Source: Physcia stellaris (Eukaryota; Ascomycota; Lecanoromycetes; Caliciales; Physciaceae). Taken from it: a stretch of DNA of 64,000 nt. Where the stretch lies: assembly GCA_018902385.1 (NCBI GenBank), contig JABSSW010000039.1:1-64000 (forward strand), given 5' to 3'. This document shows, one piece after another, positions 1 through 64,000 of the stretch. The notes beneath the pieces were generated by a model that saw only the letters and a list, made by a program, of their open reading frames with translations, was not told the DNA's origin and did no database searches. The translations under genes and the position numbers were made by a program. Numbering within the stretch: position 1 is the stretch's first letter; every line of letters starts with the position of its first letter.

Positions 1-1128
1 TGATTGAATTTTTTCGTTTTCGAAATCATAAACCGCGACAAAAATCGAAAATTTCGCAAAAATTGATACGACAAAAATTGATGTAAACGTCGATATTATC
101 GAAACGATTGCAAATGCAAAAATTATTTTGCGTAATTTTTCGACAAATCGTTTTTCAAATAATTCGTTTATCGTAATCATTGAACAAATTGATGATTCGT
201 TTTTGTTTTCATGTTCAAAACATTATTTTGTGATGTTTGATGACATAAAACGATCGAAAATTCGTATTTTTGTATTGAATCGTGATGTTTTTTTTTCGTC
301 ATAATTACAAACATATTTGATTTTTTTGTATTGACGAATTTATTTTTTTTTTTTTTTTAAACAATGATTTAATATCGACGAACGAATAACATTTGCATTT
401 TCAAACGCGGTATACTGATTTATCGACGATTACAATATTTGTTCAAATTTGATAAAATTTATTTGAATTGTCGTCGATTATTGATTTCGTGTTTATACAA
501 TTGCGAACGTATGCATTTGTTTTTTTTGTTTCAAATTAAAATTTTATGAAAAATTTTGCGTTTTGAATCATTGTTCGAATTTGATTTTCGAACGTTTTTA
601 TGACACGTTCTATTACGTCGTTTTGAATGAAATTGTACGAAACGATGTATTGTGAAACAATGTCGATAAATTCACATCAAAAATCGAATATAAATTTTAA
701 TTCTTTGACGTTGTCACAACGTACGATTTGTAATTTTCGTTGAATTTTTAATTTCATTTTCAATTTTCATTTGTTAAAAATTTTTGATGCATCAAATCGT
801 TTGCGAAAAAATAGAATTCATGTTCGTCGAAAATGATTATTCACGATTTTCAAAAAATATTCGTAATCGAGTTTTGAAACGAATAAAAATTCACAAATAT
901 CGATAAATATCAATTTTAATATGTGAATTTTGCGTTCGATTAAACGACGATTATGTGCATTAATCATTTTCGTAATCGCACATATTTTACATAAATCGTT
1001 ACGATTTTCGACGATGAGAATTGATTTGCGTAAAATTGTGATTTTGTGCAAATTTCGAAATTTTGCAAATTTTATATGATCAAAACGTCGATGTCATAAC
1101 TCGTATAAATCACGTTTTTTTTTATTAA

Positions 1129-1206
1129 CATTTGAATCAATATTTGAATCAACATTTGAATCAATATTTGAATCAACATTTGAATCAATATTTGAATCAA
1201 CATTCG
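1129..1206 (-). repeat. 12-bp minisatellite inside pol, left copy
   Basis: A run of 12-bp units (ATTTGAATCAAC alternating with ATTTGAATCAAT), about six and a half units long. On the coding (minus) strand it encodes alternating NVDS/NIDS tetrapeptides. It lies between the protease-like and GAG-pre-integrase regions, where Copia proteins are variable. Confidence 0.92.
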
Positions 1207-2727
1207 ATGATTGAAAATCGATTTCGATATCATTTCGAAAATCAATATTTGCATCGAACAAAATTTCGTTCGAATTCATTATTGTTGACGTTGCAAATGA
1301 AACAAACAAAATTTTAAAAATTCAATTCCAAACATCGTGTTGCTCGTTAACAATGCGTATTTTTTAAATTTTGATGTAATTTTGTCTATTATGTAAACGT
1401 TTTTTTGAACGAATATTCGAAATATTTCAACGTTTTGTTTATTGCGCATTTAACAAATTATCGTGACAAATTTTTTATCAATTTTTTTTTGATAAAATGT
1501 TTGTCGAATAAAAAATTGACGTCGAAATCAAATACATAAAACATTTTCGTCAACGTGTTTTTATCGTTTTTGACGCGTATTATCGTTGAATCACATTGAC
1601 AATACTTTTTTTTTCGATTTTAATCGTGCGTTTTTTAATCGATTTGAAAAATTCATTAAAAAATCGAAAATCGTCAATTATGAAACGAAACGTCAATGTT
1701 TGCAATTCAAACGAATTTGAAAAATTTATTGATCGATTTTTTGAATAAAACGACGATTTTTTCATGTGTTTTTCATTGTTTGAATCGATGTCGATGTCGA
1801 AATTTGAATTGTTGTTGAACGAAAAAAAATCGACGACGTTGTACGTTTTGTGTTTTTTATTTTTACGTAAAAATTTTTTGATTTTTTGTTTTTTCGTTCA
1901 TTTTTTTAATTTTTTCAAAAAATCACATTTTGCGATTCGATGTAAATCATCGCAAAAAAAACATTTCGTTTTTTTCGTTTTAATTTTGAAACGACGAAAA
2001 CTTTTGTCGAAATTGAAAAATCGTCGTTGAAATATGCGATAAAATTGACGACGATTATTTTTGATTATCAATGTCGATTCGACGATTTTGTTCGCAATTT
2101 AATTTGTGTTTTTTTTTTTGCAATTTTTGAATAAATTTATCGACATCGAAATTGTTTTTGCGTCGATGCATCACGAATGACATCGTATTCGACAAATAAA
2201 AATTGTAAAAATGTTTGAAAATGACGTTTTGATTTGAATAAATTCGTTATGTTTGATTGCATGTTTGCAATTTTGCGATTTTTTTTGATGATATCAATGT
2301 AAACGATTTCGATAATCATGTTTGAAAATTTTTTATAATTTATGAATTTTTGCAAATATTGTTTTTCAATTGTAACAAATTTTTGTTTGTATTTGTTGAT
2401 AAAAAATTTTCAAATTTTTTTGAAAATTTTCAATTTCGTCATCAATTTTTGATTATCGTCGTCGATATATTCGATGAATTGATATTGTGTTTTGACGTCG
2501 AATTTTTTTTCAATTTTTTTTTCATCAAAATTCAAATCGACATTTTATTTTGATTTTCGAAAATCATTCGACAACAATTTTGACACATAATTTGAATCGA
2601 CGATCATTCAAATTTTTTCGTTGATAAATCATTGTTTCATTAATTTGAATCATTTTTTGCAATTTTGACGAATAAAAATATCGCAAATTCGACGCGCATT
2701 AAATTTGTTAAATTCGAAATTGTTCAT

Positions 2728-3146
2728 GATGCGTGATATGATATGTAAATATGTATTCGAATGTAAATTTTTTTTATTGTCGTGTGTTTTTTCGTGAAAT
2801 TGTCGATCGAATCGTGTAAATTTTTTTTATTGTTTTAACGCGATCGAACGATGAATTTTTTTCACAATTGTTTGATTTTCGTGATTTCGTGATCGAACGA
2901 TTGACGTTGACAATTACAAAAAATTTATATTAATTCGAATTTCATAATTTATTGAACGAATGTGAATGATTGTCATTGCATTGCATGCAATATTATCGAA
3001 ATTTACGTACAAAAATAAATACAATTTGATTGCGCAAATGTTTTTAATAATAATCGATTTTGACACGTTTCGTTTAATCGATCAATCAAAAATTTTGATT
3101 TTATTCGTATTCATATTTCAATTTTTTGTCATCGTATTTTTCAACA
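2728..3146 (-). repeat. Probable shared LTR (3' of right copy, 5' of left copy) plus leader
   Basis: The right copy and the left copy are joined here. Similarity to the outer end of the array stops exactly after CAACA at 3142-3146, matching CAACA at 8604-8608. Read on the minus strand this is TGTTG, a proper LTR start. The gag start of the left copy is near 2727, so LTR plus leader is at most about 419 bp. Only one LTR lies between the copies, as expected after unequal recombination between LTRs. The inner LTR edge and primer-binding site are not resolvable after mutation. Confidence 0.6.
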
Positions 3147-3488
3147 TTTTCATTCGATAACAATTATGTTCATTGCATTCGTGAATGCGACTTTCATTGA
3201 ATTTCAATTTTTGCATTGATTGTAATTTTCATTGAATGTTAATTCGTGCAACGACGTAATTTTCATTGAATTTCAATTTTTACGTTCATTGATAAAAAAA
3301 ATATTGAATTTTTTCGATCAGAAAATCGAGTTCGAACGATTTCAAAAAAAATCATTTTGAATCATCATGCAATTCAAATTTGAACACGATCAACGAATTT
3401 TTGTTTTCGATCATGATTCGTCAAATGTGTACGATTGAATCATCAACATTTTAACATGAAAAAAGCAATTTTGATTATTGAGAAAAAT

Positions 3489-3815
3489 TTAATTGATTTT
3501 CGATTTTTTCAGTCTCAATTGTTTCACGAATTTTTTGAATTTATTTTTTGACAATGATTTAATCAAATCATCGATTATCATATTTGCATTTGAAACGTAA
3601 TTCAATTGAATCAAATTTTTCTGATGCAAATTTTTGATGTTATGATAAATTACATCAATGTGTTTTGATCGTTCGTAAATATGTGCGTTTTTGATTAACA
3701 AATTAACGATTTGATTATTTTTCAAAAATTGCATTGATGAACAAATTTTATGTTTATCGTTTTGAATGATTGTTATTTGATTCAATTCGATTTCGAAATA
3801 TTTGATGAAATTCAA
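3489..3815 (-). pseudogene. Copia RNase H C-terminal remnant
   Basis: This 108-codon frame matches the end of Copia polyproteins: a former DNQ-A-I segment reading NNQIVNLL, then SKHIDV-YH, then a former ADILTKPL-like motif reading IDDLIKSL. It is the 3' coding end of the right copy and is followed on its left by a non-coding stretch leading to the shared LTR. Confidence 0.82.
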
Positions 3816-4145
3816 ATTTCGAAAAAATTGTGTTATTTATAGTTTTTTTTTAACGCATGTCGATAAAATCATATATTCGATTTCAATAATTGAAATAACG
3901 ATCGATTTTTGTTTACGATTCATTCATGATATTGATTTTTCAACGAACATGTAAACGTATTCGAAAATCGATTTTTTGTTCAATTTATCGATTGCGTAAT
4001 CAAAATTCGAATAAATTTTGATTTTGAAATTTTCATTGTTGTTCAATTTCAAATCGTATACAAAATTTAAATCGATGATCGATCGAATGTAACGAAACAG
4101 AATTTTCATTATTTTGTCATGATATTTCGCAAAATCATTGAAATA

Positions 4146-4943
4146 TTAATTTAATCGTTTTAATGCGAAAACGATATTTGAACGAATGTGTATGACAACA
4201 TACATAAGTTTTTCGATTTTGTGTTGATAATTTTTTGAATCAATTCGTTCGTCGTTCGATTCAATTGATTTGAATGAATCGTAATCGTTCATGAATAATT
4301 TCGTACGTTCGTGTTTATCGATATTTATATGCAATTCATTCAATATTTCGCTCAAATAATAAATTTGATTCAATCGAATAATTCGTTTTTTACGATCGCG
4401 AATGATTTTAATGTCAAAAATTTTTTGCATTTTTCTCAAATTTTTGATTTTGAATATTTTTTTGAATTCATTTTTGAATCAATTGATTTGCTCGTTGAAT
4501 TTGACGACAACAAAAATGTCATTCACGTAAAAAAATAGTATGATTTTTCGTTTTTTATAACGAAACATACATGAATCAATCGAAATTTGTTCGAAATTCA
4601 ATTTGTGCAATTTTTTTACGCAACGTTCGTGTCAATTTTTAGTTGTTTGTTTCAATTCATAAAAATTTCAACGAATCAAAAATGTTTGTTCGAAAAATAA
4701 ATTTACGTCGAATGACGATTTCATGTAAATTATTTTTTTTAAAAATGATTTCGTGAAAACATTGTTGACGTTTATTTGATGACATTCGAGATTTTTCAAC
4801 GCAACGATGACGAAAAACAAACGAAAAATATCGAATTTGACAATTGAAACAAAAATATTTGTATAATTTATTTCATATATTTGCGAAAAATTTTTTGCAA
4901 CGAATTTGATTTTCAATTTGTTCAACGTATCATTCATATGCAT
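4146..4943 (-). pseudogene. Copia reverse transcriptase remnant
   Basis: The 4943-4668 frame matches the N-terminal part of RVT_2: AK-x-FSQ with Asn for the conserved Gly, then FRLFFVIVAL and a V-N-N-x-F region. The 4439-4146 frame matches the C-terminal part, including the segment after the YVDD region and the R-S-N-I-V-F-A motif that precedes RNase H. The middle is broken by stops and frameshifts. It is not functional. Confidence 0.8.
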
Positions 4944-5639
4944 TTTGATTTTGAATATTCATTTATTGATGACGATATTGACGTTTTTCGATGAAATGAC
5001 GACGTTTTAAATTTTATTAATTATTAACGTCGTCAATTCGATTTGAATAATTTCGAATCAAAATTTATTTCAAATGAAATGATTGACAATTTTTTGATAA
5101 TTTTCGAACACAAATATGATTAATTTTTCAACGAATTGTCGATTTGTGTTTTTTGTTGTTGCAAACAAAATTCATTCATCGTGTTCGCACATATCAAAAT
5201 TTTTAATCAAAAATGTCATCATGACGCGTACAATTTTGTTGCGATGTTCATTTCGTTTTTTTTCGTTCGTGATATTTCGTTTACGTTTAAAAATTATCAC
5301 GTGAAAAAATTGTTGCATCATGCGTGAAAATTTCGTGAAAAATGTTAATTTAACACGCGTTTGAATTGTTGATTTCGTCGTAAATTTGTTGATTTCATTT
5401 TTTTCATTTGATGTATCGATGAATTCATCGTTTTTTTTCATGTGCATTGATTGAATTTTTTTTTCGTTTTTCGAAATCATAAACGCAACAAAAATCGAAA
5501 ATTTCGCAAAAATTGATGCAACAAAAATTGATGTAAACGTCGATGTTATCGAAACGATTGCAAATGCAAAAATTATTTTGCGTAATTTTTCGACAAATCG
5601 TTTTTCAAATAATTCGTTCATCGTAATCGTGAACAAATT

Positions 5640-6500
5640 CAATGATTCGTTTTTTCATTTTTCATATTCAAAAAACATTATTTTGTGATGTTTGATGACA
5701 TCACGACGATCAAAAATTCATATTTTGTATTGAATCGTGATGTTTTCGTCATAATTTATAAACACATTTAATTTTTTTGTATTGACGAATTTGTTTTTTT
5801 TATTTTTTTCAAACAATGATTTAATATCGACGAGCGAATAACATTTGCATTTTCAAACGCGTATGTAATTTATCGACGATTTAATATTTGTTCAAATTTC
5901 AATAAAATTTGTTGAATTGTCGTCGATTATTGATTTCGTGTTTATACGATTGCGAACGTATGCATTTGTTTTTTTTGTTTCAAATTAAAATTTTATGAAA
6001 AATTTTGCGTTTTGAATCATTGTTCGAATTTGATTTTCGAACGTTTTTATGACACGTTCTATTACGTCGTTCTGAATGAAATTGTACGAAACGATGTATT
6101 GTAAAACAATGTCGATAAATTTACATCAAAAATCGAATATAAATTTTAATTTTTTGACGTTGTCACAACGTACGATTTGTAATTTTCGTTGAATTTTTAA
6201 TTTCATTTTCAATTTTCATTTGTTAAAAATTTTTGATGCATCAAATCGTTTGCGAAAAAATAAAATTCATGTTCGTCGAAAATGATTATTCACGATTTTC
6301 AAAAAATATTCGTAATCGAGTTTTGAAACGAATAAAAATTCACAAATATCGATAAATATCAATTTCAATATGTGAATTTTGCGTTCGATTAAACGACGAT
6401 TATGTGCATTAATCATTTTCGTAATCGCACATATTTTACATGAATCGTTGCGATTTTCGACGATGAGAATTGATTTGCGTAAAATTGTAATTTTGTGCAA
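5640..6500 (-). pseudogene. Copia GAG-pre-integrase and integrase remnant
   Basis: The 6500-6267 frame carries the pre-integrase CxxC and the start of the integrase core. The conserved D-[IV]-C-G-P motif reads DICEFLF, so Gly has become Glu and Pro has become a hydrophobic residue, as expected from G-to-A and C-to-T change. YEYFLKIV, with Asn in place of the usual Asp pair, follows. The rest of the core down to 5640 is broken by stops. The same frame is present in the left copy at 1051-818. Confidence 0.8.
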
Positions 6501-6542
6501 ATTTCGAAATTTTGCAAATTTTATATGATCAAAACGTCGATG

Positions 6543-7037
6543 TTATAATTCGTATAAATCACGTTTTTTTTGATTAACATTTGAATCAATATTTGAATCA
6601 ACATTTGAATCAATATTTGAATCAACATTTGAATCAATATTTGAATCAACATTCGATAATTGAAAATCGATTTCGATATTATTTCGAAAATCAATATTTG
6701 CATCGAGCAAAATTTCGTTCGAATTCATTATTGTTGACGTTGCAAATGAAACAAACAAAATTTTAAAAAATTCAATTGCAAACATCGTGTTGCTCGTTAA
6801 CAATGCGTATTTTTTAAATTTTGATGTAATTTTGTCTATTATGTAAACATTTTTTTGAACGAATGTTCGAAATATTTCAACGTTTTGTTTATTGCGCATG
6901 AACAAATTATCGTTATTGAAATTTTTTATCAATTTTTTTTTGATAAAATGTTTGTCGAATAAAAAATTGACGTCGAAATCAAATACATAAAACATTTTCG
7001 TCAATGTGTTTTCATCGTTTTTGACGCGTATCATCAT
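6543..7037 (-). pseudogene. Copia protease-like to pre-integrase remnant
   Basis: This 164-codon stretch matches the end of the Copia aspartic protease and its C-terminal region (valine/phenylalanine-rich, with an LFDKHF-like segment where families have LxSxxxL). It is followed by a spacer and then the 12-bp minisatellite coding alternating Asn-Val/Ile-Asp-Ser. The product is in frame but carries many radical substitutions. It continues into the GAG-pre-integrase domain at 6500. Confidence 0.7.
6578..6655 (-). repeat. 12-bp minisatellite inside pol, right copy
   Basis: This is the same alternating 12-bp array as at 1129-1206, with the same copy number and phase. It shows that the array was present before the two copies separated. 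It encodes NVDS/NIDS repeats on the minus strand. Confidence 0.92.
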
Positions 7038-7299
7038 TGAATCACATTAATTTGAATACAATTTTTTTTTTCGATTTTAATCGTGCGTTTTTTAATCGAT
7101 TTGAAAAATTCATTAAAAAATCGAAAATCGTCAATTATGTGAAACGAAACGTCAATGTTTGCAATTCAAACGAATTTGAAAAATTTATTGATCAATTTTT
7201 TGAATAAAATGACGATTTTTTTCATGTGTTTTTCATTGTTTGAATCGATGTCGATGTCGAAATTTGAATTGTTGTTGAACGAAAAAAAATCGACGACGT

Positions 7300-8189
7300 T
7301 GTACGTTTTGTGTTTTTTATTTTTACGTAAAAATTTTTTGATTTTTTGTTTTTTCGTTCATTTTTTTAATTTTTTCAAAAAATCACATTTTGCGATTCGA
7401 TGTAAATCATCGCAAAAAAAACATTTCGTTTTTTTCGTTTTAATTTTGAAACGACGAAAACTTTTGTCGAAATTGAAAAATCGTCGTTGAAATATGCGAT
7501 AAAATTGACGACGATTATTTTTGATTATCAATGTCGATTCGACGATTTTGTTCGCAATGAATTGTGTTTTTTTTTTTTTGCAATTTTTGAATAAATTTAT
7601 CGACATCGAAATTGTTTTGTGCGTCGATTGCATCACGAATGACATCGTATTCGACAAATAAAAATTGTAAAAATGTTTGAAAATGACGTTTTGATTTGAA
7701 TAAATTCGTTATGTTTGATTGCATGTTTGCAATTTTGCGATTTTTTTTGATAATATCAATGTAAACGATTTCGATAATCATGTTTGAAAATTTTTTATAA
7801 TTCATGAATTTTTGCAAATATTGTTTTTCAATTGTAACAAATTTTTGTTTGTATTTGTTGATAAAAATTTTTCAAATTTTTTTGAAAATTTTCAATTTCG
7901 TCATCAATTTTTGATTATCGTCGTCGATACATTCGATGAATTGATATTGTGTTTTGACGTCGAATTTTTTTTCAATTTTTTTTTCATCAAAATTCAAATC
8001 GACATTTTATTTTGATTTTCGAAAATCATTCGACAACAATTTTGACACATAATTTGAATCGACGATCATTCAAATTTTTTCGTCGATAAATCATTGTTTC
8101 ATTAATTTGAATCATTTTTCGCAATTTTGACGAATAAAAATATCGCAAATTCGACGCGCGTTAAATTTGTTGAATTCGAAATCGTTCAT
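7300..8189 (-). pseudogene. Copia gag remnant (UBN2-type with zinc knuckle)
   Basis: The start is set at the ATG near 8189. The first part carries three in-frame TGA codons at former Trp positions. The 7817-7515 segment matches the central Gag (UBN2/retrotran_gag) domain of Copia elements. After a frameshift near 7560-7580, in a long T/A run, the frame 7657-7358 carries a CCHC zinc knuckle (CFFC, then H and C). The left copy shows the same break points, except that its Gag segment is shorter. This is a dead nucleocapsid gene. Confidence 0.8.
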
Positions 8190-8608
8190 GATGCGTGATG
8201 TGATATATAAATATGTATTCGAATGTAAATTTTCTTTATTGTCGTGTGTTTTTTCGTGAAATTGTCGATCGAATCGTGTAAATTTTTTTTATTGTTTTAA
8301 CGCGATCGAACGATGAATTTTTCTCACAATTGTTTGATTTTCGTGATTTCGTGATCGAACGATTGACGTTGACAATCACAAAAAATTTATGCTAATTCGA
8401 ATTTCATAATTTATTGAACGAATGTGAATGATTGTCATTGTATTGCATGCAATATTATCGAAATTTACGTACAAAAATAAATACAATTTGATTGCGCAAA
8501 TGTTTTTAATAATAATCGATTTTGACACGTTTCGTTTAGTCGATCAATCAGAAGTTTTGATTCTATTCGTGCTCATATTTCAGTTTTTTGTCATCGTACT
8601 TTTCAACA
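8190..8608 (-). repeat. Probable 5' LTR plus leader of right Copia copy
   Basis: This segment lies upstream of the right-copy gag start (about 8189) and is collinear with 2728-3146. It ends at CAACA (8604-8608), where the sequence switches abruptly to an unrelated plus-strand Copia fragment. The LTR is somewhere inside this interval; its inner boundary is not visible. Confidence 0.58.
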
Positions 8609-10312
8609 GACAACATTGTTGATTTTCAATCAATTTCAATTGCAAACGTTGAATTTGATACAATCAATCTCGTTTCATTGTTGATCGATTACGTCGAAAA
8701 CATCGACGTTTTCTCGTTCGAAAAACTCATAACAATGTTGACGATCGACGAGAAAAAATCAAATAATTACAACGACGTCGCACGAAATTTTCACTTCTCA
8801 CAATAATTAGAAATAATAAGAAAAGAATTCGATTCTCTATCGAAAAATCACATTTGAAATTTAATAAATTTCACGTTCGATGAAAGAAAATCGTTGAACG
8901 ATAAATGAATTTACAAATTCAAACGCAATGTCGATGACGTTGTAATACGATACAAAGTTAAATGATGCGTTAAAGATTTTCTACAACAATACGACATTGA
9001 TTTTGATCAAATTTTTGTTTTCGTCGTCAAATCAATGATTTTTCGAATTCTATTCGTCGTTGTCGTCTTTTTGAATTTGAAAATTAAACAAATGAACGTG
9101 AAAATTGCGTTTTTATACAAATTCATTGATTCAAATATTTACGTTAAATATTCGATTGAATGTAACAATGACAAAACTATTTGCAAATTGAACAAAGCAT
9201 TGTATGATTTGAAATAATCATTCAAATTTTGATATAAACGTTTGTTCGAATTTTTTTTACAAAAATTAATTTTCAATTTTTTCGACGCGAATCAAAACAT
9301 ATTCGTCACGAATGTTGATTTCAAAAATTTTATCATTATTACATGAATCGATGATATCAAAATCATTGTTTTCAATAAAATCATGATTAACAAAGCAAAA
9401 ACAAAATTCAATAACGTTTTCGACATGATTGATTTTGAATCAATAAATTTCTATTTTGATATGATCATTTTCAAAAATCGCGAAATGCACATAATTCGTT
9501 TTAATCAAAAAACATATATTCAACGCGTCGTTAAAAAATTCGATTTACAAAATGCGAAATCAATTCGAACATTCATGAAAAAATTATTTGATTCAATTTT
9601 CAACGTTAATCAAATCATCGATCAAAATATCAAACAATATCAAACAATGATGAATTCAATCATGTTTGCAATGATAAAAATTAAATCAAATATAACAAAT
9701 GCGATTTTCATAATCAATCGATTTGTTCAAAATTTCAATTCTAATTATATCAAAACAATCAAACGTGTTATAATTTATTTCAATTTCACGATCGATTTTT
9801 GCATAGTTTACGACGATAATTTCAACAAAAAATTAAACATCGAAACATATTGCGATGCAAATTGAGTTCGTGACAAAATTTTCAAAAAATTCATCGAAAC
9901 ATATCTGTTTTTATTAAACGACGATTCGATAAATTGAATGTCAAAATTTCAATTTATCGTGATCACGTTTATTTGCGTCGTCGAATATATGATCATATCA
10001 TTCGTCGTCAAAAAAATTATTTGATTCAAACAATTACTCGTTGATTTACAAATTCAAAATCAATCGAACAATTACGTCAAAATATTAATAAATATTGACA
10101 ATCAAAACGTCAAAGCATTCAATGAAAATTCAATACATCATAATCGTATCAAACACGTCGACATCGTATATCATTATATAAAAAACGAAATTAAAAAAAA
10201 TCGCATTGAATTCAAATACATAACGATCGACATCATGTCAATCGACGATTTCATCAAATTTCTATTTTCGTTCAAATATCAACGATTTATCGACATGTTC
10301 GAAATGAATTAA
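8609..10312 (+). mobile_element. 5'-truncated Copia fragment (RT and RNase H), opposite strand
   Basis: The plus-strand frame starts in the integrase-RT linker and continues through RT: K-x-F-L-Q-x-Y-D-I-D near 8965-9010, FRILF near 9038-9052, LNKALYDLK near 9190-9217 with Asp for the usual Gly. It then covers the C-terminal RT (9383-9865), a former D-A-D-W-x-G-D, and RNase H up to a stop at 10310-10312. Trp codons have become TGA at 8906, 8963, 9230, 9344, 9863, 9935 and 10022; one former Gln is TAA near 9215. Residual AG, CT and CC dinucleotides are more common than to the left, so it is mutated less completely. By inference, the minus-strand array inserted into this element. Confidence 0.85.
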
Positions 10313-10732
10313 ACATCATGATTTTATATTTTTGCAAATTCGAAAAAAAATGTTGAAATAAACTCATCATCAAAAACAATGTCAAAACGTTATTCTATTA
10401 TAGATTAGCGTGCAAACTCTGTACAATAATTCACATTCATCACATGTACGATAGATAGTATTATCATGAATATAAGCACGTTGCACTCTACATATCTGTA
10501 ACAGATACCATGTGCACATCTCCGCCTCATTTACATCATTTGGTGTATCAATGATCAACCCATCTGGTGTGTGAAGATTTACTAAACCGTATCCTGATTT
10601 TGTTGATCAATTTATTACCAATCAACTTGCTCCGAGTCGCGCGCAAGAAGCATCGCTTACCTGCCTTCCACCAGCGCAAGCGATTACCGACAAGCGATTA
10701 TAGCTACAGGATCATGCTATTTGTAATGGAGG

Positions 10733-10740
10733 ACATATAA
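10733..10740 (+). promoter_or_regulatory. TATA-like element upstream of secreted hydrolase
   Basis: CATATAAG lies about 70 bp upstream of the ATG at 10806, the distance expected of a fungal TATA box with a short 5' leader. It is the first promoter-like element after the AT-rich block. Confidence 0.4.
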
Positions 10741-10805
10741 GAATACTGTGAGGCTTGGGTGTTCAGTAACCAGTTTCAACTGCTAGCTTTTGACTTGAAG
10801 TCACA

Positions 10806-11981
10806 ATGCTTCTCAGAAACTCCCTACTTTCCGGACTGTTGAGTTCGTCCTGCTGTGGTGCTGTCATAACTAAAGGAGAACCTCATTGTCAGCAACTAAA
10901 CTTTACCTACTCTGTGAGCGCAACTGTGAGAGATCTACCACCTGCACCCGACCTTTCTGCGCCCAATGCTGTGGTGGCCTATCTGCCGGTGCTCCAAAAA
11001 AACTACAATTCAACTCCTAACAAGACTCGTGAAGGCACATATACGTTTGCAGGCCAGTATTGCAAAGCATTTGGAAGAGGCAATTCTGCACTTCAAGTCC
11101 TGGCCCACGGATCCACGTACACAAAAGAGTACTGGGACCGAGGGGCATGGGGGAATCTATCGCTTCAAAACTCCTGGCAACGCTTTGCCGCCGAACAAGG
11201 CTACTCGACCCTTGCCATAGACCGGATCTGCAACGGCGACTCCTCCCGCCCCGACCCTCAACTAGACTGCCAACTCAGCACCAGCATCGAAGCGTTCCAC
11301 GCATTGTTCTCCGCCCTACGAAACGGAACCGCCTCAGCCAAAATCCCGATACCCAAGCGCTTGGTGTTCGTAGGGCACTCGGCTGGGTCCATCACCGTCA
11401 GCAACCACGTGCAGAAGTATCCCCAGGACGTCGACACCGCGATCCTCACCGGCTGGCCTTCGGGTCCCATAGCAAGCGCTTTTGCCGCGGCCTACCAGGC
11501 GCGACATAACATCACCCCGCCTGCACCGCCTGCGCTATCCCCCGGTTATTTCCCCGCCAAGATCGGTGATTCGGCGCGATTCGCGGATCTCGATCAGGGA
11601 TACATCGTCAGCACGAATGCGACTTTCCGCTCGATTGGGTACGGCGGCAGCTACGATCCCTCCTATCCAGTTTTCGATAATCTCAGCAGAGGCACGTTTC
11701 CGCTGGGCGAGATATCCTACACCGGCGTTTCCGCGTTTCCCGCCTTTAAGGGGAGGGTCATTGTCGCGACCGGCGATCTCGATGGGTTTGCATGGGCGGA
11801 CGGCGACGTGGTTGAGGATGCTAGAGCGGCGTTTCCGTCCGCGCGCAGCTTTAGTTGGATTCATGCCCGCGACTCGGGGCATCTTGTCAATTATCACCGC
11901 TCGGCTCCCGAGACTTATTGGAAGATCTATCAGGCGCTGCGGGCACGGAGACTTGTCCAGAATTCTGAGCTGAGGAACTGA
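10806..11981 (+). CDS. Secreted alpha/beta-hydrolase
   Basis: This single-exon gene encodes 391 aa. An N-terminal hydrophobic stretch (about residues 1-19) followed by Cys-rich sequence looks like a signal peptide, so export is likely. The nucleophile elbow G-H-S-A-G is at residues 190-194, with Ser192 as the predicted nucleophile. A G-D-L-D-G segment near residue 325 and the S-G-H-L motif near residue 360 supply candidate acid and His residues. Several N-x-S/T sites fit a secreted glycoprotein. Related fungal proteins are annotated as alpha/beta-hydrolase or lipase-like; the substrate cannot be read from the sequence. GC content is normal, although the gene begins only about 400 bp from the mutated block. 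No intron is needed. Confidence 0.87.
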   Translation: MLLRNSLLSGLLSSSCCGAVITKGEPHCQQLNFTYSVSATVRDLPPAPDLSAPNAVVAYLPVLQKNYNSTPNKTREGTYTFAGQYCKAFGRGNSALQVLAHGSTYTKEYWDRGAWGNLSLQNSWQRFAAEQGYSTLAIDRICNGDSSRPDPQLDCQLSTSIEAFHALFSALRNGTASAKIPIPKRLVFVGHSAGSITVSNHVQKYPQDVDTAILTGWPSGPIASAFAAAYQARHNITPPAPPALSPGYFPAKIGDSARFADLDQGYIVSTNATFRSIGYGGSYDPSYPVFDNLSRGTFPLGEISYTGVSAFPAFKGRVIVATGDLDGFAWADGDVVEDARAAFPSARSFSWIHARDSGHLVNYHRSAPETYWKIYQALRARRLVQNSELRN

Positions 11982-13300
11982 ATGGGATGGCCCGTTGTCT
12001 CATGGCGAGTTCATCCGTAAAGGTAGCCCATGGGCTGGCAGAAACTGGCCCGCTTCTACTTGGCACCTCCTGAAGAGTGAGCGATGCCAGGCCATGGGAT
12101 AACGCTCTCATTCCGAGGCGGTAGCGTCAACGTCCCTCGCGACCATATTTCCTTCTTCCGAGCTATCATCTCAGTAGCGTGAAGCACATTCCCAACAGAA
12201 CCCCTTGTCACAAGCTCGTCAGTGTATATAGAGCGCCGAGTCAACCCCACTCACCGCTCACAGTGACGGACCAAATTACGCACTGTCCATGACTCTCCTC
12301 ATGTATCTAACCCAAGTATCCATCTAAAAAACCATTTCCCCCCAATACTGCTCCCTATATCTCTAGCTCTCACCAACTTGCACTCCTTCTCTTCACATGA
12401 GACCCAATTCCGTGTTCATATCATGCTTCGTGTGGAGATTGTAATCAAATAAAGCAAACCACGTCTACTCATATAATCAAGGGCCAGCAAACTCAAACAC
12501 CATTAAAAATGCTCGGAAAGAACTCCGAGGTGAAGCACGAGAAGAGTCCACTGAAGGAACTAGGAGATTTACTTGGTGGGCGTTGCGGTGCTTGATGCAA
12601 CTCCTACCCAGTATTACCCTGATCGGATTGGATAGATAAATGGAAGGATATCAGGGGGGTTTACTATTCATTCAACTTGGGCTCTAGAAGTGTGTCAGCC
12701 GACCACGAGGGCTATTTGAGGGGGTACATACTGTACTGTCTGGCGGCGCTTGAGATGGACCTCTACTTGTACTGAGTCCGTAAAAATATTTGTAGACATG
12801 GAAGTCGCAAAAAGAGATGATAGCTTGATTTTAGAAGTAGGGGGTAGGATATGGATGGGTTTGGATGGGAGTTTGCGCTAGGAGAGGGTTGAGAACTAAA
12901 GAGATTGAGTAGCTGAGTGAGGAGATGAGCAGATGGTGGATGACTACTTGCTGTTGTCAAAGGAGAAATCTTCGGCTGCACTGGTGAAGAATGGCACTTC
13001 AAATTTTCGCGCCTAAAGATTCCCGGCAGGCGGGTGCTCTAGAGGGGGCTGCTCCCGGGCTAGGTTCTTAGCTCTAGGACCTCCTACATTACCTAAGTGC
13101 GGCCTGCAATCGAACTGACACACCATTGCATCAGTGGACTATAGACAATATGGAGTAGGGAGGTGGATCTAGGTTTAGGTAGGTAGAGCACGCGGATACA
13201 TCCGAAGGGCCATGACGAAGTGAATTTGACCGAAGAGAGAACAGAAAATTTGAACATTCTCGGTATCTGTCTACTTTTCGACTCGCCATCCACGCATCCC
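11982..13300. other. Intergenic, no gene recognised
   Basis: This is the spacer between the convergent hydrolase and B3/B4-domain genes. Short open frames are present, such as one of 28 codons from 12508, but none has family-like features. Composition is normal, and the Copia mutation pattern does not extend here. Confidence 0.6.
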
Positions 13301-14132
13301 TCACTTCCCAACCTCAAAATCCCACACCCCAACCCCCTCCCCCAGCACCGTCGCCCTCGCCTCAACCCCAAAAAACCTCCTCAACCCCCCAACCAAATCC
13401 TCCCCAACTTCCCTCGCCAACACACTCACCTCCCTCTCCACCCCCTCGTTAAAAACCTCACTCATAAAAATCACATCCCTCGTCCCCCCGTAACCAGCCC
13501 CTCCTTCGCCTGCCTCCACGCCAACTGCCTCGTCAGCACCGTGGTGCCCTGGACATACACCAGCTCGCCCTCCGGCACCTTGACCCCCTCCGCGCCCTCA
13601 TCCGCATCCAGCGCCCTAAACACATCCCCCTGTCTGGAAAAGCGCAGCTCGAGTGGGGCGGCAGCGGAGAGCTGGGCGAGATCGAAGGCGCCGGCGGTGA
13701 CGGCGTGCTTGATGGAGACGGCGTTGTAGAAATCCACGACGGGGTTGATGGGGCGCAGCGCGGTGCGGTCTTTGAGCAGACGCTTGTAGAGCGATTCGTT
13801 GGATTGCGGATATTTTTTCGTCGAGACGCCGCAGCTGGCTTTGAGGGTGTCGCGGTAGAGGGCGATGCGCGGGTGGCTTTGGGCGTTGGGGTAGGTGGTT
13901 AGGGTGGTCAGGGCGGTCGTTGCTGCGGTCTGTGGGTTGGACGGGGATGGTGAGAATGGGGATTTGGGGTAGGTGCTTGGGGGAGGGTTTTGGGGGGTTG
14001 GGGGCGTACCTGGGCGAAGTCGGTCACTGCGGGGTTTTCGGCTTCGTTGTTGAGGTTGTGGGCTACGACGATGACGACTTGCATCTTGGGTAGTCGTTTG
14101 GTGACATCTTGAGCGATGCTGAAGCGATTCAT
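13301..14132 (-). pseudogene. B3/B4 tRNA-synthetase-like domain protein, one-base frameshift
   Basis: Exon 1 is 14132-14010 and exon 2 begins at 13929 (phase 0; donor GTACGC, acceptor CACAG). The product of about 250 aa matches stand-alone B3/B4 proteins, a fold shared with the editing module of phenylalanyl-tRNA synthetase beta. Readable motifs are FYNAVSIKH, an LELRFS-x-x-G-D-V-F segment, and QG-T-x-V-L-T-RQ-x-x-WRQ. Free-standing members are thought to act on mischarged tRNA or related substrates, but their role is not settled. In the C run at 13484-13489 the frame shifts. One extra base would join the upstream frame, ending LVTGG, to the downstream frame, TRDVIFMSEVFNEG, without gap. This may be an assembly error rather than a real break. 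It lies 240 bp downstream of the SulP gene, on the same strand. Confidence 0.72.
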
Positions 14133-14372
14133 GATGGTGACTGGGAGAGCTGGGTGGGTAGAAGGATCAGTGAAGGTGGGAGAAATGGCAAGTGGGTGAA
14201 TTGATGAATTGATGGCGTTCACCGCTTCAATCCTTGTGTAACATGCAGGGTGGGGAAAGGCCCTGCAGGATTTAGGATTCCCGTGAGCCAAACCCCCACC
14301 ATTGAATTCCACCAGTCGTGAGAAATTGCAAGGAATAATCAATGTACTTTTGATATGAATCACGCAATCGAT

Positions 14373-17300
14373 CTAGCATGAAAACACCGCCGACGGTCGC
14401 CACTGCCCAATGGATGCATCCCAGCTGGAATATCCACCTCCATCATGAAGCTCTACCGTCCAGCAATCCCGATCGGAAGTAACGTCAAATAGAGACACGT
14501 GAGCGGAAGAGCTGGGGTCAGCAATCGTGTCAGCATCCGGTCGCACAACACCAATGCTCTCCCCGGAACCGAACGACTGCTTCGTCAGGACCTTCCCATC
14601 TTTTTTAACCTTAATTACACCTATCCGTTTGATCAACCCGTAGTAGCAGTTGTGAAGGAGTCTTTTCACGAGAGCTTGCAGCGATGGTCTCAAGTCGCTC
14701 GCAGGCGGTTCTCTAGGAACTTGGACCGAGATCTGCCCTTGGAGGACGAAAATCAGACAGGGATCTGGTCGGATTGTTAGTGCCCTGTTGTCTGCGGATC
14801 GGAGACGAGCTGGTACATACTTTGGATTATCACCGACTGGCCCGGCTGATAGTGACCAACCCGAACGCTTGTACTCCTCGAAGGTGAGAACTGGTGCTGG
14901 TGTCCCTTGGAGCTGGGTGTGTAGTCTCTATCAGTGCTGGGAGGGAAGAATTCCTGGAACATGTCTGGACTCGGACAGATTCGACCGAAGGCCTCAATGG
15001 CCTCTTCCTCCGACACAAAAGAAGTGGCTTGGTGATAGACTTAGCTTTGGAGAAGATTAAATTCACAAATGGGGTTCCAGCACTTACTTTCATCATGACT
15101 TCCAACGCTGACAGTTAGAGATCTCGAATCGGAGACCTGATCTTGATGAACGTTGCTCCACTCGACTGCCTCGTCCAGTGTCTCAAATCCCATTGGATCG
15201 ACCTGTTCCAGGGTACTTGAAGGCCTGTGAGGCGACCGAGTCTCAAAATTGAGTACCAAGCCGCCACGCTGAAGGTCGGCATATACGGTAGAATCATCCG
15301 ATAAACCAGCCAGTATCACCGTGGTGGACTCGGCAACCTCGCGAATCTTACGCTCGAGGAATTCTACTACCGATGTCTCTATTCGACAGACGTTCGTGAG
15401 ATCGAGTACGAGGTATTGATATTGGTTGGTTGCTTTTTGCGCCATGTCGATGGCCGACTCAAGCGAAGGGATTGATGCGAAAACTATCAGTAGAAGTAAG
15501 TATCTCAAGCCAGAAATAAACTGCTTCTGGCAGATACTTACAAATGTAGCCGCGAAGCTTGATCACACCTAGTCTAGCTTCTTCCGAAGCAAGAATCCCC
15601 CGGAATGAGTCTCGATTATCCGGTACAGCAAGACTAGACCATCGGTGAAGCTCGATGTCGTTGCCCGGTCTCGAAGCGGTGACGGAAATACGCTTGATGT
15701 CAGCCGGAGACAAGATCTCTGATACTTCCACAACGGTTTCAGGCGCTTTAGACAAGTCATTGTATCGTATCGTTCCAGATTCTTCGTGCAGGTCTGTCAT
15801 GCGCACTCTCTGAGTAATCTTCGTTAGCTATGTGTGTAGTATGCCATGTAAAATTAGTCTTACCGTATCCATGATCCCCCAGAAGAGGTACACTACAGCG
15901 GCAGCTGCAACACCAATGCCAAAGCCAGGTGCATATCCCATGAAGGTGCATGCAATTAATGTGGTCATCACCACCAACCATTCAGCAAGGACTAGGGTTT
16001 TTGCCGACTCCCACACGGCCTCCAACGTCAATTCGATTCCGAGGAAGAGAACTAGCGTCGATGCTAGCACTGTGGGCACGTAGGGAAGGACAAGATAGGA
16101 GATGAAGAAGAATCCTAATGTCAAGGCAGTGACGACACCTGCCTCGATACGGCCTCCTCCGGCGCGAGTGAAAAATATCGAGTACGACAGTTGCTAGAAG
16201 GCGAATAGACGATCAGCAATCATACTTTATGGGTAAGGTCTACACTTACAAGGATATTGGGTACTGTGCCAGCACAACCAGCAAGAAGGTTAGCAACTCC
16301 TTGGCCAATGAACTCGTGGTTCATGCTGACAGGTACACGAAGAGAGTAACCTAGAGCGGGTACATATATCGGCAGGTTGAGTACACCGATGACGACGACA
16401 AGCACGATATTCGTAATGGCACTCTTTAGGGCCGAGAAAGCTACGTTGTGGAAGTCGAACAGAGCCCAATAATTCCAAGCAGGTCCCGGATATTGTTCGT
16501 GGAGTCCGTCATCCTCAATCTTGAATAACCACCCATTATCGACAAGGATGGCCATACCTCCTGTGTTAGTTTTGCGCATGATCGCAATTACGATCCAGAA
16601 GATGATCGGTATCGCCACAAAGTACAGAGGAACGTAGTAAGCGTGTCGAGTAGCTCCTGCGGTTCGTCTTCGGAGGAACTCGGAACGAATGGAGTACGAA
16701 AGAAAAAAGGCAGGGACGCAGGAAGCAGCGAGTAAGCCAAGATGCTCGACCCCAAACAGGACCGTGCTGACCGAGGATAGTTTCAAGGCTGGCGATGACG
16801 CTGGAAGCGGTAATTCCAGTCCCAGGATGAACAATGAGACCCCGATACCACCAATGATACCGGTAAGTACAGTCTTCGGAAAGTATGCGACCTATCCATC
16901 CGAGTTACTGTTAGCGTGGTCTAGCGAAATAAACGGGACACCTACGACTTGAAGGGTCTACGTACCACTTTTCCAGCCTTGAAAACCCCGAGTGCAATGA
17001 ATGAAGCCCCTATCAAGAAGCTGGTGAGGGTATATGCCACCATTACGGTCGGTATCAGTTTCGGATTATCATCACCAAGAGCACGTTGTAAGTCGGAGCC
17101 AATGCCTCGGAGAAAAGGCAATATCTCGATAAGCATGGCTCCCAAAGCTCCAGGGAAGAGCGAACCGCGGAGCGTCATGACTAATTGTGAGAATACCGTA
17201 CTAGGACCACATCAGTGGAACAACCCAACTCAAATTACTGGAAGACAAACCTGAGTATGTACATGGACATGCCTTGTACTTGGACAGATTTGAAGGCGGT

Positions 17301-17500
17301 ACCTTCGGACGGAAAGATAAGCAGGCCCGTAGAGACTGGGTAATTTGTAAGCCAGTGACCAGAGTATGTAATCCAACGACTGACATACCAGCATCCAGGA
17401 CATTGAAAAGAGTACCGAGCAATATTGAAGGCAGTGCATGATTGAGCCGTGCAATTGGGTTCGAGGTGCCCAGTGGGGAAGACTTCTCAAAAATCGCCAT
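14373..17500 (-). CDS. SulP/SLC26-family transporter with STAS and cNMP-binding-like C-terminus
   Basis: Nine exons join to 897 aa: 17500-17389, 17335-17251, 17200-16966, 16891-16250, 16193-15864, 15809-15542, 15483-15088, 15027-14821 and 14791-14373. All junctions are GT-AG and in phase; the exon 8 acceptor is the least certain. Residues from about 25 to 465 form the multi-span anion-transporter core, with N-terminal LPSILLGTLFNVLDA and a G-G-I-G-V-S-L-F span. Residues about 545-640 form a STAS domain (LVLDLTNVCRIETSVVEFL). Residues about 700-897 resemble a cyclic-nucleotide-binding fold (F-V-L-Q-G-Q-I-S-V, then F-G-S-G-E-S-I-G). This layout resembles the fungal YGR125W/Vsb1 group, linked in yeast to vacuolar storage of basic amino acids, rather than plasma-membrane sulfate permeases. 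That assignment is inference. Confidence 0.85.
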
Positions 17501-18802
17501 GGCAAAATTCTTTGACCTGAGCTGGGGAAGTGAAGTGATCTAAATCCTGTCGGCCGGTGGCTTTGAGACTCCAGAAAGACTATTCTGAACACCGGAAAGC
17601 TCTGGGGATATAGGAAATGGTGACGGAGCAAACAACGGTACGTGCGAAACCCAAGACAGGGAATGCTAGACGAGAGCTAGATGAAAGCCACGTGGTGTGT
17701 CAAAGCTCGCTATACTTTAACTCTATATTCGTCTTTGTCCGACGGTAATCAATTCTGGTTCCCACCAGATGTTGTGGCATTCGGTGGCTCACGTTTTTGA
17801 TTGGTACCTCGGTGGCCCCCGATTACTGTATGGCAGGCTGGGCCATGGGATCCACATACTTTATCGTGCTGCGGAGCATGTTTCAATCCATATGGATTTT
17901 GGACATTGGCAATACTCCACTCCGGCTGGGCCGCCCCCACCAAGCTTTACTCCTGTGTCATCTACCCTACTTCCTACCTCCGATATGCGCCAGGCAGCCA
18001 ACACTCAAAGACGAGGAATCACTCGATGATGATGTAACATCCGGTTCAGCTGCTCCATGGCCCATTCCTCTGAAACGCCGGCCCTACCCTCTACTCGTCG
18101 ATTTTTGCGTCATCATCTCGGGCATTGCAAGACTACTTTACAGCAGTATGTTTAGATGTCCGTTGTATCAGGAACAAGAGGCCTGCTCGAAAATAATGCC
18201 TGTTGAGCTTTGCAGCGAATGATATGACGTGATATCGACATGCGTTCAAGCTGATACGATTATTCCCATAGAAGTTGATACCATGCTTGCTCTCTCATCC
18301 TACGATGAAAAATTTTCGTTAATTAAGGTTACGAAGGAGCCGGAAATGCTATATAAAGGATCGTGCATATTCAACCTTGCAGATTCTGCCGCGCACTAAA
18401 TTGCCCAGCCATCCAGCCTTAAAGTTCTATTGCTGACCATTATGCAGGTACACCCGAATGGAGAAGAAATTCTGACTCATGCATTGTCAGGACATTTAAC
18501 CCAAATTGGCAAGGGAGTCTGGACAGACGTGAGGACTTGAAGGATGGGCGGTCTCGAGCATAGTAAGATCCGTAATGGTAGTACAAAGGTAAGCACGGAA
18601 CGAAAACGCGATGCATGTGGCCAGGAATGCATTGGGACACAGTCCGGACCACGTAATACGGCCGTTTCCGAGGCCTTGTCGATCCTACGGTGACTGCTTC
18701 TCATCACTATAAAGCTGAGGTTACCCTGCGTCCGATGTTCAAATCCCTTTATCATCAATCTTACAAGCTGACGCACAGAGCTTAGCATCTTCTAAATCAA
18801 GA
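17501..18802. other. Divergent intergenic region (SulP / desaturase)
   Basis: This region separates two divergently transcribed genes and must hold both promoters. A TATATAAAG-like element sits at about 18350-18358, some 450 bp before the desaturase ATG, so it may serve a long 5' leader or be incidental. No coding sequence was recognised. Confidence 0.5.
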
Positions 18803-19831
18803 ATGTCAGCCACCATGTCTTCAGTCCAGACGGAAACCGTTACCACTGAGACTCATCAGATCCGTCCACAGGACAAACCTCTTCAGCATGCTTTGGGGGT
18901 TGCGAGACTTTACCGCGCGAGGAGCACACTCCAGACCACGTTGGGGATAATCAGCAACTACATCGTCTTCATGACTTGCATAGCAGTATCTCAGAGCCCA
19001 GCTGTATCATCTTACCTATCACCTTTGGCTGCCAGGATGCTCTATGTGCTTTCGGCGCTACTTATCGCGTCCCGTATGAGAGCCTTGGAGAACTTGATCC
19101 ACGAAGCATCACACAACAATCTCTTTCCAGTGGCGAAGCTGCATCAGAGTCTGCAATTCTTGTATGCTTTCCCGGTCTTCCGTGTCGTTGACGATTACCG
19201 ACGATCGCACTCGCTCCATCACAAACATCTTGGCGACCGACAGCGAGACCCCGATATCGTACGCCTCTATGACCTAGGTCTGGATAAACTTCCCGAACAG
19301 CCTGTGTGGTATCTCATCGGATTGCCAATGACCGGGTTCCTTACCTACGAGTATCTGACCACAACTTTCTGGGACTTCTGGGAGAGCTCGTCATCTCGCT
19401 TGTCTAAGACGCTGTACTGGATGACTGTGGCGCTGGGTGTGGCATACACAAAGTCCTACCAAGGATTCGTGTACTACTACCTTATTCCCTTCTTGGTCAT
19501 TCTCCCGGTGACACGGTACTGGGCCGAAATCTCGGAACACCTTGGTTTAGATCTTCGAGCAGATCTAGGCAGCTCCAGAACGAACATCGGATTCATTCAC
19601 CGATGGTACATGAACCCTCACAACGACGGATACCATGCGGTGCACCATCTGTGCAGCCAAGTCCCGTTCTACCTCCTACCAGAGGCACACAGAATTCTGA
19701 TGAAGGATAGCGAGGCATATGCAAAAGCCACTGTGATTTCTTACGGCTTCTTTGAGACATTCAAGCAGATGGTGACGGGTAAGACGATTGTGAAGGATGG
19801 CAGAAGCGTCGAGCTCAGTGCTGCACGTTGA
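18803..19831 (+). CDS. Membrane fatty-acid-desaturase-like protein
   Basis: This single-exon gene encodes 342 aa. Three histidine boxes of the membrane di-iron desaturase/hydroxylase family are intact: H-E-A-S-H at 100-104, H-S-L-H-H at 136-140, with a further His at 142, and H-A-V-H-H at 278-282. Hydrophobic pairs around residues 45-95 and 165-240 give the usual four membrane spans with the His boxes on the cytosolic side. There is no cytochrome b5 domain, and the protein is shorter than the Ole1-type delta-9 enzymes. It may instead act on sphingolipids, carotenoids or another lipid. A second in-frame ATG four codons later is an alternative start. Its 3' end faces the 3' end of the SAT4-domain gene. 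Confidence 0.85.
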   Translation: MSATMSSVQTETVTTETHQIRPQDKPLQHALGVARLYRARSTLQTTLGIISNYIVFMTCIAVSQSPAVSSYLSPLAARMLYVLSALLIASRMRALENLIHEASHNNLFPVAKLHQSLQFLYAFPVFRVVDDYRRSHSLHHKHLGDRQRDPDIVRLYDLGLDKLPEQPVWYLIGLPMTGFLTYEYLTTTFWDFWESSSSRLSKTLYWMTVALGVAYTKSYQGFVYYYLIPFLVILPVTRYWAEISEHLGLDLRADLGSSRTNIGFIHRWYMNPHNDGYHAVHHLCSQVPFYLLPEAHRILMKDSEAYAKATVISYGFFETFKQMVTGKTIVKDGRSVELSAAR

Positions 19832-21480
19832 AATTTGGCATCTATCTGATACGGTGCCAGTCTCACGGCGACAGTCGGAGATGGGGGCTGAGAAGTGTGC
19901 CTTGGCAGCGAAAGAGCACAAGATCTGGGGGTCAGATGGCGTGAGTTTTGGCGGAATCAGATTGATCGCACTAGTCGGGAAGCAGATGGTACCGGGTAAA
20001 ATGGGTATAGGGTTCACTCGTTATGATTTAGGCCTAGACGACGTCATGAAGTTCAAAATCTTCAATCTCTGTTAACTTGCTTTGCAAAACCAACAATCCA
20101 TGAAACAGTTCCCTATGCTGGTAATCAAGTGATTGCAGGCTTTCCCACACCTCAAAGTTTCAAGTGCGACATGCCCACCAACTCAGAGCGAATTCGATGA
20201 CCAGATAATGCACTAGGATTTCGTCCGAGAGTGATTCATCGGGTCTCTTTTGCCGACTCGTCTGTAATCTGGAACTGGAGGGAAATTAGGATCTTCAGCC
20301 AGATGCAATCCTGTTCGAACTGGCCCCATCAGCCTTGTTGATGATGCCGGAAGTGTCGCAGCTGCCAGTGCCAGGTAAGAAGAAAAAAGGAAAAAGGTTG
20401 GTCCAGATGGCCTCCGAAGAATGGAATGATGTGACGATCAGCTATTTCCGGTCCAACGAGCGGGGAGCAATAATTACCGCGCGTGTGTAACGTTACATCC
20501 GGAGGCTCCCGCCACCCGCCCTGGAGATCGAGACAGTCAGCTTTCAGATTTTTTTATGCAGCCACAGTCTCGGCTGACGGAGATACAGTCTCAGCTTACG
20601 CATACAGAGCACGTGCCAAGGCACTGCCAAGGCAGTGTAACGTAGAGGATCCAGCCGGGATGGAAAGGATGCGTCAGCTTTCAGATCACATTGCGACATG
20701 TAGGATTTTTTGACGTAAGAACAATTGGCACTGTACATCCCTCTGGATGAGTGTGAAGACTCCTCATTCGGCAAGATACATCAGACACGTGTTTGGTCTT
20801 CACCGCCTCGCCTGGCCCGAATCAATGTCCATTGCATGGCACGTGGGAATGGTTCCATCCACACCACTGTCCGTCTCCACCAATTTACCAGCACGCAATA
20901 TCTCCTCGCAACAATTACTAGGCCCGGCGAATTGTATCGGATGAACTTCCCTGCAATATCCTGTTCAAGCTATGCCTGCTTCACGTCGCTGCTTATGGAG
21001 CCACTCTATGGATTCAATCACGTGCTACCTAACGCTTCGAGTGAAGCATAGGAACAACTAAGCCGACTAGCCGGACGGCTCTTCGAAGTCGGACACAAAC
21101 GATTACAGGATTCGTGCTACTGCCCAGTCAAGATCTTGATTGGGCGCAACTTAATTCCGTTCATTTACGCTGAAAGGTCAGTGATGATCTCAAGGCTATC
21201 CTTTCAACCCCAGTGGATGCCGAAACATCTTTCGTTGAAAGGATTCATACAGCATAAGGCGTGGTGTATGCAAATATGACATGTTGATCTTGTGGTGTAC
21301 TTTTGAAGGCAGATCCGGGGATCACTGTTGGTTTGCCTGGCTGGGTGTTCAGCAGGAATATCCACAGTTTCAGACGCATCTCATGATGTACCATATACAA
21401 ACTCCACGGAATCTCCCTAAATTTCCACAGTTTTGAGGGCTTCATCGAAAAATACAATTTAGATCCCAACTGGAACCCTT
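19832..21480. other. Convergent intergenic region with clustered CACGTG sites
   Basis: This lies between the 3' ends of two convergent genes, so no promoter is expected. It nevertheless holds four CACGTG palindromes at 20610-20615, 20786-20791, 20840-20845 and 21019-21024, and a repeated 14-mer GTCAGCTTTCAGAT at 20536 and 20673. No convincing ORF was found. It could hide a non-coding transcript, a decayed gene or a short multi-exon gene. Confidence 0.5.
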
Positions 21481-22875
21481 TCAAAGTTGCGTACGTACTA
21501 CCGACACTTCGTGCTGAACATTGATCCCAGGTAACAGCATCTCATCTCTTTCCGGATCTGCTATCGTGTTCCCAGCCGCCGTGGCTGTGTGACCTTGACC
21601 GGCATTTGTTGGCTGATGTAGTGTCAAATCGTTCACCCAGTCACTCCTTTCGGAGAATTTCGCACTTTGCGCTGCTGCACCGCCAGATCCTAATTGTATA
21701 TCATAACCATGACGCTTTCGACTTCCTTGGGATCTCGAGAGGCCCAATACTTGCAAGATTGGGCTCGTCAAGCGCAGCAGAGGACGTAAAGTTGGAAGGC
21801 ATGCAGATACAACGGCAACCGATGGTTCAACTGATGTCCAAATCGATACTTCAATGTCATCCCCTGAAACAATAAGTCAACAAGCATTCGTGCCGCGTCG
21901 TGAGACGGGAACAACGACTGACACAGAGGGTCGGTCTGTCCCTTTTTAAGGAGTATGCCCAATCGGTAGGAACTGGCGACAATAACCCTAGGCGACATGA
22001 AGCTTAGTATCGACGAGGCCAGCGTAGCTGGAGGACAGGGAAAGACATACAGACCGCCTGTCAAGAACGTTAGAGACAATCCAATCTTTTGACCGGGAGA
22101 TGTTTGTAGCCGCCATATCATCCGTACAGGCAAGGCTAGTATGATGATATCCGTGATGATGTTGGGTACTGCAACGCCAACATAGAATAGCTTGCGATCG
22201 ACGCATGTCGAAGGTACTGATCTGTCCCAGAATCCATGTATCGGTTTACAAGAAAATATCTGAATGACAATCACGGCAATCCACCACACTAAACAGACTA
22301 CACCTGTGATTCGCACCTTGACGGTAAGTCTTTGCACCGGAAAGAGTCTCTGAAAAAACAAGAGGATCGAAAGCTTGACAGAAGTAATGGCACAGGCGTA
22401 TAGGACTGATATGCAGATTATTGCCTGGCAAACAGTGAGTCAAAAAAAGTTAGGTCCATGAGCATTCCCAGATGCATTGCATCCTGATAGTCCTACCTGA
22501 TAAAAGTGCTTGAGTTGCTCTCCACTTGCGAGCACCGTATGTTTTCCTTCGCCAAAAAGCACTTCTACTTGACTTAGTATCCGATAATGAGATTATAGAG
22601 GTTAACCTACGAAGTTGAGCAGTGGTGAAGGTACCTGTGGTGAATACCTGTACTGTCAGCGCAATGTTCGAGCATAGTACTCCAGACAGCTCCGGGGAGC
22701 GTACTAAAGCCACCAATATCATACAGTCATCCGCAGCAAGTGGAAGATTGACAAATCTTTTGGCGTAAAGACGGGCAAGCACAGCGAAATAAGATATTAT
22801 CAAGAAGGGAAGGGTGACTCTCAGCATCAGCGGTTGGTGACTCTCGGAGAGATCGACGTGTGAACTCGACGCCAT
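21481..22875 (-). CDS. SAT4-family (fungal rhodopsin-like domain) integral membrane protein
   Basis: Six exons join to 365 aa: 22875-22705, 22647-22611, 22564-22497, 22424-22051, 21987-21923 and 21863-21481, all in phase with GT-AG ends. The frame shows the family hallmarks: R-L-Y-A-K-R then A-D-D in the first loop, G-E-G-K-H at about 74-78, V-K-L-S-I-L-L-F-F-Q-R-L-F in a central span, F-S-C-K-P-I then F-W-D, and near the end I-W-T-S-V-E-P then V-S-A-C-L-P-T-L-R-P-L. Seven spans are expected. Such proteins include PTH11-like receptors, but this one lacks an extracellular CFEM domain, so a receptor role is only probable. The C-terminal tail of about 100 residues is hydrophilic. Confidence 0.84.
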
Positions 22876-23977
22876 GATGCGCGTCGTCTGGAATCAGCAA
22901 CGGGATCAGTCGATTCGGCAACGTGCTATCATCAGGATGTAGCTACTGCCAAAGTAGGTCCATGGTTGATTAATGTGTGTCAGCAGAATATATCGAGTTT
23001 TTAGCATGCTTCGAATTGTAGCACACGTCCCAGATGCCGTGCTTGACGACGCCGTCAGCGCAGAGGGACGGCAAATCGACCCAGGCCCTCTATCCCAATC
23101 TGCCAAACTTGGCCGATATTCAGGCATATGCCGCGGCATGTGCGGCTGAGCGTAAAGCCTGAGAGAGGCATTTTCTCGTACGCAGGGCCAATTGTTTTCC
23201 GGGTTTCGCTTTCAACAGTTTGTGGTACCGTGAATTCTGCCAACCATCGAGAACCCGATTTTAGCGTTGAGCGCCTTAGTCAGACGAAGAAGTCGAAGAG
23301 AATCACAGGCGCATCTGATGTACTATGTGAGCGAGGCTACCTTCCATGGCAGGTTCGACGTCGGGATTGCTGCATGACTCATGCCCTGCTGCCCTCACCG
23401 CTTTTTAACAGCAAACAAGGCGTCTTGCGCTCTTGGGGTGGGCCCTCCGTTCTCGTTGCGGCTCTCCACATTCCAGCCTCTTCAAGCTTCGTTGAAGCGG
23501 TCAAATCGGTGGAGAGTGTTTCATGACTCGTGGGTACGAAGCCAAGGCGTAGTTCATTCATAACCATCAATCAATTTTGAGAAAACCCCATTGCGCATGC
23601 TCACATCAGCGCTATCGCCTTGAAGGAGACCCGCCATCGATAGATGCTCATTGGCCAATCTGCTTCTGTAATGTAGGGTCCATCTTCGGTGGTCGGTCCA
23701 TCGGCGGTAAGCCCGATGCAGCTAACAGCTCAGCATGCACCTTTTCTCCGCATCCGAGATAAGGGTACTTAATATGCATGTCCACCAGGGATCCTTTTGG
23801 TGGAGCTTGCTTTTTGCAGTTTAGGAAATGCTACTTACACTAACCACCCGCTGCGAAGATTCAAGGTACGTATACGTGACCCTGCATGAGCCAAGAACAC
23901 TGAAGTCCGCAACGCCCTCAGCCCCAACGAAAGCCTCTCGCAACACCAAATCAACATCGTTCACGCCGGATCAGACA
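22876..23977. other. Divergent intergenic region (SAT4 protein / MFS)
   Basis: This is a shared upstream region of the minus-strand SAT4-domain gene and the plus-strand MFS gene. An in-frame ATG at 23828 would extend the MFS protein by 50 residues, but that stretch does not look like the family, so 23978 is preferred. No other gene was seen. Confidence 0.5.
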
Positions 23978-25997
23978 ATGGCGGTGCAGCAAGCAGAAGA
24001 AGCACCGGGCACTATCCACCTGGTTGATATAGAGGGAGTTTTTGCAGCGAAACATGCCCATGGTCGGGCAAAAGACGTTGTATTGGTTCCTGTGCCCAGC
24101 GAACACCCTGACGATCCTCTGAATTGGTCACTCGGTCGAAAGAGAACAGCGATCGCAAGTATTTGCATGTGAGTACCCCCGACTGGCCATAGGACGGAGA
24201 AATTGAACATGGAAGCTACACGTTCGCCATTGGCATTGCTTCGGCGGCTATCTATTCTGTCCTGGAGCCGATCGAAAATGACACCGGGTTGACGTTGAAT
24301 GACCTCAATGTGGGGACAGGATACATGGTTTGAGGCCCTTCCTCCCTACGTTGAGCAAAAGTTAACAATGTGAAGTTCTTGGCCTTTGGCTGGGGCTGTC
24401 TGATATGGCAGCCCTTGGCGCTGCAGTACGGAAAACGCCCGGTGTATTTGCTCTCGATACTGGCAACAATGGTAATCACTCTGATGATTTTATCAAGGAA
24501 AGCCAAGCTTAGATTTTTTTCGATTAGGGCATCCAGATTTGGGCTCCATATACGAGGACGAATAACATGTGGATAGCCAATAAGATACTGCAAGGGTTTT
24601 TCGGAGCTCCGATCGAATCACTATGTGAGATTTCTATAACCGATATCGTATGTTCTGGACGCCTGGTCGCGTGGTCGCCTCTCCTGTGACTTACATTGCC
24701 ACAGTATTTCACGCACGAGCGAGGTACCTACATTGCACTGTATGGACTCGCGCTCGCTGGAAGCAGTTTCCTTGCCCCTGTATTTGCAGGTTTCATCAAC
24801 GACGGTCAAGGCTGGCAATGGGTTCTGGTAAGTCATTTCAGTGAATACGAGGATTTGAGACTGATGTTCCAATCAAGTACTGGTGTGCAATACTATGCGG
24901 GACAAGTTTCATCATTTTGTTCTTCACTTTGGAGGAGACGAACTTTCATCGCGAACGATCACCTGGCACTTCAGAAACATCAAGTACAGACGAGACTTCC
25001 CTGACTAGACAGAGCGCAATAGCCAAAGGAGAAATCTCGGAACCAAAAATGGAAGATCTAAAGACCAACAATCCAATCTCGATGACCACGCCATCAAGCC
25101 CCAAGTCCTATCCACAGAGACTCAAACTATTCGAACGCAAATCCTTGCGCAAGCCCAATCGTCTACAAGACATGGCCATCCGACCCTTAATCTTCCTGAC
25201 CTTCCCCGTAATCTTCTACGCAGGCTTCTCCTACGGCTCCAACCTAATATGGTTCAATGTACTCAACGGCACAGCCTCCCTCATTCTCTCCGGAAAACCC
25301 TACAGCTTTTCCTCTTCAATGGTAGGTCTCGCCTACCTATCGCCTTTACTCGGCGCCATACTGGGGTAAGTCCCATCCCCCCCTTCTAGCAGCCCCAACT
25401 AAGTTCCTCAAAACAGCGCACTCTACACCGGCCCCTTCGGCGACATCCTAGTTCTCCGACTCGCCCGGCGCAACAGCGGGGTCATGCAGCCCGAATACCG
25501 CCTCTGGCTCTTCAGCCTCTCGGTCCTGATGGTGCCAGCAGGCTTGGTGCTCTGGGGCGTGGGCGCGGCGCATCAGATCCACTGGTTCGGGCTCATTGTC
25601 GCCATGTGCGTGATTTCGTTTACGAATATCGTGGGCTTGCAGCTGTCGCTGAGCTATTGCATTGATTGCTACCGCGAGTTGAGTGGGGAGGCGATTGTGA
25701 CTGTGATTTTGATTAGGAATACGATGAGTTTTGCGATGGGATATGGGTGAGCTTTTTTTGCCCGTAATTCCGAATTTATTTCTTGGGAGGGAGGCTTACA
25801 GGCTTGTGTGCAGGATCACGCCCTGGGTGAAAAACCTAGGTCTCCAGAACGCGTTCGTCATCGCTGCCCTTGTGGGGATGTTGCAGGCGCTGTCGTTTTT
25901 GGTCATGGTGAGGTTCGGGTATCGGTTGAGGAAGGCTAGTCTTGCGAGGTATCGGGCTTATGCGGGGGAGATGAGGGAGGCTGGGTTGGTGCACTGA
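23978..25997 (+). CDS. MFS transporter, DHA1/Hol1-like
   Basis: Eight exons join to 547 aa: 23978-24168, 24216-24327, 24376-24471, 24528-24647, 24705-24827, 24878-25365, 25417-25746 and 25814-25997. Every junction is GT-AG and in phase. The N-terminus has the D-D-P-L-N-W-S-x-x-R-K signature of Hol1-type drug:H+ antiporters, followed by spans such as FLAFGWGCLIWQPLA. R-G-T-Y-I-A-L-Y-G-L-A-L-A-G near residue 190 matches the conserved loop and span 5. A hydrophilic central loop of about 80 residues separates the halves. Yeast Hol1 moves polyamines and cations, but fungal relatives vary, so the substrate is unknown. The gene is complete. Confidence 0.86.
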
Positions 25998-28436
25998 GAG
26001 GGGGCTTTGGGGGTTGGAGTGGGGGAGTGTTGTGTGCTTGGCTTTAATCCTGTGTGCTGCTTTTGTATGTGCGAGGACTGTAGTGATCAAGCATCGATCA
26101 TATAAAGCTCAGACTACATCTTTAATTCCCGGGTGTCGATCTCTGTCGTTTTAGATTCTAGACGGCCGTTTTCAGGCTGTGGTGCTTATGCAACAAGTCC
26201 GATCCCGTCTTCTTGACGAGGAGCGGGGTCTCATACGAAGCGTCGAACAGATTCGCATGTTGCAGCTTGCTCTATACTCTAACCCAACAAGGCATGTCGG
26301 AGATCACCAAGGGCATGTACTGCGTAACGATCCACGATCAGCACTAAAGCAACAGACGCCTCGCGGATACCTTGTCTTATCATCTTACTCATATTGTTTT
26401 CATAAGATAGATTTAGTAGAAAGATGGGCAATACCCATGCTGCCATGGGATGAAATATCTAGCTACCCGTGCGTAATGTTTAACCGTGTGTGAGCAAATG
26501 CTTGCCTTGGAGTTTGGCTGGGGGGTAATGATGTCTTGACGATCTATTCGTTGGAGCACTAATCTCCTCCTTTTCTCTCTTCCTAGAGCTCTTTTTCTGT
26601 TTGAGAGAGAGAGCACTCTCGAAGTTAACTAAGAGACTAGGAGCTATGAATCCCACGAGAATACTTGCACTACACTAGATCTCTTACCCTGGAACGGTAT
26701 GCAGTACAGAAGCGTCGTAGTCAGCTTCAGTTCGCTGCTTTCATTGCCCGTCTCGGCAGCTAGTCTGCAGGAAGGGCGATTACACTCTCTTGTGATAATT
26801 ATGATCATGGTGTTACGCTGGGCTTCTTTTTTTTTTCTTGGCTGTTGACTGTTGTGGAATTAAAGAGGAACTTTTCGGCATTCAAGAAACGCGGCGCGGT
26901 CCGAGATGGCGCCCGGGGAAAGGGTGACGGACTTGGATTAGGGGATGAAGGAGAGGTGGTGGAATCACCTGCCTACTGAAGGGTCAATCTTCCGTTTCTG
27001 CTTTCTGTTTCTTGGGTCGCCTTTGTTTTTTTCTCCCGTCAATGATGGGAGTTGTTTTGCGTGGGATTGATGGCCCTGCTTTTTTCACGCTTATGGGGGT
27101 CTTGGCCCTGTTGGAGCTTTGAGACAGCTATTTGTGTTACATGTTTAGGATATCGATATTATTGGAGTTTGAACGCTTTGCTTACAACCTTGTATTTTCT
27201 CTCTCTAATTGGATATGTAAAATGGAGGGTCTTTCCCAATTTGTCTCTTGCGAATATTGAGAATTTGGAAATGAGGAGGATGGATCGAAAAGGTAAGGGC
27301 TCAGGGAAGGGTAGAAAATGGAAGACACAGGATGAGATAGGGGATAGATCAAAGACCTCGACCTATCTCCGCGTTGCATGTTCTAGGTCGTCGTGTTGCG
27401 GTGCGGAGAACTGAGTGGAACGCTCACGCTGTGTACCTGCTTCAATGCTATGTCCGTCCAAACATGGCTGCTAAAGCCGAGATGACGAAATGAAAGAGAC
27501 TTGAAGAGACAAATGTCCTAATTAAATCAAAGGTCATGATCTCATCTTTTTCATTTCCCATCTTTCGTTTCTTTTTGAGTCTCGCTCACTCATTCCTGGT
27601 TTTGGCCTCTCTCAGCCTGTTCACCTCCGTTGGAAAATTTTCGCTCCATAACCCAATCCAGTCGTAGAGGCAGGAGGAGTAGCCACACTCTGGAAGCTGC
27701 TTTGCTGGACTTTTTCGCGCGCTAGTAGGTGTCCTACAGGCCGGCCAGGCTCAATACACTAAGGTTTTTGTACATAGCAATGAAGGAGGTACGTAGCATT
27801 AGCAGCACTCAAAAATGGTGGTGTCTTTGGGCCTGACCGGCATGTGGGTCTCCCACGCAGGAAGTCTGGCCGGTGAGCAGCTTTCGGAATCAGCGACTCC
27901 TCGTTCTTTGCGATCGGGCTGTGCATCGAAAAACATCCTGGGGGGCGCGGAAAAACTACCCAGAAAGGTGGGGGAAAAAATAAACGAAGTGCTTATAGCA
28001 ATGGGTGAGCGGAGCGAAGAAGAGACGGAGGACGGCAAACAGCAATTATAACCTCCTTTTGATATGGAGGCCTGCCCCTCTGAGCTCGTAGGAAGGCCTG
28101 CCCCTCTCAGCGCCTTTCGTTTCGTCGTCCCTGCATTAGTACCCATGTCTAGCCTGGACGAAATGCCGCGAAACTGATAAGATTGCTAACTAAGCAAGCA
28201 GAAGGATGCGACACGATAAGGGATTCACACTGCTTTTGGTGGCCCCTCTCGACTACTAACGCAGCTCAGGAAACCTTGATGAGGATTTGGTATATCATGT
28301 AAGATTCGATCGACAATTTTGTGATCCAGACCCCTATCCCATCGTACGTCTCGTCCAAAAGTCTCAAACGGTCGATACTTCACATCGCACACTTTGTGGT
28401 TGACATCTTCTGATTGGTAATCTTAAAGCCGCAGTA
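25998..28436. other. Long gene-poor spacer
   Basis: No supported gene lies in these 2.4 kb. The region contains purine/pyrimidine-rich stretches, for example around 26565-26620 and 27200-27350. A short direct repeat of AGGCCTGCCCCTCT is at about 28066 and 28093. Open frames here have no family resemblance. It includes the amidase promoter at its right end. Confidence 0.5.
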
Positions 28437-30646
28437 ATGGAACCGTCGTGGAAAAAGACGGCATCAAAAGTCCAGGATCATCGCGACCAGCCACTCCAGA
28501 ATATCGAGCCTGTACTACCGGATCTTCCCTCACCCCTACCCAAAAACGTCGTAGCCGTACCCCAGCAACTCCTATCGCCACGAGAGGTCGAGATCACCCA
28601 ATCTCCGCCCGAGCATTTACTTTCGCATCTTGCAGCAGGGAAATGGAGTAGCGAAGAGGTTACCCGATGCTTTCTCCGCCGCGCGGCACTTGCGCAGAAG
28701 CTAGTAGGTTGCAGTACCTTTACCGTAGGGCCTCAATGGCTCATCATCAAAAGGTCAACTGTGTTACGGAGTTGCTTTCAGAGCGGGCTCTGGCTCGTGC
28801 TCGCGAGTTAGATCGTCACTTGAAGGAGAAGAAGCAGCCTATAGGTCCGCTACACGGCCTTCCGATCAGTGTAAAAGAACATATCGGTATGAAAGGCCTG
28901 ACATGCAATGCTGGGTTTGTTTCTTGGGCGGACAACGTCGCTGCAGATGATGCGTTGATCTTGAAAATCCTCTGGAGGGCTGGGTGTGTTTTCTATGTAC
29001 GAACGACTGAACCTCAAAGCTTGGTAGGTACTGCTCTCTGTTGGTGAAATGCCATCTTGAAACTATTCCGTCTTCCGTTTGATTTCAATGCCGCTTCTGT
29101 ACAAAGGGGCTGTGCTATGGTACCTGAAGTGGCGGAGATCGATCATTCTCTTGATCTGCGCTACTCTCCGGTCACGCACATCTAACGTACTTGGTCATAG
29201 TCTGAAATTTTTGGGTATTAGATGCATCTGGAAACGTCCAGTAACCTCTGCGGTATAACGGTCAATCCTCGCAACAGAGACCTGACCTCCGGTGGTAGCT
29301 CTGGTGGCGAAGGCGCGCTACAGGGACTCCACGGTAGTTGCCTCGGTATTGGATCCGATATCGGTAGACACAATTTACATCGAATGTTGTGACACATAAT
29401 TCTAACATCTCCAAGGAGGCAGTATTCGCTCACCGGCAGCGAATAATGGGCTTTATGGGCTTCGACCCACCGCTCGCCGGCTGCCCAAGGAAGGCATAGC
29501 AGGGCCTATCAACGGCGGCGACAATATCTATGCCACCCTGGGGCCATTGAGTACCAGTCTTGAAGGTTTAGAGCTGTTTATGGAAACCGTACTTGCTGCA
29601 AAACCATGGTTTACTGAACCTAGTCTGGTGCCTACACCCTGGCAAAAGAGCAGAAACCTCGCCGATCAGCTTCATGGAAAGAGACTTAAGATTGCGGTCA
29701 TGTGGGATGATGGCGTCGTGATACCTCATCCGTCCGTCACAAGAGCGCTCACCATGATGGTTGATCGACTGAAAGCCATAGAAAACGTAGATATCGTTGA
29801 TTGGAAACCACATCAACATGCACATGCGTGGGAGATTATTGTGAGTGCACCATGTTTACTCTTCAAGTATTTCTGCGTTGACAGCTATGCAGGCAGGATT
29901 GTACTACGTCGACGGTGGGAAGGAGACGGCTGAGCTGATTGATTCAAGCGGGGAGCCGTGGCGACCATTGTCGGAATTTATCATGAAGGAGAACCCATAC
30001 GTGCGGGATCGTACGAATGTCGACATCCAAAATCTGCTCCAGGAGAGAGACAGATATAGAGACGAATACGCAAGCAGTCAGTTATCTTTCTCTGCTTATC
30101 AGATATGCTACCGCTCGCCTTATGTCTGATTACTGACACAAATCATAGAATGGAATGCTACTGCCACAGGTGACGTCCTCAATGGAGATCTTGATGGTAT
30201 GGTTGACGTGATCCTTTGCCCTGCTGGCCCTGGCCCAGCCCCCCGCCTGGATTGTAGCAAGTACTGGTGTTATACAAGCCAATGGAATCTACTCGACTAC
30301 CCGGCTCTCGTGTTCCCAGTCACGAAAGTCGACGCGGCGGTTGACCAGTGGCCGAAGGATTGTTCACCCTTGAATGAGCAAGATAAGTTCAATCATGATC
30401 TCTGTACCGGCGCCTTGAACAGAGAAAGGAAAGGGTTTCGTACTGACTGACTGCTATCAGATGAATTTATCGAGGATTACGCGGATATACCTATCGGGTT
30501 GCAGCTGGTAGGGAGGCGCTTCGAGGATGAAAAGGTTTGTATGACAAGCCGTGCTCGGAGTGTCGCTGATCAGAATTTTCCAGGTCCTTCGAATCATGAA
30601 ATTCATTCAAAGCAGGATTGATCTTCCCTTCGGACACTCTGTCTGA
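28437..30646 (+). CDS. Amidase-signature hydrolase (acetamidase/FAAH-like)
   Basis: Eight exons join to 559 aa: 28437-28703, 28754-29023, 29222-29363, 29416-29840, 29893-30076, 30149-30403, 30461-30534 and 30584-30646. Intron 2 is long at 198 nt, and the exon 6 donor (GTACCG) is weak. The full Ser-cisSer-Lys triad is present: Lys130 in S-V-K-E-H, cis-Ser205 in [10 protein letters not shown] and nucleophile Ser229 in G-S-D-I-G-G-S-I-R. The 24-residue Ser-Ser spacing matches the family. The C-terminal [14 protein letters not shown] is typical of fungal general amidases, which release ammonia from amides for use as a nitrogen source. There is no signal peptide, so it is probably cytosolic. The substrate is not predictable. 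Confidence 0.87.
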
Positions 30647-32517
30647 TTATGGTAAGGAGGACATGTAGCTTATTGGTATATATCACGATTCGCAGGTGAC
30701 ATCGCGAGACCGAAAACTTCAGATAGGCATGCGAAATAGTCTATCGACAGATTGAGTATTATTGGGACAAGGACAAGAGATGGAGTAGGGTGACTCAACT
30801 GGAGATGATAATAGTCCATTTATCCCATAGCCTGTGGTATCTAATGCTGCAATCTCTCAGGAACAGGAGACACTCCCTGACAGACCTACACTTTCCTGAC
30901 TTGATGTGAGCTTCATGTCATCACAGCTCACTTTGGGTGTGCCAAGCACAAATCCGCGTCTCGCGACATATTGGCCAGTGATGATATACGAATCGCGGAT
31001 TCCCTACTCCGGGTACAAGCGGAGGCCGGCTGGCAGCTACTCGAGGGCCCAGCTTATAAGATCACAACGCTTTTTTAGCCGGGAATATGACACTCTTGAA
31101 AGCACAAATAAGTTGTACACGGTTGAAGGCGTCGTGAAGCTCGATCATTGGGGATGAATCGGCTCGCAGGTATTCCGGCTGCGACCCATGGGCGGTTGCC
31201 TCGTTCCCTTTGCCTATTTGCCTTGTTCCATTTGCCTGGTTGCCTTGATGCCACGTTGCTGGCTTGCATTCTGTGCGGTCGGGAATCAGCAAAACCGCAG
31301 CCAGACAGATACATGAAAGGTTAGGACAAGACATCGGTTGGTGCCGTTAAATCTTGTGAGTGATGAAAACATCGTGTCCAGTCCCGCGCCCCTACTCCAT
31401 CCCTTCGACCCAGTTTAACCTGTCTATCATGAGCCCACTGTCTCGAGCTGGAGCGATGCAAGATCAATGAAGCACCTCCAATCATCCGAATCCGCGTTCG
31501 CGAAGCGTGCACCGGTACTACCTGATATGGCGCGAGCCAGTTGCCAAGTCTCTTCAGAACTATTCAAAAATCCAAGAATACTTTCCCTGTAGATGCAGCG
31601 ATCTCGCTCCAGCTACTCCTAGTCGGGGAAATATCCCCTCAATCCCCCATCATTATCGAAAGCGGGTCAGGTAGTTGCCTGCTGGAAACGCGTTTTCCAA
31701 GAATGACGATCACAAACTCATGAATTTTTTTAGATGTCTTGAAGTGGTGTGTAGCTCTACCAGTGACAGTGTTTCGTTCTGGCTCAGAGTTGGCGTCCGG
31801 ATAGGATCGACTGAACGTCCACATTGTTGATGACTTGCGCGTGGAGGCTGAGCGGATCTTGTTTATTCTGGTGTTGACCAATCAGAAGTCACCATGGCAC
31901 AGACTGTTAGATGAGTCAGCTGGCTTGGCATAAAGGCGAGGTGCGGCCCGTGCCACTGACTGGACGTTTCGGATGCCATACACCTCCATGGCCCTATCCT
32001 GGTTGCCTAATTGCTCGAGATGTGGATTCGACCTTTGCAGTCGAGAACTCCGCGTCCTCATCGCCCCCTTAGCTCGTGGCGAAGGTCATCTCTGAGTAGA
32101 TCTACAGTTGCTTGAGCATCCATTTTTCAGAGTTCTGACACATGTGTACCAGATGATGCAAAGTTCTCGTCCAGCGCGTCCGCCGTCCTATCATGGTCGA
32201 TCGAAGAAGTTGCACGATGTTGCTGGGCGCGTAAAGTCTGGTGTCCCTGTTATGCGTCTGCAGGTGTTCACGTATGGGGATAAGATGCGCGTCAGTAATT
32301 CGTCCAGATACGAGAGTACGTCACCGTGCTTTTCAGCTTCTCGAGCAGAAATGTCAGCCTCGCCATAAGAGCCTCACATACCTCATCGAGACATTCGATC
32401 TCCTGGATATCTCTCAGAGAGTCGCCCTTGACCTCGAACAACTACTGCCCTCGGCTGATTTCAACTCATTCGTCCGTTGCTTGACTCTCAAATCATCGCT
32501 TGAGCACTTTGAGTGAA
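30647..32517. other. Intergenic, no gene recognised
   Basis: A 1.9-kb spacer between two co-oriented genes. A short TTGCCT-rich stretch lies at about 31195-31250. Open frames are short, without recognisable motifs. The right end must contain the promoter of the 658-aa membrane protein. Confidence 0.5.
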
Positions 32518-34892
32518 ATGAGCTCACTTCTGTTTGGCAACGGCACTGATGTCGTGCACTGGAGGGATAGTCCTACAGTGCGCGGCACCTTTGATATTTT
32601 AAGTTCGTGTATCATCACCATGCTATTATGTGTGTGGACTGCTGTCCATCTCAACATTTCCCCGCCCGAAAGCTGGTGGAAGCCGAGACTGAGGAAAGTC
32701 GGGTGGTTGATTCTGGCGTTACTGGCTCCTGAAATGGTTGCTTACACTGCGTGGTAAGTGCACTCCCACATCATTGTAAGGAACACTAGAGCGTAGATCC
32801 GACTCTTCATCGAACCCTGTTGTACTAGCTTTAGCAAACTTTTATAGGTACCAGAGAAAACAAGCGTCCGAGATCATGCAAGACCTCAACAAGGCGTATG
32901 AACTACAAAATCCTCCCTCGTGGAAAGCAAGACTGCGACGTCGCACTGCCGGGGCTACTACAGCGCTGCGCAATATTTTCAACATACGGCAGCAAGGAGT
33001 AACTCGTGTGAGCATGTACCATTAACCCCGTTACACATAGCAGTTGCATTAATTCAGACTTAGCAACCAACTCTCGAAGCCCAGCATTGCAAATTACCCG
33101 AAGAGCGTCATCCGTGGACGTTAGCCCACGGCTTCTACGCATTAATGGGTGGATTTGCTTTCGAAATACCTGAGAATCTTCCTGAGACTAGAAGATTTCT
33201 ACCTTCCGATGCCCGAGAGCATTGGTTTCTCACCCATGATTGCTTAAAAGTTTTGTCTCGGAACCAAGCTAGCCGTGACGTGATCCCCAACATCTCTAGT
33301 GAAGAAATCAAATCAAAAAGCAAAGCCAGTGGACTTGCGAAAGCTTTGGTCTGTGTTCAGACTCTATATTTCATTGCACAGTGCTTGTCCCGCCGTAAGT
33401 ATCTCCACTGTCCCTGTCGCCGTACATTGAGGTTCCGGGACAATACCCTAAATTCTATACAGTGGCACAAAAAATTCCAATTAGTTTACTGGAGCTCAAT
33501 ACCTTTGGTCATGCAATGTGCGCGCTGCTGGTATACCTCCTTTGGTGGGAGAAGCCTTTTGAAGTGGACTACCCAACCATGATACAAAGCCAAATTCTTT
33601 GGGACATTCGTGCACTTCAATGCATGAACAATCATCGTTCATCTGCTGTTGAAGCGTTCAGCCGTCATTGGAAAGATCGATTAGGTAGTGACAGTCGGTT
33701 TCAAGCCATCCCCAAGGTACACTTTCCCTAGTTCATTTGTCTCTTCCTGCCCTCAGTCGTTCTCCACCTCAAAGGCTGAAACGCTGGGTTATTTATGATG
33801 CAGTTGCTTTCCTGCCATTTGTTTCACTGAACACACTTCCTTTTTAAAAATCGTAACGGTGGGCTAGTGGCCAGATAGGCTAATTACATTGTCTAGTGGA
33901 AAATGTGGGAGATTTTGGAATATCCTTGTAAGGAGACTGATCTCGTTGCAGCTTCGTGGTTCAGAGATACTGCTGAAGTACCCGAGATCAAGAAATATAG
34001 AAAAAATTTGTGGTTTATGAAATTTCTCGAGGACCTGAAAGAAAAGGAGCAGGACCCACTCAAGGTTAACCCTGTACAGGTCTCCGCAAATACACGTTCA
34101 ACGACGGACTCTACGATACTGAACCTTGGTCAGAAGTTACAAGATACTGAATTTTCATTCAACCCAAGAATAAATTGGCAGTTGCAAATACCGGGCAGGG
34201 ATAGGGATCCACTTCAGAGGTCATTCAACGACTTCATGGAATTATACCTACATCCTCCAGCAATTCTCCTTTCGCAACGTGATGTTACCCGTTGGAAGTT
34301 TGCCTTTCGTGCCGCTCAAGTTTTTGGGAAGGACATAAATCACGATAATCATCTGGATTCGACTGCCCAAGATTGGAATTGGGTTTTTTCCCTGCGATGT
34401 GAAGACTGGCCTGATCTGGACGACATACTAGATGCTCATTTCCTACAGCTTGGATTCGTGCTTGCAGCACTGATCTACGGTGGGCTTCACGCATTAGCGT
34501 GGTTCGCACACTTCAATACCTCAACTGAACAACTCCTGTGGCGGGCTTCCTCATGTATTGTCATGGGCGGCCTTCCAGTCGCCTTTGGTTGGTTTGCTCT
34601 TATTAAATCAATAATGATATTGGTGGTGACCGAATGGCCACGACTATCATGGGGCTACCTCAATCGTTATGGCTTTATACATAGCATCATGGATATTTAT
34701 AGCAAGAATTCCTGGTGGAACTGGAGGCAAATGGGAATTTTCATAATGCTCCCTCTTCTACCCGTTGTCGCAATAGCATACGCACTAGCCCGAGCCTATC
34801 TGGTGGTCGAATGCTTCATCTCTCTCGGGCATCTCCCCGCTGGGGTATACGACGTCCCGCAATGGGCCGCTTATTTTCCAAACATATCTTAG
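32518..34892 (+). CDS. Multi-pass membrane protein of unknown function
   Basis: Five exons join to 658 aa: 32518-32753, 32848-33007, 33064-33394, 33463-33716 and 33897-34892, all in phase with GT-AG ends. The long last intron (180 nt) ends in CTAG. At least six hydrophobic segments are visible, near residues 23-43, 60-78, 205-225 and 253-270, then three in the last 180 residues. Distinctive motifs are S-W-W-K-P-R-L-R-K-V-G-W, L-L-A-P-E, H-P-W-T-L-A-H-G-F-Y-A-x-M-G-G-F, K-S-K-A-S-G-L-A-K-A-L-V-C-x-Q, S-L-L-E-L-N-T-F-G-H-A and a terminal P-Q-W-A-A-Y-F-P. These recur in a large family of uncharacterised fungal membrane proteins that I recognise but cannot name by function. No catalytic motif is evident. 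Confidence 0.8.
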
Positions 34893-37800
34893 GCGGATCA
34901 CACAAAACCGGCGTATTACGACAGCTTCGTGTTTGCTTCACGGGTCACGGGTCACGTCTTGCCGACCCTGTCTTATGGTTCAACGCTCATTTAATACTGA
35001 AGCCTGGTAGAACTATGCTCGTTGCATACGAAGTTGAGGTCATGAGAAACCGCACCGGTGCGACTCGATACCATTGGGACTGATACCGCTGGGACGATTG
35101 GGTAACAGGTAAGGATCTAATGGAAAGAGATATGGGAAACGAGGAGACATCGGTTTTATTTTAGCAAATTTACATGTTTTTTTGCAGGATTAATAGGGTG
35201 TTAAGGTTTTACTTGTCACGAGTACGCCTGTAGCTAATGCCCCTGAACGCTTCTGTATCCTATGGCTTGCTCTTGAAAGAAGACAACCCCCAATATACAA
35301 CACATCCACAGCAGATCATTACGTTAGATCTTTCGTATGCAATTTATATGCGCAAGTTAATGTTATTGTAGTGTTATAGAGTATGACGGAAGAATGTCTA
35401 GACGAGTGACATTGACCCGTACCACTCCATGAAATGAAGCCTTTAGCATTGGCCCGCCCCGCGATCTCCATCTATGCAAGTAAACACCCCCATGGACTCT
35501 GCACTAATTCTCTCCATTTATGCGATCGAGCTACGATGTAAACACCTACACGAAAAACCATAATATAAACATCAAAACGACCTCACACAAGGAGTGAGCG
35601 AAAAAAAGAGAAACGAAAAAGAAAAATCAATGAGCAAGCGTCTACAATACACGAAGCAGGAGGCCCGAGAGTTCCCTCTGATTGTCATGGAAAAGACGCA
35701 TCAGCACCCCCATCCTAGCTAGCCAACGTTGATCGGCTTTAGAGCCCTTGATGTAGCTCATCGGAGCTTACTACTCATTACTCGGTGAGACCATTAAGCT
35801 TAATCTCCGAGACCACAGAGAGATGGGTTTGAATTTCAGGATATCAAGCCGTCAATACAAGCATAGCCTCAATACTCTCACAGCTTTCACTTCACCCGTC
35901 CATACCCCATCTACCCCTCCACAGCCCTCCCCTCCATCTATCCTGCTCCCTGCCCCAACGCTAACCACAAAACCCCATCCGCCATCGAAATCCACACCTG
36001 GCCGATTCCTCCTACCTCCTCTCCCCTAGCTATGACACACTACAAAAGTCCCACCTAAACCAACAGCCAAATCCCATCTAAAGCCACATGCCGATCCTCT
36101 CTTGTGGCCACACTAAAACGGGATCTCCATCTGGTCTGGTGGGAATTTCCTCGAGGACCTAATTAGAAACATCCACGTTGGTTGTGCTGTGATTTGCGTG
36201 TCAGTCAGTATAGATAAGCGCTTGTGTGAGGTGGTGCTCATGGGTAGAGAGATATAAGGTTCGGGTGGTCAGGATATTGATTGAGAGTGTTGAGTATGAG
36301 TTTGGAATGATATGAGGTTTGTAGGGTGGTTTTCGGCGTCTGTGCTTCACCTGCAGAGGTGAGGAGTGCCTTCATCGCTTCCACATACAAACATGCTTCC
36401 ATTATACCTATTATACTTGTTGTTTTTTGGGCCCTGCTGGCGCCCGAGGATTACCTAGCCGTCATTTGGCCGCCTCAAATCGCCAACAAACTCCCACTAT
36501 CTAGCCGACATTTTCAGGGAGCGGAGCGAGGTAGAAAAATCAACCTCCAGAGTCTGCGAATGGCCACCAGCTTCCAGCGAATCTCGAAAATCTCGTATCC
36601 ATTTCATCCAAATCCCAATGGCGAATTTGCCAGCAAACGGTCAGCGCAATGGCCATCTACATACTCCATCGAAGCCTATAGTTACTTGCCCCTAGTCATG
36701 CTGGTTCGCGTATCCCCCTCGATGAAGGAGAAACCCTGCTTTCCACCGCGGAGAGCAATAAACCGGTGCCATCGCTGAATATTAAATTCTCACCAGACAC
36801 TGCGTCGATGATTGCCCATCGCTGCTCGTTTGCGTCGGGTGTTGGTGCACCAGGCCTACCCTTCTACCTTAAAACCCCCGAGAAGCAAACATAAACGCAA
36901 ATTCGTTACTGGAGAGTAGGGTATTTCCTCAAACGCCTCTAAAAAAGACCAGCTTTCGTAACTTATGACTTGAACATCGCCTGTGCCATACCACCGAAAA
37001 CAGTCCTAAATAATCGCAATTTCGAACCAAGGATAATCCCAAAGTGACGAATCAAATCTAAACGAAGCTTACACCTCAATGGAACGGGTATCTATATACA
37101 AACGAGCCACACATCAACTCTCTTCGTGAATAGTCAAAGAAACATCCGACGAATACACGGTGATACCTTACGCATTCAGCCGGTTTGTCAACTCCCCACA
37201 CGTTTTCTCTGCTGCCTCACTAGGGACCGAGTTTGTAGAGATAAATATGTAATAGAACCCCAACGTCCTCGATGTACAATTACTTCCGAGATCAAGTTTA
37301 ATCGTGCCAACCCATTCCCCATAGCCGGAATTAAAGCAGGTTTACGACGATCTCGCCTCCGGTCCGTAATTTACGTACGCTTTCCGATCTTTGGCGTAGT
37401 AGATAGTAGATGAGCACATCCAGCAACATGGGAGCATGCACTCGCCAATCGATAAAAGATCAAACACTGCCAGACCTTTTTGGTAAGATGAGCTGTAGTA
37501 GCACGTGCTTGATATAGCTATCCATGACATGAGTATCCAGTATTGCCGCTATCACCTTTACGCAAACACTACCAGCATAAAATTTGCTAAACCATAGCCA
37601 AGGCGAGAACGTCCTGAGGAGTAAGAAAGGTATGCGGTAGGCGACCCATTACTAGTATGGAGATGGCAAGCGTGCAGGCTAAGAAGGGATTTGCAAGAGC
37701 ACGCAATGGGTACCACCTGTTATACTTGTGTCTGACGGGAGTTTCGGATTGAAGGTTATTGGGCCTCCCTACAAGGCATTGAATGTGCAGCCACGAATCC

Positions 37801-38256
37801 ACAGATTAGGCCATCGTTGTTGATGATTAAGGTAATATACTCTAAATTCGACACTACTTGCTTAGCAGTAAGTGAGGGCGTGTGTTTGATCAGGAGATAG
37901 TCCTCATATTCAAGAACATGTATTGATTTTCGAAAACCGGTGATGGAATATTGATGAATGTTGGTCTGTTTATCAAGGTATCTTTGATCTCGACCCGGGT
38001 TATGGAGGAGTCACAGGGGTGATATTTGTAGTGGAAACCCAAAACACACCCGATATTGAACTAGTAGTGTAGGTGTTACATACTCATCGAGAAAGACTCT
38101 GGCCATCTTCTGTGATATCTACTATCGGCGGATTACATCCTTGAAAGGTGGGACATGTTACTGTTGTGACGGGCAAGTGGATTTTCGGCTTACATTCCTG
38201 ACGCCGCTACTTAAAACCTCATTGAACAGGAAGCCGTACCAAGAATCCTTTGCATC
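34893..38256. other. Long gene-poor spacer
   Basis: This 3.4-kb spacer is the largest outside the AT-rich block. Open frames up to 150 codons exist (36326-36778) but lack coding signatures and family motifs. One CACGTG lies at about 37503. Composition is moderately AT-rich but without the CpC/CpT depletion of the left block. It may hold a decayed gene or a non-coding RNA; nothing specific is supported. Confidence 0.45.
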
Positions 38257-39339
38257 ATGCGTCACCCGGACAGATCAACCCTCCTCGACCTCATCAGTAA
38301 GAACGGCGAATCCATAACCGTAGGCTTCGCCATCCTCGTCATCGTCTTCCTACTCCGCCTCATCTACCATTTCATCAGAAGCCGTTTCGCCAGCCACCCT
38401 AAAAGCCCCGACCTCCATAATATAGCTGCTGCAATCGAACAACTCCCCGCTCACGCGCAATTGACCATCGGAAACCGCCCTTTCCCCATCCCCAACCCAA
38501 CACCATCACCACCAGTATCTCGCGGCAGCCATGAGTTAGCGGGCTGGACTGGTCTCCGCTCCGGTGTGACGCTGGGCTTTGGGCTCGGCATCGTGGCTTG
38601 CTGGGGGTACTTGTGGGAGAGTCGACCGCATTCGATAGTGCTAGCATTAGTGCTGTGGTGGACAGTCTGGCAGCAACGAGAAAACCGCAATTCACACCCA
38701 GGAAGCCAACAGACTGACGACGAGCTCCATGCTTTAGAGTACCAGGCTGCATTCTTTGGTTCTGTCCTTGGTCTTGGCTTCGGAGGTCTAGTTGGCGTTG
38801 GACTGCATCTCGAGTTGCCATTCCATTGGTTGGCGGGACTTTGCGTACTCTGGACTTTGGTGTGGTCAACTCAAGGAGCCGGGGTCACGTGGCTGTATGA
38901 GGAGCGAAAGTTGAGACTGAAATGGTTTAGTATTGGGGGGTCAAGGTGTAATGTGGTTTTTTGGGGTGTGGGTGGGATCCAAACTGTGTTGACATGGCTG
39001 GGTTGGTTCCTTTTATCGCTTGTTAACGTGGTGATATGGTTGTATAGCACCCTGTCCAGTTCCCAGCGTCGCAGCAGGACGGATCTGGTCGCGTCAATCG
39101 AGGAGAACGATGACAGCTCTACACTACCGGCTGCAGCACATCGTGAAGAAATAGGGGAAACAGAAGCTTCCGAGGAAAGGGTTGCCGTAGATACCCCTCG
39201 GAGGCAACTTGTAGATACATCGCCGGAAGAGACTTCTACAGTCGAGCCAACAAGCTTGAATTCGGAACCTCGAGTTGCGACCAATAGACGCGGGCATCTT
39301 AGAAGAGAAATGTCTGCTCTTGGCTTAGGAAATCGCTAA
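38257..39339 (+). CDS. Hypothetical multi-pass membrane protein
   Basis: This single-exon gene encodes 360 aa. A single N-terminal span (about residues 20-40) precedes a proline-rich cytosol-like stretch. It is followed by Gly-rich hydrophobic segments at about 98-140, 162-205 and 220-275, giving roughly six to seven spans. The C-terminal 85 residues are acidic and Ser/Thr-rich with no membrane segment, ending in R-R-E-M-S-A-L-G-L-G-N-R. I do not recognise the family. The ATG at 38257 is the first in frame, and the whole frame has even codon quality. It may be a lineage-restricted protein. It is convergent with the Vps3-like gene, with 265 bp between their ends. Confidence 0.68.
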   Translation: MRHPDRSTLLDLISKNGESITVGFAILVIVFLLRLIYHFIRSRFASHPKSPDLHNIAAAIEQLPAHAQLTIGNRPFPIPNPTPSPPVSRGSHELAGWTGLRSGVTLGFGLGIVACWGYLWESRPHSIVLALVLWWTVWQQRENRNSHPGSQQTDDELHALEYQAAFFGSVLGLGFGGLVGVGLHLELPFHWLAGLCVLWTLVWSTQGAGVTWLYEERKLRLKWFSIGGSRCNVVFWGVGGIQTVLTWLGWFLLSLVNVVIWLYSTLSSSQRRSRTDLVASIEENDDSSTLPAAAHREEIGETEASEERVAVDTPRRQLVDTSPEETSTVEPTSLNSEPRVATNRRGHLRREMSALGLGNR

Positions 39340-39604
39340 ACGGGCAAACCCTGTTAGAATCCAATAGTCATGGTTGCTAGGCAGGGACGAACACCATATG
39401 ATGGCGTTTTGCTGATGCCATAACAATCAAGAAGAGCAATTAGATAAATGCCAAATGGAAGTAAGCGCAGAAAGCTTCTAAATACGCGATACGTTAAATC
39501 ATCTCTGGAGTACGTCACCAGCACCGGCGAGGTCAGTCCAATTCGATCAGAGTTCCAATAGGATTTGATTCGAGATCCCAGAAACGTCGGAGACGCTCCT
39601 TGAC

Positions 39605-42600
39605 TTATTCACTACTCGAGCCTCTCAATTTGCGGCCCAATGTCGCTGCATTTCTCCACAAATTGCAACGCACTTGTAGATTCTCTGATCCACTTAGGGA
39701 CTTCACTATCATAGCTTCGTTCTTCTCCGCCACTAGACGTCTGAAAGCACCAACAAGGAAGCCCGAGATGAGGTCGACGGACCAAGATTCTGGAATGAGT
39801 TCCAGTACCTTTCGGACATCGTACCATGAACCAAATCGCTCAAGAAGTTCACTAGTCCGCTCCAACCTTTCGTTATAATCTTCGATTTGGAGGAATTCCG
39901 AGAGTAAATGTCCGAACAGTACGACTTGCTCGTCTCGTGACTGGGCTTCCGCTAAGGCCAATGATCCTGTGACCGGGTGGAAGATGCTAGCGCCGCCCAG
40001 TAAGCAGTAATTGATAGCTGTATGATAGTCACCAAGTCCATGTACTAGAAGACGTATGGCTTGCTGGTGACGTCCTTGGCGACCGTCAATGATGATAGAC
40101 TCGGGTACTAGCTCTTTCTCGAAAGGCTCGATTCGGGTCAAAATCTCCGAGACATCGTATGAGAAATCTGCTCCATGGCTACCTCCTAACAGTTCTAACA
40201 ATCTGAGGCGGTCCTGCCACCAATCTTGCGACAGGGCATTCTCAATGATGAATTGCCGGTATGTAGGTTTTGGCGGATATAAAGCACGGTATGACTCGTA
40301 GGTTTGAGATAGGATAGACCTTGCTTCTTCCGAGGAGCTCAGCTGGGCAAGAACGCTGTCAAGGTAGTAGGAGATCAGATCATTTGCATACTGAAAGCTT
40401 TTCTTACCAAATACCAAATGCTCGAGGTAAACTTTGACGGCATCAGGTGCTTGTAGGCGCAACAATTGCACAACCTCTTGAGGCTCCAATTTGACACGAC
40501 GATTGTCGTCTGTGAAAACTTGTACGCCAAGTGGGGCGTTGCGCCTTGCAAGCCAGATGCCATACTGCTCTACCAAGGTTCGATCTCGGGTCCTGACAAG
40601 GTACTTTCGTACCTCATTCTCTCCATCAACAAGTTCGCCACCGTCATCTCTTTCCCCTTCGATAATCCTTTTCCAAGTACTTAGGACTTTCCCAGCCATC
40701 TTTCGTTGCTGGTATAGCCTGCTAAGGACGTAGAGGCGATGGTAACCCTCAAGAAGGGAAACAGCCTTGTCAAAACAGTCAACCCCAGCATCTACAATGG
40801 CGTAAAGTTCGGCCCGCATCGAGGGTATTCTTGAAGTGTGCGGCCGATCCTGGTATAGCAGTACATGTAACAGGGCTGAATCAACAGTCTGGAAGACCTC
40901 GACCTCATCGGCTATACTACCAAATCCTTTGCGATTGCGCCATGCCATAAGGTAACGTTTTACAAGGCTCGCAAGCTCTTCACTGCCCAGATCACATCCG
41001 TTGTGTGTATTTGGCTCACGAACTGACTTCGGTAGCCAAGGGCGTTGTTGGATTGTCTGAATCAAGCCAGCGTGTACCCAGATACCTTTCTCACCTTCAA
41101 CAACGTCATCCTTGAAGAAGGGTATTGTCAGTAGGATAACACGTGGATCAATTCCACCTTCCATCAGAAGAGCTTCTGTGATTCTGACCCCGGCGCCCTT
41201 CAATGCTGCCGAATCACGAGATCTCATCGCTAGATCAGCAAAGAGTATCAGCGCTACTTTTTGACGGAGGTATTCCATACTCAAGAATTCGGTTTCAGTG
41301 GTTGCCTCTTGACCTCGAATGTTATGGATTATCATGATCAGCTGTTCCCGATCGATCTCGACATTCTTCTCTTTGGTGGCACGCAACAAATCATCAATAG
41401 CAGTATCAAGTTTCAAGACCAGCGAGTTTCGTACAAGCCACCATACCGAAGCTGCGGACCAAACGGCGATATGACTGGACCCTCCACCTAATCGGGCTCC
41501 AAAATCTTTTTCTTCCTGAGCTCTCTTTCTCTCACATTCCGCTACGTGCTCGTTATTTGTCTCTCCCTTACTATAATTATCATGTGTGGACGAGAGACGA
41601 AGACGCTGAGCACGCAGTTTGGCGCCAATCTCAGGAATAGCTACAGTAACGGTGGTATGAAGCTTTCGTAATCCAAACCCTCGTGTCCCGTCATTTGGTG
41701 CGTCTGCTTGTTCTTCAAAGGTGGACGAGGGAATATCAAGCAATTCTTTGCTGGCGTGAGCTCCATCCCATCTCTGCACCTCAATGACGCCCCTAGCTTC
41801 CTTGACTCCAGGTAGCGATATCGCAGCAAGTACATACCCTTCATTAACTTGCTCTGAGTCATTTGAAACATGTTCTGCATCGACTTCTCCTCCATCTACA
41901 ACGACACTGGTGGGGTACCGCGCAAATTCCAAGGTGCCTCGGACTACATCACCTTCTAAATTAACGAAAACACCGACCCCTGGATCCGAGACGCCGGTTC
42001 CAGTCGTCAGTAGAAACTCGGATGCAGTAGGTGAGCAAATGTGGGGTATCAAAGGAACTCCTTGACTTGGGGTAGCGGACTGTTCATGCGGGGTTGATGG
42101 ACGATCTGGCGGAGGGGGCAGAGGTTTATCTGGGATACTCGATCGCCTACTCGGGCTTCCTGCAGCCGAGATTGATCTATTTCGGGAGCTTGTCCGTGGT
42201 GGAAAATTTGGATTTTCTGTATGCTCCGGGGCGCTCAAATTGATCTTTTCTTGGCTTCGAGGTTGAGGGCTTCCCTGTCTACGAGCTAGGCCCCCCACCA
42301 GAGCTCCTAGACTAGTATTTCTGCCATGTCCTCGATTGTCCACGCTCCCATCGCTCGAGAGTGGACGCAGCGACCCTGAATTTCGATTCGATCTATCAGG
42401 CGGGGAAGAGATGTCCTCAACATGACCAGCGCCAAGGTTCTCGTTCAAGGATGAGATAGGAAATAGAGAAATCTTTTGTTGGTTTTCGACATCAAGCAAC
42501 GCGTAAGAGTGGGAGTCGGCTACACATGCAAACTGATTTCGCCGTGCAGACGTAAGGCAGCTCGGATATTCAATGTTCTTAACGCGCTTGATATCGTCAC

Positions 42601-43204
42601 CTATTCGTACTAGCCAAATTTTCTTCTGGACGCATAGCATGACAATGGCCGAATCCCCGGGCTGCAAATCGGTAGCGTTCAGGTCTGTACCCCCAATCCA
42701 AGTGCAGTTGGAGACAATATTAGAAAACGCGGGGCTTAACTCGGGCAAGCTGTAAAAGCTCACTGTGCCATTGCAAAGAATGCATGCTTTGCTGATACTT
42801 GGCAATACTAGAATCTGCTGTATCCCGCGTTTTGCCGACGCTTCCGGACTTGATTGTGTAAAGGTAGGCTGGAGTCTGGATGCAAAAATGAATGTAGGAG
42901 ACTGCAATTCGTCCGCAGGCTCAGGAGGTATCGTTACATAATGGAGAACCTCTGCTGAAGATGTGCCAATATAAAGACTGCTTTCTGTAGTTTAGAGAAT
43001 TAGCAGAATACTATGGTCAATCGGTGAGGAGTGAGACTCGATTGGTCTGTACATACCCCAAAGCTCTACGCAAGTAATCCTCACACCTGGTGTGTCTTTT
43101 TCAGATAGCTGGACATCCTCAACGAGCGGCCTCAGGAAATAGGAAGCACTTGTTGATGCCGCCCTGGCTCCCTGCACGGCCGAAGCATGGCCCTGCATGG
43201 CCAT
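39605..43204 (-). CDS. VPS3: Vps3/TGFBRAP1-like CORVET tethering subunit
   Basis: Two exons, 43204-43057 and 42984-39605 (donor GTATGT, acceptor CTACAG, phase 1), give 1175 aa. The N-terminal region is a CNH/beta-propeller-like domain (SLYIGTSSAEVLHYV, then GIQQILVLPSISKACILCNGTVSFYSLP), interrupted by a Ser/Pro-rich low-complexity insert at about 210-320. The C-terminal half is alpha-solenoid with the Vps39 domain 1 region (L-S-Q-T-Y-E-S-Y-R-A-L-Y-P-P-K-P-T-Y-R-x-F) and a terminal Vps39 domain 2. Vps3 is the Rab5-binding subunit of CORVET at early endosomes; Vps39 is its HOPS counterpart. Start 43204 is preferred over 43276 because the extra residues look non-coding. It is head to head with the CASP gene. 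Confidence 0.83.
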
Positions 43205-43536
43205 TGTAAGCAGGGCGGTCCACTTTCTCCGCTGACTTGAGGCATTTGGGTGATGCGACAGAAGTTGTCGGATCACGCAAGGATTATAGCTATCCTTCGC
43301 AGTTCAATTACCTTGAGACAGATTAGTTCATCACGATATGAAGCTCGAAGACTTGGAGCGCGGGTGGTTCAAGTGCGGAATCCTGCCGTCCAGAAGCCAG
43401 CTTGTCACCTCAAGTCATCAACTTCGCTGTCGAGGCTTGTGAACTAGTCAAGCCCAGAGAAACAACTTATTGACTCCGATATCTCTACCTAACACTTCTC
43501 AGGCTTTGATGTCCTCAGCATCGTCGCAAATGCATC
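43205..43536. promoter_or_regulatory. Short bidirectional promoter region (Vps3-like / CASP)
   Basis: Only 332 bp separate the two divergent ATGs, so the genes probably share regulatory DNA. No strong TATA box is visible, as is common for housekeeping genes. Both products act in vesicle tethering. Confidence 0.5.
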
Positions 43537-45975
43537 ATGGACGTCTCTGCTGCGATGGAAGCCGACCTCAACGACGTGGATCAAGATGGGCCCAATGCCA
43601 TGGATGTCGCGGGCGCTTTATCCTCGCTACCGTCAACGAATGGCCCGAACGGTCCTTCCAGTGACGACAACAAATTCCAGAGCGCTATCGCAGCGTGGAG
43701 AAGTACGCGCAATGGCAGCGTTGGCTTGACTGGAGCTAAAGGCATGCAGACATTGATCTTACGAAGCTTGTCCCGGAGCTCGACAATACAGCCTCGGATA
43801 TCGTTGCCCATCAAAGAGATGCCTTGGTATCCCGGAAGGACTTAGCACAGAAGACGAAGGACTTCAGGAAGCTTGATGATGCATCAAAGCTCACAGAATT
43901 CAAGGGTTTACTCAAAGGTTCACCGAATGCTCTTTTGACATTATCATATACTAAGGATATGTAGCCTATCAGACATTTATCGACCTTCTCACAAGCCACG
44001 GCAAGACTACATCTTCTGCCTTTTTGCAACTCTACTCCTCGATCTCCGAAGCCCCAGATCCATATCCTTTACTCGAAGCCTCTGTCGATGCTCTCCTTGT
44101 ATCCGAAGACACACTACCCAGAATCACGTCGGAGAACGAACATCTACAGAAGAACGTCGCTTCGCTTACACATCAACTAGAGACAGTTGAGCATCAGCTG
44201 GGAGAAGAGCGAGCTGCTAGGAGGGAGCTAGAGGACGGCCGAGAATCAAAAATCAAGGAAGTAGAATCTTCATGGAAGGCCGTCTTAGAGGAAAAACGAG
44301 ATAACTGGGAAGCCAAAGAGCGAAGTCTTGAGGAGAAAGTTGAGAGCCAGGAGCGTTTATTGAACGAGTTGAAGGCTAGCTATGAAGTCTCACAACGCCT
44401 TGGACAGAACACTGAAAGCGACGGAGAAAGTCGACTGGCAACAGCTAGTGCTGCCGAGTTGGAGATGATAAGCTCCGATCTTGATAGGACGAGTCAACGT
44501 CTGGCTGAAGTCGAAGCGAGGAACGAGCAACTCCGGATTGAGCTTGCAGAGACCACATCGAACTCACAGCGTAGGCCCACAACCGAAGAAGATCCTGCAA
44601 ATACGCGTTTGAGATCGGAAAACTCATCTTTGTTGAGAAAGCTGGACTCCGTGAAGGTAGAAAGGGATTCGGAGCTAAGGAAGCAAGAGACCCGAGTGCG
44701 AGCGCTTGAAAGGGAATCTCAGGCACTACAAAGTGACAAGGAAAGCCTAAGGGAACGACTTCACTCCTGGCGAGACTACAAGGACATCAAGCAAGAACTC
44801 GAGATCTTTAAGGTACAATTGGAGATCGCAATTCACATTCCTTGCTAACGTTTGCAGTCTATTGAATTTGCTACCCTCGATGACGATGATGCTGCTGATA
44901 CGTCTAGCCTCGGAGATCGACCCACGGAAAATGGCGCACCCAAAGGTGACAAGCACGGAAGCCTAGAGCAACTCCTGCTTGCAAGAAACAAGAAATTGAG
45001 CAATGAAATGGCCGTCTTGCGTGTTTCTCATCAGGACCTACAACAGCATCTGGAATCTTTGCAGGAAACTATGTCAAGGACCAACGCAGAGCTTGAGCGG
45101 TCACAAAATCTCAACGCGACTCTTGAATCCGACCTCGTAAAGGTCCAACAGGAGGCTTCAAATGCTCTGCCATCCTCGGCGATGTCCACAACTGGGACGT
45201 ATACATCCCGATATCCTAGTGCTAGTGTGCGTAGAGGAAGGACATCCCCAACATCATCGATCATCTCCGGTTTCGACCCTTCCAATGGTGCCAGAAACAA
45301 CCTCGAAGCGATTCGGATGGGTGAGCCCGTAGGTGGTGGGTCAGGCATTATGCCTATGATTCAAGCACAGCGGGACCGATTTAAGCAGAAGAACACAGAA
45401 TTGGAGAGTGAAGTCTCCAAGCAGCACAATACGATTTCCTCTTTAAGACAGGAGATTGCATCATTACAAAAGGATAATCTTAATTTGTATGAAAAGACGC
45501 GTTATGTCTCCACCTACAGTCGTGGCCAACCGTCGTCGTCAGCATCGCAGTACGTAAGTAGTCCTCCGCCTACCTCGATCCAAATATCGTCCGACACTCC
45601 TTCTGGTTTATCGCTTGACCGCTATCGATCGGCGTACGAAGCCAATATTTCTCCATTTGCAGCGTTTCGAGGGCGCGAGTCGACGAGAGCATATAAACGA
45701 ATGCGCCTGCCAGAGCGAGTGATATTCTCGATTACACGAATGGTACTCGCGAACCGAACGAGCAGAAACCTGTTTGCAGCATACTGCTTGGCGTTACATA
45801 TCTTGATCTTTTGATGCTCTATTGGATGCAATCAGCAGACATTCAAAAGCATGCCAGCAACCTAGGAGAAGCAGCGAGCGCAGCTGTCGCTGGCGGAGCA
45901 GTGATTGGTGGAGATGCAGGAGCCGCACAACATGGTGATTGGCAGCAAGAGCCTTTTCACGCCGACTCTACGTAA
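43537..45975 (+). CDS. COY1: CASP/Coy1-like Golgi coiled-coil membrane protein, one-base frameshift near C-terminus
   Basis: Exons are 43537-43702, 43750-43917, 43965-44812 and 44858-45975, giving about 766 aa if the frameshift is bridged. The body is almost entirely heptad-rich coiled coil. The conserved CASP N-terminus (IDLTKLVPELDNTASDIVAHQ) and the C-terminal module (YEKTRYVSTY, R-x-R-L-P-E-R-x-I-F-S-I-T-R, N-R-T-S-R-N-L-F-A-A-Y-C) are present. The single tail anchor is split. The frame stops at TGA 45812-45814, in a four-T run (45809-45812). One extra T would join it to the frame reading LMLYWMQ and ending at 45975. CASP is a Golgi tail-anchored protein that interacts with tethers and SNAREs. 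Conservation on both sides favours a sequence error over true loss. Confidence 0.82.
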
Positions 45976-46920
45976 TCTTGCCTTGCAGAAAGGACGCAAT
46001 GCCGCCACACGTTGAAGTGCAACTGTTTACCACCGTGAACATGACGAGTGTCAGCATGAGCCAGACAGATGTCAAGGAGCGACTCCTATCCACCGATTGG
46101 ATGCTCAGGACTCAGCAGGAACCACACCCGCCGAGCCTCAGGCTTGATGTTCTGGAAACTGTATCATAGGTGTCTGCAGGCGCGGTTGCTGGTCGGTCGG
46201 TCGGCGTTTGTGGGTGGCTCTTAATATACCGACTCATGTACAGAGCATGATGCCAGCACTCGCCAGCATTCTTACAATTGATTCGAAAGGGGAAATCTCC
46301 AGATTTATCGAAGCGCTGGGGTGGGTTTTTGACAGCATTAGCGGGCGTCATGCATCGATCTACCATGGGCCAACCATTGGCTTTCGAGCTCTTAGGCTCT
46401 CGCACTAGAAGCAAACCTTGATTCTCCGCGACCACGAAGTTCTTGAACTCATGCTTGAAACTGGGAAGCCCAGACATTCTGTGAAGAATTTCAATAGCAA
46501 CCGTGTCCAATATAATTTTGGAAGAATGCTCACAATATCTATTCCTGAGTTTCGGGAGGAATACATCTCAAAATACTCAGCCAATTCCGTGGCCATAGCG
46601 GCCGGGGGATCTGCTTACCCCTCAAACCGCTGACGCTAATTACGGGCACCTAACTAGCTTACCCGAGATACATAACCGCCAAATCTATTTCGAGATGCTT
46701 CTAATCCTGCCTTCCACTTTAACTCTATTTTCCCCAACCACCAGAATAGCAACCATGGCGAATATACATAAGGAACACGCACTGACAATGTCTGCCTCAT
46801 CAACTTCAAGTAACCAGAGACTGTGTCTCCAACTTTGCCTATTCTCTCGACCTGGGCTCCAACACCACCTCCACCCATCCAGCTTTCCCCGCCCTGACCC
46901 ACCCTAGCCCTTTCACCACC
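45976..46920. other. Intergenic, no gene recognised
   Basis: A spacer between the CASP gene and the DUF3455 gene, which run in the same direction. It contains pyrimidine-rich sequence just before the DUF3455 start, a usual fungal promoter feature. Open frames are short and featureless. Confidence 0.5.
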
Positions 46921-47721
46921 ATGCAGCTCTCCTACCTAATCCTCTCTTCCCTAGCCTGCCTAGCAGCAGCGACGCCGATAGAAAAGCGACACCTCTCCCC
47001 ATGGCCCACACCAATAAGAACATACTTCTCCGCCCTTTCCTCGCGCCTTTCCGCCATCCGCGCCGCAAACCCTCAAAGTCTCCCAACATGCACCTTCTCC
47101 TCCGCCGTCCTCCCCAACTCATCTCTTCCCGCTCCGTCACCAGGCTTGATACCCTACCATATCGCCGTCGGGCGCGGCACACAGAACTACACCTGCGACA
47201 CCACCAACCCCCAAGCAGCGCCCAAAGCCGTCGGCGCCCTCGCAACACTCTACAACACCTCCTGCCTCGCAGCCATAAACCCCTACATGCTCTCCCTCGT
47301 GCCCGCCGCCGCGCTCTCGGTCCCTTCACCCCGCAACGGGCGGGAGCTGTTCCCGGCCCAGAGCGTGTTGAGCGGCCATCACTACTTCAGCGACCTGACG
47401 ACCGCGACCTTCAACCTCCACACCGAGACCCACAACTTTGGCATCACCTTCAACAAGAAGATCGCGAACGTCACCGCGCCGGCTGCCAATCCGGGTAATG
47501 TACCCAATAAAGGCCCCGATGGCTCCAAGCCGGTACCCTGGCTGAAACTGCAGACACAGATCCCGAACGGCAACGTGAGTCCTGCGGACGATCTGGGCGG
47601 CGTGAGGGAGGTGTATAGAGTCAATACCGCGGGCGGAGCGGCGCCGAGTACGTGTAGTGGGATGCCGGCGAGCTTTGAGGTGCAGTATGCGGCTGAATAC
47701 TGGTTCTTTGGGACTTCGTAG
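46921..47721 (+). CDS. Secreted DUF3455-family protein
   Basis: This single-exon gene encodes 266 aa. Residues 1-18 form a clear signal peptide, followed by a short propeptide ending in E-K-R, a Kex2-type site at about 21-23. Family motifs are readable: A-V-G-R-G-T-Q-N-Y-T-C near 88-98, A-V-G-A-L-A-T-L-Y-N, G-H-H-Y-F-S-D, P-W-L-K-L-Q, G-G-V-R-E-V-Y-R-V-N-T-A-G-G and a terminal V-Q-Y-A-A-E-Y-W-F-F-G. Fungal members are often mislabelled malate dehydrogenase, but there is no Rossmann fold here. The function of the family is unknown. Several N-glycosylation sites fit secretion. The 5' half is rich in C-ending codons, unlike its neighbours. Confidence 0.85.
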   Translation: MQLSYLILSSLACLAAATPIEKRHLSPWPTPIRTYFSALSSRLSAIRAANPQSLPTCTFSSAVLPNSSLPAPSPGLIPYHIAVGRGTQNYTCDTTNPQAAPKAVGALATLYNTSCLAAINPYMLSLVPAAALSVPSPRNGRELFPAQSVLSGHHYFSDLTTATFNLHTETHNFGITFNKKIANVTAPAANPGNVPNKGPDGSKPVPWLKLQTQIPNGNVSPADDLGGVREVYRVNTAGGAAPSTCSGMPASFEVQYAAEYWFFGTS

Positions 47722-49260
47722 TCCTGCTGGAGGGGAGGGGAGGGGGCTTTTTCGATTCTTGATACCGATGTTTATACACTAGGGATAGGCAGCTTGGCGT
47801 TTTTGAAGGGGGTGATGGGGGATGAGCGACGTGAATGCCTCGATGAATACCTTTAGTGCTGAGATATCGAGAGGACTCGGCTTCGATGCTGGGAATATGA
47901 TAATTATCTCAGATGTTGTTCTCCTTTGCTCTGGTGCGTGATCTTATCGTTTGTTGATCGCGGAGCAGTGAGGTAGTAGATCGGTTGAGCTTCAAATGCT
48001 GGCGTTGTCTTGGAGCTTATCGGGCGGTGATGGGGGAGGTTGGGAGTAAAAGTGGCCATCATGCTAAGATCCTCAAACCCTCCAACGAATCCAAAATCAA
48101 CAGCATCATCCCCAACCCCGAAAATCCTACCCTCTGAAATCTATATCCGCATCCCTACCATAAACACCCCCCTACAACCCTTAACCCACATAGCCCTCTT
48201 AGCATGAGAGACTCATTGCGAACGACCGTAAATGAAAACCAGGCGCTCTAGTAAATATCATCGGCCTGAATACTTGAGTTGGCTTCTTGACCCCGAAGAG
48301 CATTAATCATCAAAGAAACTCAATTGAGTACGAACGAGAAGTGAGAATCTATCCCATTCCCAGCAATTCTATCGAATGCATGGTTATTTGTAAGTTTCTC
48401 TCGGATATAGATACAGATACCCGACCTTGGAGATTTTGGTCTGCTCGATCAAGGATTTGAAAGAGATGGTTGGATGGGTTTTTTGGTTTGAGGAGGTAGT
48501 GATGGGAAAACTTGAGTTGGGTATATGATTGTGAGTTTCTCTGGAGCTTACCTTATCCACAGTGATGTTGAGTATTGCACAGTAAATGAAGCACCAAGAA
48601 CTCGATTTCGGAAATTCGGTTGTCTCAATCCACAATTCGAGATTCTATCTCTGAATATATCTCCAACTCGGATAAGCGTTCATGGAAAATAGCACTCGAT
48701 ACACTAAAGGGACAGCCCCGGGTTTTAGTGAGGTCCTGAGCCACGATTAGCTTAAGCCCATGGCTATACAGTGCCTTTGAGACGCTCAACGGTAAAGTCC
48801 CCTTTATCAGCAAGGAGAATACGGGGAAGTCGACTCGGGGAAATTCCATGTTGCCGATCAGGGACTTGAAATAATATCTCTGGAATACTGCCCAACTTGG
48901 GAAAGCGTTTTGGGGGGACAAAGTTCGATAAGAAATATGAATAGAGTGCCATTAAGACAATCAACGACAAAAGTCCCTTCTATGACAAGGAAACACGGAG
49001 ACCTTGATTCGAGGAATTTTGGTTCGGTCTATCAGTGACTCGGGATGAAATCTCTGGATATGTCCCCAACTCGGGAAAGCATTTGGTGCGAGAAAGGATT
49101 GGATAGGGATTGAGAAGAGGAGATGATTGGATTTACCCCGAATCTAAATAGTGTCTATGATTAGTGTACAGAAATTGCCATTCTGGAAAGGCCTTTTGGC
49201 CTCTGAGCATGGCCCCTGAACTCCCATGAGCTCCCCTAATAATGCCCCCAAATGCCGCCC
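47722..49260. other. Intergenic with degenerate tandem repeats
   Basis: This is the spacer between the DUF3455 and nuclease-like genes. Its right part holds the degenerate repeat units listed at 48590-49110. The left part shows no recognisable gene or RNA. Confidence 0.5.
48590..49110. repeat. Degenerate tandem repeat, about three units of 175-225 bp
   Basis: Shared blocks recur in the same order. ATCTCTG...CCCAACT.GG..AAGCGTT occurs at about 48647-48686, 48871-48912 and 49050-49090. AGTGCC.TT.AGAC..TCAACG..AAAGTCCC followed by CAAGGA and ACGG.GA occurs at about 48772-48830 and 48946-49000. Spacing is near 224 and 179 bp. A weaker partial unit may lie near 48420-48475. Units differ by substitutions and small indels, so the array is old. 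No protein frame is kept through all units. Confidence 0.62.
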
Positions 49261-50859
49261 TCAAGTGCCCCCCATAGCCCCCAAAGCCCCTGAAAGCGAC
49301 CCACCATTGCGCCTAAGTTGTAGTCGAAGGTGTTGTTTCATTGGTGTCATCAGTCTGACCGGCATCTCCTTCGGCCAAATCTGGGCCGCGTCCATGGTTT
49401 CAAGAATTGCCAGCGTCTCAAGGACGCGCTTCTTGTGTGTCCCAAAGCCCCAGTCCATGATGTTCCAAATATCACGCCGTAAGTCCTTGAAGGAGTTTGG
49501 CTTAACAAAACTGTAGCCTTCGATGTTGTGGTGGTGGTACCGCAGGCCCTCTTCCTGAATTGTGATGAAGTGGACGTTAAGAATAGCATGTGTCATGTCG
49601 ATGCATAGGGAGAAGACCATTGAGCGCAAGTCCATCCCGTCCTTATCATGCAGGGTTTTGGTGAGGTGATAAATCTGTCGCTGTGCGCAAACTAGCGCTG
49701 CACCTGCACGCTGGGCTTGTATCTCTGCGTGTTCGATGCTCTGGTTGTAGCTCTTACATTCAACCACCAGGAATGCTGAGACTACCATAGGATGGACCTT
49801 GTACAGGTCCACATACTTCTCCAAGACTTGCCACTGACTCTCCATAAAGGCATCCCTCATTAACCCATAGGTGATATCAGGTTTCGGGACTGACATAATT
49901 TTCTTCGGGTCGAAAGTTGTCTTGTCCTTTTTCGCGTTACCGGTTATAATGCCACTCAAAGCGTTGCGAATGAAAGGGCTGTCCCAAACACCAAGTATGT
50001 GGTCTTCCACCCAATCCTTGTCCTTCACTCCCTCTCTGGTGCCATAAAGCACTTCACGTTTCTCTTTGATGATGGCAGCATCGAGGAACTTAACTAAAAA
50101 GCTGGTCTCTGAGGTCGTTGAGTAAGTTTCTCGCAGTTTCACAGCCTTCTTCGCCGAGTCGTCGGTCATGGTAGTCCCGTGGCGCTCAGTTTTGATAATG
50201 TTCTTTCCGAGATCTATGACTTCCCGGAACGTGTCCGCGTCGGTTGATTTGTGCGGTTTAATGGAATTCAGATCCAGGGCATTGCGGAGTCGGGGGATAT
50301 TATGGGGTTGGGAGCTTGCACCAGAAGCCGATTTGGTAGGTCTAACCATGGTTCCTTTCTCGTGGACTCGGAGATTTGATCTGGTAAGAGGGAGGATTTG
50401 ATCTGGATTTGGTGCAGAGACTGCAGGTTGTGGTGAGACCGGGGTGGACGCTGGCTGATCAGGAGATTCCCCGTAAGCGGAAGATTCCAACCAAGACTGC
50501 ACAAAGGGCTGGCTGTGAGAATGCGACCTCGTCGAAGAAGGATGGTTGGCTGAAGATGGAAGTGGAACTTGGGTAGCTGACAACTTTGGCAAATGTGAGA
50601 CGAATTCTGTCTACTGAAGAGATGTACTCACGGATGGCCGAGTGTGGTCACGCTCTGAAGCTACCGCTGCAGCAAGTATGCCAGCTTGAGCTGTTGCTTC
50701 CTCGGACGGGTACACTGGAGGTAATTGAGCTGGTTGGTGGCTTGGATGCGGAGCTGAAGGTGAGCGAGGTGATGGTGAGCGAGGCGATGGTGAAGGCGAT
50801 GGTGAAGAGTGGGCTTCACTGCGCTTTCGCTTACGAGTCGGCATGCCGGCGTTTGACAT
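49261..50859 (-). CDS. PD-(D/E)XK nuclease-like domain protein (DUF7924-type)
   Basis: Exon 1 is 50859-50632 (start at ATG 50859; 50844 also possible) and ends at a strong GTGAGT donor. The second exon is best started at 50583, removing a 48-nt intron and with it the in-frame TAG at 50611-50613; a 123-nt intron ending at CCAG is the alternative. The product is about 516 aa. The N-terminal 190 residues are Ser/Pro-rich and disordered, with a basic R-K-R-K-R near the start. The C-terminal domain has K-P-D-I-T-Y-G-L, then V-V-E-C-K-S-Y and A-x-x-Q-A-Q-R-A-G-A-A-L-V, fitting the PD-(D/E)XK nuclease core. Such proteins are common, expanded and uncharacterised in Pezizomycotina. The basic motif suggests nuclear targeting. 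Nuclease activity is not proven. Confidence 0.76.
50740..50822 (-). repeat. Low-complexity Ser-Pro-Arg coding repeat
   Basis: GGTGA/GGCGA-type units repeat imperfectly (GTGAGCGAGGTGATG, GTGAGCGAGGCGATG, GTGAAGGCGATG). On the minus strand they encode an S-P-S-P-R-S-P array in the N-terminal tail of the nuclease-like protein. Such arrays are length-variable by slippage. Confidence 0.75.
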
Positions 50860-52067
50860 GCTTGGCAAAAGCAAAGAATGAAATCTGTGAGAAGGCTCGT
50901 GCTATTGTGTAGGACGTCGCTCTCGATGGTCTGAGGATGAAAAGCTGTTGAATACTTTGGCCATTGGGAGAGAAGGAAAGTCGCGACATATGAATTTATG
51001 TACCCTCTGTGTTGATCCCGTTTCTTACGCGCTAAGGGAAATAAGCAAAATCACCAAATCTGCAAGAGTCTTCAGGACAAGTTCAAACCATTGGGAAGAT
51101 ACAAACCACGTACTGCATCACTAGGCTAATCACCTGTTGTACGGGAAGAAACCAATATTGGTTCCACTAAACCCATCCTTGAGACCTCCTAACCCAAACC
51201 GCGCCCTCCTCTTTTTTTGACGTGAGCCAGCTTCACGTCAACAGCAGCATCTCGATTGGTACCTGTCGGTTTTACCTACCCACGAACGAAGAATAGAGGG
51301 ACATAATGGTGAGGCGTTTAGGGCAGGTGTGCATGGGGTGTGTGGTAGAGAGGCGAGGCGCTGAACGCCCTAGCATCTTAAGGAAGAAAGGAGCAGGAGA
51401 CCCAACTACCTACTTTACAATCTTGCTGGATCAGGAGAGGACGTAGGGTGCAACAAGAATAAGGAGCTTGTTGTAGTTGTTTGACTTTTCTGCGCCTGAT
51501 AGAGTCTTTCACAGGAGGTAGAGAAGCGGACTTATCAATAAGTCAGCCATGAATGTACTATAGCTGTCAACTGTCTTTAACAACAGACTCATATGACGGT
51601 CTTGGGATCAATCTGTATTCAATTGCAATAGGAATACCTCTTTTCGCAACTTGGCACTGTGCACTCAAAGTGGCTTCAAGGAAGCGCGGAGGATGGAGGC
51701 TTTGGTGTCAAGAGAGTACTGCAAGGGCCGAAAGGGGCCATGATTCAATCGAAAGTCGTATGCCGCATATATGTGTAGACTTCGGGGGCGTGATATCGTG
51801 ATTTCATGAGTTGTGGAATCAGCCTATATCCATACTTTAAATAGATAACCCTTAGCGTTTGGTATCATTGGACCCTGAGTGACATAATCTTGCATTCGGA
51901 TTTAGAGCTTCACGTTCACACCAAGCTTGAGCTTCGTTTCATCACTTTGGCTTCCCCATCATTCTTCTAGTATTGTTATGATGCCTTGAAGGTTACAGCT
52001 ACTAGCCAGGTAGAATACCCTCTTCCCCTCGCTCTTGAACAATTCCCAGGACCTTTTTTGAGCAACA
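50860..52067. other. Divergent intergenic region (nuclease-like / CDF)
   Basis: This 1.2-kb region must contain both promoters. No gene was recognised. A TTTAAATAGATAA-like AT-rich stretch at about 51836-51850 lies 220 bp before the CDF start. Confidence 0.5.
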
Positions 52068-53489
52068 ATGGATTCATCACCAAGCTCCCACAACTTCCTG
52101 CCGATGCTCCAAAATCCATCCCATAGCCATCCGCCTACGTCTCTCCAGTCTTCGTTTCCAAACCCTCCAGCTGACACCCAACTGAGACGTGCCGTGAGCA
52201 CGTCTTATCAAGCCCTGACACCCCCGCCAGAGGCGAATGACCCTATTGCACGACATCCACTCCAGCATGTCCACGATTCATTCACAGATGTCGAAGGTAG
52301 CCAGAGCCCACGATATACGAGAGATAGCGATCCGTACGAGCTCTCTTCTCGACTCAAACCACAGCTTGAATTGGACATGATAAGAGGAAAGCGCACACGC
52401 GACGGGCTTGGACCGATTACTACGAACAAAGAGGGCGCAAAAGCGAGGAAATTGCAGCACTTCTATGAGAGTCAGAATGAGAACATTGAGCGCTGGTTGA
52501 AGCCCGTGGACGACCATGTCCGTGATGCTAAGCAGTTTGAAGGGGACAACCATCTGAAGTTCAAAATAGCCATCCACGGCTCATTCGCTGCTAATGTCAT
52601 TCTCGCCGGTCTTCAAATCTTTGCAGCAACATCTTCTGGCTCTCTTTCGCTCTTCACAACCATGGCCGATGCCATCTTCGACCCCTTATCCAATGTTACA
52701 CTAATCCTGTGCAATCGTGCGGTTAAGCGGGTTGATCCACGACGATTTCCATCTGGAAAGGCTCGCATCGAGACAGCCGGTAATATTGTATTCTGCTTCA
52801 TCATGGCGGCTGTTTCGTTTCTTATCATCGTACTTTCGATCATGGAGCTCATTGAAGGAAATTTTGCTTCGCCTACTGTTGAGGACGGCAAAGTGCACAA
52901 GGACAAGCTGAAAGTTAAGCCTTTCCATGTGATCTCTATCGTCGCGGTTGCCATCGCGTTCACGACAAAGCTGTGTCTATTCTTCTATTGTTGGTCTCTG
53001 AAACAAACACATAGCCAGATTATGATCCTCTGGAAAGATCATCGGAACGATATGATCATCAACGGCACAGGTATCCTGACATCTGTTGGCGGATCCTGGC
53101 TTAATTGGCGGATAGATCCAATAGGAGCGATAATACTTTCCCTTTTGATCGCCATCATCTGGCTTCGAACTGCGTACTGCGAATTTCAACTTCTCATCGG
53201 GGTTACTGCAGATACGCAGATGCAGCAATGGATTACTTATATCGCCATGACCCATTCATCTTCGATCACGGGCATCGATACTGTCCGAGCATATCATTCA
53301 GGGCCGAGAATTATAGTTGAGGTCGACGTGGTCATGGATCCAGAACAGAGCCTTAGAGACTGCCATGATGTGGCAGAGGCTCTTCAGACGAAGCTTGAAC
53401 GACTGCCGGACGTCGAGAGGGCGTATGTGCATATTGATTACGAGACGAGCCACAAACCGGAACATTTTCTCCTCAAGAAAGTTGAATAA
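52068..53489 (+). CDS. Cation diffusion facilitator (CDF), probable Mn2+ transporter
   Basis: This single-exon gene encodes 473 aa. A long hydrophilic N-terminus (about 165 residues) precedes six predicted membrane spans and a C-terminal cytoplasmic metal-binding-like domain (V-R-A-Y-H-S-G-P-R-I-I-V-E-V-D-V-V-M-D, then V-E-R-A-Y-V-H-I-D-Y-E). Both membrane metal-site motifs are of the D-x3-D type: D201-A-I-F-D205 in span 2 and D324-H-R-N-D328 in span 5. That pattern marks the Mn-CDF branch rather than the Zn-CDF branch, which carries His. Expected role is H+-coupled export of Mn2+ into an organelle or out of the cell. The metal is inferred from motif only. No His-rich loop is present, again unlike zinc members. 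Confidence 0.88.
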   Translation: MDSSPSSHNFLPMLQNPSHSHPPTSLQSSFPNPPADTQLRRAVSTSYQALTPPPEANDPIARHPLQHVHDSFTDVEGSQSPRYTRDSDPYELSSRLKPQLELDMIRGKRTRDGLGPITTNKEGAKARKLQHFYESQNENIERWLKPVDDHVRDAKQFEGDNHLKFKIAIHGSFAANVILAGLQIFAATSSGSLSLFTTMADAIFDPLSNVTLILCNRAVKRVDPRRFPSGKARIETAGNIVFCFIMAAVSFLIIVLSIMELIEGNFASPTVEDGKVHKDKLKVKPFHVISIVAVAIAFTTKLCLFFYCWSLKQTHSQIMILWKDHRNDMIINGTGILTSVGGSWLNWRIDPIGAIILSLLIAIIWLRTAYCEFQLLIGVTADTQMQQWITYIAMTHSSSITGIDTVRAYHSGPRIIVEVDVVMDPEQSLRDCHDVAEALQTKLERLPDVERAYVHIDYETSHKPEHFLLKKVE

Positions 53490-53876
53490 TGAGTGAGACA
53501 AAGGACTTGGCTCTTGAGCAACTGAAAGTCTTGGCATAGCATGGGGCTCAGGGAGTTTTGTTAGAATCTGGGGTTGCTTTGAGATACTCGGATTCGGTCT
53601 GGCGTTTATGGGTCAAGGTACCGAAGAGTACAGCTAGAAACGACGTGATGCTTGATGAGATCATGAATAGATAGTTATAGACCGTAACTGCGTCCATCAG
53701 GAAGAGCAGCAAACAAAGACCTTAATTTGTCCTGCATTTCGATCTGGTCCCCAAGACATGTCAGTAGGTAGAGTACTTGCATACCATACTAGGTAGGCTC
53801 GTAGGCATTCCGGTTCTACTTATGCTATTCCTCATTTGATGGCTTCTTCTCAAGTCTATGCCCCCTTTTCGTCAGC
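53490..53876. other. Convergent 3' spacer (CDF / nitrilase)
   Basis: 387 bp between two convergent genes. It should hold both 3' ends; nothing else was seen. Confidence 0.5.
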
Positions 53877-55243
53877 CTATGGTGGCGGACTAATGTCAAG
53901 TCCCTCAACCTGCAACGGAAACGCGTCTCCCCTGCCATAACTTCCTGCGACATCTAGATCCAATCTTCCCCTTTCACAATCCTCAAGGTCGACCTCGACA
54001 CTCAGCAGCCCACCCTCTTCCTCCTCCCACAGCGGGCCGGCTAGCACAGTGCCGTCAGGACCAATGATGCAGGAACCGCCGCGGCAAACGAACTCTTCGC
54101 CGCTTGGATCTATATCTGTAGACGAAGGCCCTTTGGATGAGGTTTCCGACGGCAGAGCTAACTCATGATTCCCTGGTGCGTCAAGAATTGTGGACTGCTT
54201 TGATTGCGAGCCTGCTTCGTCGTCTGTTGGGACTTTGGTCAGCTTCGGCGCCTCTTTCACATTTCCATTTGCCGGAGTTTGTGACCCGGATGCATTGGAC
54301 GAGGTAGGTGCTGTTGAGTCTGTCTGCTTGCCCGTGATCCAGTCAGGGAGGTGTTTCCGCTTAACACATTGGTTGGCACTGAGGACGTAGGCGCGGGATT
54401 CGAATGCAATGGTGCGCATCAGGGGAAGCCAGGTGTCTCGGGCGTCTGCAGTGGGAGCGAGATACAAGTTCACGTTCTGCGAATAGAGGGAGAACCTGAG
54501 TAGCGGCATGTAATTCTCCCAACAGATCGCAGCCGCCAACGTAAGTTTCACTCCTTTTATCTCTGTAGTAACGGCACGAAGAGTCGAGGGCGAGCCTTGC
54601 GCCCAGATGAGGCGCTCTGTTCCTGTCTGTTCGAAAACAAGTCACCATCAGCGCCACCCATACCAGGATCGATAAGGGCCAGACGCAACAATATTGACAG
54701 CTTCGCAACTTTACTACAGAAGCGGAAGGACAGACATACAGGCATAACCTTTCTCCTCTTCCCCGCACACCCCCTCCTCGGACACACATACACAACAGCA
54801 CAATACAAACTCCCACCCGCCCTCTCCACCACCCCAACCACCAAGAACACCCCCGTCTCCCTCGCAACCTGCTCCAACCTCTCCCTCGTCCCATCCCCTC
54901 TTTCCCATCCCCCCTCCTTATACCCCTCGCCTACATCTTCATACCCTTCCAGGCCCCGCCGCTCAACCCAGTCCCGACCCGCGCCCTGGGGTGTATCCCC
55001 CAAATCCACCGCGCTTTTGAAATACCGCAGGAACTGCTCCCGCCCCTCAGCGCTGCGCGCACCAACGCTGGACCCGAAGGCGCAGGTGCGCGGGTAGCCG
55101 CCGAGATAGGCTTCAGGGAAGAGAAGCAGGTCGATGCCGCGGCTGCCAGCGAGGGAGGCGGTGCTGGCGAGGGCGGAGAAGGTGCTGGCGGTGGTGGAGA
55201 GGGTGTGGGATTGGGAGACTGCGAGGGTGAGGCGTTGAGGCAT
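53877..55243 (-). CDS. Nitrilase-family carbon-nitrogen hydrolase
   Basis: Two exons, 55243-54740 and 54626-53877 (phase 0, GTATGT to CGAACAG), give 417 aa. The catalytic triad is complete: Glu44 in [11 protein letters not shown], Lys165 in K-R-R-K-V-M-P-T-G-T-E-R and Cys203 in [10 protein letters not shown]. The intron splits directly after the Lys motif. Family order continues with P-T-A-D-A-R-D-T-W and then [11 protein letters not shown]. An insert of roughly 70 Ser/Thr/Asn-rich residues lies before that last motif, longer than usual. Nitrilases convert nitriles to acids and ammonia; related fungal enzymes also act on cyanide or amides. The substrate here is unknown. The protein is probably cytosolic. 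Confidence 0.86.
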
Positions 55244-56615
55244 TTTCGGATTTGGTGGTGATGGTTGTGTACAGGTACTCTCTACAGGGGTCGCGGAGGG
55301 CTGTCCGCTCGGAGGTGAGGCTTTGGCGGTGTCGTCGGAGGCTCTGTTGGGAGCATGCCCCGGCTCCGAGGCGTCTTGCCGGAGGTCGCCCCTTCCGAGG
55401 CGAGGTTGGGGGAAACCTCGATGTAGCTAGCGGGCTTGTCTTGGCGTGAAGCACTGCAATCCAGGGCCTCTTTGACCGATGTCCTCCTCGTCTATCACGA
55501 TATGTCAAATTCGAGTCCATTTAACCCTCCCATGCATTTTAGACATCGATGGATTCTACACGTTCTAAACCCACCCATAACTTCTCTTCAAGAAGAAACA
55601 GAATGCCTTGCCTGATCTAGTCTGTGGTGGTTTAGTCAATCCCTACCAGCTCTGCTGATAAACTGGACATTTTGCTGTTAAGACTCTGGGGTTACTTAGA
55701 GCCGGGTCACCAGGCACGCAATAACATGGATACACATGATAAAACATTTGCCTTTTTTCTAGCGCTACGACAGCCAATCGTTTCAATTCACACGGTACGG
55801 AAACAAAAGCCACGCTAACGGTGAAACATTGCAGCGAAGCCGATATCGTTTATATCCAGTCGAGCCACTGCTTCATCGTCTCTTCAACACAGACGCGACT
55901 TGACGTTCTTGTAGCAGAATTCATTACGTTGTGAACCCTCGATCTATGTACCACTCACATGGCCAATTTTCCAATGTTTTCAAACGTACCTTTTGTCACC
56001 GGCTTCAGCATCGTCACCTAGCACTCCCAGAAACGCGTACCCATTCTCAAACTTCTCTGTCATTTGGCTTTACCTAGGCTCTTTGTTATGACGTGACTTG
56101 CTCGCAACAGCTCCTTCTTGCCATTGACACCATATCGAGTCTTCCGTTTGACTAATTTGGCCTTGTCGTACCTTGGCCACACTCGTCTATTGGTTGTCAA
56201 TAGTTCTTTTGTCAGTCCTGTTCAAGCTCTCTTTCGGTACAACACTCCACATTGTCCGCTCTTTACCCGGCAAGCTAGCTTTGTCGGAACAATGTTATTG
56301 TAGCTCTGTTGTTATCGCCTTTCACATCACACTCTTTGTACAGAAATCCCAACAATGGCATCACGTGCGCGAAAGTGAGAGCAATGCGAACAAAGAAGCT
56401 GGTACTTCGAAGCCTCGTCTTTATCTTCCCTCCCTTTTTTCTTAGGATTTAGTCCCTCAAGGGTTCGTAATATTTGCCAAATCACGCTCACTCGCAACAA
56501 AAAGCGCCACCGACGCTTTCGCTGCTAACCGCCAAATAAACACTCTAATAACTGCACTGTGCGGGCCACAGTGCTCGCCAACCTTTCAACAATCCGCCTC
56601 AGCTTGCAGTAAGCT
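55244..56615. other. Divergent intergenic region (nitrilase / metalloreductase)
   Basis: This 1.37-kb region holds both promoters. GATAA occurs at about 55659 and 55739, but the extended ATCWGATAA site of iron-regulated GATA repressors was not seen. One CACGTG lies at about 56363. No gene was recognised. Confidence 0.45.
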
Positions 56616-58486
56616 ATGGCGCACAAAAACTCGTCGGGTGCGACCGCGCACACAAATGAATCGAGTGCGATCATGTTCTCACAAGGCCTTGAAGGCGTCG
56701 ACACTGTTCTCGATAGCAAGATGGCGTAAGTATCCTGGAACACATTCGCTCGGACCTGTATGCTAACCTTGCGTATAGATTAATCATCGGACTCAGCACC
56801 CTCGCTATAATCATTGCTGTATTCTGGGGACGCATCGCGCAGAGGTTAAACAACCATACCCGCCATCTTCACAATCTCCACGACAATGCCGCGCAACAGT
56901 CATATTGGTCAGTGGACCAGTCGGAGTGGTGGCCTTGGACAAAGAAGAACCTCCTATATGCACCGGTAGGCAAGAAACGCCACCATCGAGAGGTACAATT
57001 GTCCAAAGCTCTCGGCATCGGGACACTCCCTTCGCGGTTTCACACTATTCTACTCGTAGGCTACGCCTCGGTCAACTTCCTAGGCTGCTTAATGCTCGAT
57101 TTCCACGCAGAGTCGAACCAAAGATGGGCCGCGCTTCGTGGAAGGAGCGGGTATCTCGCTGTCTGGAACTGCCTCGCCCTTTTTGTTCTTATGGCCAGGA
57201 ACAATCCACTGATTCCATTCCTCAAGATCAGTTACGACACGTTCAACCTGTTTCATCGCTGGATTGGTAGGATGATCGTCATCGAGTCCGTCGTTCATAC
57301 CTTTGCATGGGCGATAGTTGCTTTCCGCGGCTACGGATTTGACGGTGTGCGAAAGCACCTCGCACACAGCCCTTTCCTCATCTATGGTACTCTTGGGACT
57401 GTTGCTATGGTGCTCATGGCATGTCATTCCATATCGTTCATTCGACATGGCTTTTGGGAGCTTTTCTTAGCGTCCCATCAAATCCTAGCAACTGTGGTAT
57501 GCATCTGTGTTTACAGGCATCTCAAGATTGGGACTCCCCCTGAATTATCACAGTTCTTCGCAGGCGTGATTGCTATCTGGATGTTGGAGCGGACAGCAAG
57601 AGTTTTCTGGCTTCTCTATCGCAACATAGGCCGGGGATCATGGAGTACCAAAGTCGTGGTCCAAGCTCTTCCAGGAGCAGAAGGGGCATGTCGGGTAACT
57701 TTCAAAGTCCATCGACCCTGGAAGCATAAGCCTGGATGTCACGTCTTCATCTATCTGCCAAGCATCGCGATGTGGATGTCCCATCCATTTTCCATCGCTT
57801 GGTATGACACAACTCCACGTCACTACAACAAAGAGGAACTGCCCATGGACAACTCAGAGGTCGAACATACATTACCACAGCGAAAGTCAAACGAGATATC
57901 GCTCGTCATCGCAGCCAGATCTGGAATGACCAAGAAGCTGTTCGACAAAGCCAGCAAGGGGCCCGGTGCCCAGATAACCCTCAATGGTTTCCTCGAAGGC
58001 CCTTACGGCGGTCCCTTGTCCCTCAATTCATATGGCACCGTCCTCCTCTTCGCCGGGGGTGTTGGTATCACACATCAAATCTCCTACATCCGAGACCTTC
58101 TCGCCGGCTGGGAGCTCGGCAGGGTCGCTACCCGGAAGATCATCCTTGTATGGTCACTGCGACACACGGAGCAGCTCGAATGGGTTCGACCTTGGATGGA
58201 CGAGATACTGGCCATGCCAGGCCGTAAGGAGGTCGTCAAGATGTACATGTTCGTCACCAAGCCCAAGAACAAAGGTGACACTGCCAGCAGGAGCCAGACG
58301 GTGCTGATGTTCGGCGGTCGGCCCAATGTACAGCAGATCGTGGATCGCGAGCTCCAGAGCCAAGTGGGCGCTATGGCTGTCACTTGCTGCGGGCCTGGAG
58401 CGTTGGCTGATGACGTGCGAGAGGCTGTAAGGAACAGGATTTCGGAGGGGACGATCGACTTCATCGAAGAGAGCTTCACGTGGTAG
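56616..58486 (+). CDS. FRE-type ferric/cupric-chelate reductase
   Basis: Two exons, 56616-56725 and 56779-58486 (phase 2, GTAAGT to TATAG), encode 605 aa. Paired heme ligands have the family spacing: His196 and His210, His270 and His284, both H-x13-H. FAD contact H-P-F-S-I-A-W starts at 372, NADPH site G-G-V-G-I-T is at 463-468 and C-C-G-P-G lies near 560. There is an extra N-terminal span at about residues 38-52. This is the fungal plasma-membrane metalloreductase layout, moving electrons from NADPH through FAD and two hemes to reduce Fe3+ or Cu2+ chelates before uptake. It differs from NADPH oxidases, which have H-P-F-T and Ca or p67 partners. The neighbours give no iron-uptake context. Confidence 0.88.
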
Positions 58487-59198
58487 ACTTCACATCGGCA
58501 ACTCCAGCATTTGATGCGCCGGACAATTGGGAATTGGATAGCACATAATTAAGCATACCGTACATATTTTAGCTCCATAGGGGGGATTTTGGATTTAGCG
58601 TATTTACGACAACCATGAATATTGCCCGCTTAGATGTTCGCTCGAAATTCGTGCTTCAACAGGAGTCTCCTTGGAGATCCCACCACAACGACCGCGCTAA
58701 ATCCAACTGTGGATCTTTGCCGCTTCTTAATAGATTTGGTCCACAGAAACGTGGCTCTCAATCAGTGTCTTTGACCCCTTTCTACGTTCAGTCCGCTCGT
58801 TTTGAACAGCGTGAAAGGCATGTCGAACGACACTTACCTATCGCTCAGTGCACAGTTCATGTACGCCTTGGCGGAGAAGCTGCCTTGGATCTACGTACGC
58901 TGGCCTAAAATCTATACTGGCAGGACCTAGTTTGTGGTAAAGCTCGGAGATGGATCTGGTCATTCGTCAGCGCCGATCTGTAGTCGTCGACCTTATATGT
59001 TCTGCTCACATCGACGGTCGTTCTCCGTATGCCTGGCACTAAACTTCTTGGACTGCCCAAGAGCCCCGTGATTCCGAGTTTGCTATCCCGACATACATCT
59101 ACCCATCTAAGCCCTCAAGCACTCTCAATCTAGCTCGTCTTATTGCCCCCCGTTTAAGCCAATACTACTACTTTATACGTCTTAGGTTCATTCGTATA
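58487..59198. other. Intergenic, no gene recognised
   Basis: A spacer between the metalloreductase gene and the methyltransferase pseudogene. No motif-bearing frame was seen. Confidence 0.5.
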
Positions 59199-59976
59199 AT
59201 GCCTTTTGACGACAGAAGCCAGCGCTATCTTTCGCGAGGTTATGGCCTTGGCCGTGGCTAGGCAGCATCCCTAAGATAGCATCACCTTTTCCGTGAGCTA
59301 TTAGGCTACAGTATACACCCCGAAATTCTGTCAAAGGGTTGTCTACCGCCATCCCCGAGAATTGCCGATGTTGGCGCAGGGACAGGCCAGTGGCTCATTG
59401 ACGTCAATCGCGAGATTTCCTCGGCCCGACTTGCCGGTTTCGAGATTTTCCGCCATCCTCGATAAACTCGACATCACGAATCCAATCCCGTCGTCGCTAG
59501 AAGGACAATACGACTTGGTCCATGTACAGTTATTTCTTTGCGTGGTGCAGAAAGATGGTCCCTTGGCCATACTCAGACAGTTGAGCAAGATGCTGAGTAT
59601 GTATTGGGACCGCCGTCTTTCCCAAGCACTACATAAAACCAGCAATGTATCACTAACGGTGTTAGGATGTAGAACCAGGAGGATTCCTTCAATGGGTTGA
59701 ATATGACCCAGCTTCTTTCAACGCCCGAAGCAAACAGCATGTAGCCCAGTGCGTTGAGGAGGTTCTTGCTAAGAAGCTCTGGTTGGCGCCGTCGACTACA
59801 TTGTACACCCAGCCCCAATATGATGGCAATGCACTCCAGAGAGCAACCGAGATAAAGATTGATAAAGAGCAATCGCATAAGCATCAAACATCAAAATTTA
59901 CTGCCTCCTTGGCTGTGAGTCTGCCAGTCGCAATTGGTCACCACGATTTGTTGGCTTTGTCCTCCAGGGTAGATTG
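59199..59976 (+). pseudogene. Class I SAM methyltransferase remnant (LaeA/UMTA-like)
   Basis: From ATG 59199 the frame reads R-Y-L-S-R-G-Y, then TAG at 59256-59258, then TAG at 59277-59279 just before H-H-L-F-R-E-L-L-G-Y-S-I-H-P. The SAM-binding motif I, I-A-D-V-G-A-G-T-G-Q-W-L-I-D-V, is intact near 59364-59408. A stop and frame change follow at about 59465. L-D-K-L-D-I-T-N-P-I-P-S-S-L-E-G-Q-Y-D-L-V-H-V continues in another frame. An apparent intron (59597 to about 59665) leads to E-P-G-G-F-L-Q-W-V-E-Y-D-P. The second TAG sits where relatives have the Gln of a Q-H pair, consistent with CAG to TAG. The order and motifs match fungal methyltransferases of the LaeA/UMTA type. It is dead as sequenced. 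Confidence 0.77.
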
Positions 59977-61705
59977 AGCATCTCGCTGGTTGCTGATCGA
60001 GTCGCAAAAGATTTATGCATGCAAGTCCATAGCATGATCCTTGGTATGCAAAGAATGACCACAGTGATTACAGGGCAGTTATCTCATGTTAGTCCTTCTG
60101 AATAGAAGCGTGGCGATGCCAATCAGGATTCTGGATATGATTATCATCTTGATATCGCTTCAAGTGAAGAGCCACAGACTGTGTCATCGATGTCACATGT
60201 TTTGGGTCATCGACAAAAAGCAATACTGGCCTGGTAGTATCTCGAGATCGGCACAGACTGATCCGTCTGCAAAAAGAAGTGCCTTTAAGACTACTCGAAG
60301 GACAAAGATAAGTGGTAATGGTTTTCGGAAGCTGGACCATTTAGCGTGGTTCATATGAACTCAAACAACCATCAAGCTGGCGCATGCACGAAGGATAAAG
60401 GCCAGAAATCCACTTTCATCCTTGGGATCTAAACTTTCGGGAATAGCATTGAGCTGAGCTCAAAAAGGCAGCTAGTGCGACGAACCGTTCCCAAAGCAAG
60501 GCTGTCTTTTCTCACGTGCCACTATCTGACAGCACAGCAAAGCCATCAGAAGGTCGAAAACATGGACTTACGATTTGCAGGCATGAGAGCATCGAATTGC
60601 AAGTGATCGCTTGAAATGAGCGAAGGCGAAGCGTTGCCACAGTGACCTCAGCCTACGTCAGAGAGACTGAACTACAATTGTCAGCCTGGTCTCGGGGATC
60701 CACTCAAGCTCGCACAATCGTGGCAAACTGCGGTATACGTGGTCTCAATGTGGTGCAGGGCTGAGAGTTGAGATCACGATTATAGAAGAAGCGATCCTGA
60801 GAGACCTCTGATATGTTCTCGGTACACGAAGCACCAGTACCCACTACTTGTGTAATGGCCGCTAGGAAACCCTCTGAACTTCGCCGATCGTCCGTTAAAT
60901 CTGCAATGTACCGAACCTGGACCCAGAAGTTAAGTAACAGCGATGCAGCTTCGCCTTCCCTTTTCCTATGTCTTCTGTGCATTCAAACCCACAGGATCCT
61001 CACCTCGCATCAATCTTACCATCTATGCTGTACAGATGGATCGCAGCTCGATCTCTCCGCTGCCTCGGCTAGGCGAAAATCCTATGGAAAACTATCTATG
61101 ATTTCTAATGCGGCCGGGAAATAGAAGACGCCTAAACAGCTTTCAGCTCTGAAGCACGCTTATCTACTCCTCCTACCTGGGCTAGAGTGTTAGCATGTAT
61201 CAATCGGTTTTCAGCCCCTCCGTTTGATTTCTATTCAAGCTGCTAGACAAAGCTGCTCATACAGAGACGACGCGGAATGAGAATAAGTAAAACGCGATCT
61301 TCAGCCATATATTGAAAAGGCCCGACTTCTTCTTCCTTCTCTTTTCAATTCTTTTTCCCAATATTTTTATCTTGAATTTTCACTCGATGTTTGGATTATT
61401 ATGTTTGAATATTTTCCTTACTTCGTTTCTCAATCGTAAAATTCCGAGAAAGATGCGGGAATTGCTGACGTGATTTACTCGCTCAAAGAGCAATTTTCCC
61501 GAGTCACGAACCATTAACATGTCAATGTCTTCACGTTGTTTTTTACATTGCAGAAGCGTCGCAGCCCACCGTTATTTGTAAGCTACCCATAGGACACCCT
61601 CTGCACTTCGTTCATTCCTTCCCAACCTACGATATATCGAACTCAAAACCATAAGCAAGTACTGAACACCCATTCGACTCCGGCCCCCCTCCGCTTAGCT
61701 TCTCC
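59977..61705. other. Intergenic, no gene recognised
   Basis: It begins with possible further remnants of the methyltransferase, with no recognisable motif. The rest is unassigned. An AT-rich stretch lies at about 61320-61450. No RNA gene was seen. Confidence 0.45.
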
Positions 61706-62133
61706 GAAATACGGTATCTCACCCTCCTCAACCTTTCTCACCTCGTCGCATAGACTGCACGACAAAAAGAACCCTGGATTCCCGGTTACCTCATAGCGAA
61801 GAAGGACCCTACAGGCCAAAATCGAATCTTGTCGTCATTCAAAAAGAATTGAAATTGCTTCCAGCGGAATTTCTCGGCGATTTGGCAGAAAATGATCGCA
61901 GCTGTGGGATTTGCACCGGGAATTACGGTGGGTTGGAAAACTTGCTCAAAAATAGGCCAGAAGAGTCTGTCAAACTTTCGTGTGGCCACCACTTCGGCAA
62001 GGGCTGCATATCTGTGATTCTCGCGCTTCAACCTGATGAATGGGGACGTCGTTCTGCTCACTTCCGTCAGGCTATCACTGTATGCCCGATCACGTCATCA
62101 GGAAATCTTTCGAGATTGACATCGAATTTGTAG
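61706..62133 (+). other. RING-finger-like open frame, start and last ligands not found
   Basis: An open frame from just after a stop near 61705 to TAG at 62131-62133 contains S-C-G-I-C at about 61904-61918 and, some 70 bases later, L-S-C-G-H-H-F-x-x-x-C, which together resemble the first half of a RING domain. A later V-C-P-I-T gives one more Cys, but the expected closing C-x-x-C is incomplete. There is no ATG in the frame before the motif, so either an upstream exon is unseen or this is a gene fragment. RING proteins are mostly E3 ubiquitin ligases; that role cannot be claimed here. Confidence 0.4.
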
Positions 62134-63210
62134 GTTGGTTGTCTGGTCACTTTTATCCCGTAACAATCGGGATTTGTTTTTGCAAGTTCGACAAGCCAAG
62201 GAGGTAGTCCTATTCTCTTAGCCGCCCTAACAATCAATTAGCAACGTTCATATCATCAAGCTGGTCCAGTCATGCTGCTGTTTTTCTTAATTTGTGCTTT
62301 GAACCTTGTATTTTTACATTAAGAGAAACACATTTCCCAAACTGCAAGAGTACACAATGCCTGGTGTCGCAGGTAAAACCCAGGTCAAAATATTCACGGG
62401 GACTAGCAGATTGTTTGAGCTTCAGGGGAGAGGCGGTACCTGGCCTCGAATGCTTGGTCTTAGCCTAAGATTCTACTAACTTCTAATGGCAGGTAAGGAA
62501 GCCTTGTAGCGGGTGTTGTGAAGCTTGTTGCTCGGTGTGGATCGACGATGTACCTTACTTGTGTCCCAAAAAGATTCCACTCGGTGGCGTATGGCTGACT
62601 CCAGACCTCGAGGTTCACACTGCACGGCATGCTTATCTTGGGGTTTGGCTGAAAAAGGAAGGTTAACCGAGAGAGGGTTGCCACACCAAACCACCATGCC
62701 GCCCAAGACACAGCTCTTGAGCTCCAGTCTTGACACAATGGATATTACCAATTCGCACATCTCTCCTACGTTATCATTTATCTCCTCCCCTTCTCCCCAC
62801 AATCCTCAACCTGAGATCAGCCATGGCTTTCTTTCGGTACCAGCCTTATTGAGCATTCCCAAGCGAATTACATCACCCAGCACATGGCTCCTAACTCTCC
62901 CAAAAGCTCTCTCGGCAAGCGGCAAGCTCTGTCACGGTCTTTATCGCCCTGGTGGATGCATACATCATTTGATCTACAGCTGTTAATTGGTGCCACCTTC
63001 GAAAAGGCCCTGCTTGATGGAAAATAGCGCATAGAAGGGCTCGCGGGGAGCCCGTCATGGATGCACTTCAAGATATCAGCTGGGGGTTTGTAGAGGGTGC
63101 TCGAGGCCTTGACCAGAAGCATAAGAAGCACAGGAATCGCAAATGTTTCTCATCAATACAGTGACTCCAACAAAACTTACAATTCAGTTCTACCGGGCAT
63201 AGTAGTCAGC
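62134..63210. other. Intergenic, no gene recognised
   Basis: A spacer upstream of the sedolisin gene. The open frame at 62525-62986 has no coding signature. Confidence 0.5.
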
Positions 63211-64000
63211 ATGAGGTCGGTACTCGAAATCATTAGCTTGGCTCTTGCCGCCAGCGCTGCAGCGCTACCATCTTCGACCTATCGAGTCCATGAAAAACGT
63301 AGCAGTACCTCGAGCTGGTCAAAGCTTCACGAGGTCAAGCTCGATGAGCGCATCACACTACCTGTCCGGATTGGTCTGAAAGAGTCCAATCTCGACAGCG
63401 GATATGACCTGTTGATGGACGTCTCCGATGCTAAGAGCCCCAATTATGGAAAACACTGGAGCTATGAGCAGGTACGCCACGGACATGATCATATCAATCT
63501 GCAGGCTGACCAAATAAGATTGCAGAGAAATTTGCACCAAAACCGGAGACTTTCCGTGCTGTACGTGAATGGCTCACAGAATCAGGCATCGAACCCTCGC
63601 GCGTTGAATTATCTGCCGGCAAGAACTGGATGAAATTCAATGCAAGCATCCACGAAGTCGAGCAACTGCTGCATACCAAGTACGGCTACTATAGCCATGC
63701 TTCAGGTCAAGGTCATATTGCTTGTGATGATTACAGCGTTCCAGAAAGTGTCTCACATCATATCGACTTTATCATGCCGACAGTGCACTTCGACACCAAG
63801 ATTGTTGGCCAACCAGACAATGAGAAACTCTCCAAACGCGACGTTCCTCCGTCTCTTAAGCCAGGGGACCCCAGCAATGTTGCATGGAAACCGAAGAAGG
63901 GGAAGATCATCGCTAGTCCTAACGCGGCTTCTCCTCTTGCCTTCACCAATGCGAATTGCAATACGTACATCACGCCCGACTGCCTTCGAGCACTATACCA
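63211..64000 (+). CDS. Tripeptidyl-peptidase / sedolisin (S53), 5' part only
   Basis: Exon 1 is 63211-63471 and exon 2 starts at 63519 (phase 0, GTACGC to ATAAG), running off the window after about 247 residues. Residues 1-19 form a signal peptide, and K-R near residue 29 is a possible Kex2 site. The pro-domain of the S53 family is readable: L-D-S-G-Y-D-L-L-M-D-V-S-D-x-x-S-P-N-Y-G-K-H, F-A-P-K-P-E-T-F-R-A-V-R-E-W-L, W-M-K-F-N-A-S-I-H-E-V-E-Q-L-L-H-T-K-Y. Then comes T-P-D-C-L-R-A-L-Y, which in relatives opens the mature enzyme. The catalytic Glu, Asp and Ser lie beyond the window. Such enzymes are secreted acid proteases that release tripeptides. An upstream in-frame ATG at 63145 is less likely, because it would bury the signal peptide. 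Confidence 0.85.

Follow-up and report, generated by a model that had tools for sequence, protein, structure and literature searches.

Loss of cytosines before pyrimidines in repeated DNA

Repeated DNA of Physcia stellaris has lost cytosines located before pyrimidines, CpC first and then CpT, and has kept CpA and CpG. A RIP-like process directed at repeats, with an enzyme of the RID type as its probable agent, is the likely cause. The C-to-T change and its 3'-neighbour rule were observed in copies of Copia elements, DNA transposons and rDNA, and the change ended at a sharp boundary in the window, i.e., the stretch of 64,000 nucleotides from the start of contig JABSSW010000039.1 analysed here (assembly of 44 Mb). 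For positions 1-10390 an earlier note had described a near-absence of CC, CT, AG and GG with CA, TG and CG retained, and dinucleotide counts and shuffles confirmed this description. CC was found 2 times, GG once, CT 42 and AG 35 times (CC 1, GG 1, CT 3 and AG 2 in the first kb), next to 620 CA, 720 TG and 619 CG. Together CC, GG, CT and AG numbered 80, whereas in 200 mononucleotide shuffles their sum averaged 1,327.6 and never fell below 1,220. The GC content was 0.26 and TA stood at 0.41 of expectation, whereas positions 10391-64000 had a GC content of 0.50 with CC, GG, CT and AG each at 0.97-1.05 of expectation. As CA plus TG (129 per kb versus 138 in the flank) and CG (60 versus 54 per kb) occurred at about flank density, these dinucleotides were spared and not created. 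The extent given earlier held for the block, not for its end: CC and GG were zero up to about 10503 and came back immediately past the repeat end, thus the feature ends there and not at 10390 (Table 1).

Table 1. Features of the analysed window
Positions	Strand	Feature	Basis
1..3146	-	5' half of a Copia unit, truncated by contig start, CpY-erased	similarity, dinucleotide counts (as for L006)
3147..5446	-	second half of the next Copia unit, CpY-erased	RVT_2 match, dinucleotide counts
5447..8608	-	first half of the Copia unit continuing 3147..5446	self-match
8609..10503	+	3' portion of a second-family Copia element	RVT_2, alignment to L026
10351..10503	+	terminal LTR-like stretch, TG...CA	family ends, 50-bp counts
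10504..64000	.	flank of normal composition with ordinary genes	dinucleotide counts

The two minus-strand Copia units are arranged head to tail and repeat about every 5.45 kb, bases 9-3146 matching 5459-8608 at 96%. Genome-wide, this first family gave 46 match rows, 26 of them near full length, including 2 in the window. Its reverse transcriptase domain (RVT_2, 4326-5018, minus strand) was broken by 4 TGA and 1 TAA, and the same numbers of stops were found in the RVT_2 of the second family (8879-9577, plus strand). Ten short open pieces of the window were compared with Pfam; three gave a match, each to RVT_2, among them 4668-4955 within the first domain. Comparing 8609-10503 with its relative L026, 158 of 161 CpC and 171 of 206 CpT sites were changed, versus 19 of 259 CpA and 8 of 216 CpG sites; CpC is fully and CpT largely erased in this part. 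The stretch 10351-10503, which has no 5' partner within the window, may represent the terminal LTR: ten family members end at the identical last base, and a purine-rich tract precedes the stretch in L026. The CpY change was 0.55 in the bin matching this stretch versus 0.75-0.96 in other bins. An escape of the terminal repeat from mutation was considered and dropped, since 50-bp counts show this part of the window copy without CpC and with only CpT partly retained.

Direction of change and sequence context

The polarity of the changes was set by 15 comparisons with unmutated or lightly mutated relatives from the same genome, covering both strands; L026, the reference in 10 of the 15, is itself partly mutated. 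C-to-T transitions were found on both strands. They affected 89-100% of CpC and 59-95% of CpT sites, compared to 1-18% of CpA and 0-11% of CpG sites, with the highest CpA value coming from the oldest comparison (L028 with L017 and L019). The 5' neighbour had a weak effect or none. A cytosine-mutating process aimed at C before a pyrimidine, as proposed in the earlier note, is supported by these data; the equal standing that it gave to CpC and CpT is not, since CpC was erased first. That note had named two contrary outcomes, C-to-T change mainly at CpA and an ancestor already devoid of CC, CT, AG and GG. The first is contradicted by the 15 comparisons. Likewise, the unmutated relatives L025, L028, L029 and L040 have ordinary CC, CT, AG and GG, which shows that these were not missing from the ancestor, and ancestral composition as the cause was rejected.

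Codon outcome and RIP indices

The C-to-T change has left the affected transposons inactive, and at the gene level tryptophan codons are converted to TGA. In 26 interrupted reverse-transcriptase frames we counted 108 TGA, 2 TGG, 217 CAA, 13 TAA and 2 TAG, and in 4 uninterrupted frames 17 TGG, 24 CAA and no stop. Using the standard RIP index (TpA/ApT of at least 0.89 with a substrate index of at most 1.03) as cutoff, none of 207 AT-rich 1-kb windows was scored as RIP-affected, as had been foreseen. The CpA sites preferred by known RIP are spared, hence the usual RIP tests are blind to this signature.

Mutated copies across the genome

CC and GG were absent or nearly so, with CA and CG retained, in all 20 sampled copies of the first Copia family; of the 26 interrupted RVT_2 cores, 25 showed the same. 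The DNA-transposon fragments L064 and L065 (DDE_1) contained neither CC nor GG, and one rDNA copy carried the same rule of CpY loss. In unique DNA next to the mutated block the signature was absent. In the sampled loci the change was thus confined to repeats, i.e., to transposable elements and the rDNA copy, with the boundary at 10503 and normal unique flanks.

Candidate enzymes and proposed mechanism

The search for RID and DIM-2 homologues suggested earlier found both kinds, two RID/Masc1-like methyltransferases and one DIM-2-like. The translations of L003 and L001 contain PCQ together with EQT and EET, respectively, in place of ENV, a C5 methyltransferase domain (PF00145; E 1.3e-48 and 2.3e-41 for L001 and L003) and a short interval separating the QxRxR motif from the final motifs. 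EQT and EET triads are a feature of RID/Masc1 in the accessible part of PMC6709928, which both proteins resemble in these motifs and in the short stretch after QxRxR. In the catalytic part the two paralogues align over 307 positions, at 39% identity.

An enzyme of the RID type is the probable agent of the pattern. Either the EQT or the EET paralogue would act on paired repeats, its target site accepting a 3' pyrimidine in place of a 3' adenine, and would convert C to T before pyrimidines on both strands of repeated DNA, halting at the repeat end; the process would probably take place in the sexual cycle. We consider evenly balanced the more specific reading of a RIP with inverted specificity, in which one diverged RID paralogue reads the 3' pyrimidine and drives CpC and then CpT to extinction, working along whole elements strand by strand and leaving CpA and CpG untouched. 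L026 would then be an intermediate in which one strand had been through a pass at CpC only.

Comparison with known systems

Like Neurospora-type RIP, the process converts C to T on both strands and, in the sampled loci, in repeats only, with sharp ends, in transposable elements and an rDNA copy, and the genome carries RID-like genes. Neurospora-type RIP is led by CpA and turns glutamine codons into TAA or TAG, whereas here CpA is spared, CpC is erased with CpT next, TpA is depleted and tryptophan codons are the ones lost. A CpT component of RIP is described in accessible parts of the literature for Botrytis, Sclerotinia and Magnaporthe (PMC4352252), Anisogramma (PMC10998396), Colletotrichum truncatum (PMC6180176), Tad1 of N. 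crassa (PMC2621366) and LARD sets (PMC7882544). As here, CpT to TpT is prominent and in some families dominant; however, according to those parts of the first four sources, CpA is attacked in the same species or families, and those parts of all five sources do not report CpC as the leading target. As CpT-rich RIP alongside CpA was already known, the unusual traits here are limited to CpC leading and CpA being spared. The mutation of basidiomycetes and Tuber is also a C-to-T change directed at transposable elements, but its target in the accessible text of PMC4352252 is CpG, here among the best-preserved sites. The CpA species covered in that text have one or two RID copies, compared to two paralogues here. 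No CpC-led, CpA-sparing case was found in the literature searched; the older survey of Clutterbuck (2011), outside it, may hold one.

As far as its accessible text goes, a study of 1,239 fungi (PMC12543289) describes a CpA preference shared by RIP-like defences. The present genome, which lost CpC and kept CpA, is a counter-example, and heavy mutation of repeats can score as none in index-based screens. Two RID paralogues together with mutated and unmutated copies offer natural material on what sets the target. If the inverted-specificity reading is true, target choice in RIP would be an attribute of the enzyme that can be switched, and lineages carrying blocks of this kind may have been classed as RIP-negative.

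Alternative explanations

That the DIM-2-like methyltransferase, or a gradual loss of methylated cytosines from repeats through methylation and then deamination, produced the same pattern is unlikely but the strongest of the alternatives. The gene exists in the genome, and PMC7882544, in its accessible part, describes DIM-2 action continuing in mitotic cycles of Dothideomycetes; by way of argument, the near-complete CpC loss with few other substitutions suggests bursts over slow decay. APOBEC-like deamination of retroelement cDNA is very improbable. The coding strand of L026 lost GG and not CC (57 versus 191), as expected from editing of one strand, but other copies are mutated on both strands, the 5'-neighbour effect is small and the DNA-transposon fragments and the rDNA copy follow the same rule. 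A profile search for PF08210 (APOBEC-like) gave no match, with the control likewise silent.

We attach next to no weight to canonical CpA RIP on an unusual starting composition: RID-like genes and AT-rich transposon blocks are present, but CpA changed far less than CpC, TA is depleted and not enriched, no AT-rich window passed the index, CAA survives with TAA rare, and unmutated relatives are normal in composition. Ultraviolet damage leaves C-to-T changes at dipyrimidines, and such changes were seen at CC and CT; this cause is practically dismissed by the normal flank and by the sparing of TpC sites that lack a following pyrimidine (TCA 2 of 183 and TCG 0 of 124 changed, L026 versus L032). An assembly or sequencing artefact, conceivable as the window starts at a contig end within a repeat, is negligible, given that independent copies, located on many contigs and each in its own flanks, follow one rule and that the codon outcome is coherent.

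Unmutated and weakly affected sequences

Three unmutated Copia copies, 95-97% alike, exist in the genome. The CpY share of C/T-type differences among them was 38 of 67, 37 of 71 and 46 of 79; without a strong CpY bias in these differences, the process does not act on every repeat now. Two RVT_1 fragments (L067 and L068) were weakly affected. Two further windows of low GC, in L009 (from 4001) and L012 (from 1), had CC/GG at more than 0.6 of the expected level and may contain unique flank. The start of contig C1, high in CC, was rejected as an exception, being a telomere-like array. A search for relatives of the EET RID protein in viral contigs found none. The genome contains a MAT alpha-box frame without stops, and the rDNA spacer found in the genome was itself mutated.

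CpY Depletion in the Window and Its Copia Elements

The assembly searched comprised 43.97 Mb in 147 contigs, with the window at the start of contig C39. Its methyltransferases, introns and gene content point to a probable filamentous ascomycete. Positions 1-10390 of the window contained 2 CC, 1 GG, 42 CT and 35 AG dinucleotides, next to 620 CA, 720 TG and 619 CG. An earlier note had claimed a scarcity of CC, CT, AG and GG for this region, and the scarcity is real: 80 dinucleotides of the CpY type (C before a pyrimidine, on either strand) were observed versus a mean of about 1,328 and a minimum of 1,220 in 200 permutations of the letters of 1-10390. The densities of CA plus TG and of CG were about those of the normal flank. 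The region is occupied by Copia elements.

Copia features in the window
Feature	Position	Strand	Remarks
Two Copia units, head to tail	9-3146, repeated at 5459-8608	minus	96% identity, period about 5.45 kb
Reverse transcriptase domain of the head-to-tail units	4326-5018	minus	
Second Copia family	8609 to about 10503	plus	reverse transcriptase domain at 8879-9577
12/24-bp tandem repeat within each Copia unit	1127-1204 and 6569-6653		

For the first family at least 46 match rows were obtained, at least 26 of them near full length including the 2 in the window (40 of 116 candidates scored). Twenty copies of about 3.15 kb each were fetched, both window copies among them. Per copy, 0-7 CC, 0-9 GG, 4-115 CT and 3-88 AG were counted, with 159-197 CA, 217-248 TG and 185-205 CG spared. 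At the far end of the mutated region, the sum of CC and GG per 50-bp bin was 0 in the ten bins before position 10501, followed by 4, 5, 2 and 5. Ten members of the second family ended at an identical last base, with unrelated sequence beyond. CpY change in the terminal-repeat (last) bin was 0.55 over 8 copies, compared to 0.75-0.96 in the other bins.

Direction and Order of the Mutations

Among the matches listed, 137 Copia reverse transcriptase rows were found, 4 of them free of stop codons and 133 with at least one (150 of 165 candidates scored). Four of the 30 Copia loci fetched (L025, L028, L029, L040) showed a stop-free domain and normal composition, which argues against an ancestor that already lacked CC, CT, AG and GG, the alternative raised by the earlier note. 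A lightly mutated copy, L026, was also among the 30. Using L025, L026 and L028 as references and scoring changes per strand, 15 polarised comparisons were made and tabulated by the 3' neighbour, as the note had proposed. The fraction of C changed to T was 0.89-1.00 at CpC, 0.59-0.95 at CpT, 0.01-0.18 at CpA and 0.00-0.11 at CpG. For 8609-10503 versus L026, 158/161 CpC, 171/206 CpT, 19/259 CpA and 8/216 CpG sites were changed. Thus, the relatives in the assembly bear out the inferred C-to-T change before pyrimidines. Four comparisons were also broken down by wider context, and in these the base 5' of the C mattered little; in the two that involved L026, GCT fell slightly below other CpT sites (0.51 and 0.60 versus 0.58-0.74).

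CpC was mutated before CpT. Of 207 AT-rich 1-kb windows, drawn from transposon-selected loci, the window and eight samples and partly overlapping, 199 showed stronger depletion of CC/GG than of CT/AG (medians of 0.00 and 0.18 of expectation). The remaining 8 included the telomere-like start of contig C1 and four windows in which both values were low and almost the same. Across 26 interrupted Copia reverse transcriptase (RVT_2) loci, the 1.4-kb core retained at most 9 CC and at most 7 GG in 25, and both were zero in 16. The sole exception was L026 (contig C20), where summed counts gave 57 GG versus 191 CC, while AG (176) and CT (185) were about equal. This single case may reflect a pass restricted to CpC on one strand. 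Chance or codon bias are possible contributors to the skew, since it is a single case from a family without a known unmutated member, and one 200-bp stretch of the flank was skewed alike (14 CC, 1 GG).

In the 26 interrupted frames 108 TGA, 2 TGG, 13 TAA, 2 TAG, 217 CAA, 16 CAG and 93 CGA codons were counted, compared to 17 TGG, 15 CAG, 24 CAA, 10 CGA and no stops in the 4 uninterrupted frames. Tryptophan codons were changed to TGA and CAG to CAA, while CAA and CGA persisted, which an attack on CpA or CpG would have destroyed.

L028, L029 and L040 (contigs C8, C42 and C7) shared 95-97% identity and had long open frames; they stood unmutated beside heavily mutated relatives. CpY sites made up 38/67, 37/71 and 46/79 of their pairwise C/T-type differences, a weak excess at most. 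Possible reasons are that the process has ended, that it depends on a sexual cycle seldom completed, or that it has yet to reach these copies.

Other Repeats and Genome Samples

CpY depletion was real, polarised and present in most interrupted repeats fetched. DDE_1 DNA transposons yielded 1 stop-free row in 10, and two interrupted fragments (L064, L065; about 0.53 kb each) lacked CC and GG altogether. For RVT_1, 10 of 150 scored rows were stop-free (527 candidates); two interrupted fragments were weakly affected, with 3 CC, 2 GG, 22 CT and 23 AG in L067 and 7 CC, 13 GG, 20 CT and 25 AG in L068.

A CpY-mutated rDNA copy (L069, G000:C41:45500-46400) held the sole 5.8S match, and no unmutated 5.8S was found among the 39 candidates scored of 2,644. 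At Rfam-conserved positions (5.8S and the first 91 of the LSU) 8/9 CpC, 8/15 CpU, 0/19 CpA and 1/20 CpG were changed; over all consensus positions the values were 21/25, 14/24, 1/28 and 5/34. For rRNA pseudogenes a CpA-led pattern has been described (PMC5555474).

Among eight 5-kb samples, the signature was present at the starts of contigs C4, C22 and C36 and over part of C1's first kilobase, while all four internal stretches were normal. The start of C1 (L055, G000:C1:1-5000) carried a CCCTAA telomere-like array, about 95 bp long, in which CC persisted; a CpY-depleted stretch lay farther in, at bases 251-1000.

Relation to Known RIP

The process behaves like RIP, yet it is non-canonical by the CpA criterion. 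Standard indices (TpA/ApT of at least 0.89, substrate of at most 1.03) were reached in 0/207 AT-rich, 0/8 intermediate and 1/110 normal-GC windows, in agreement with the expectation that indices built on TpA, CpA and TpG miss the signature. Such indices were used for Endocarpon (PMC3897900). A CpA preference is described as common to RIP-like defences (Badet and Croll, 2025; PMC12543289), and Stagonospora nodorum is CpA-dominant (RIPCAL, PMC2621366). CpT exceeds CpA in Tad1 of Neurospora crassa (PMC2621366), CpT to TpT predominates in the LARD sets of fungi capable of RIP (van Wyk et al., 2021; PMC7882544), Anisogramma shows CpA and CpT (PMC10998396), and Copia families of C. truncatum are CpT-led (PMC6180176); therefore, CpT-rich RIP is already known. 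However, the C. truncatum families have a TpA/ApT of about 1.6. Monilinia shows CpA together with CpC-to-TpT double changes (PMC8959702). Signatures at CpA, CpT and CpG are listed by Amselem et al. (2015; PMC4352252), whose main text does not use the term CpC. A CpC-led, CpA-sparing pattern was not found in the portions of the fungal RIP literature searched.

Methyltransferase Genes

The search for RID and DIM-2 homologues suggested by the earlier note yielded four PF00145 rows, read as three genes: two RID-like and, by its motifs, one DIM-2-like. L001 encodes 512 aa (two introns excluded by hand) with the motifs PCQ and EET; L003 with L004 covers at least 798 aa of frame, with PCQ and EQT. 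These paralogues (G000:C6:791557-792528 and G000:C5:498855-499792) are 39% identical across 307 aligned positions; for the N-terminal part the figure is 34% (149 positions). Their motif VI triads are those reported to replace ENV in RID/Masc1 enzymes (PMC6709928). The DIM-2-like L002 carries ENV, with 1,009 aa covered of a 1,118-aa frame. A RID-like enzyme is a plausible candidate for the agent of the CpY mutation. Among solved structures, DNMT1 enzymes come closest to the L001 domain. A stop-free MAT alpha-box frame was also present.
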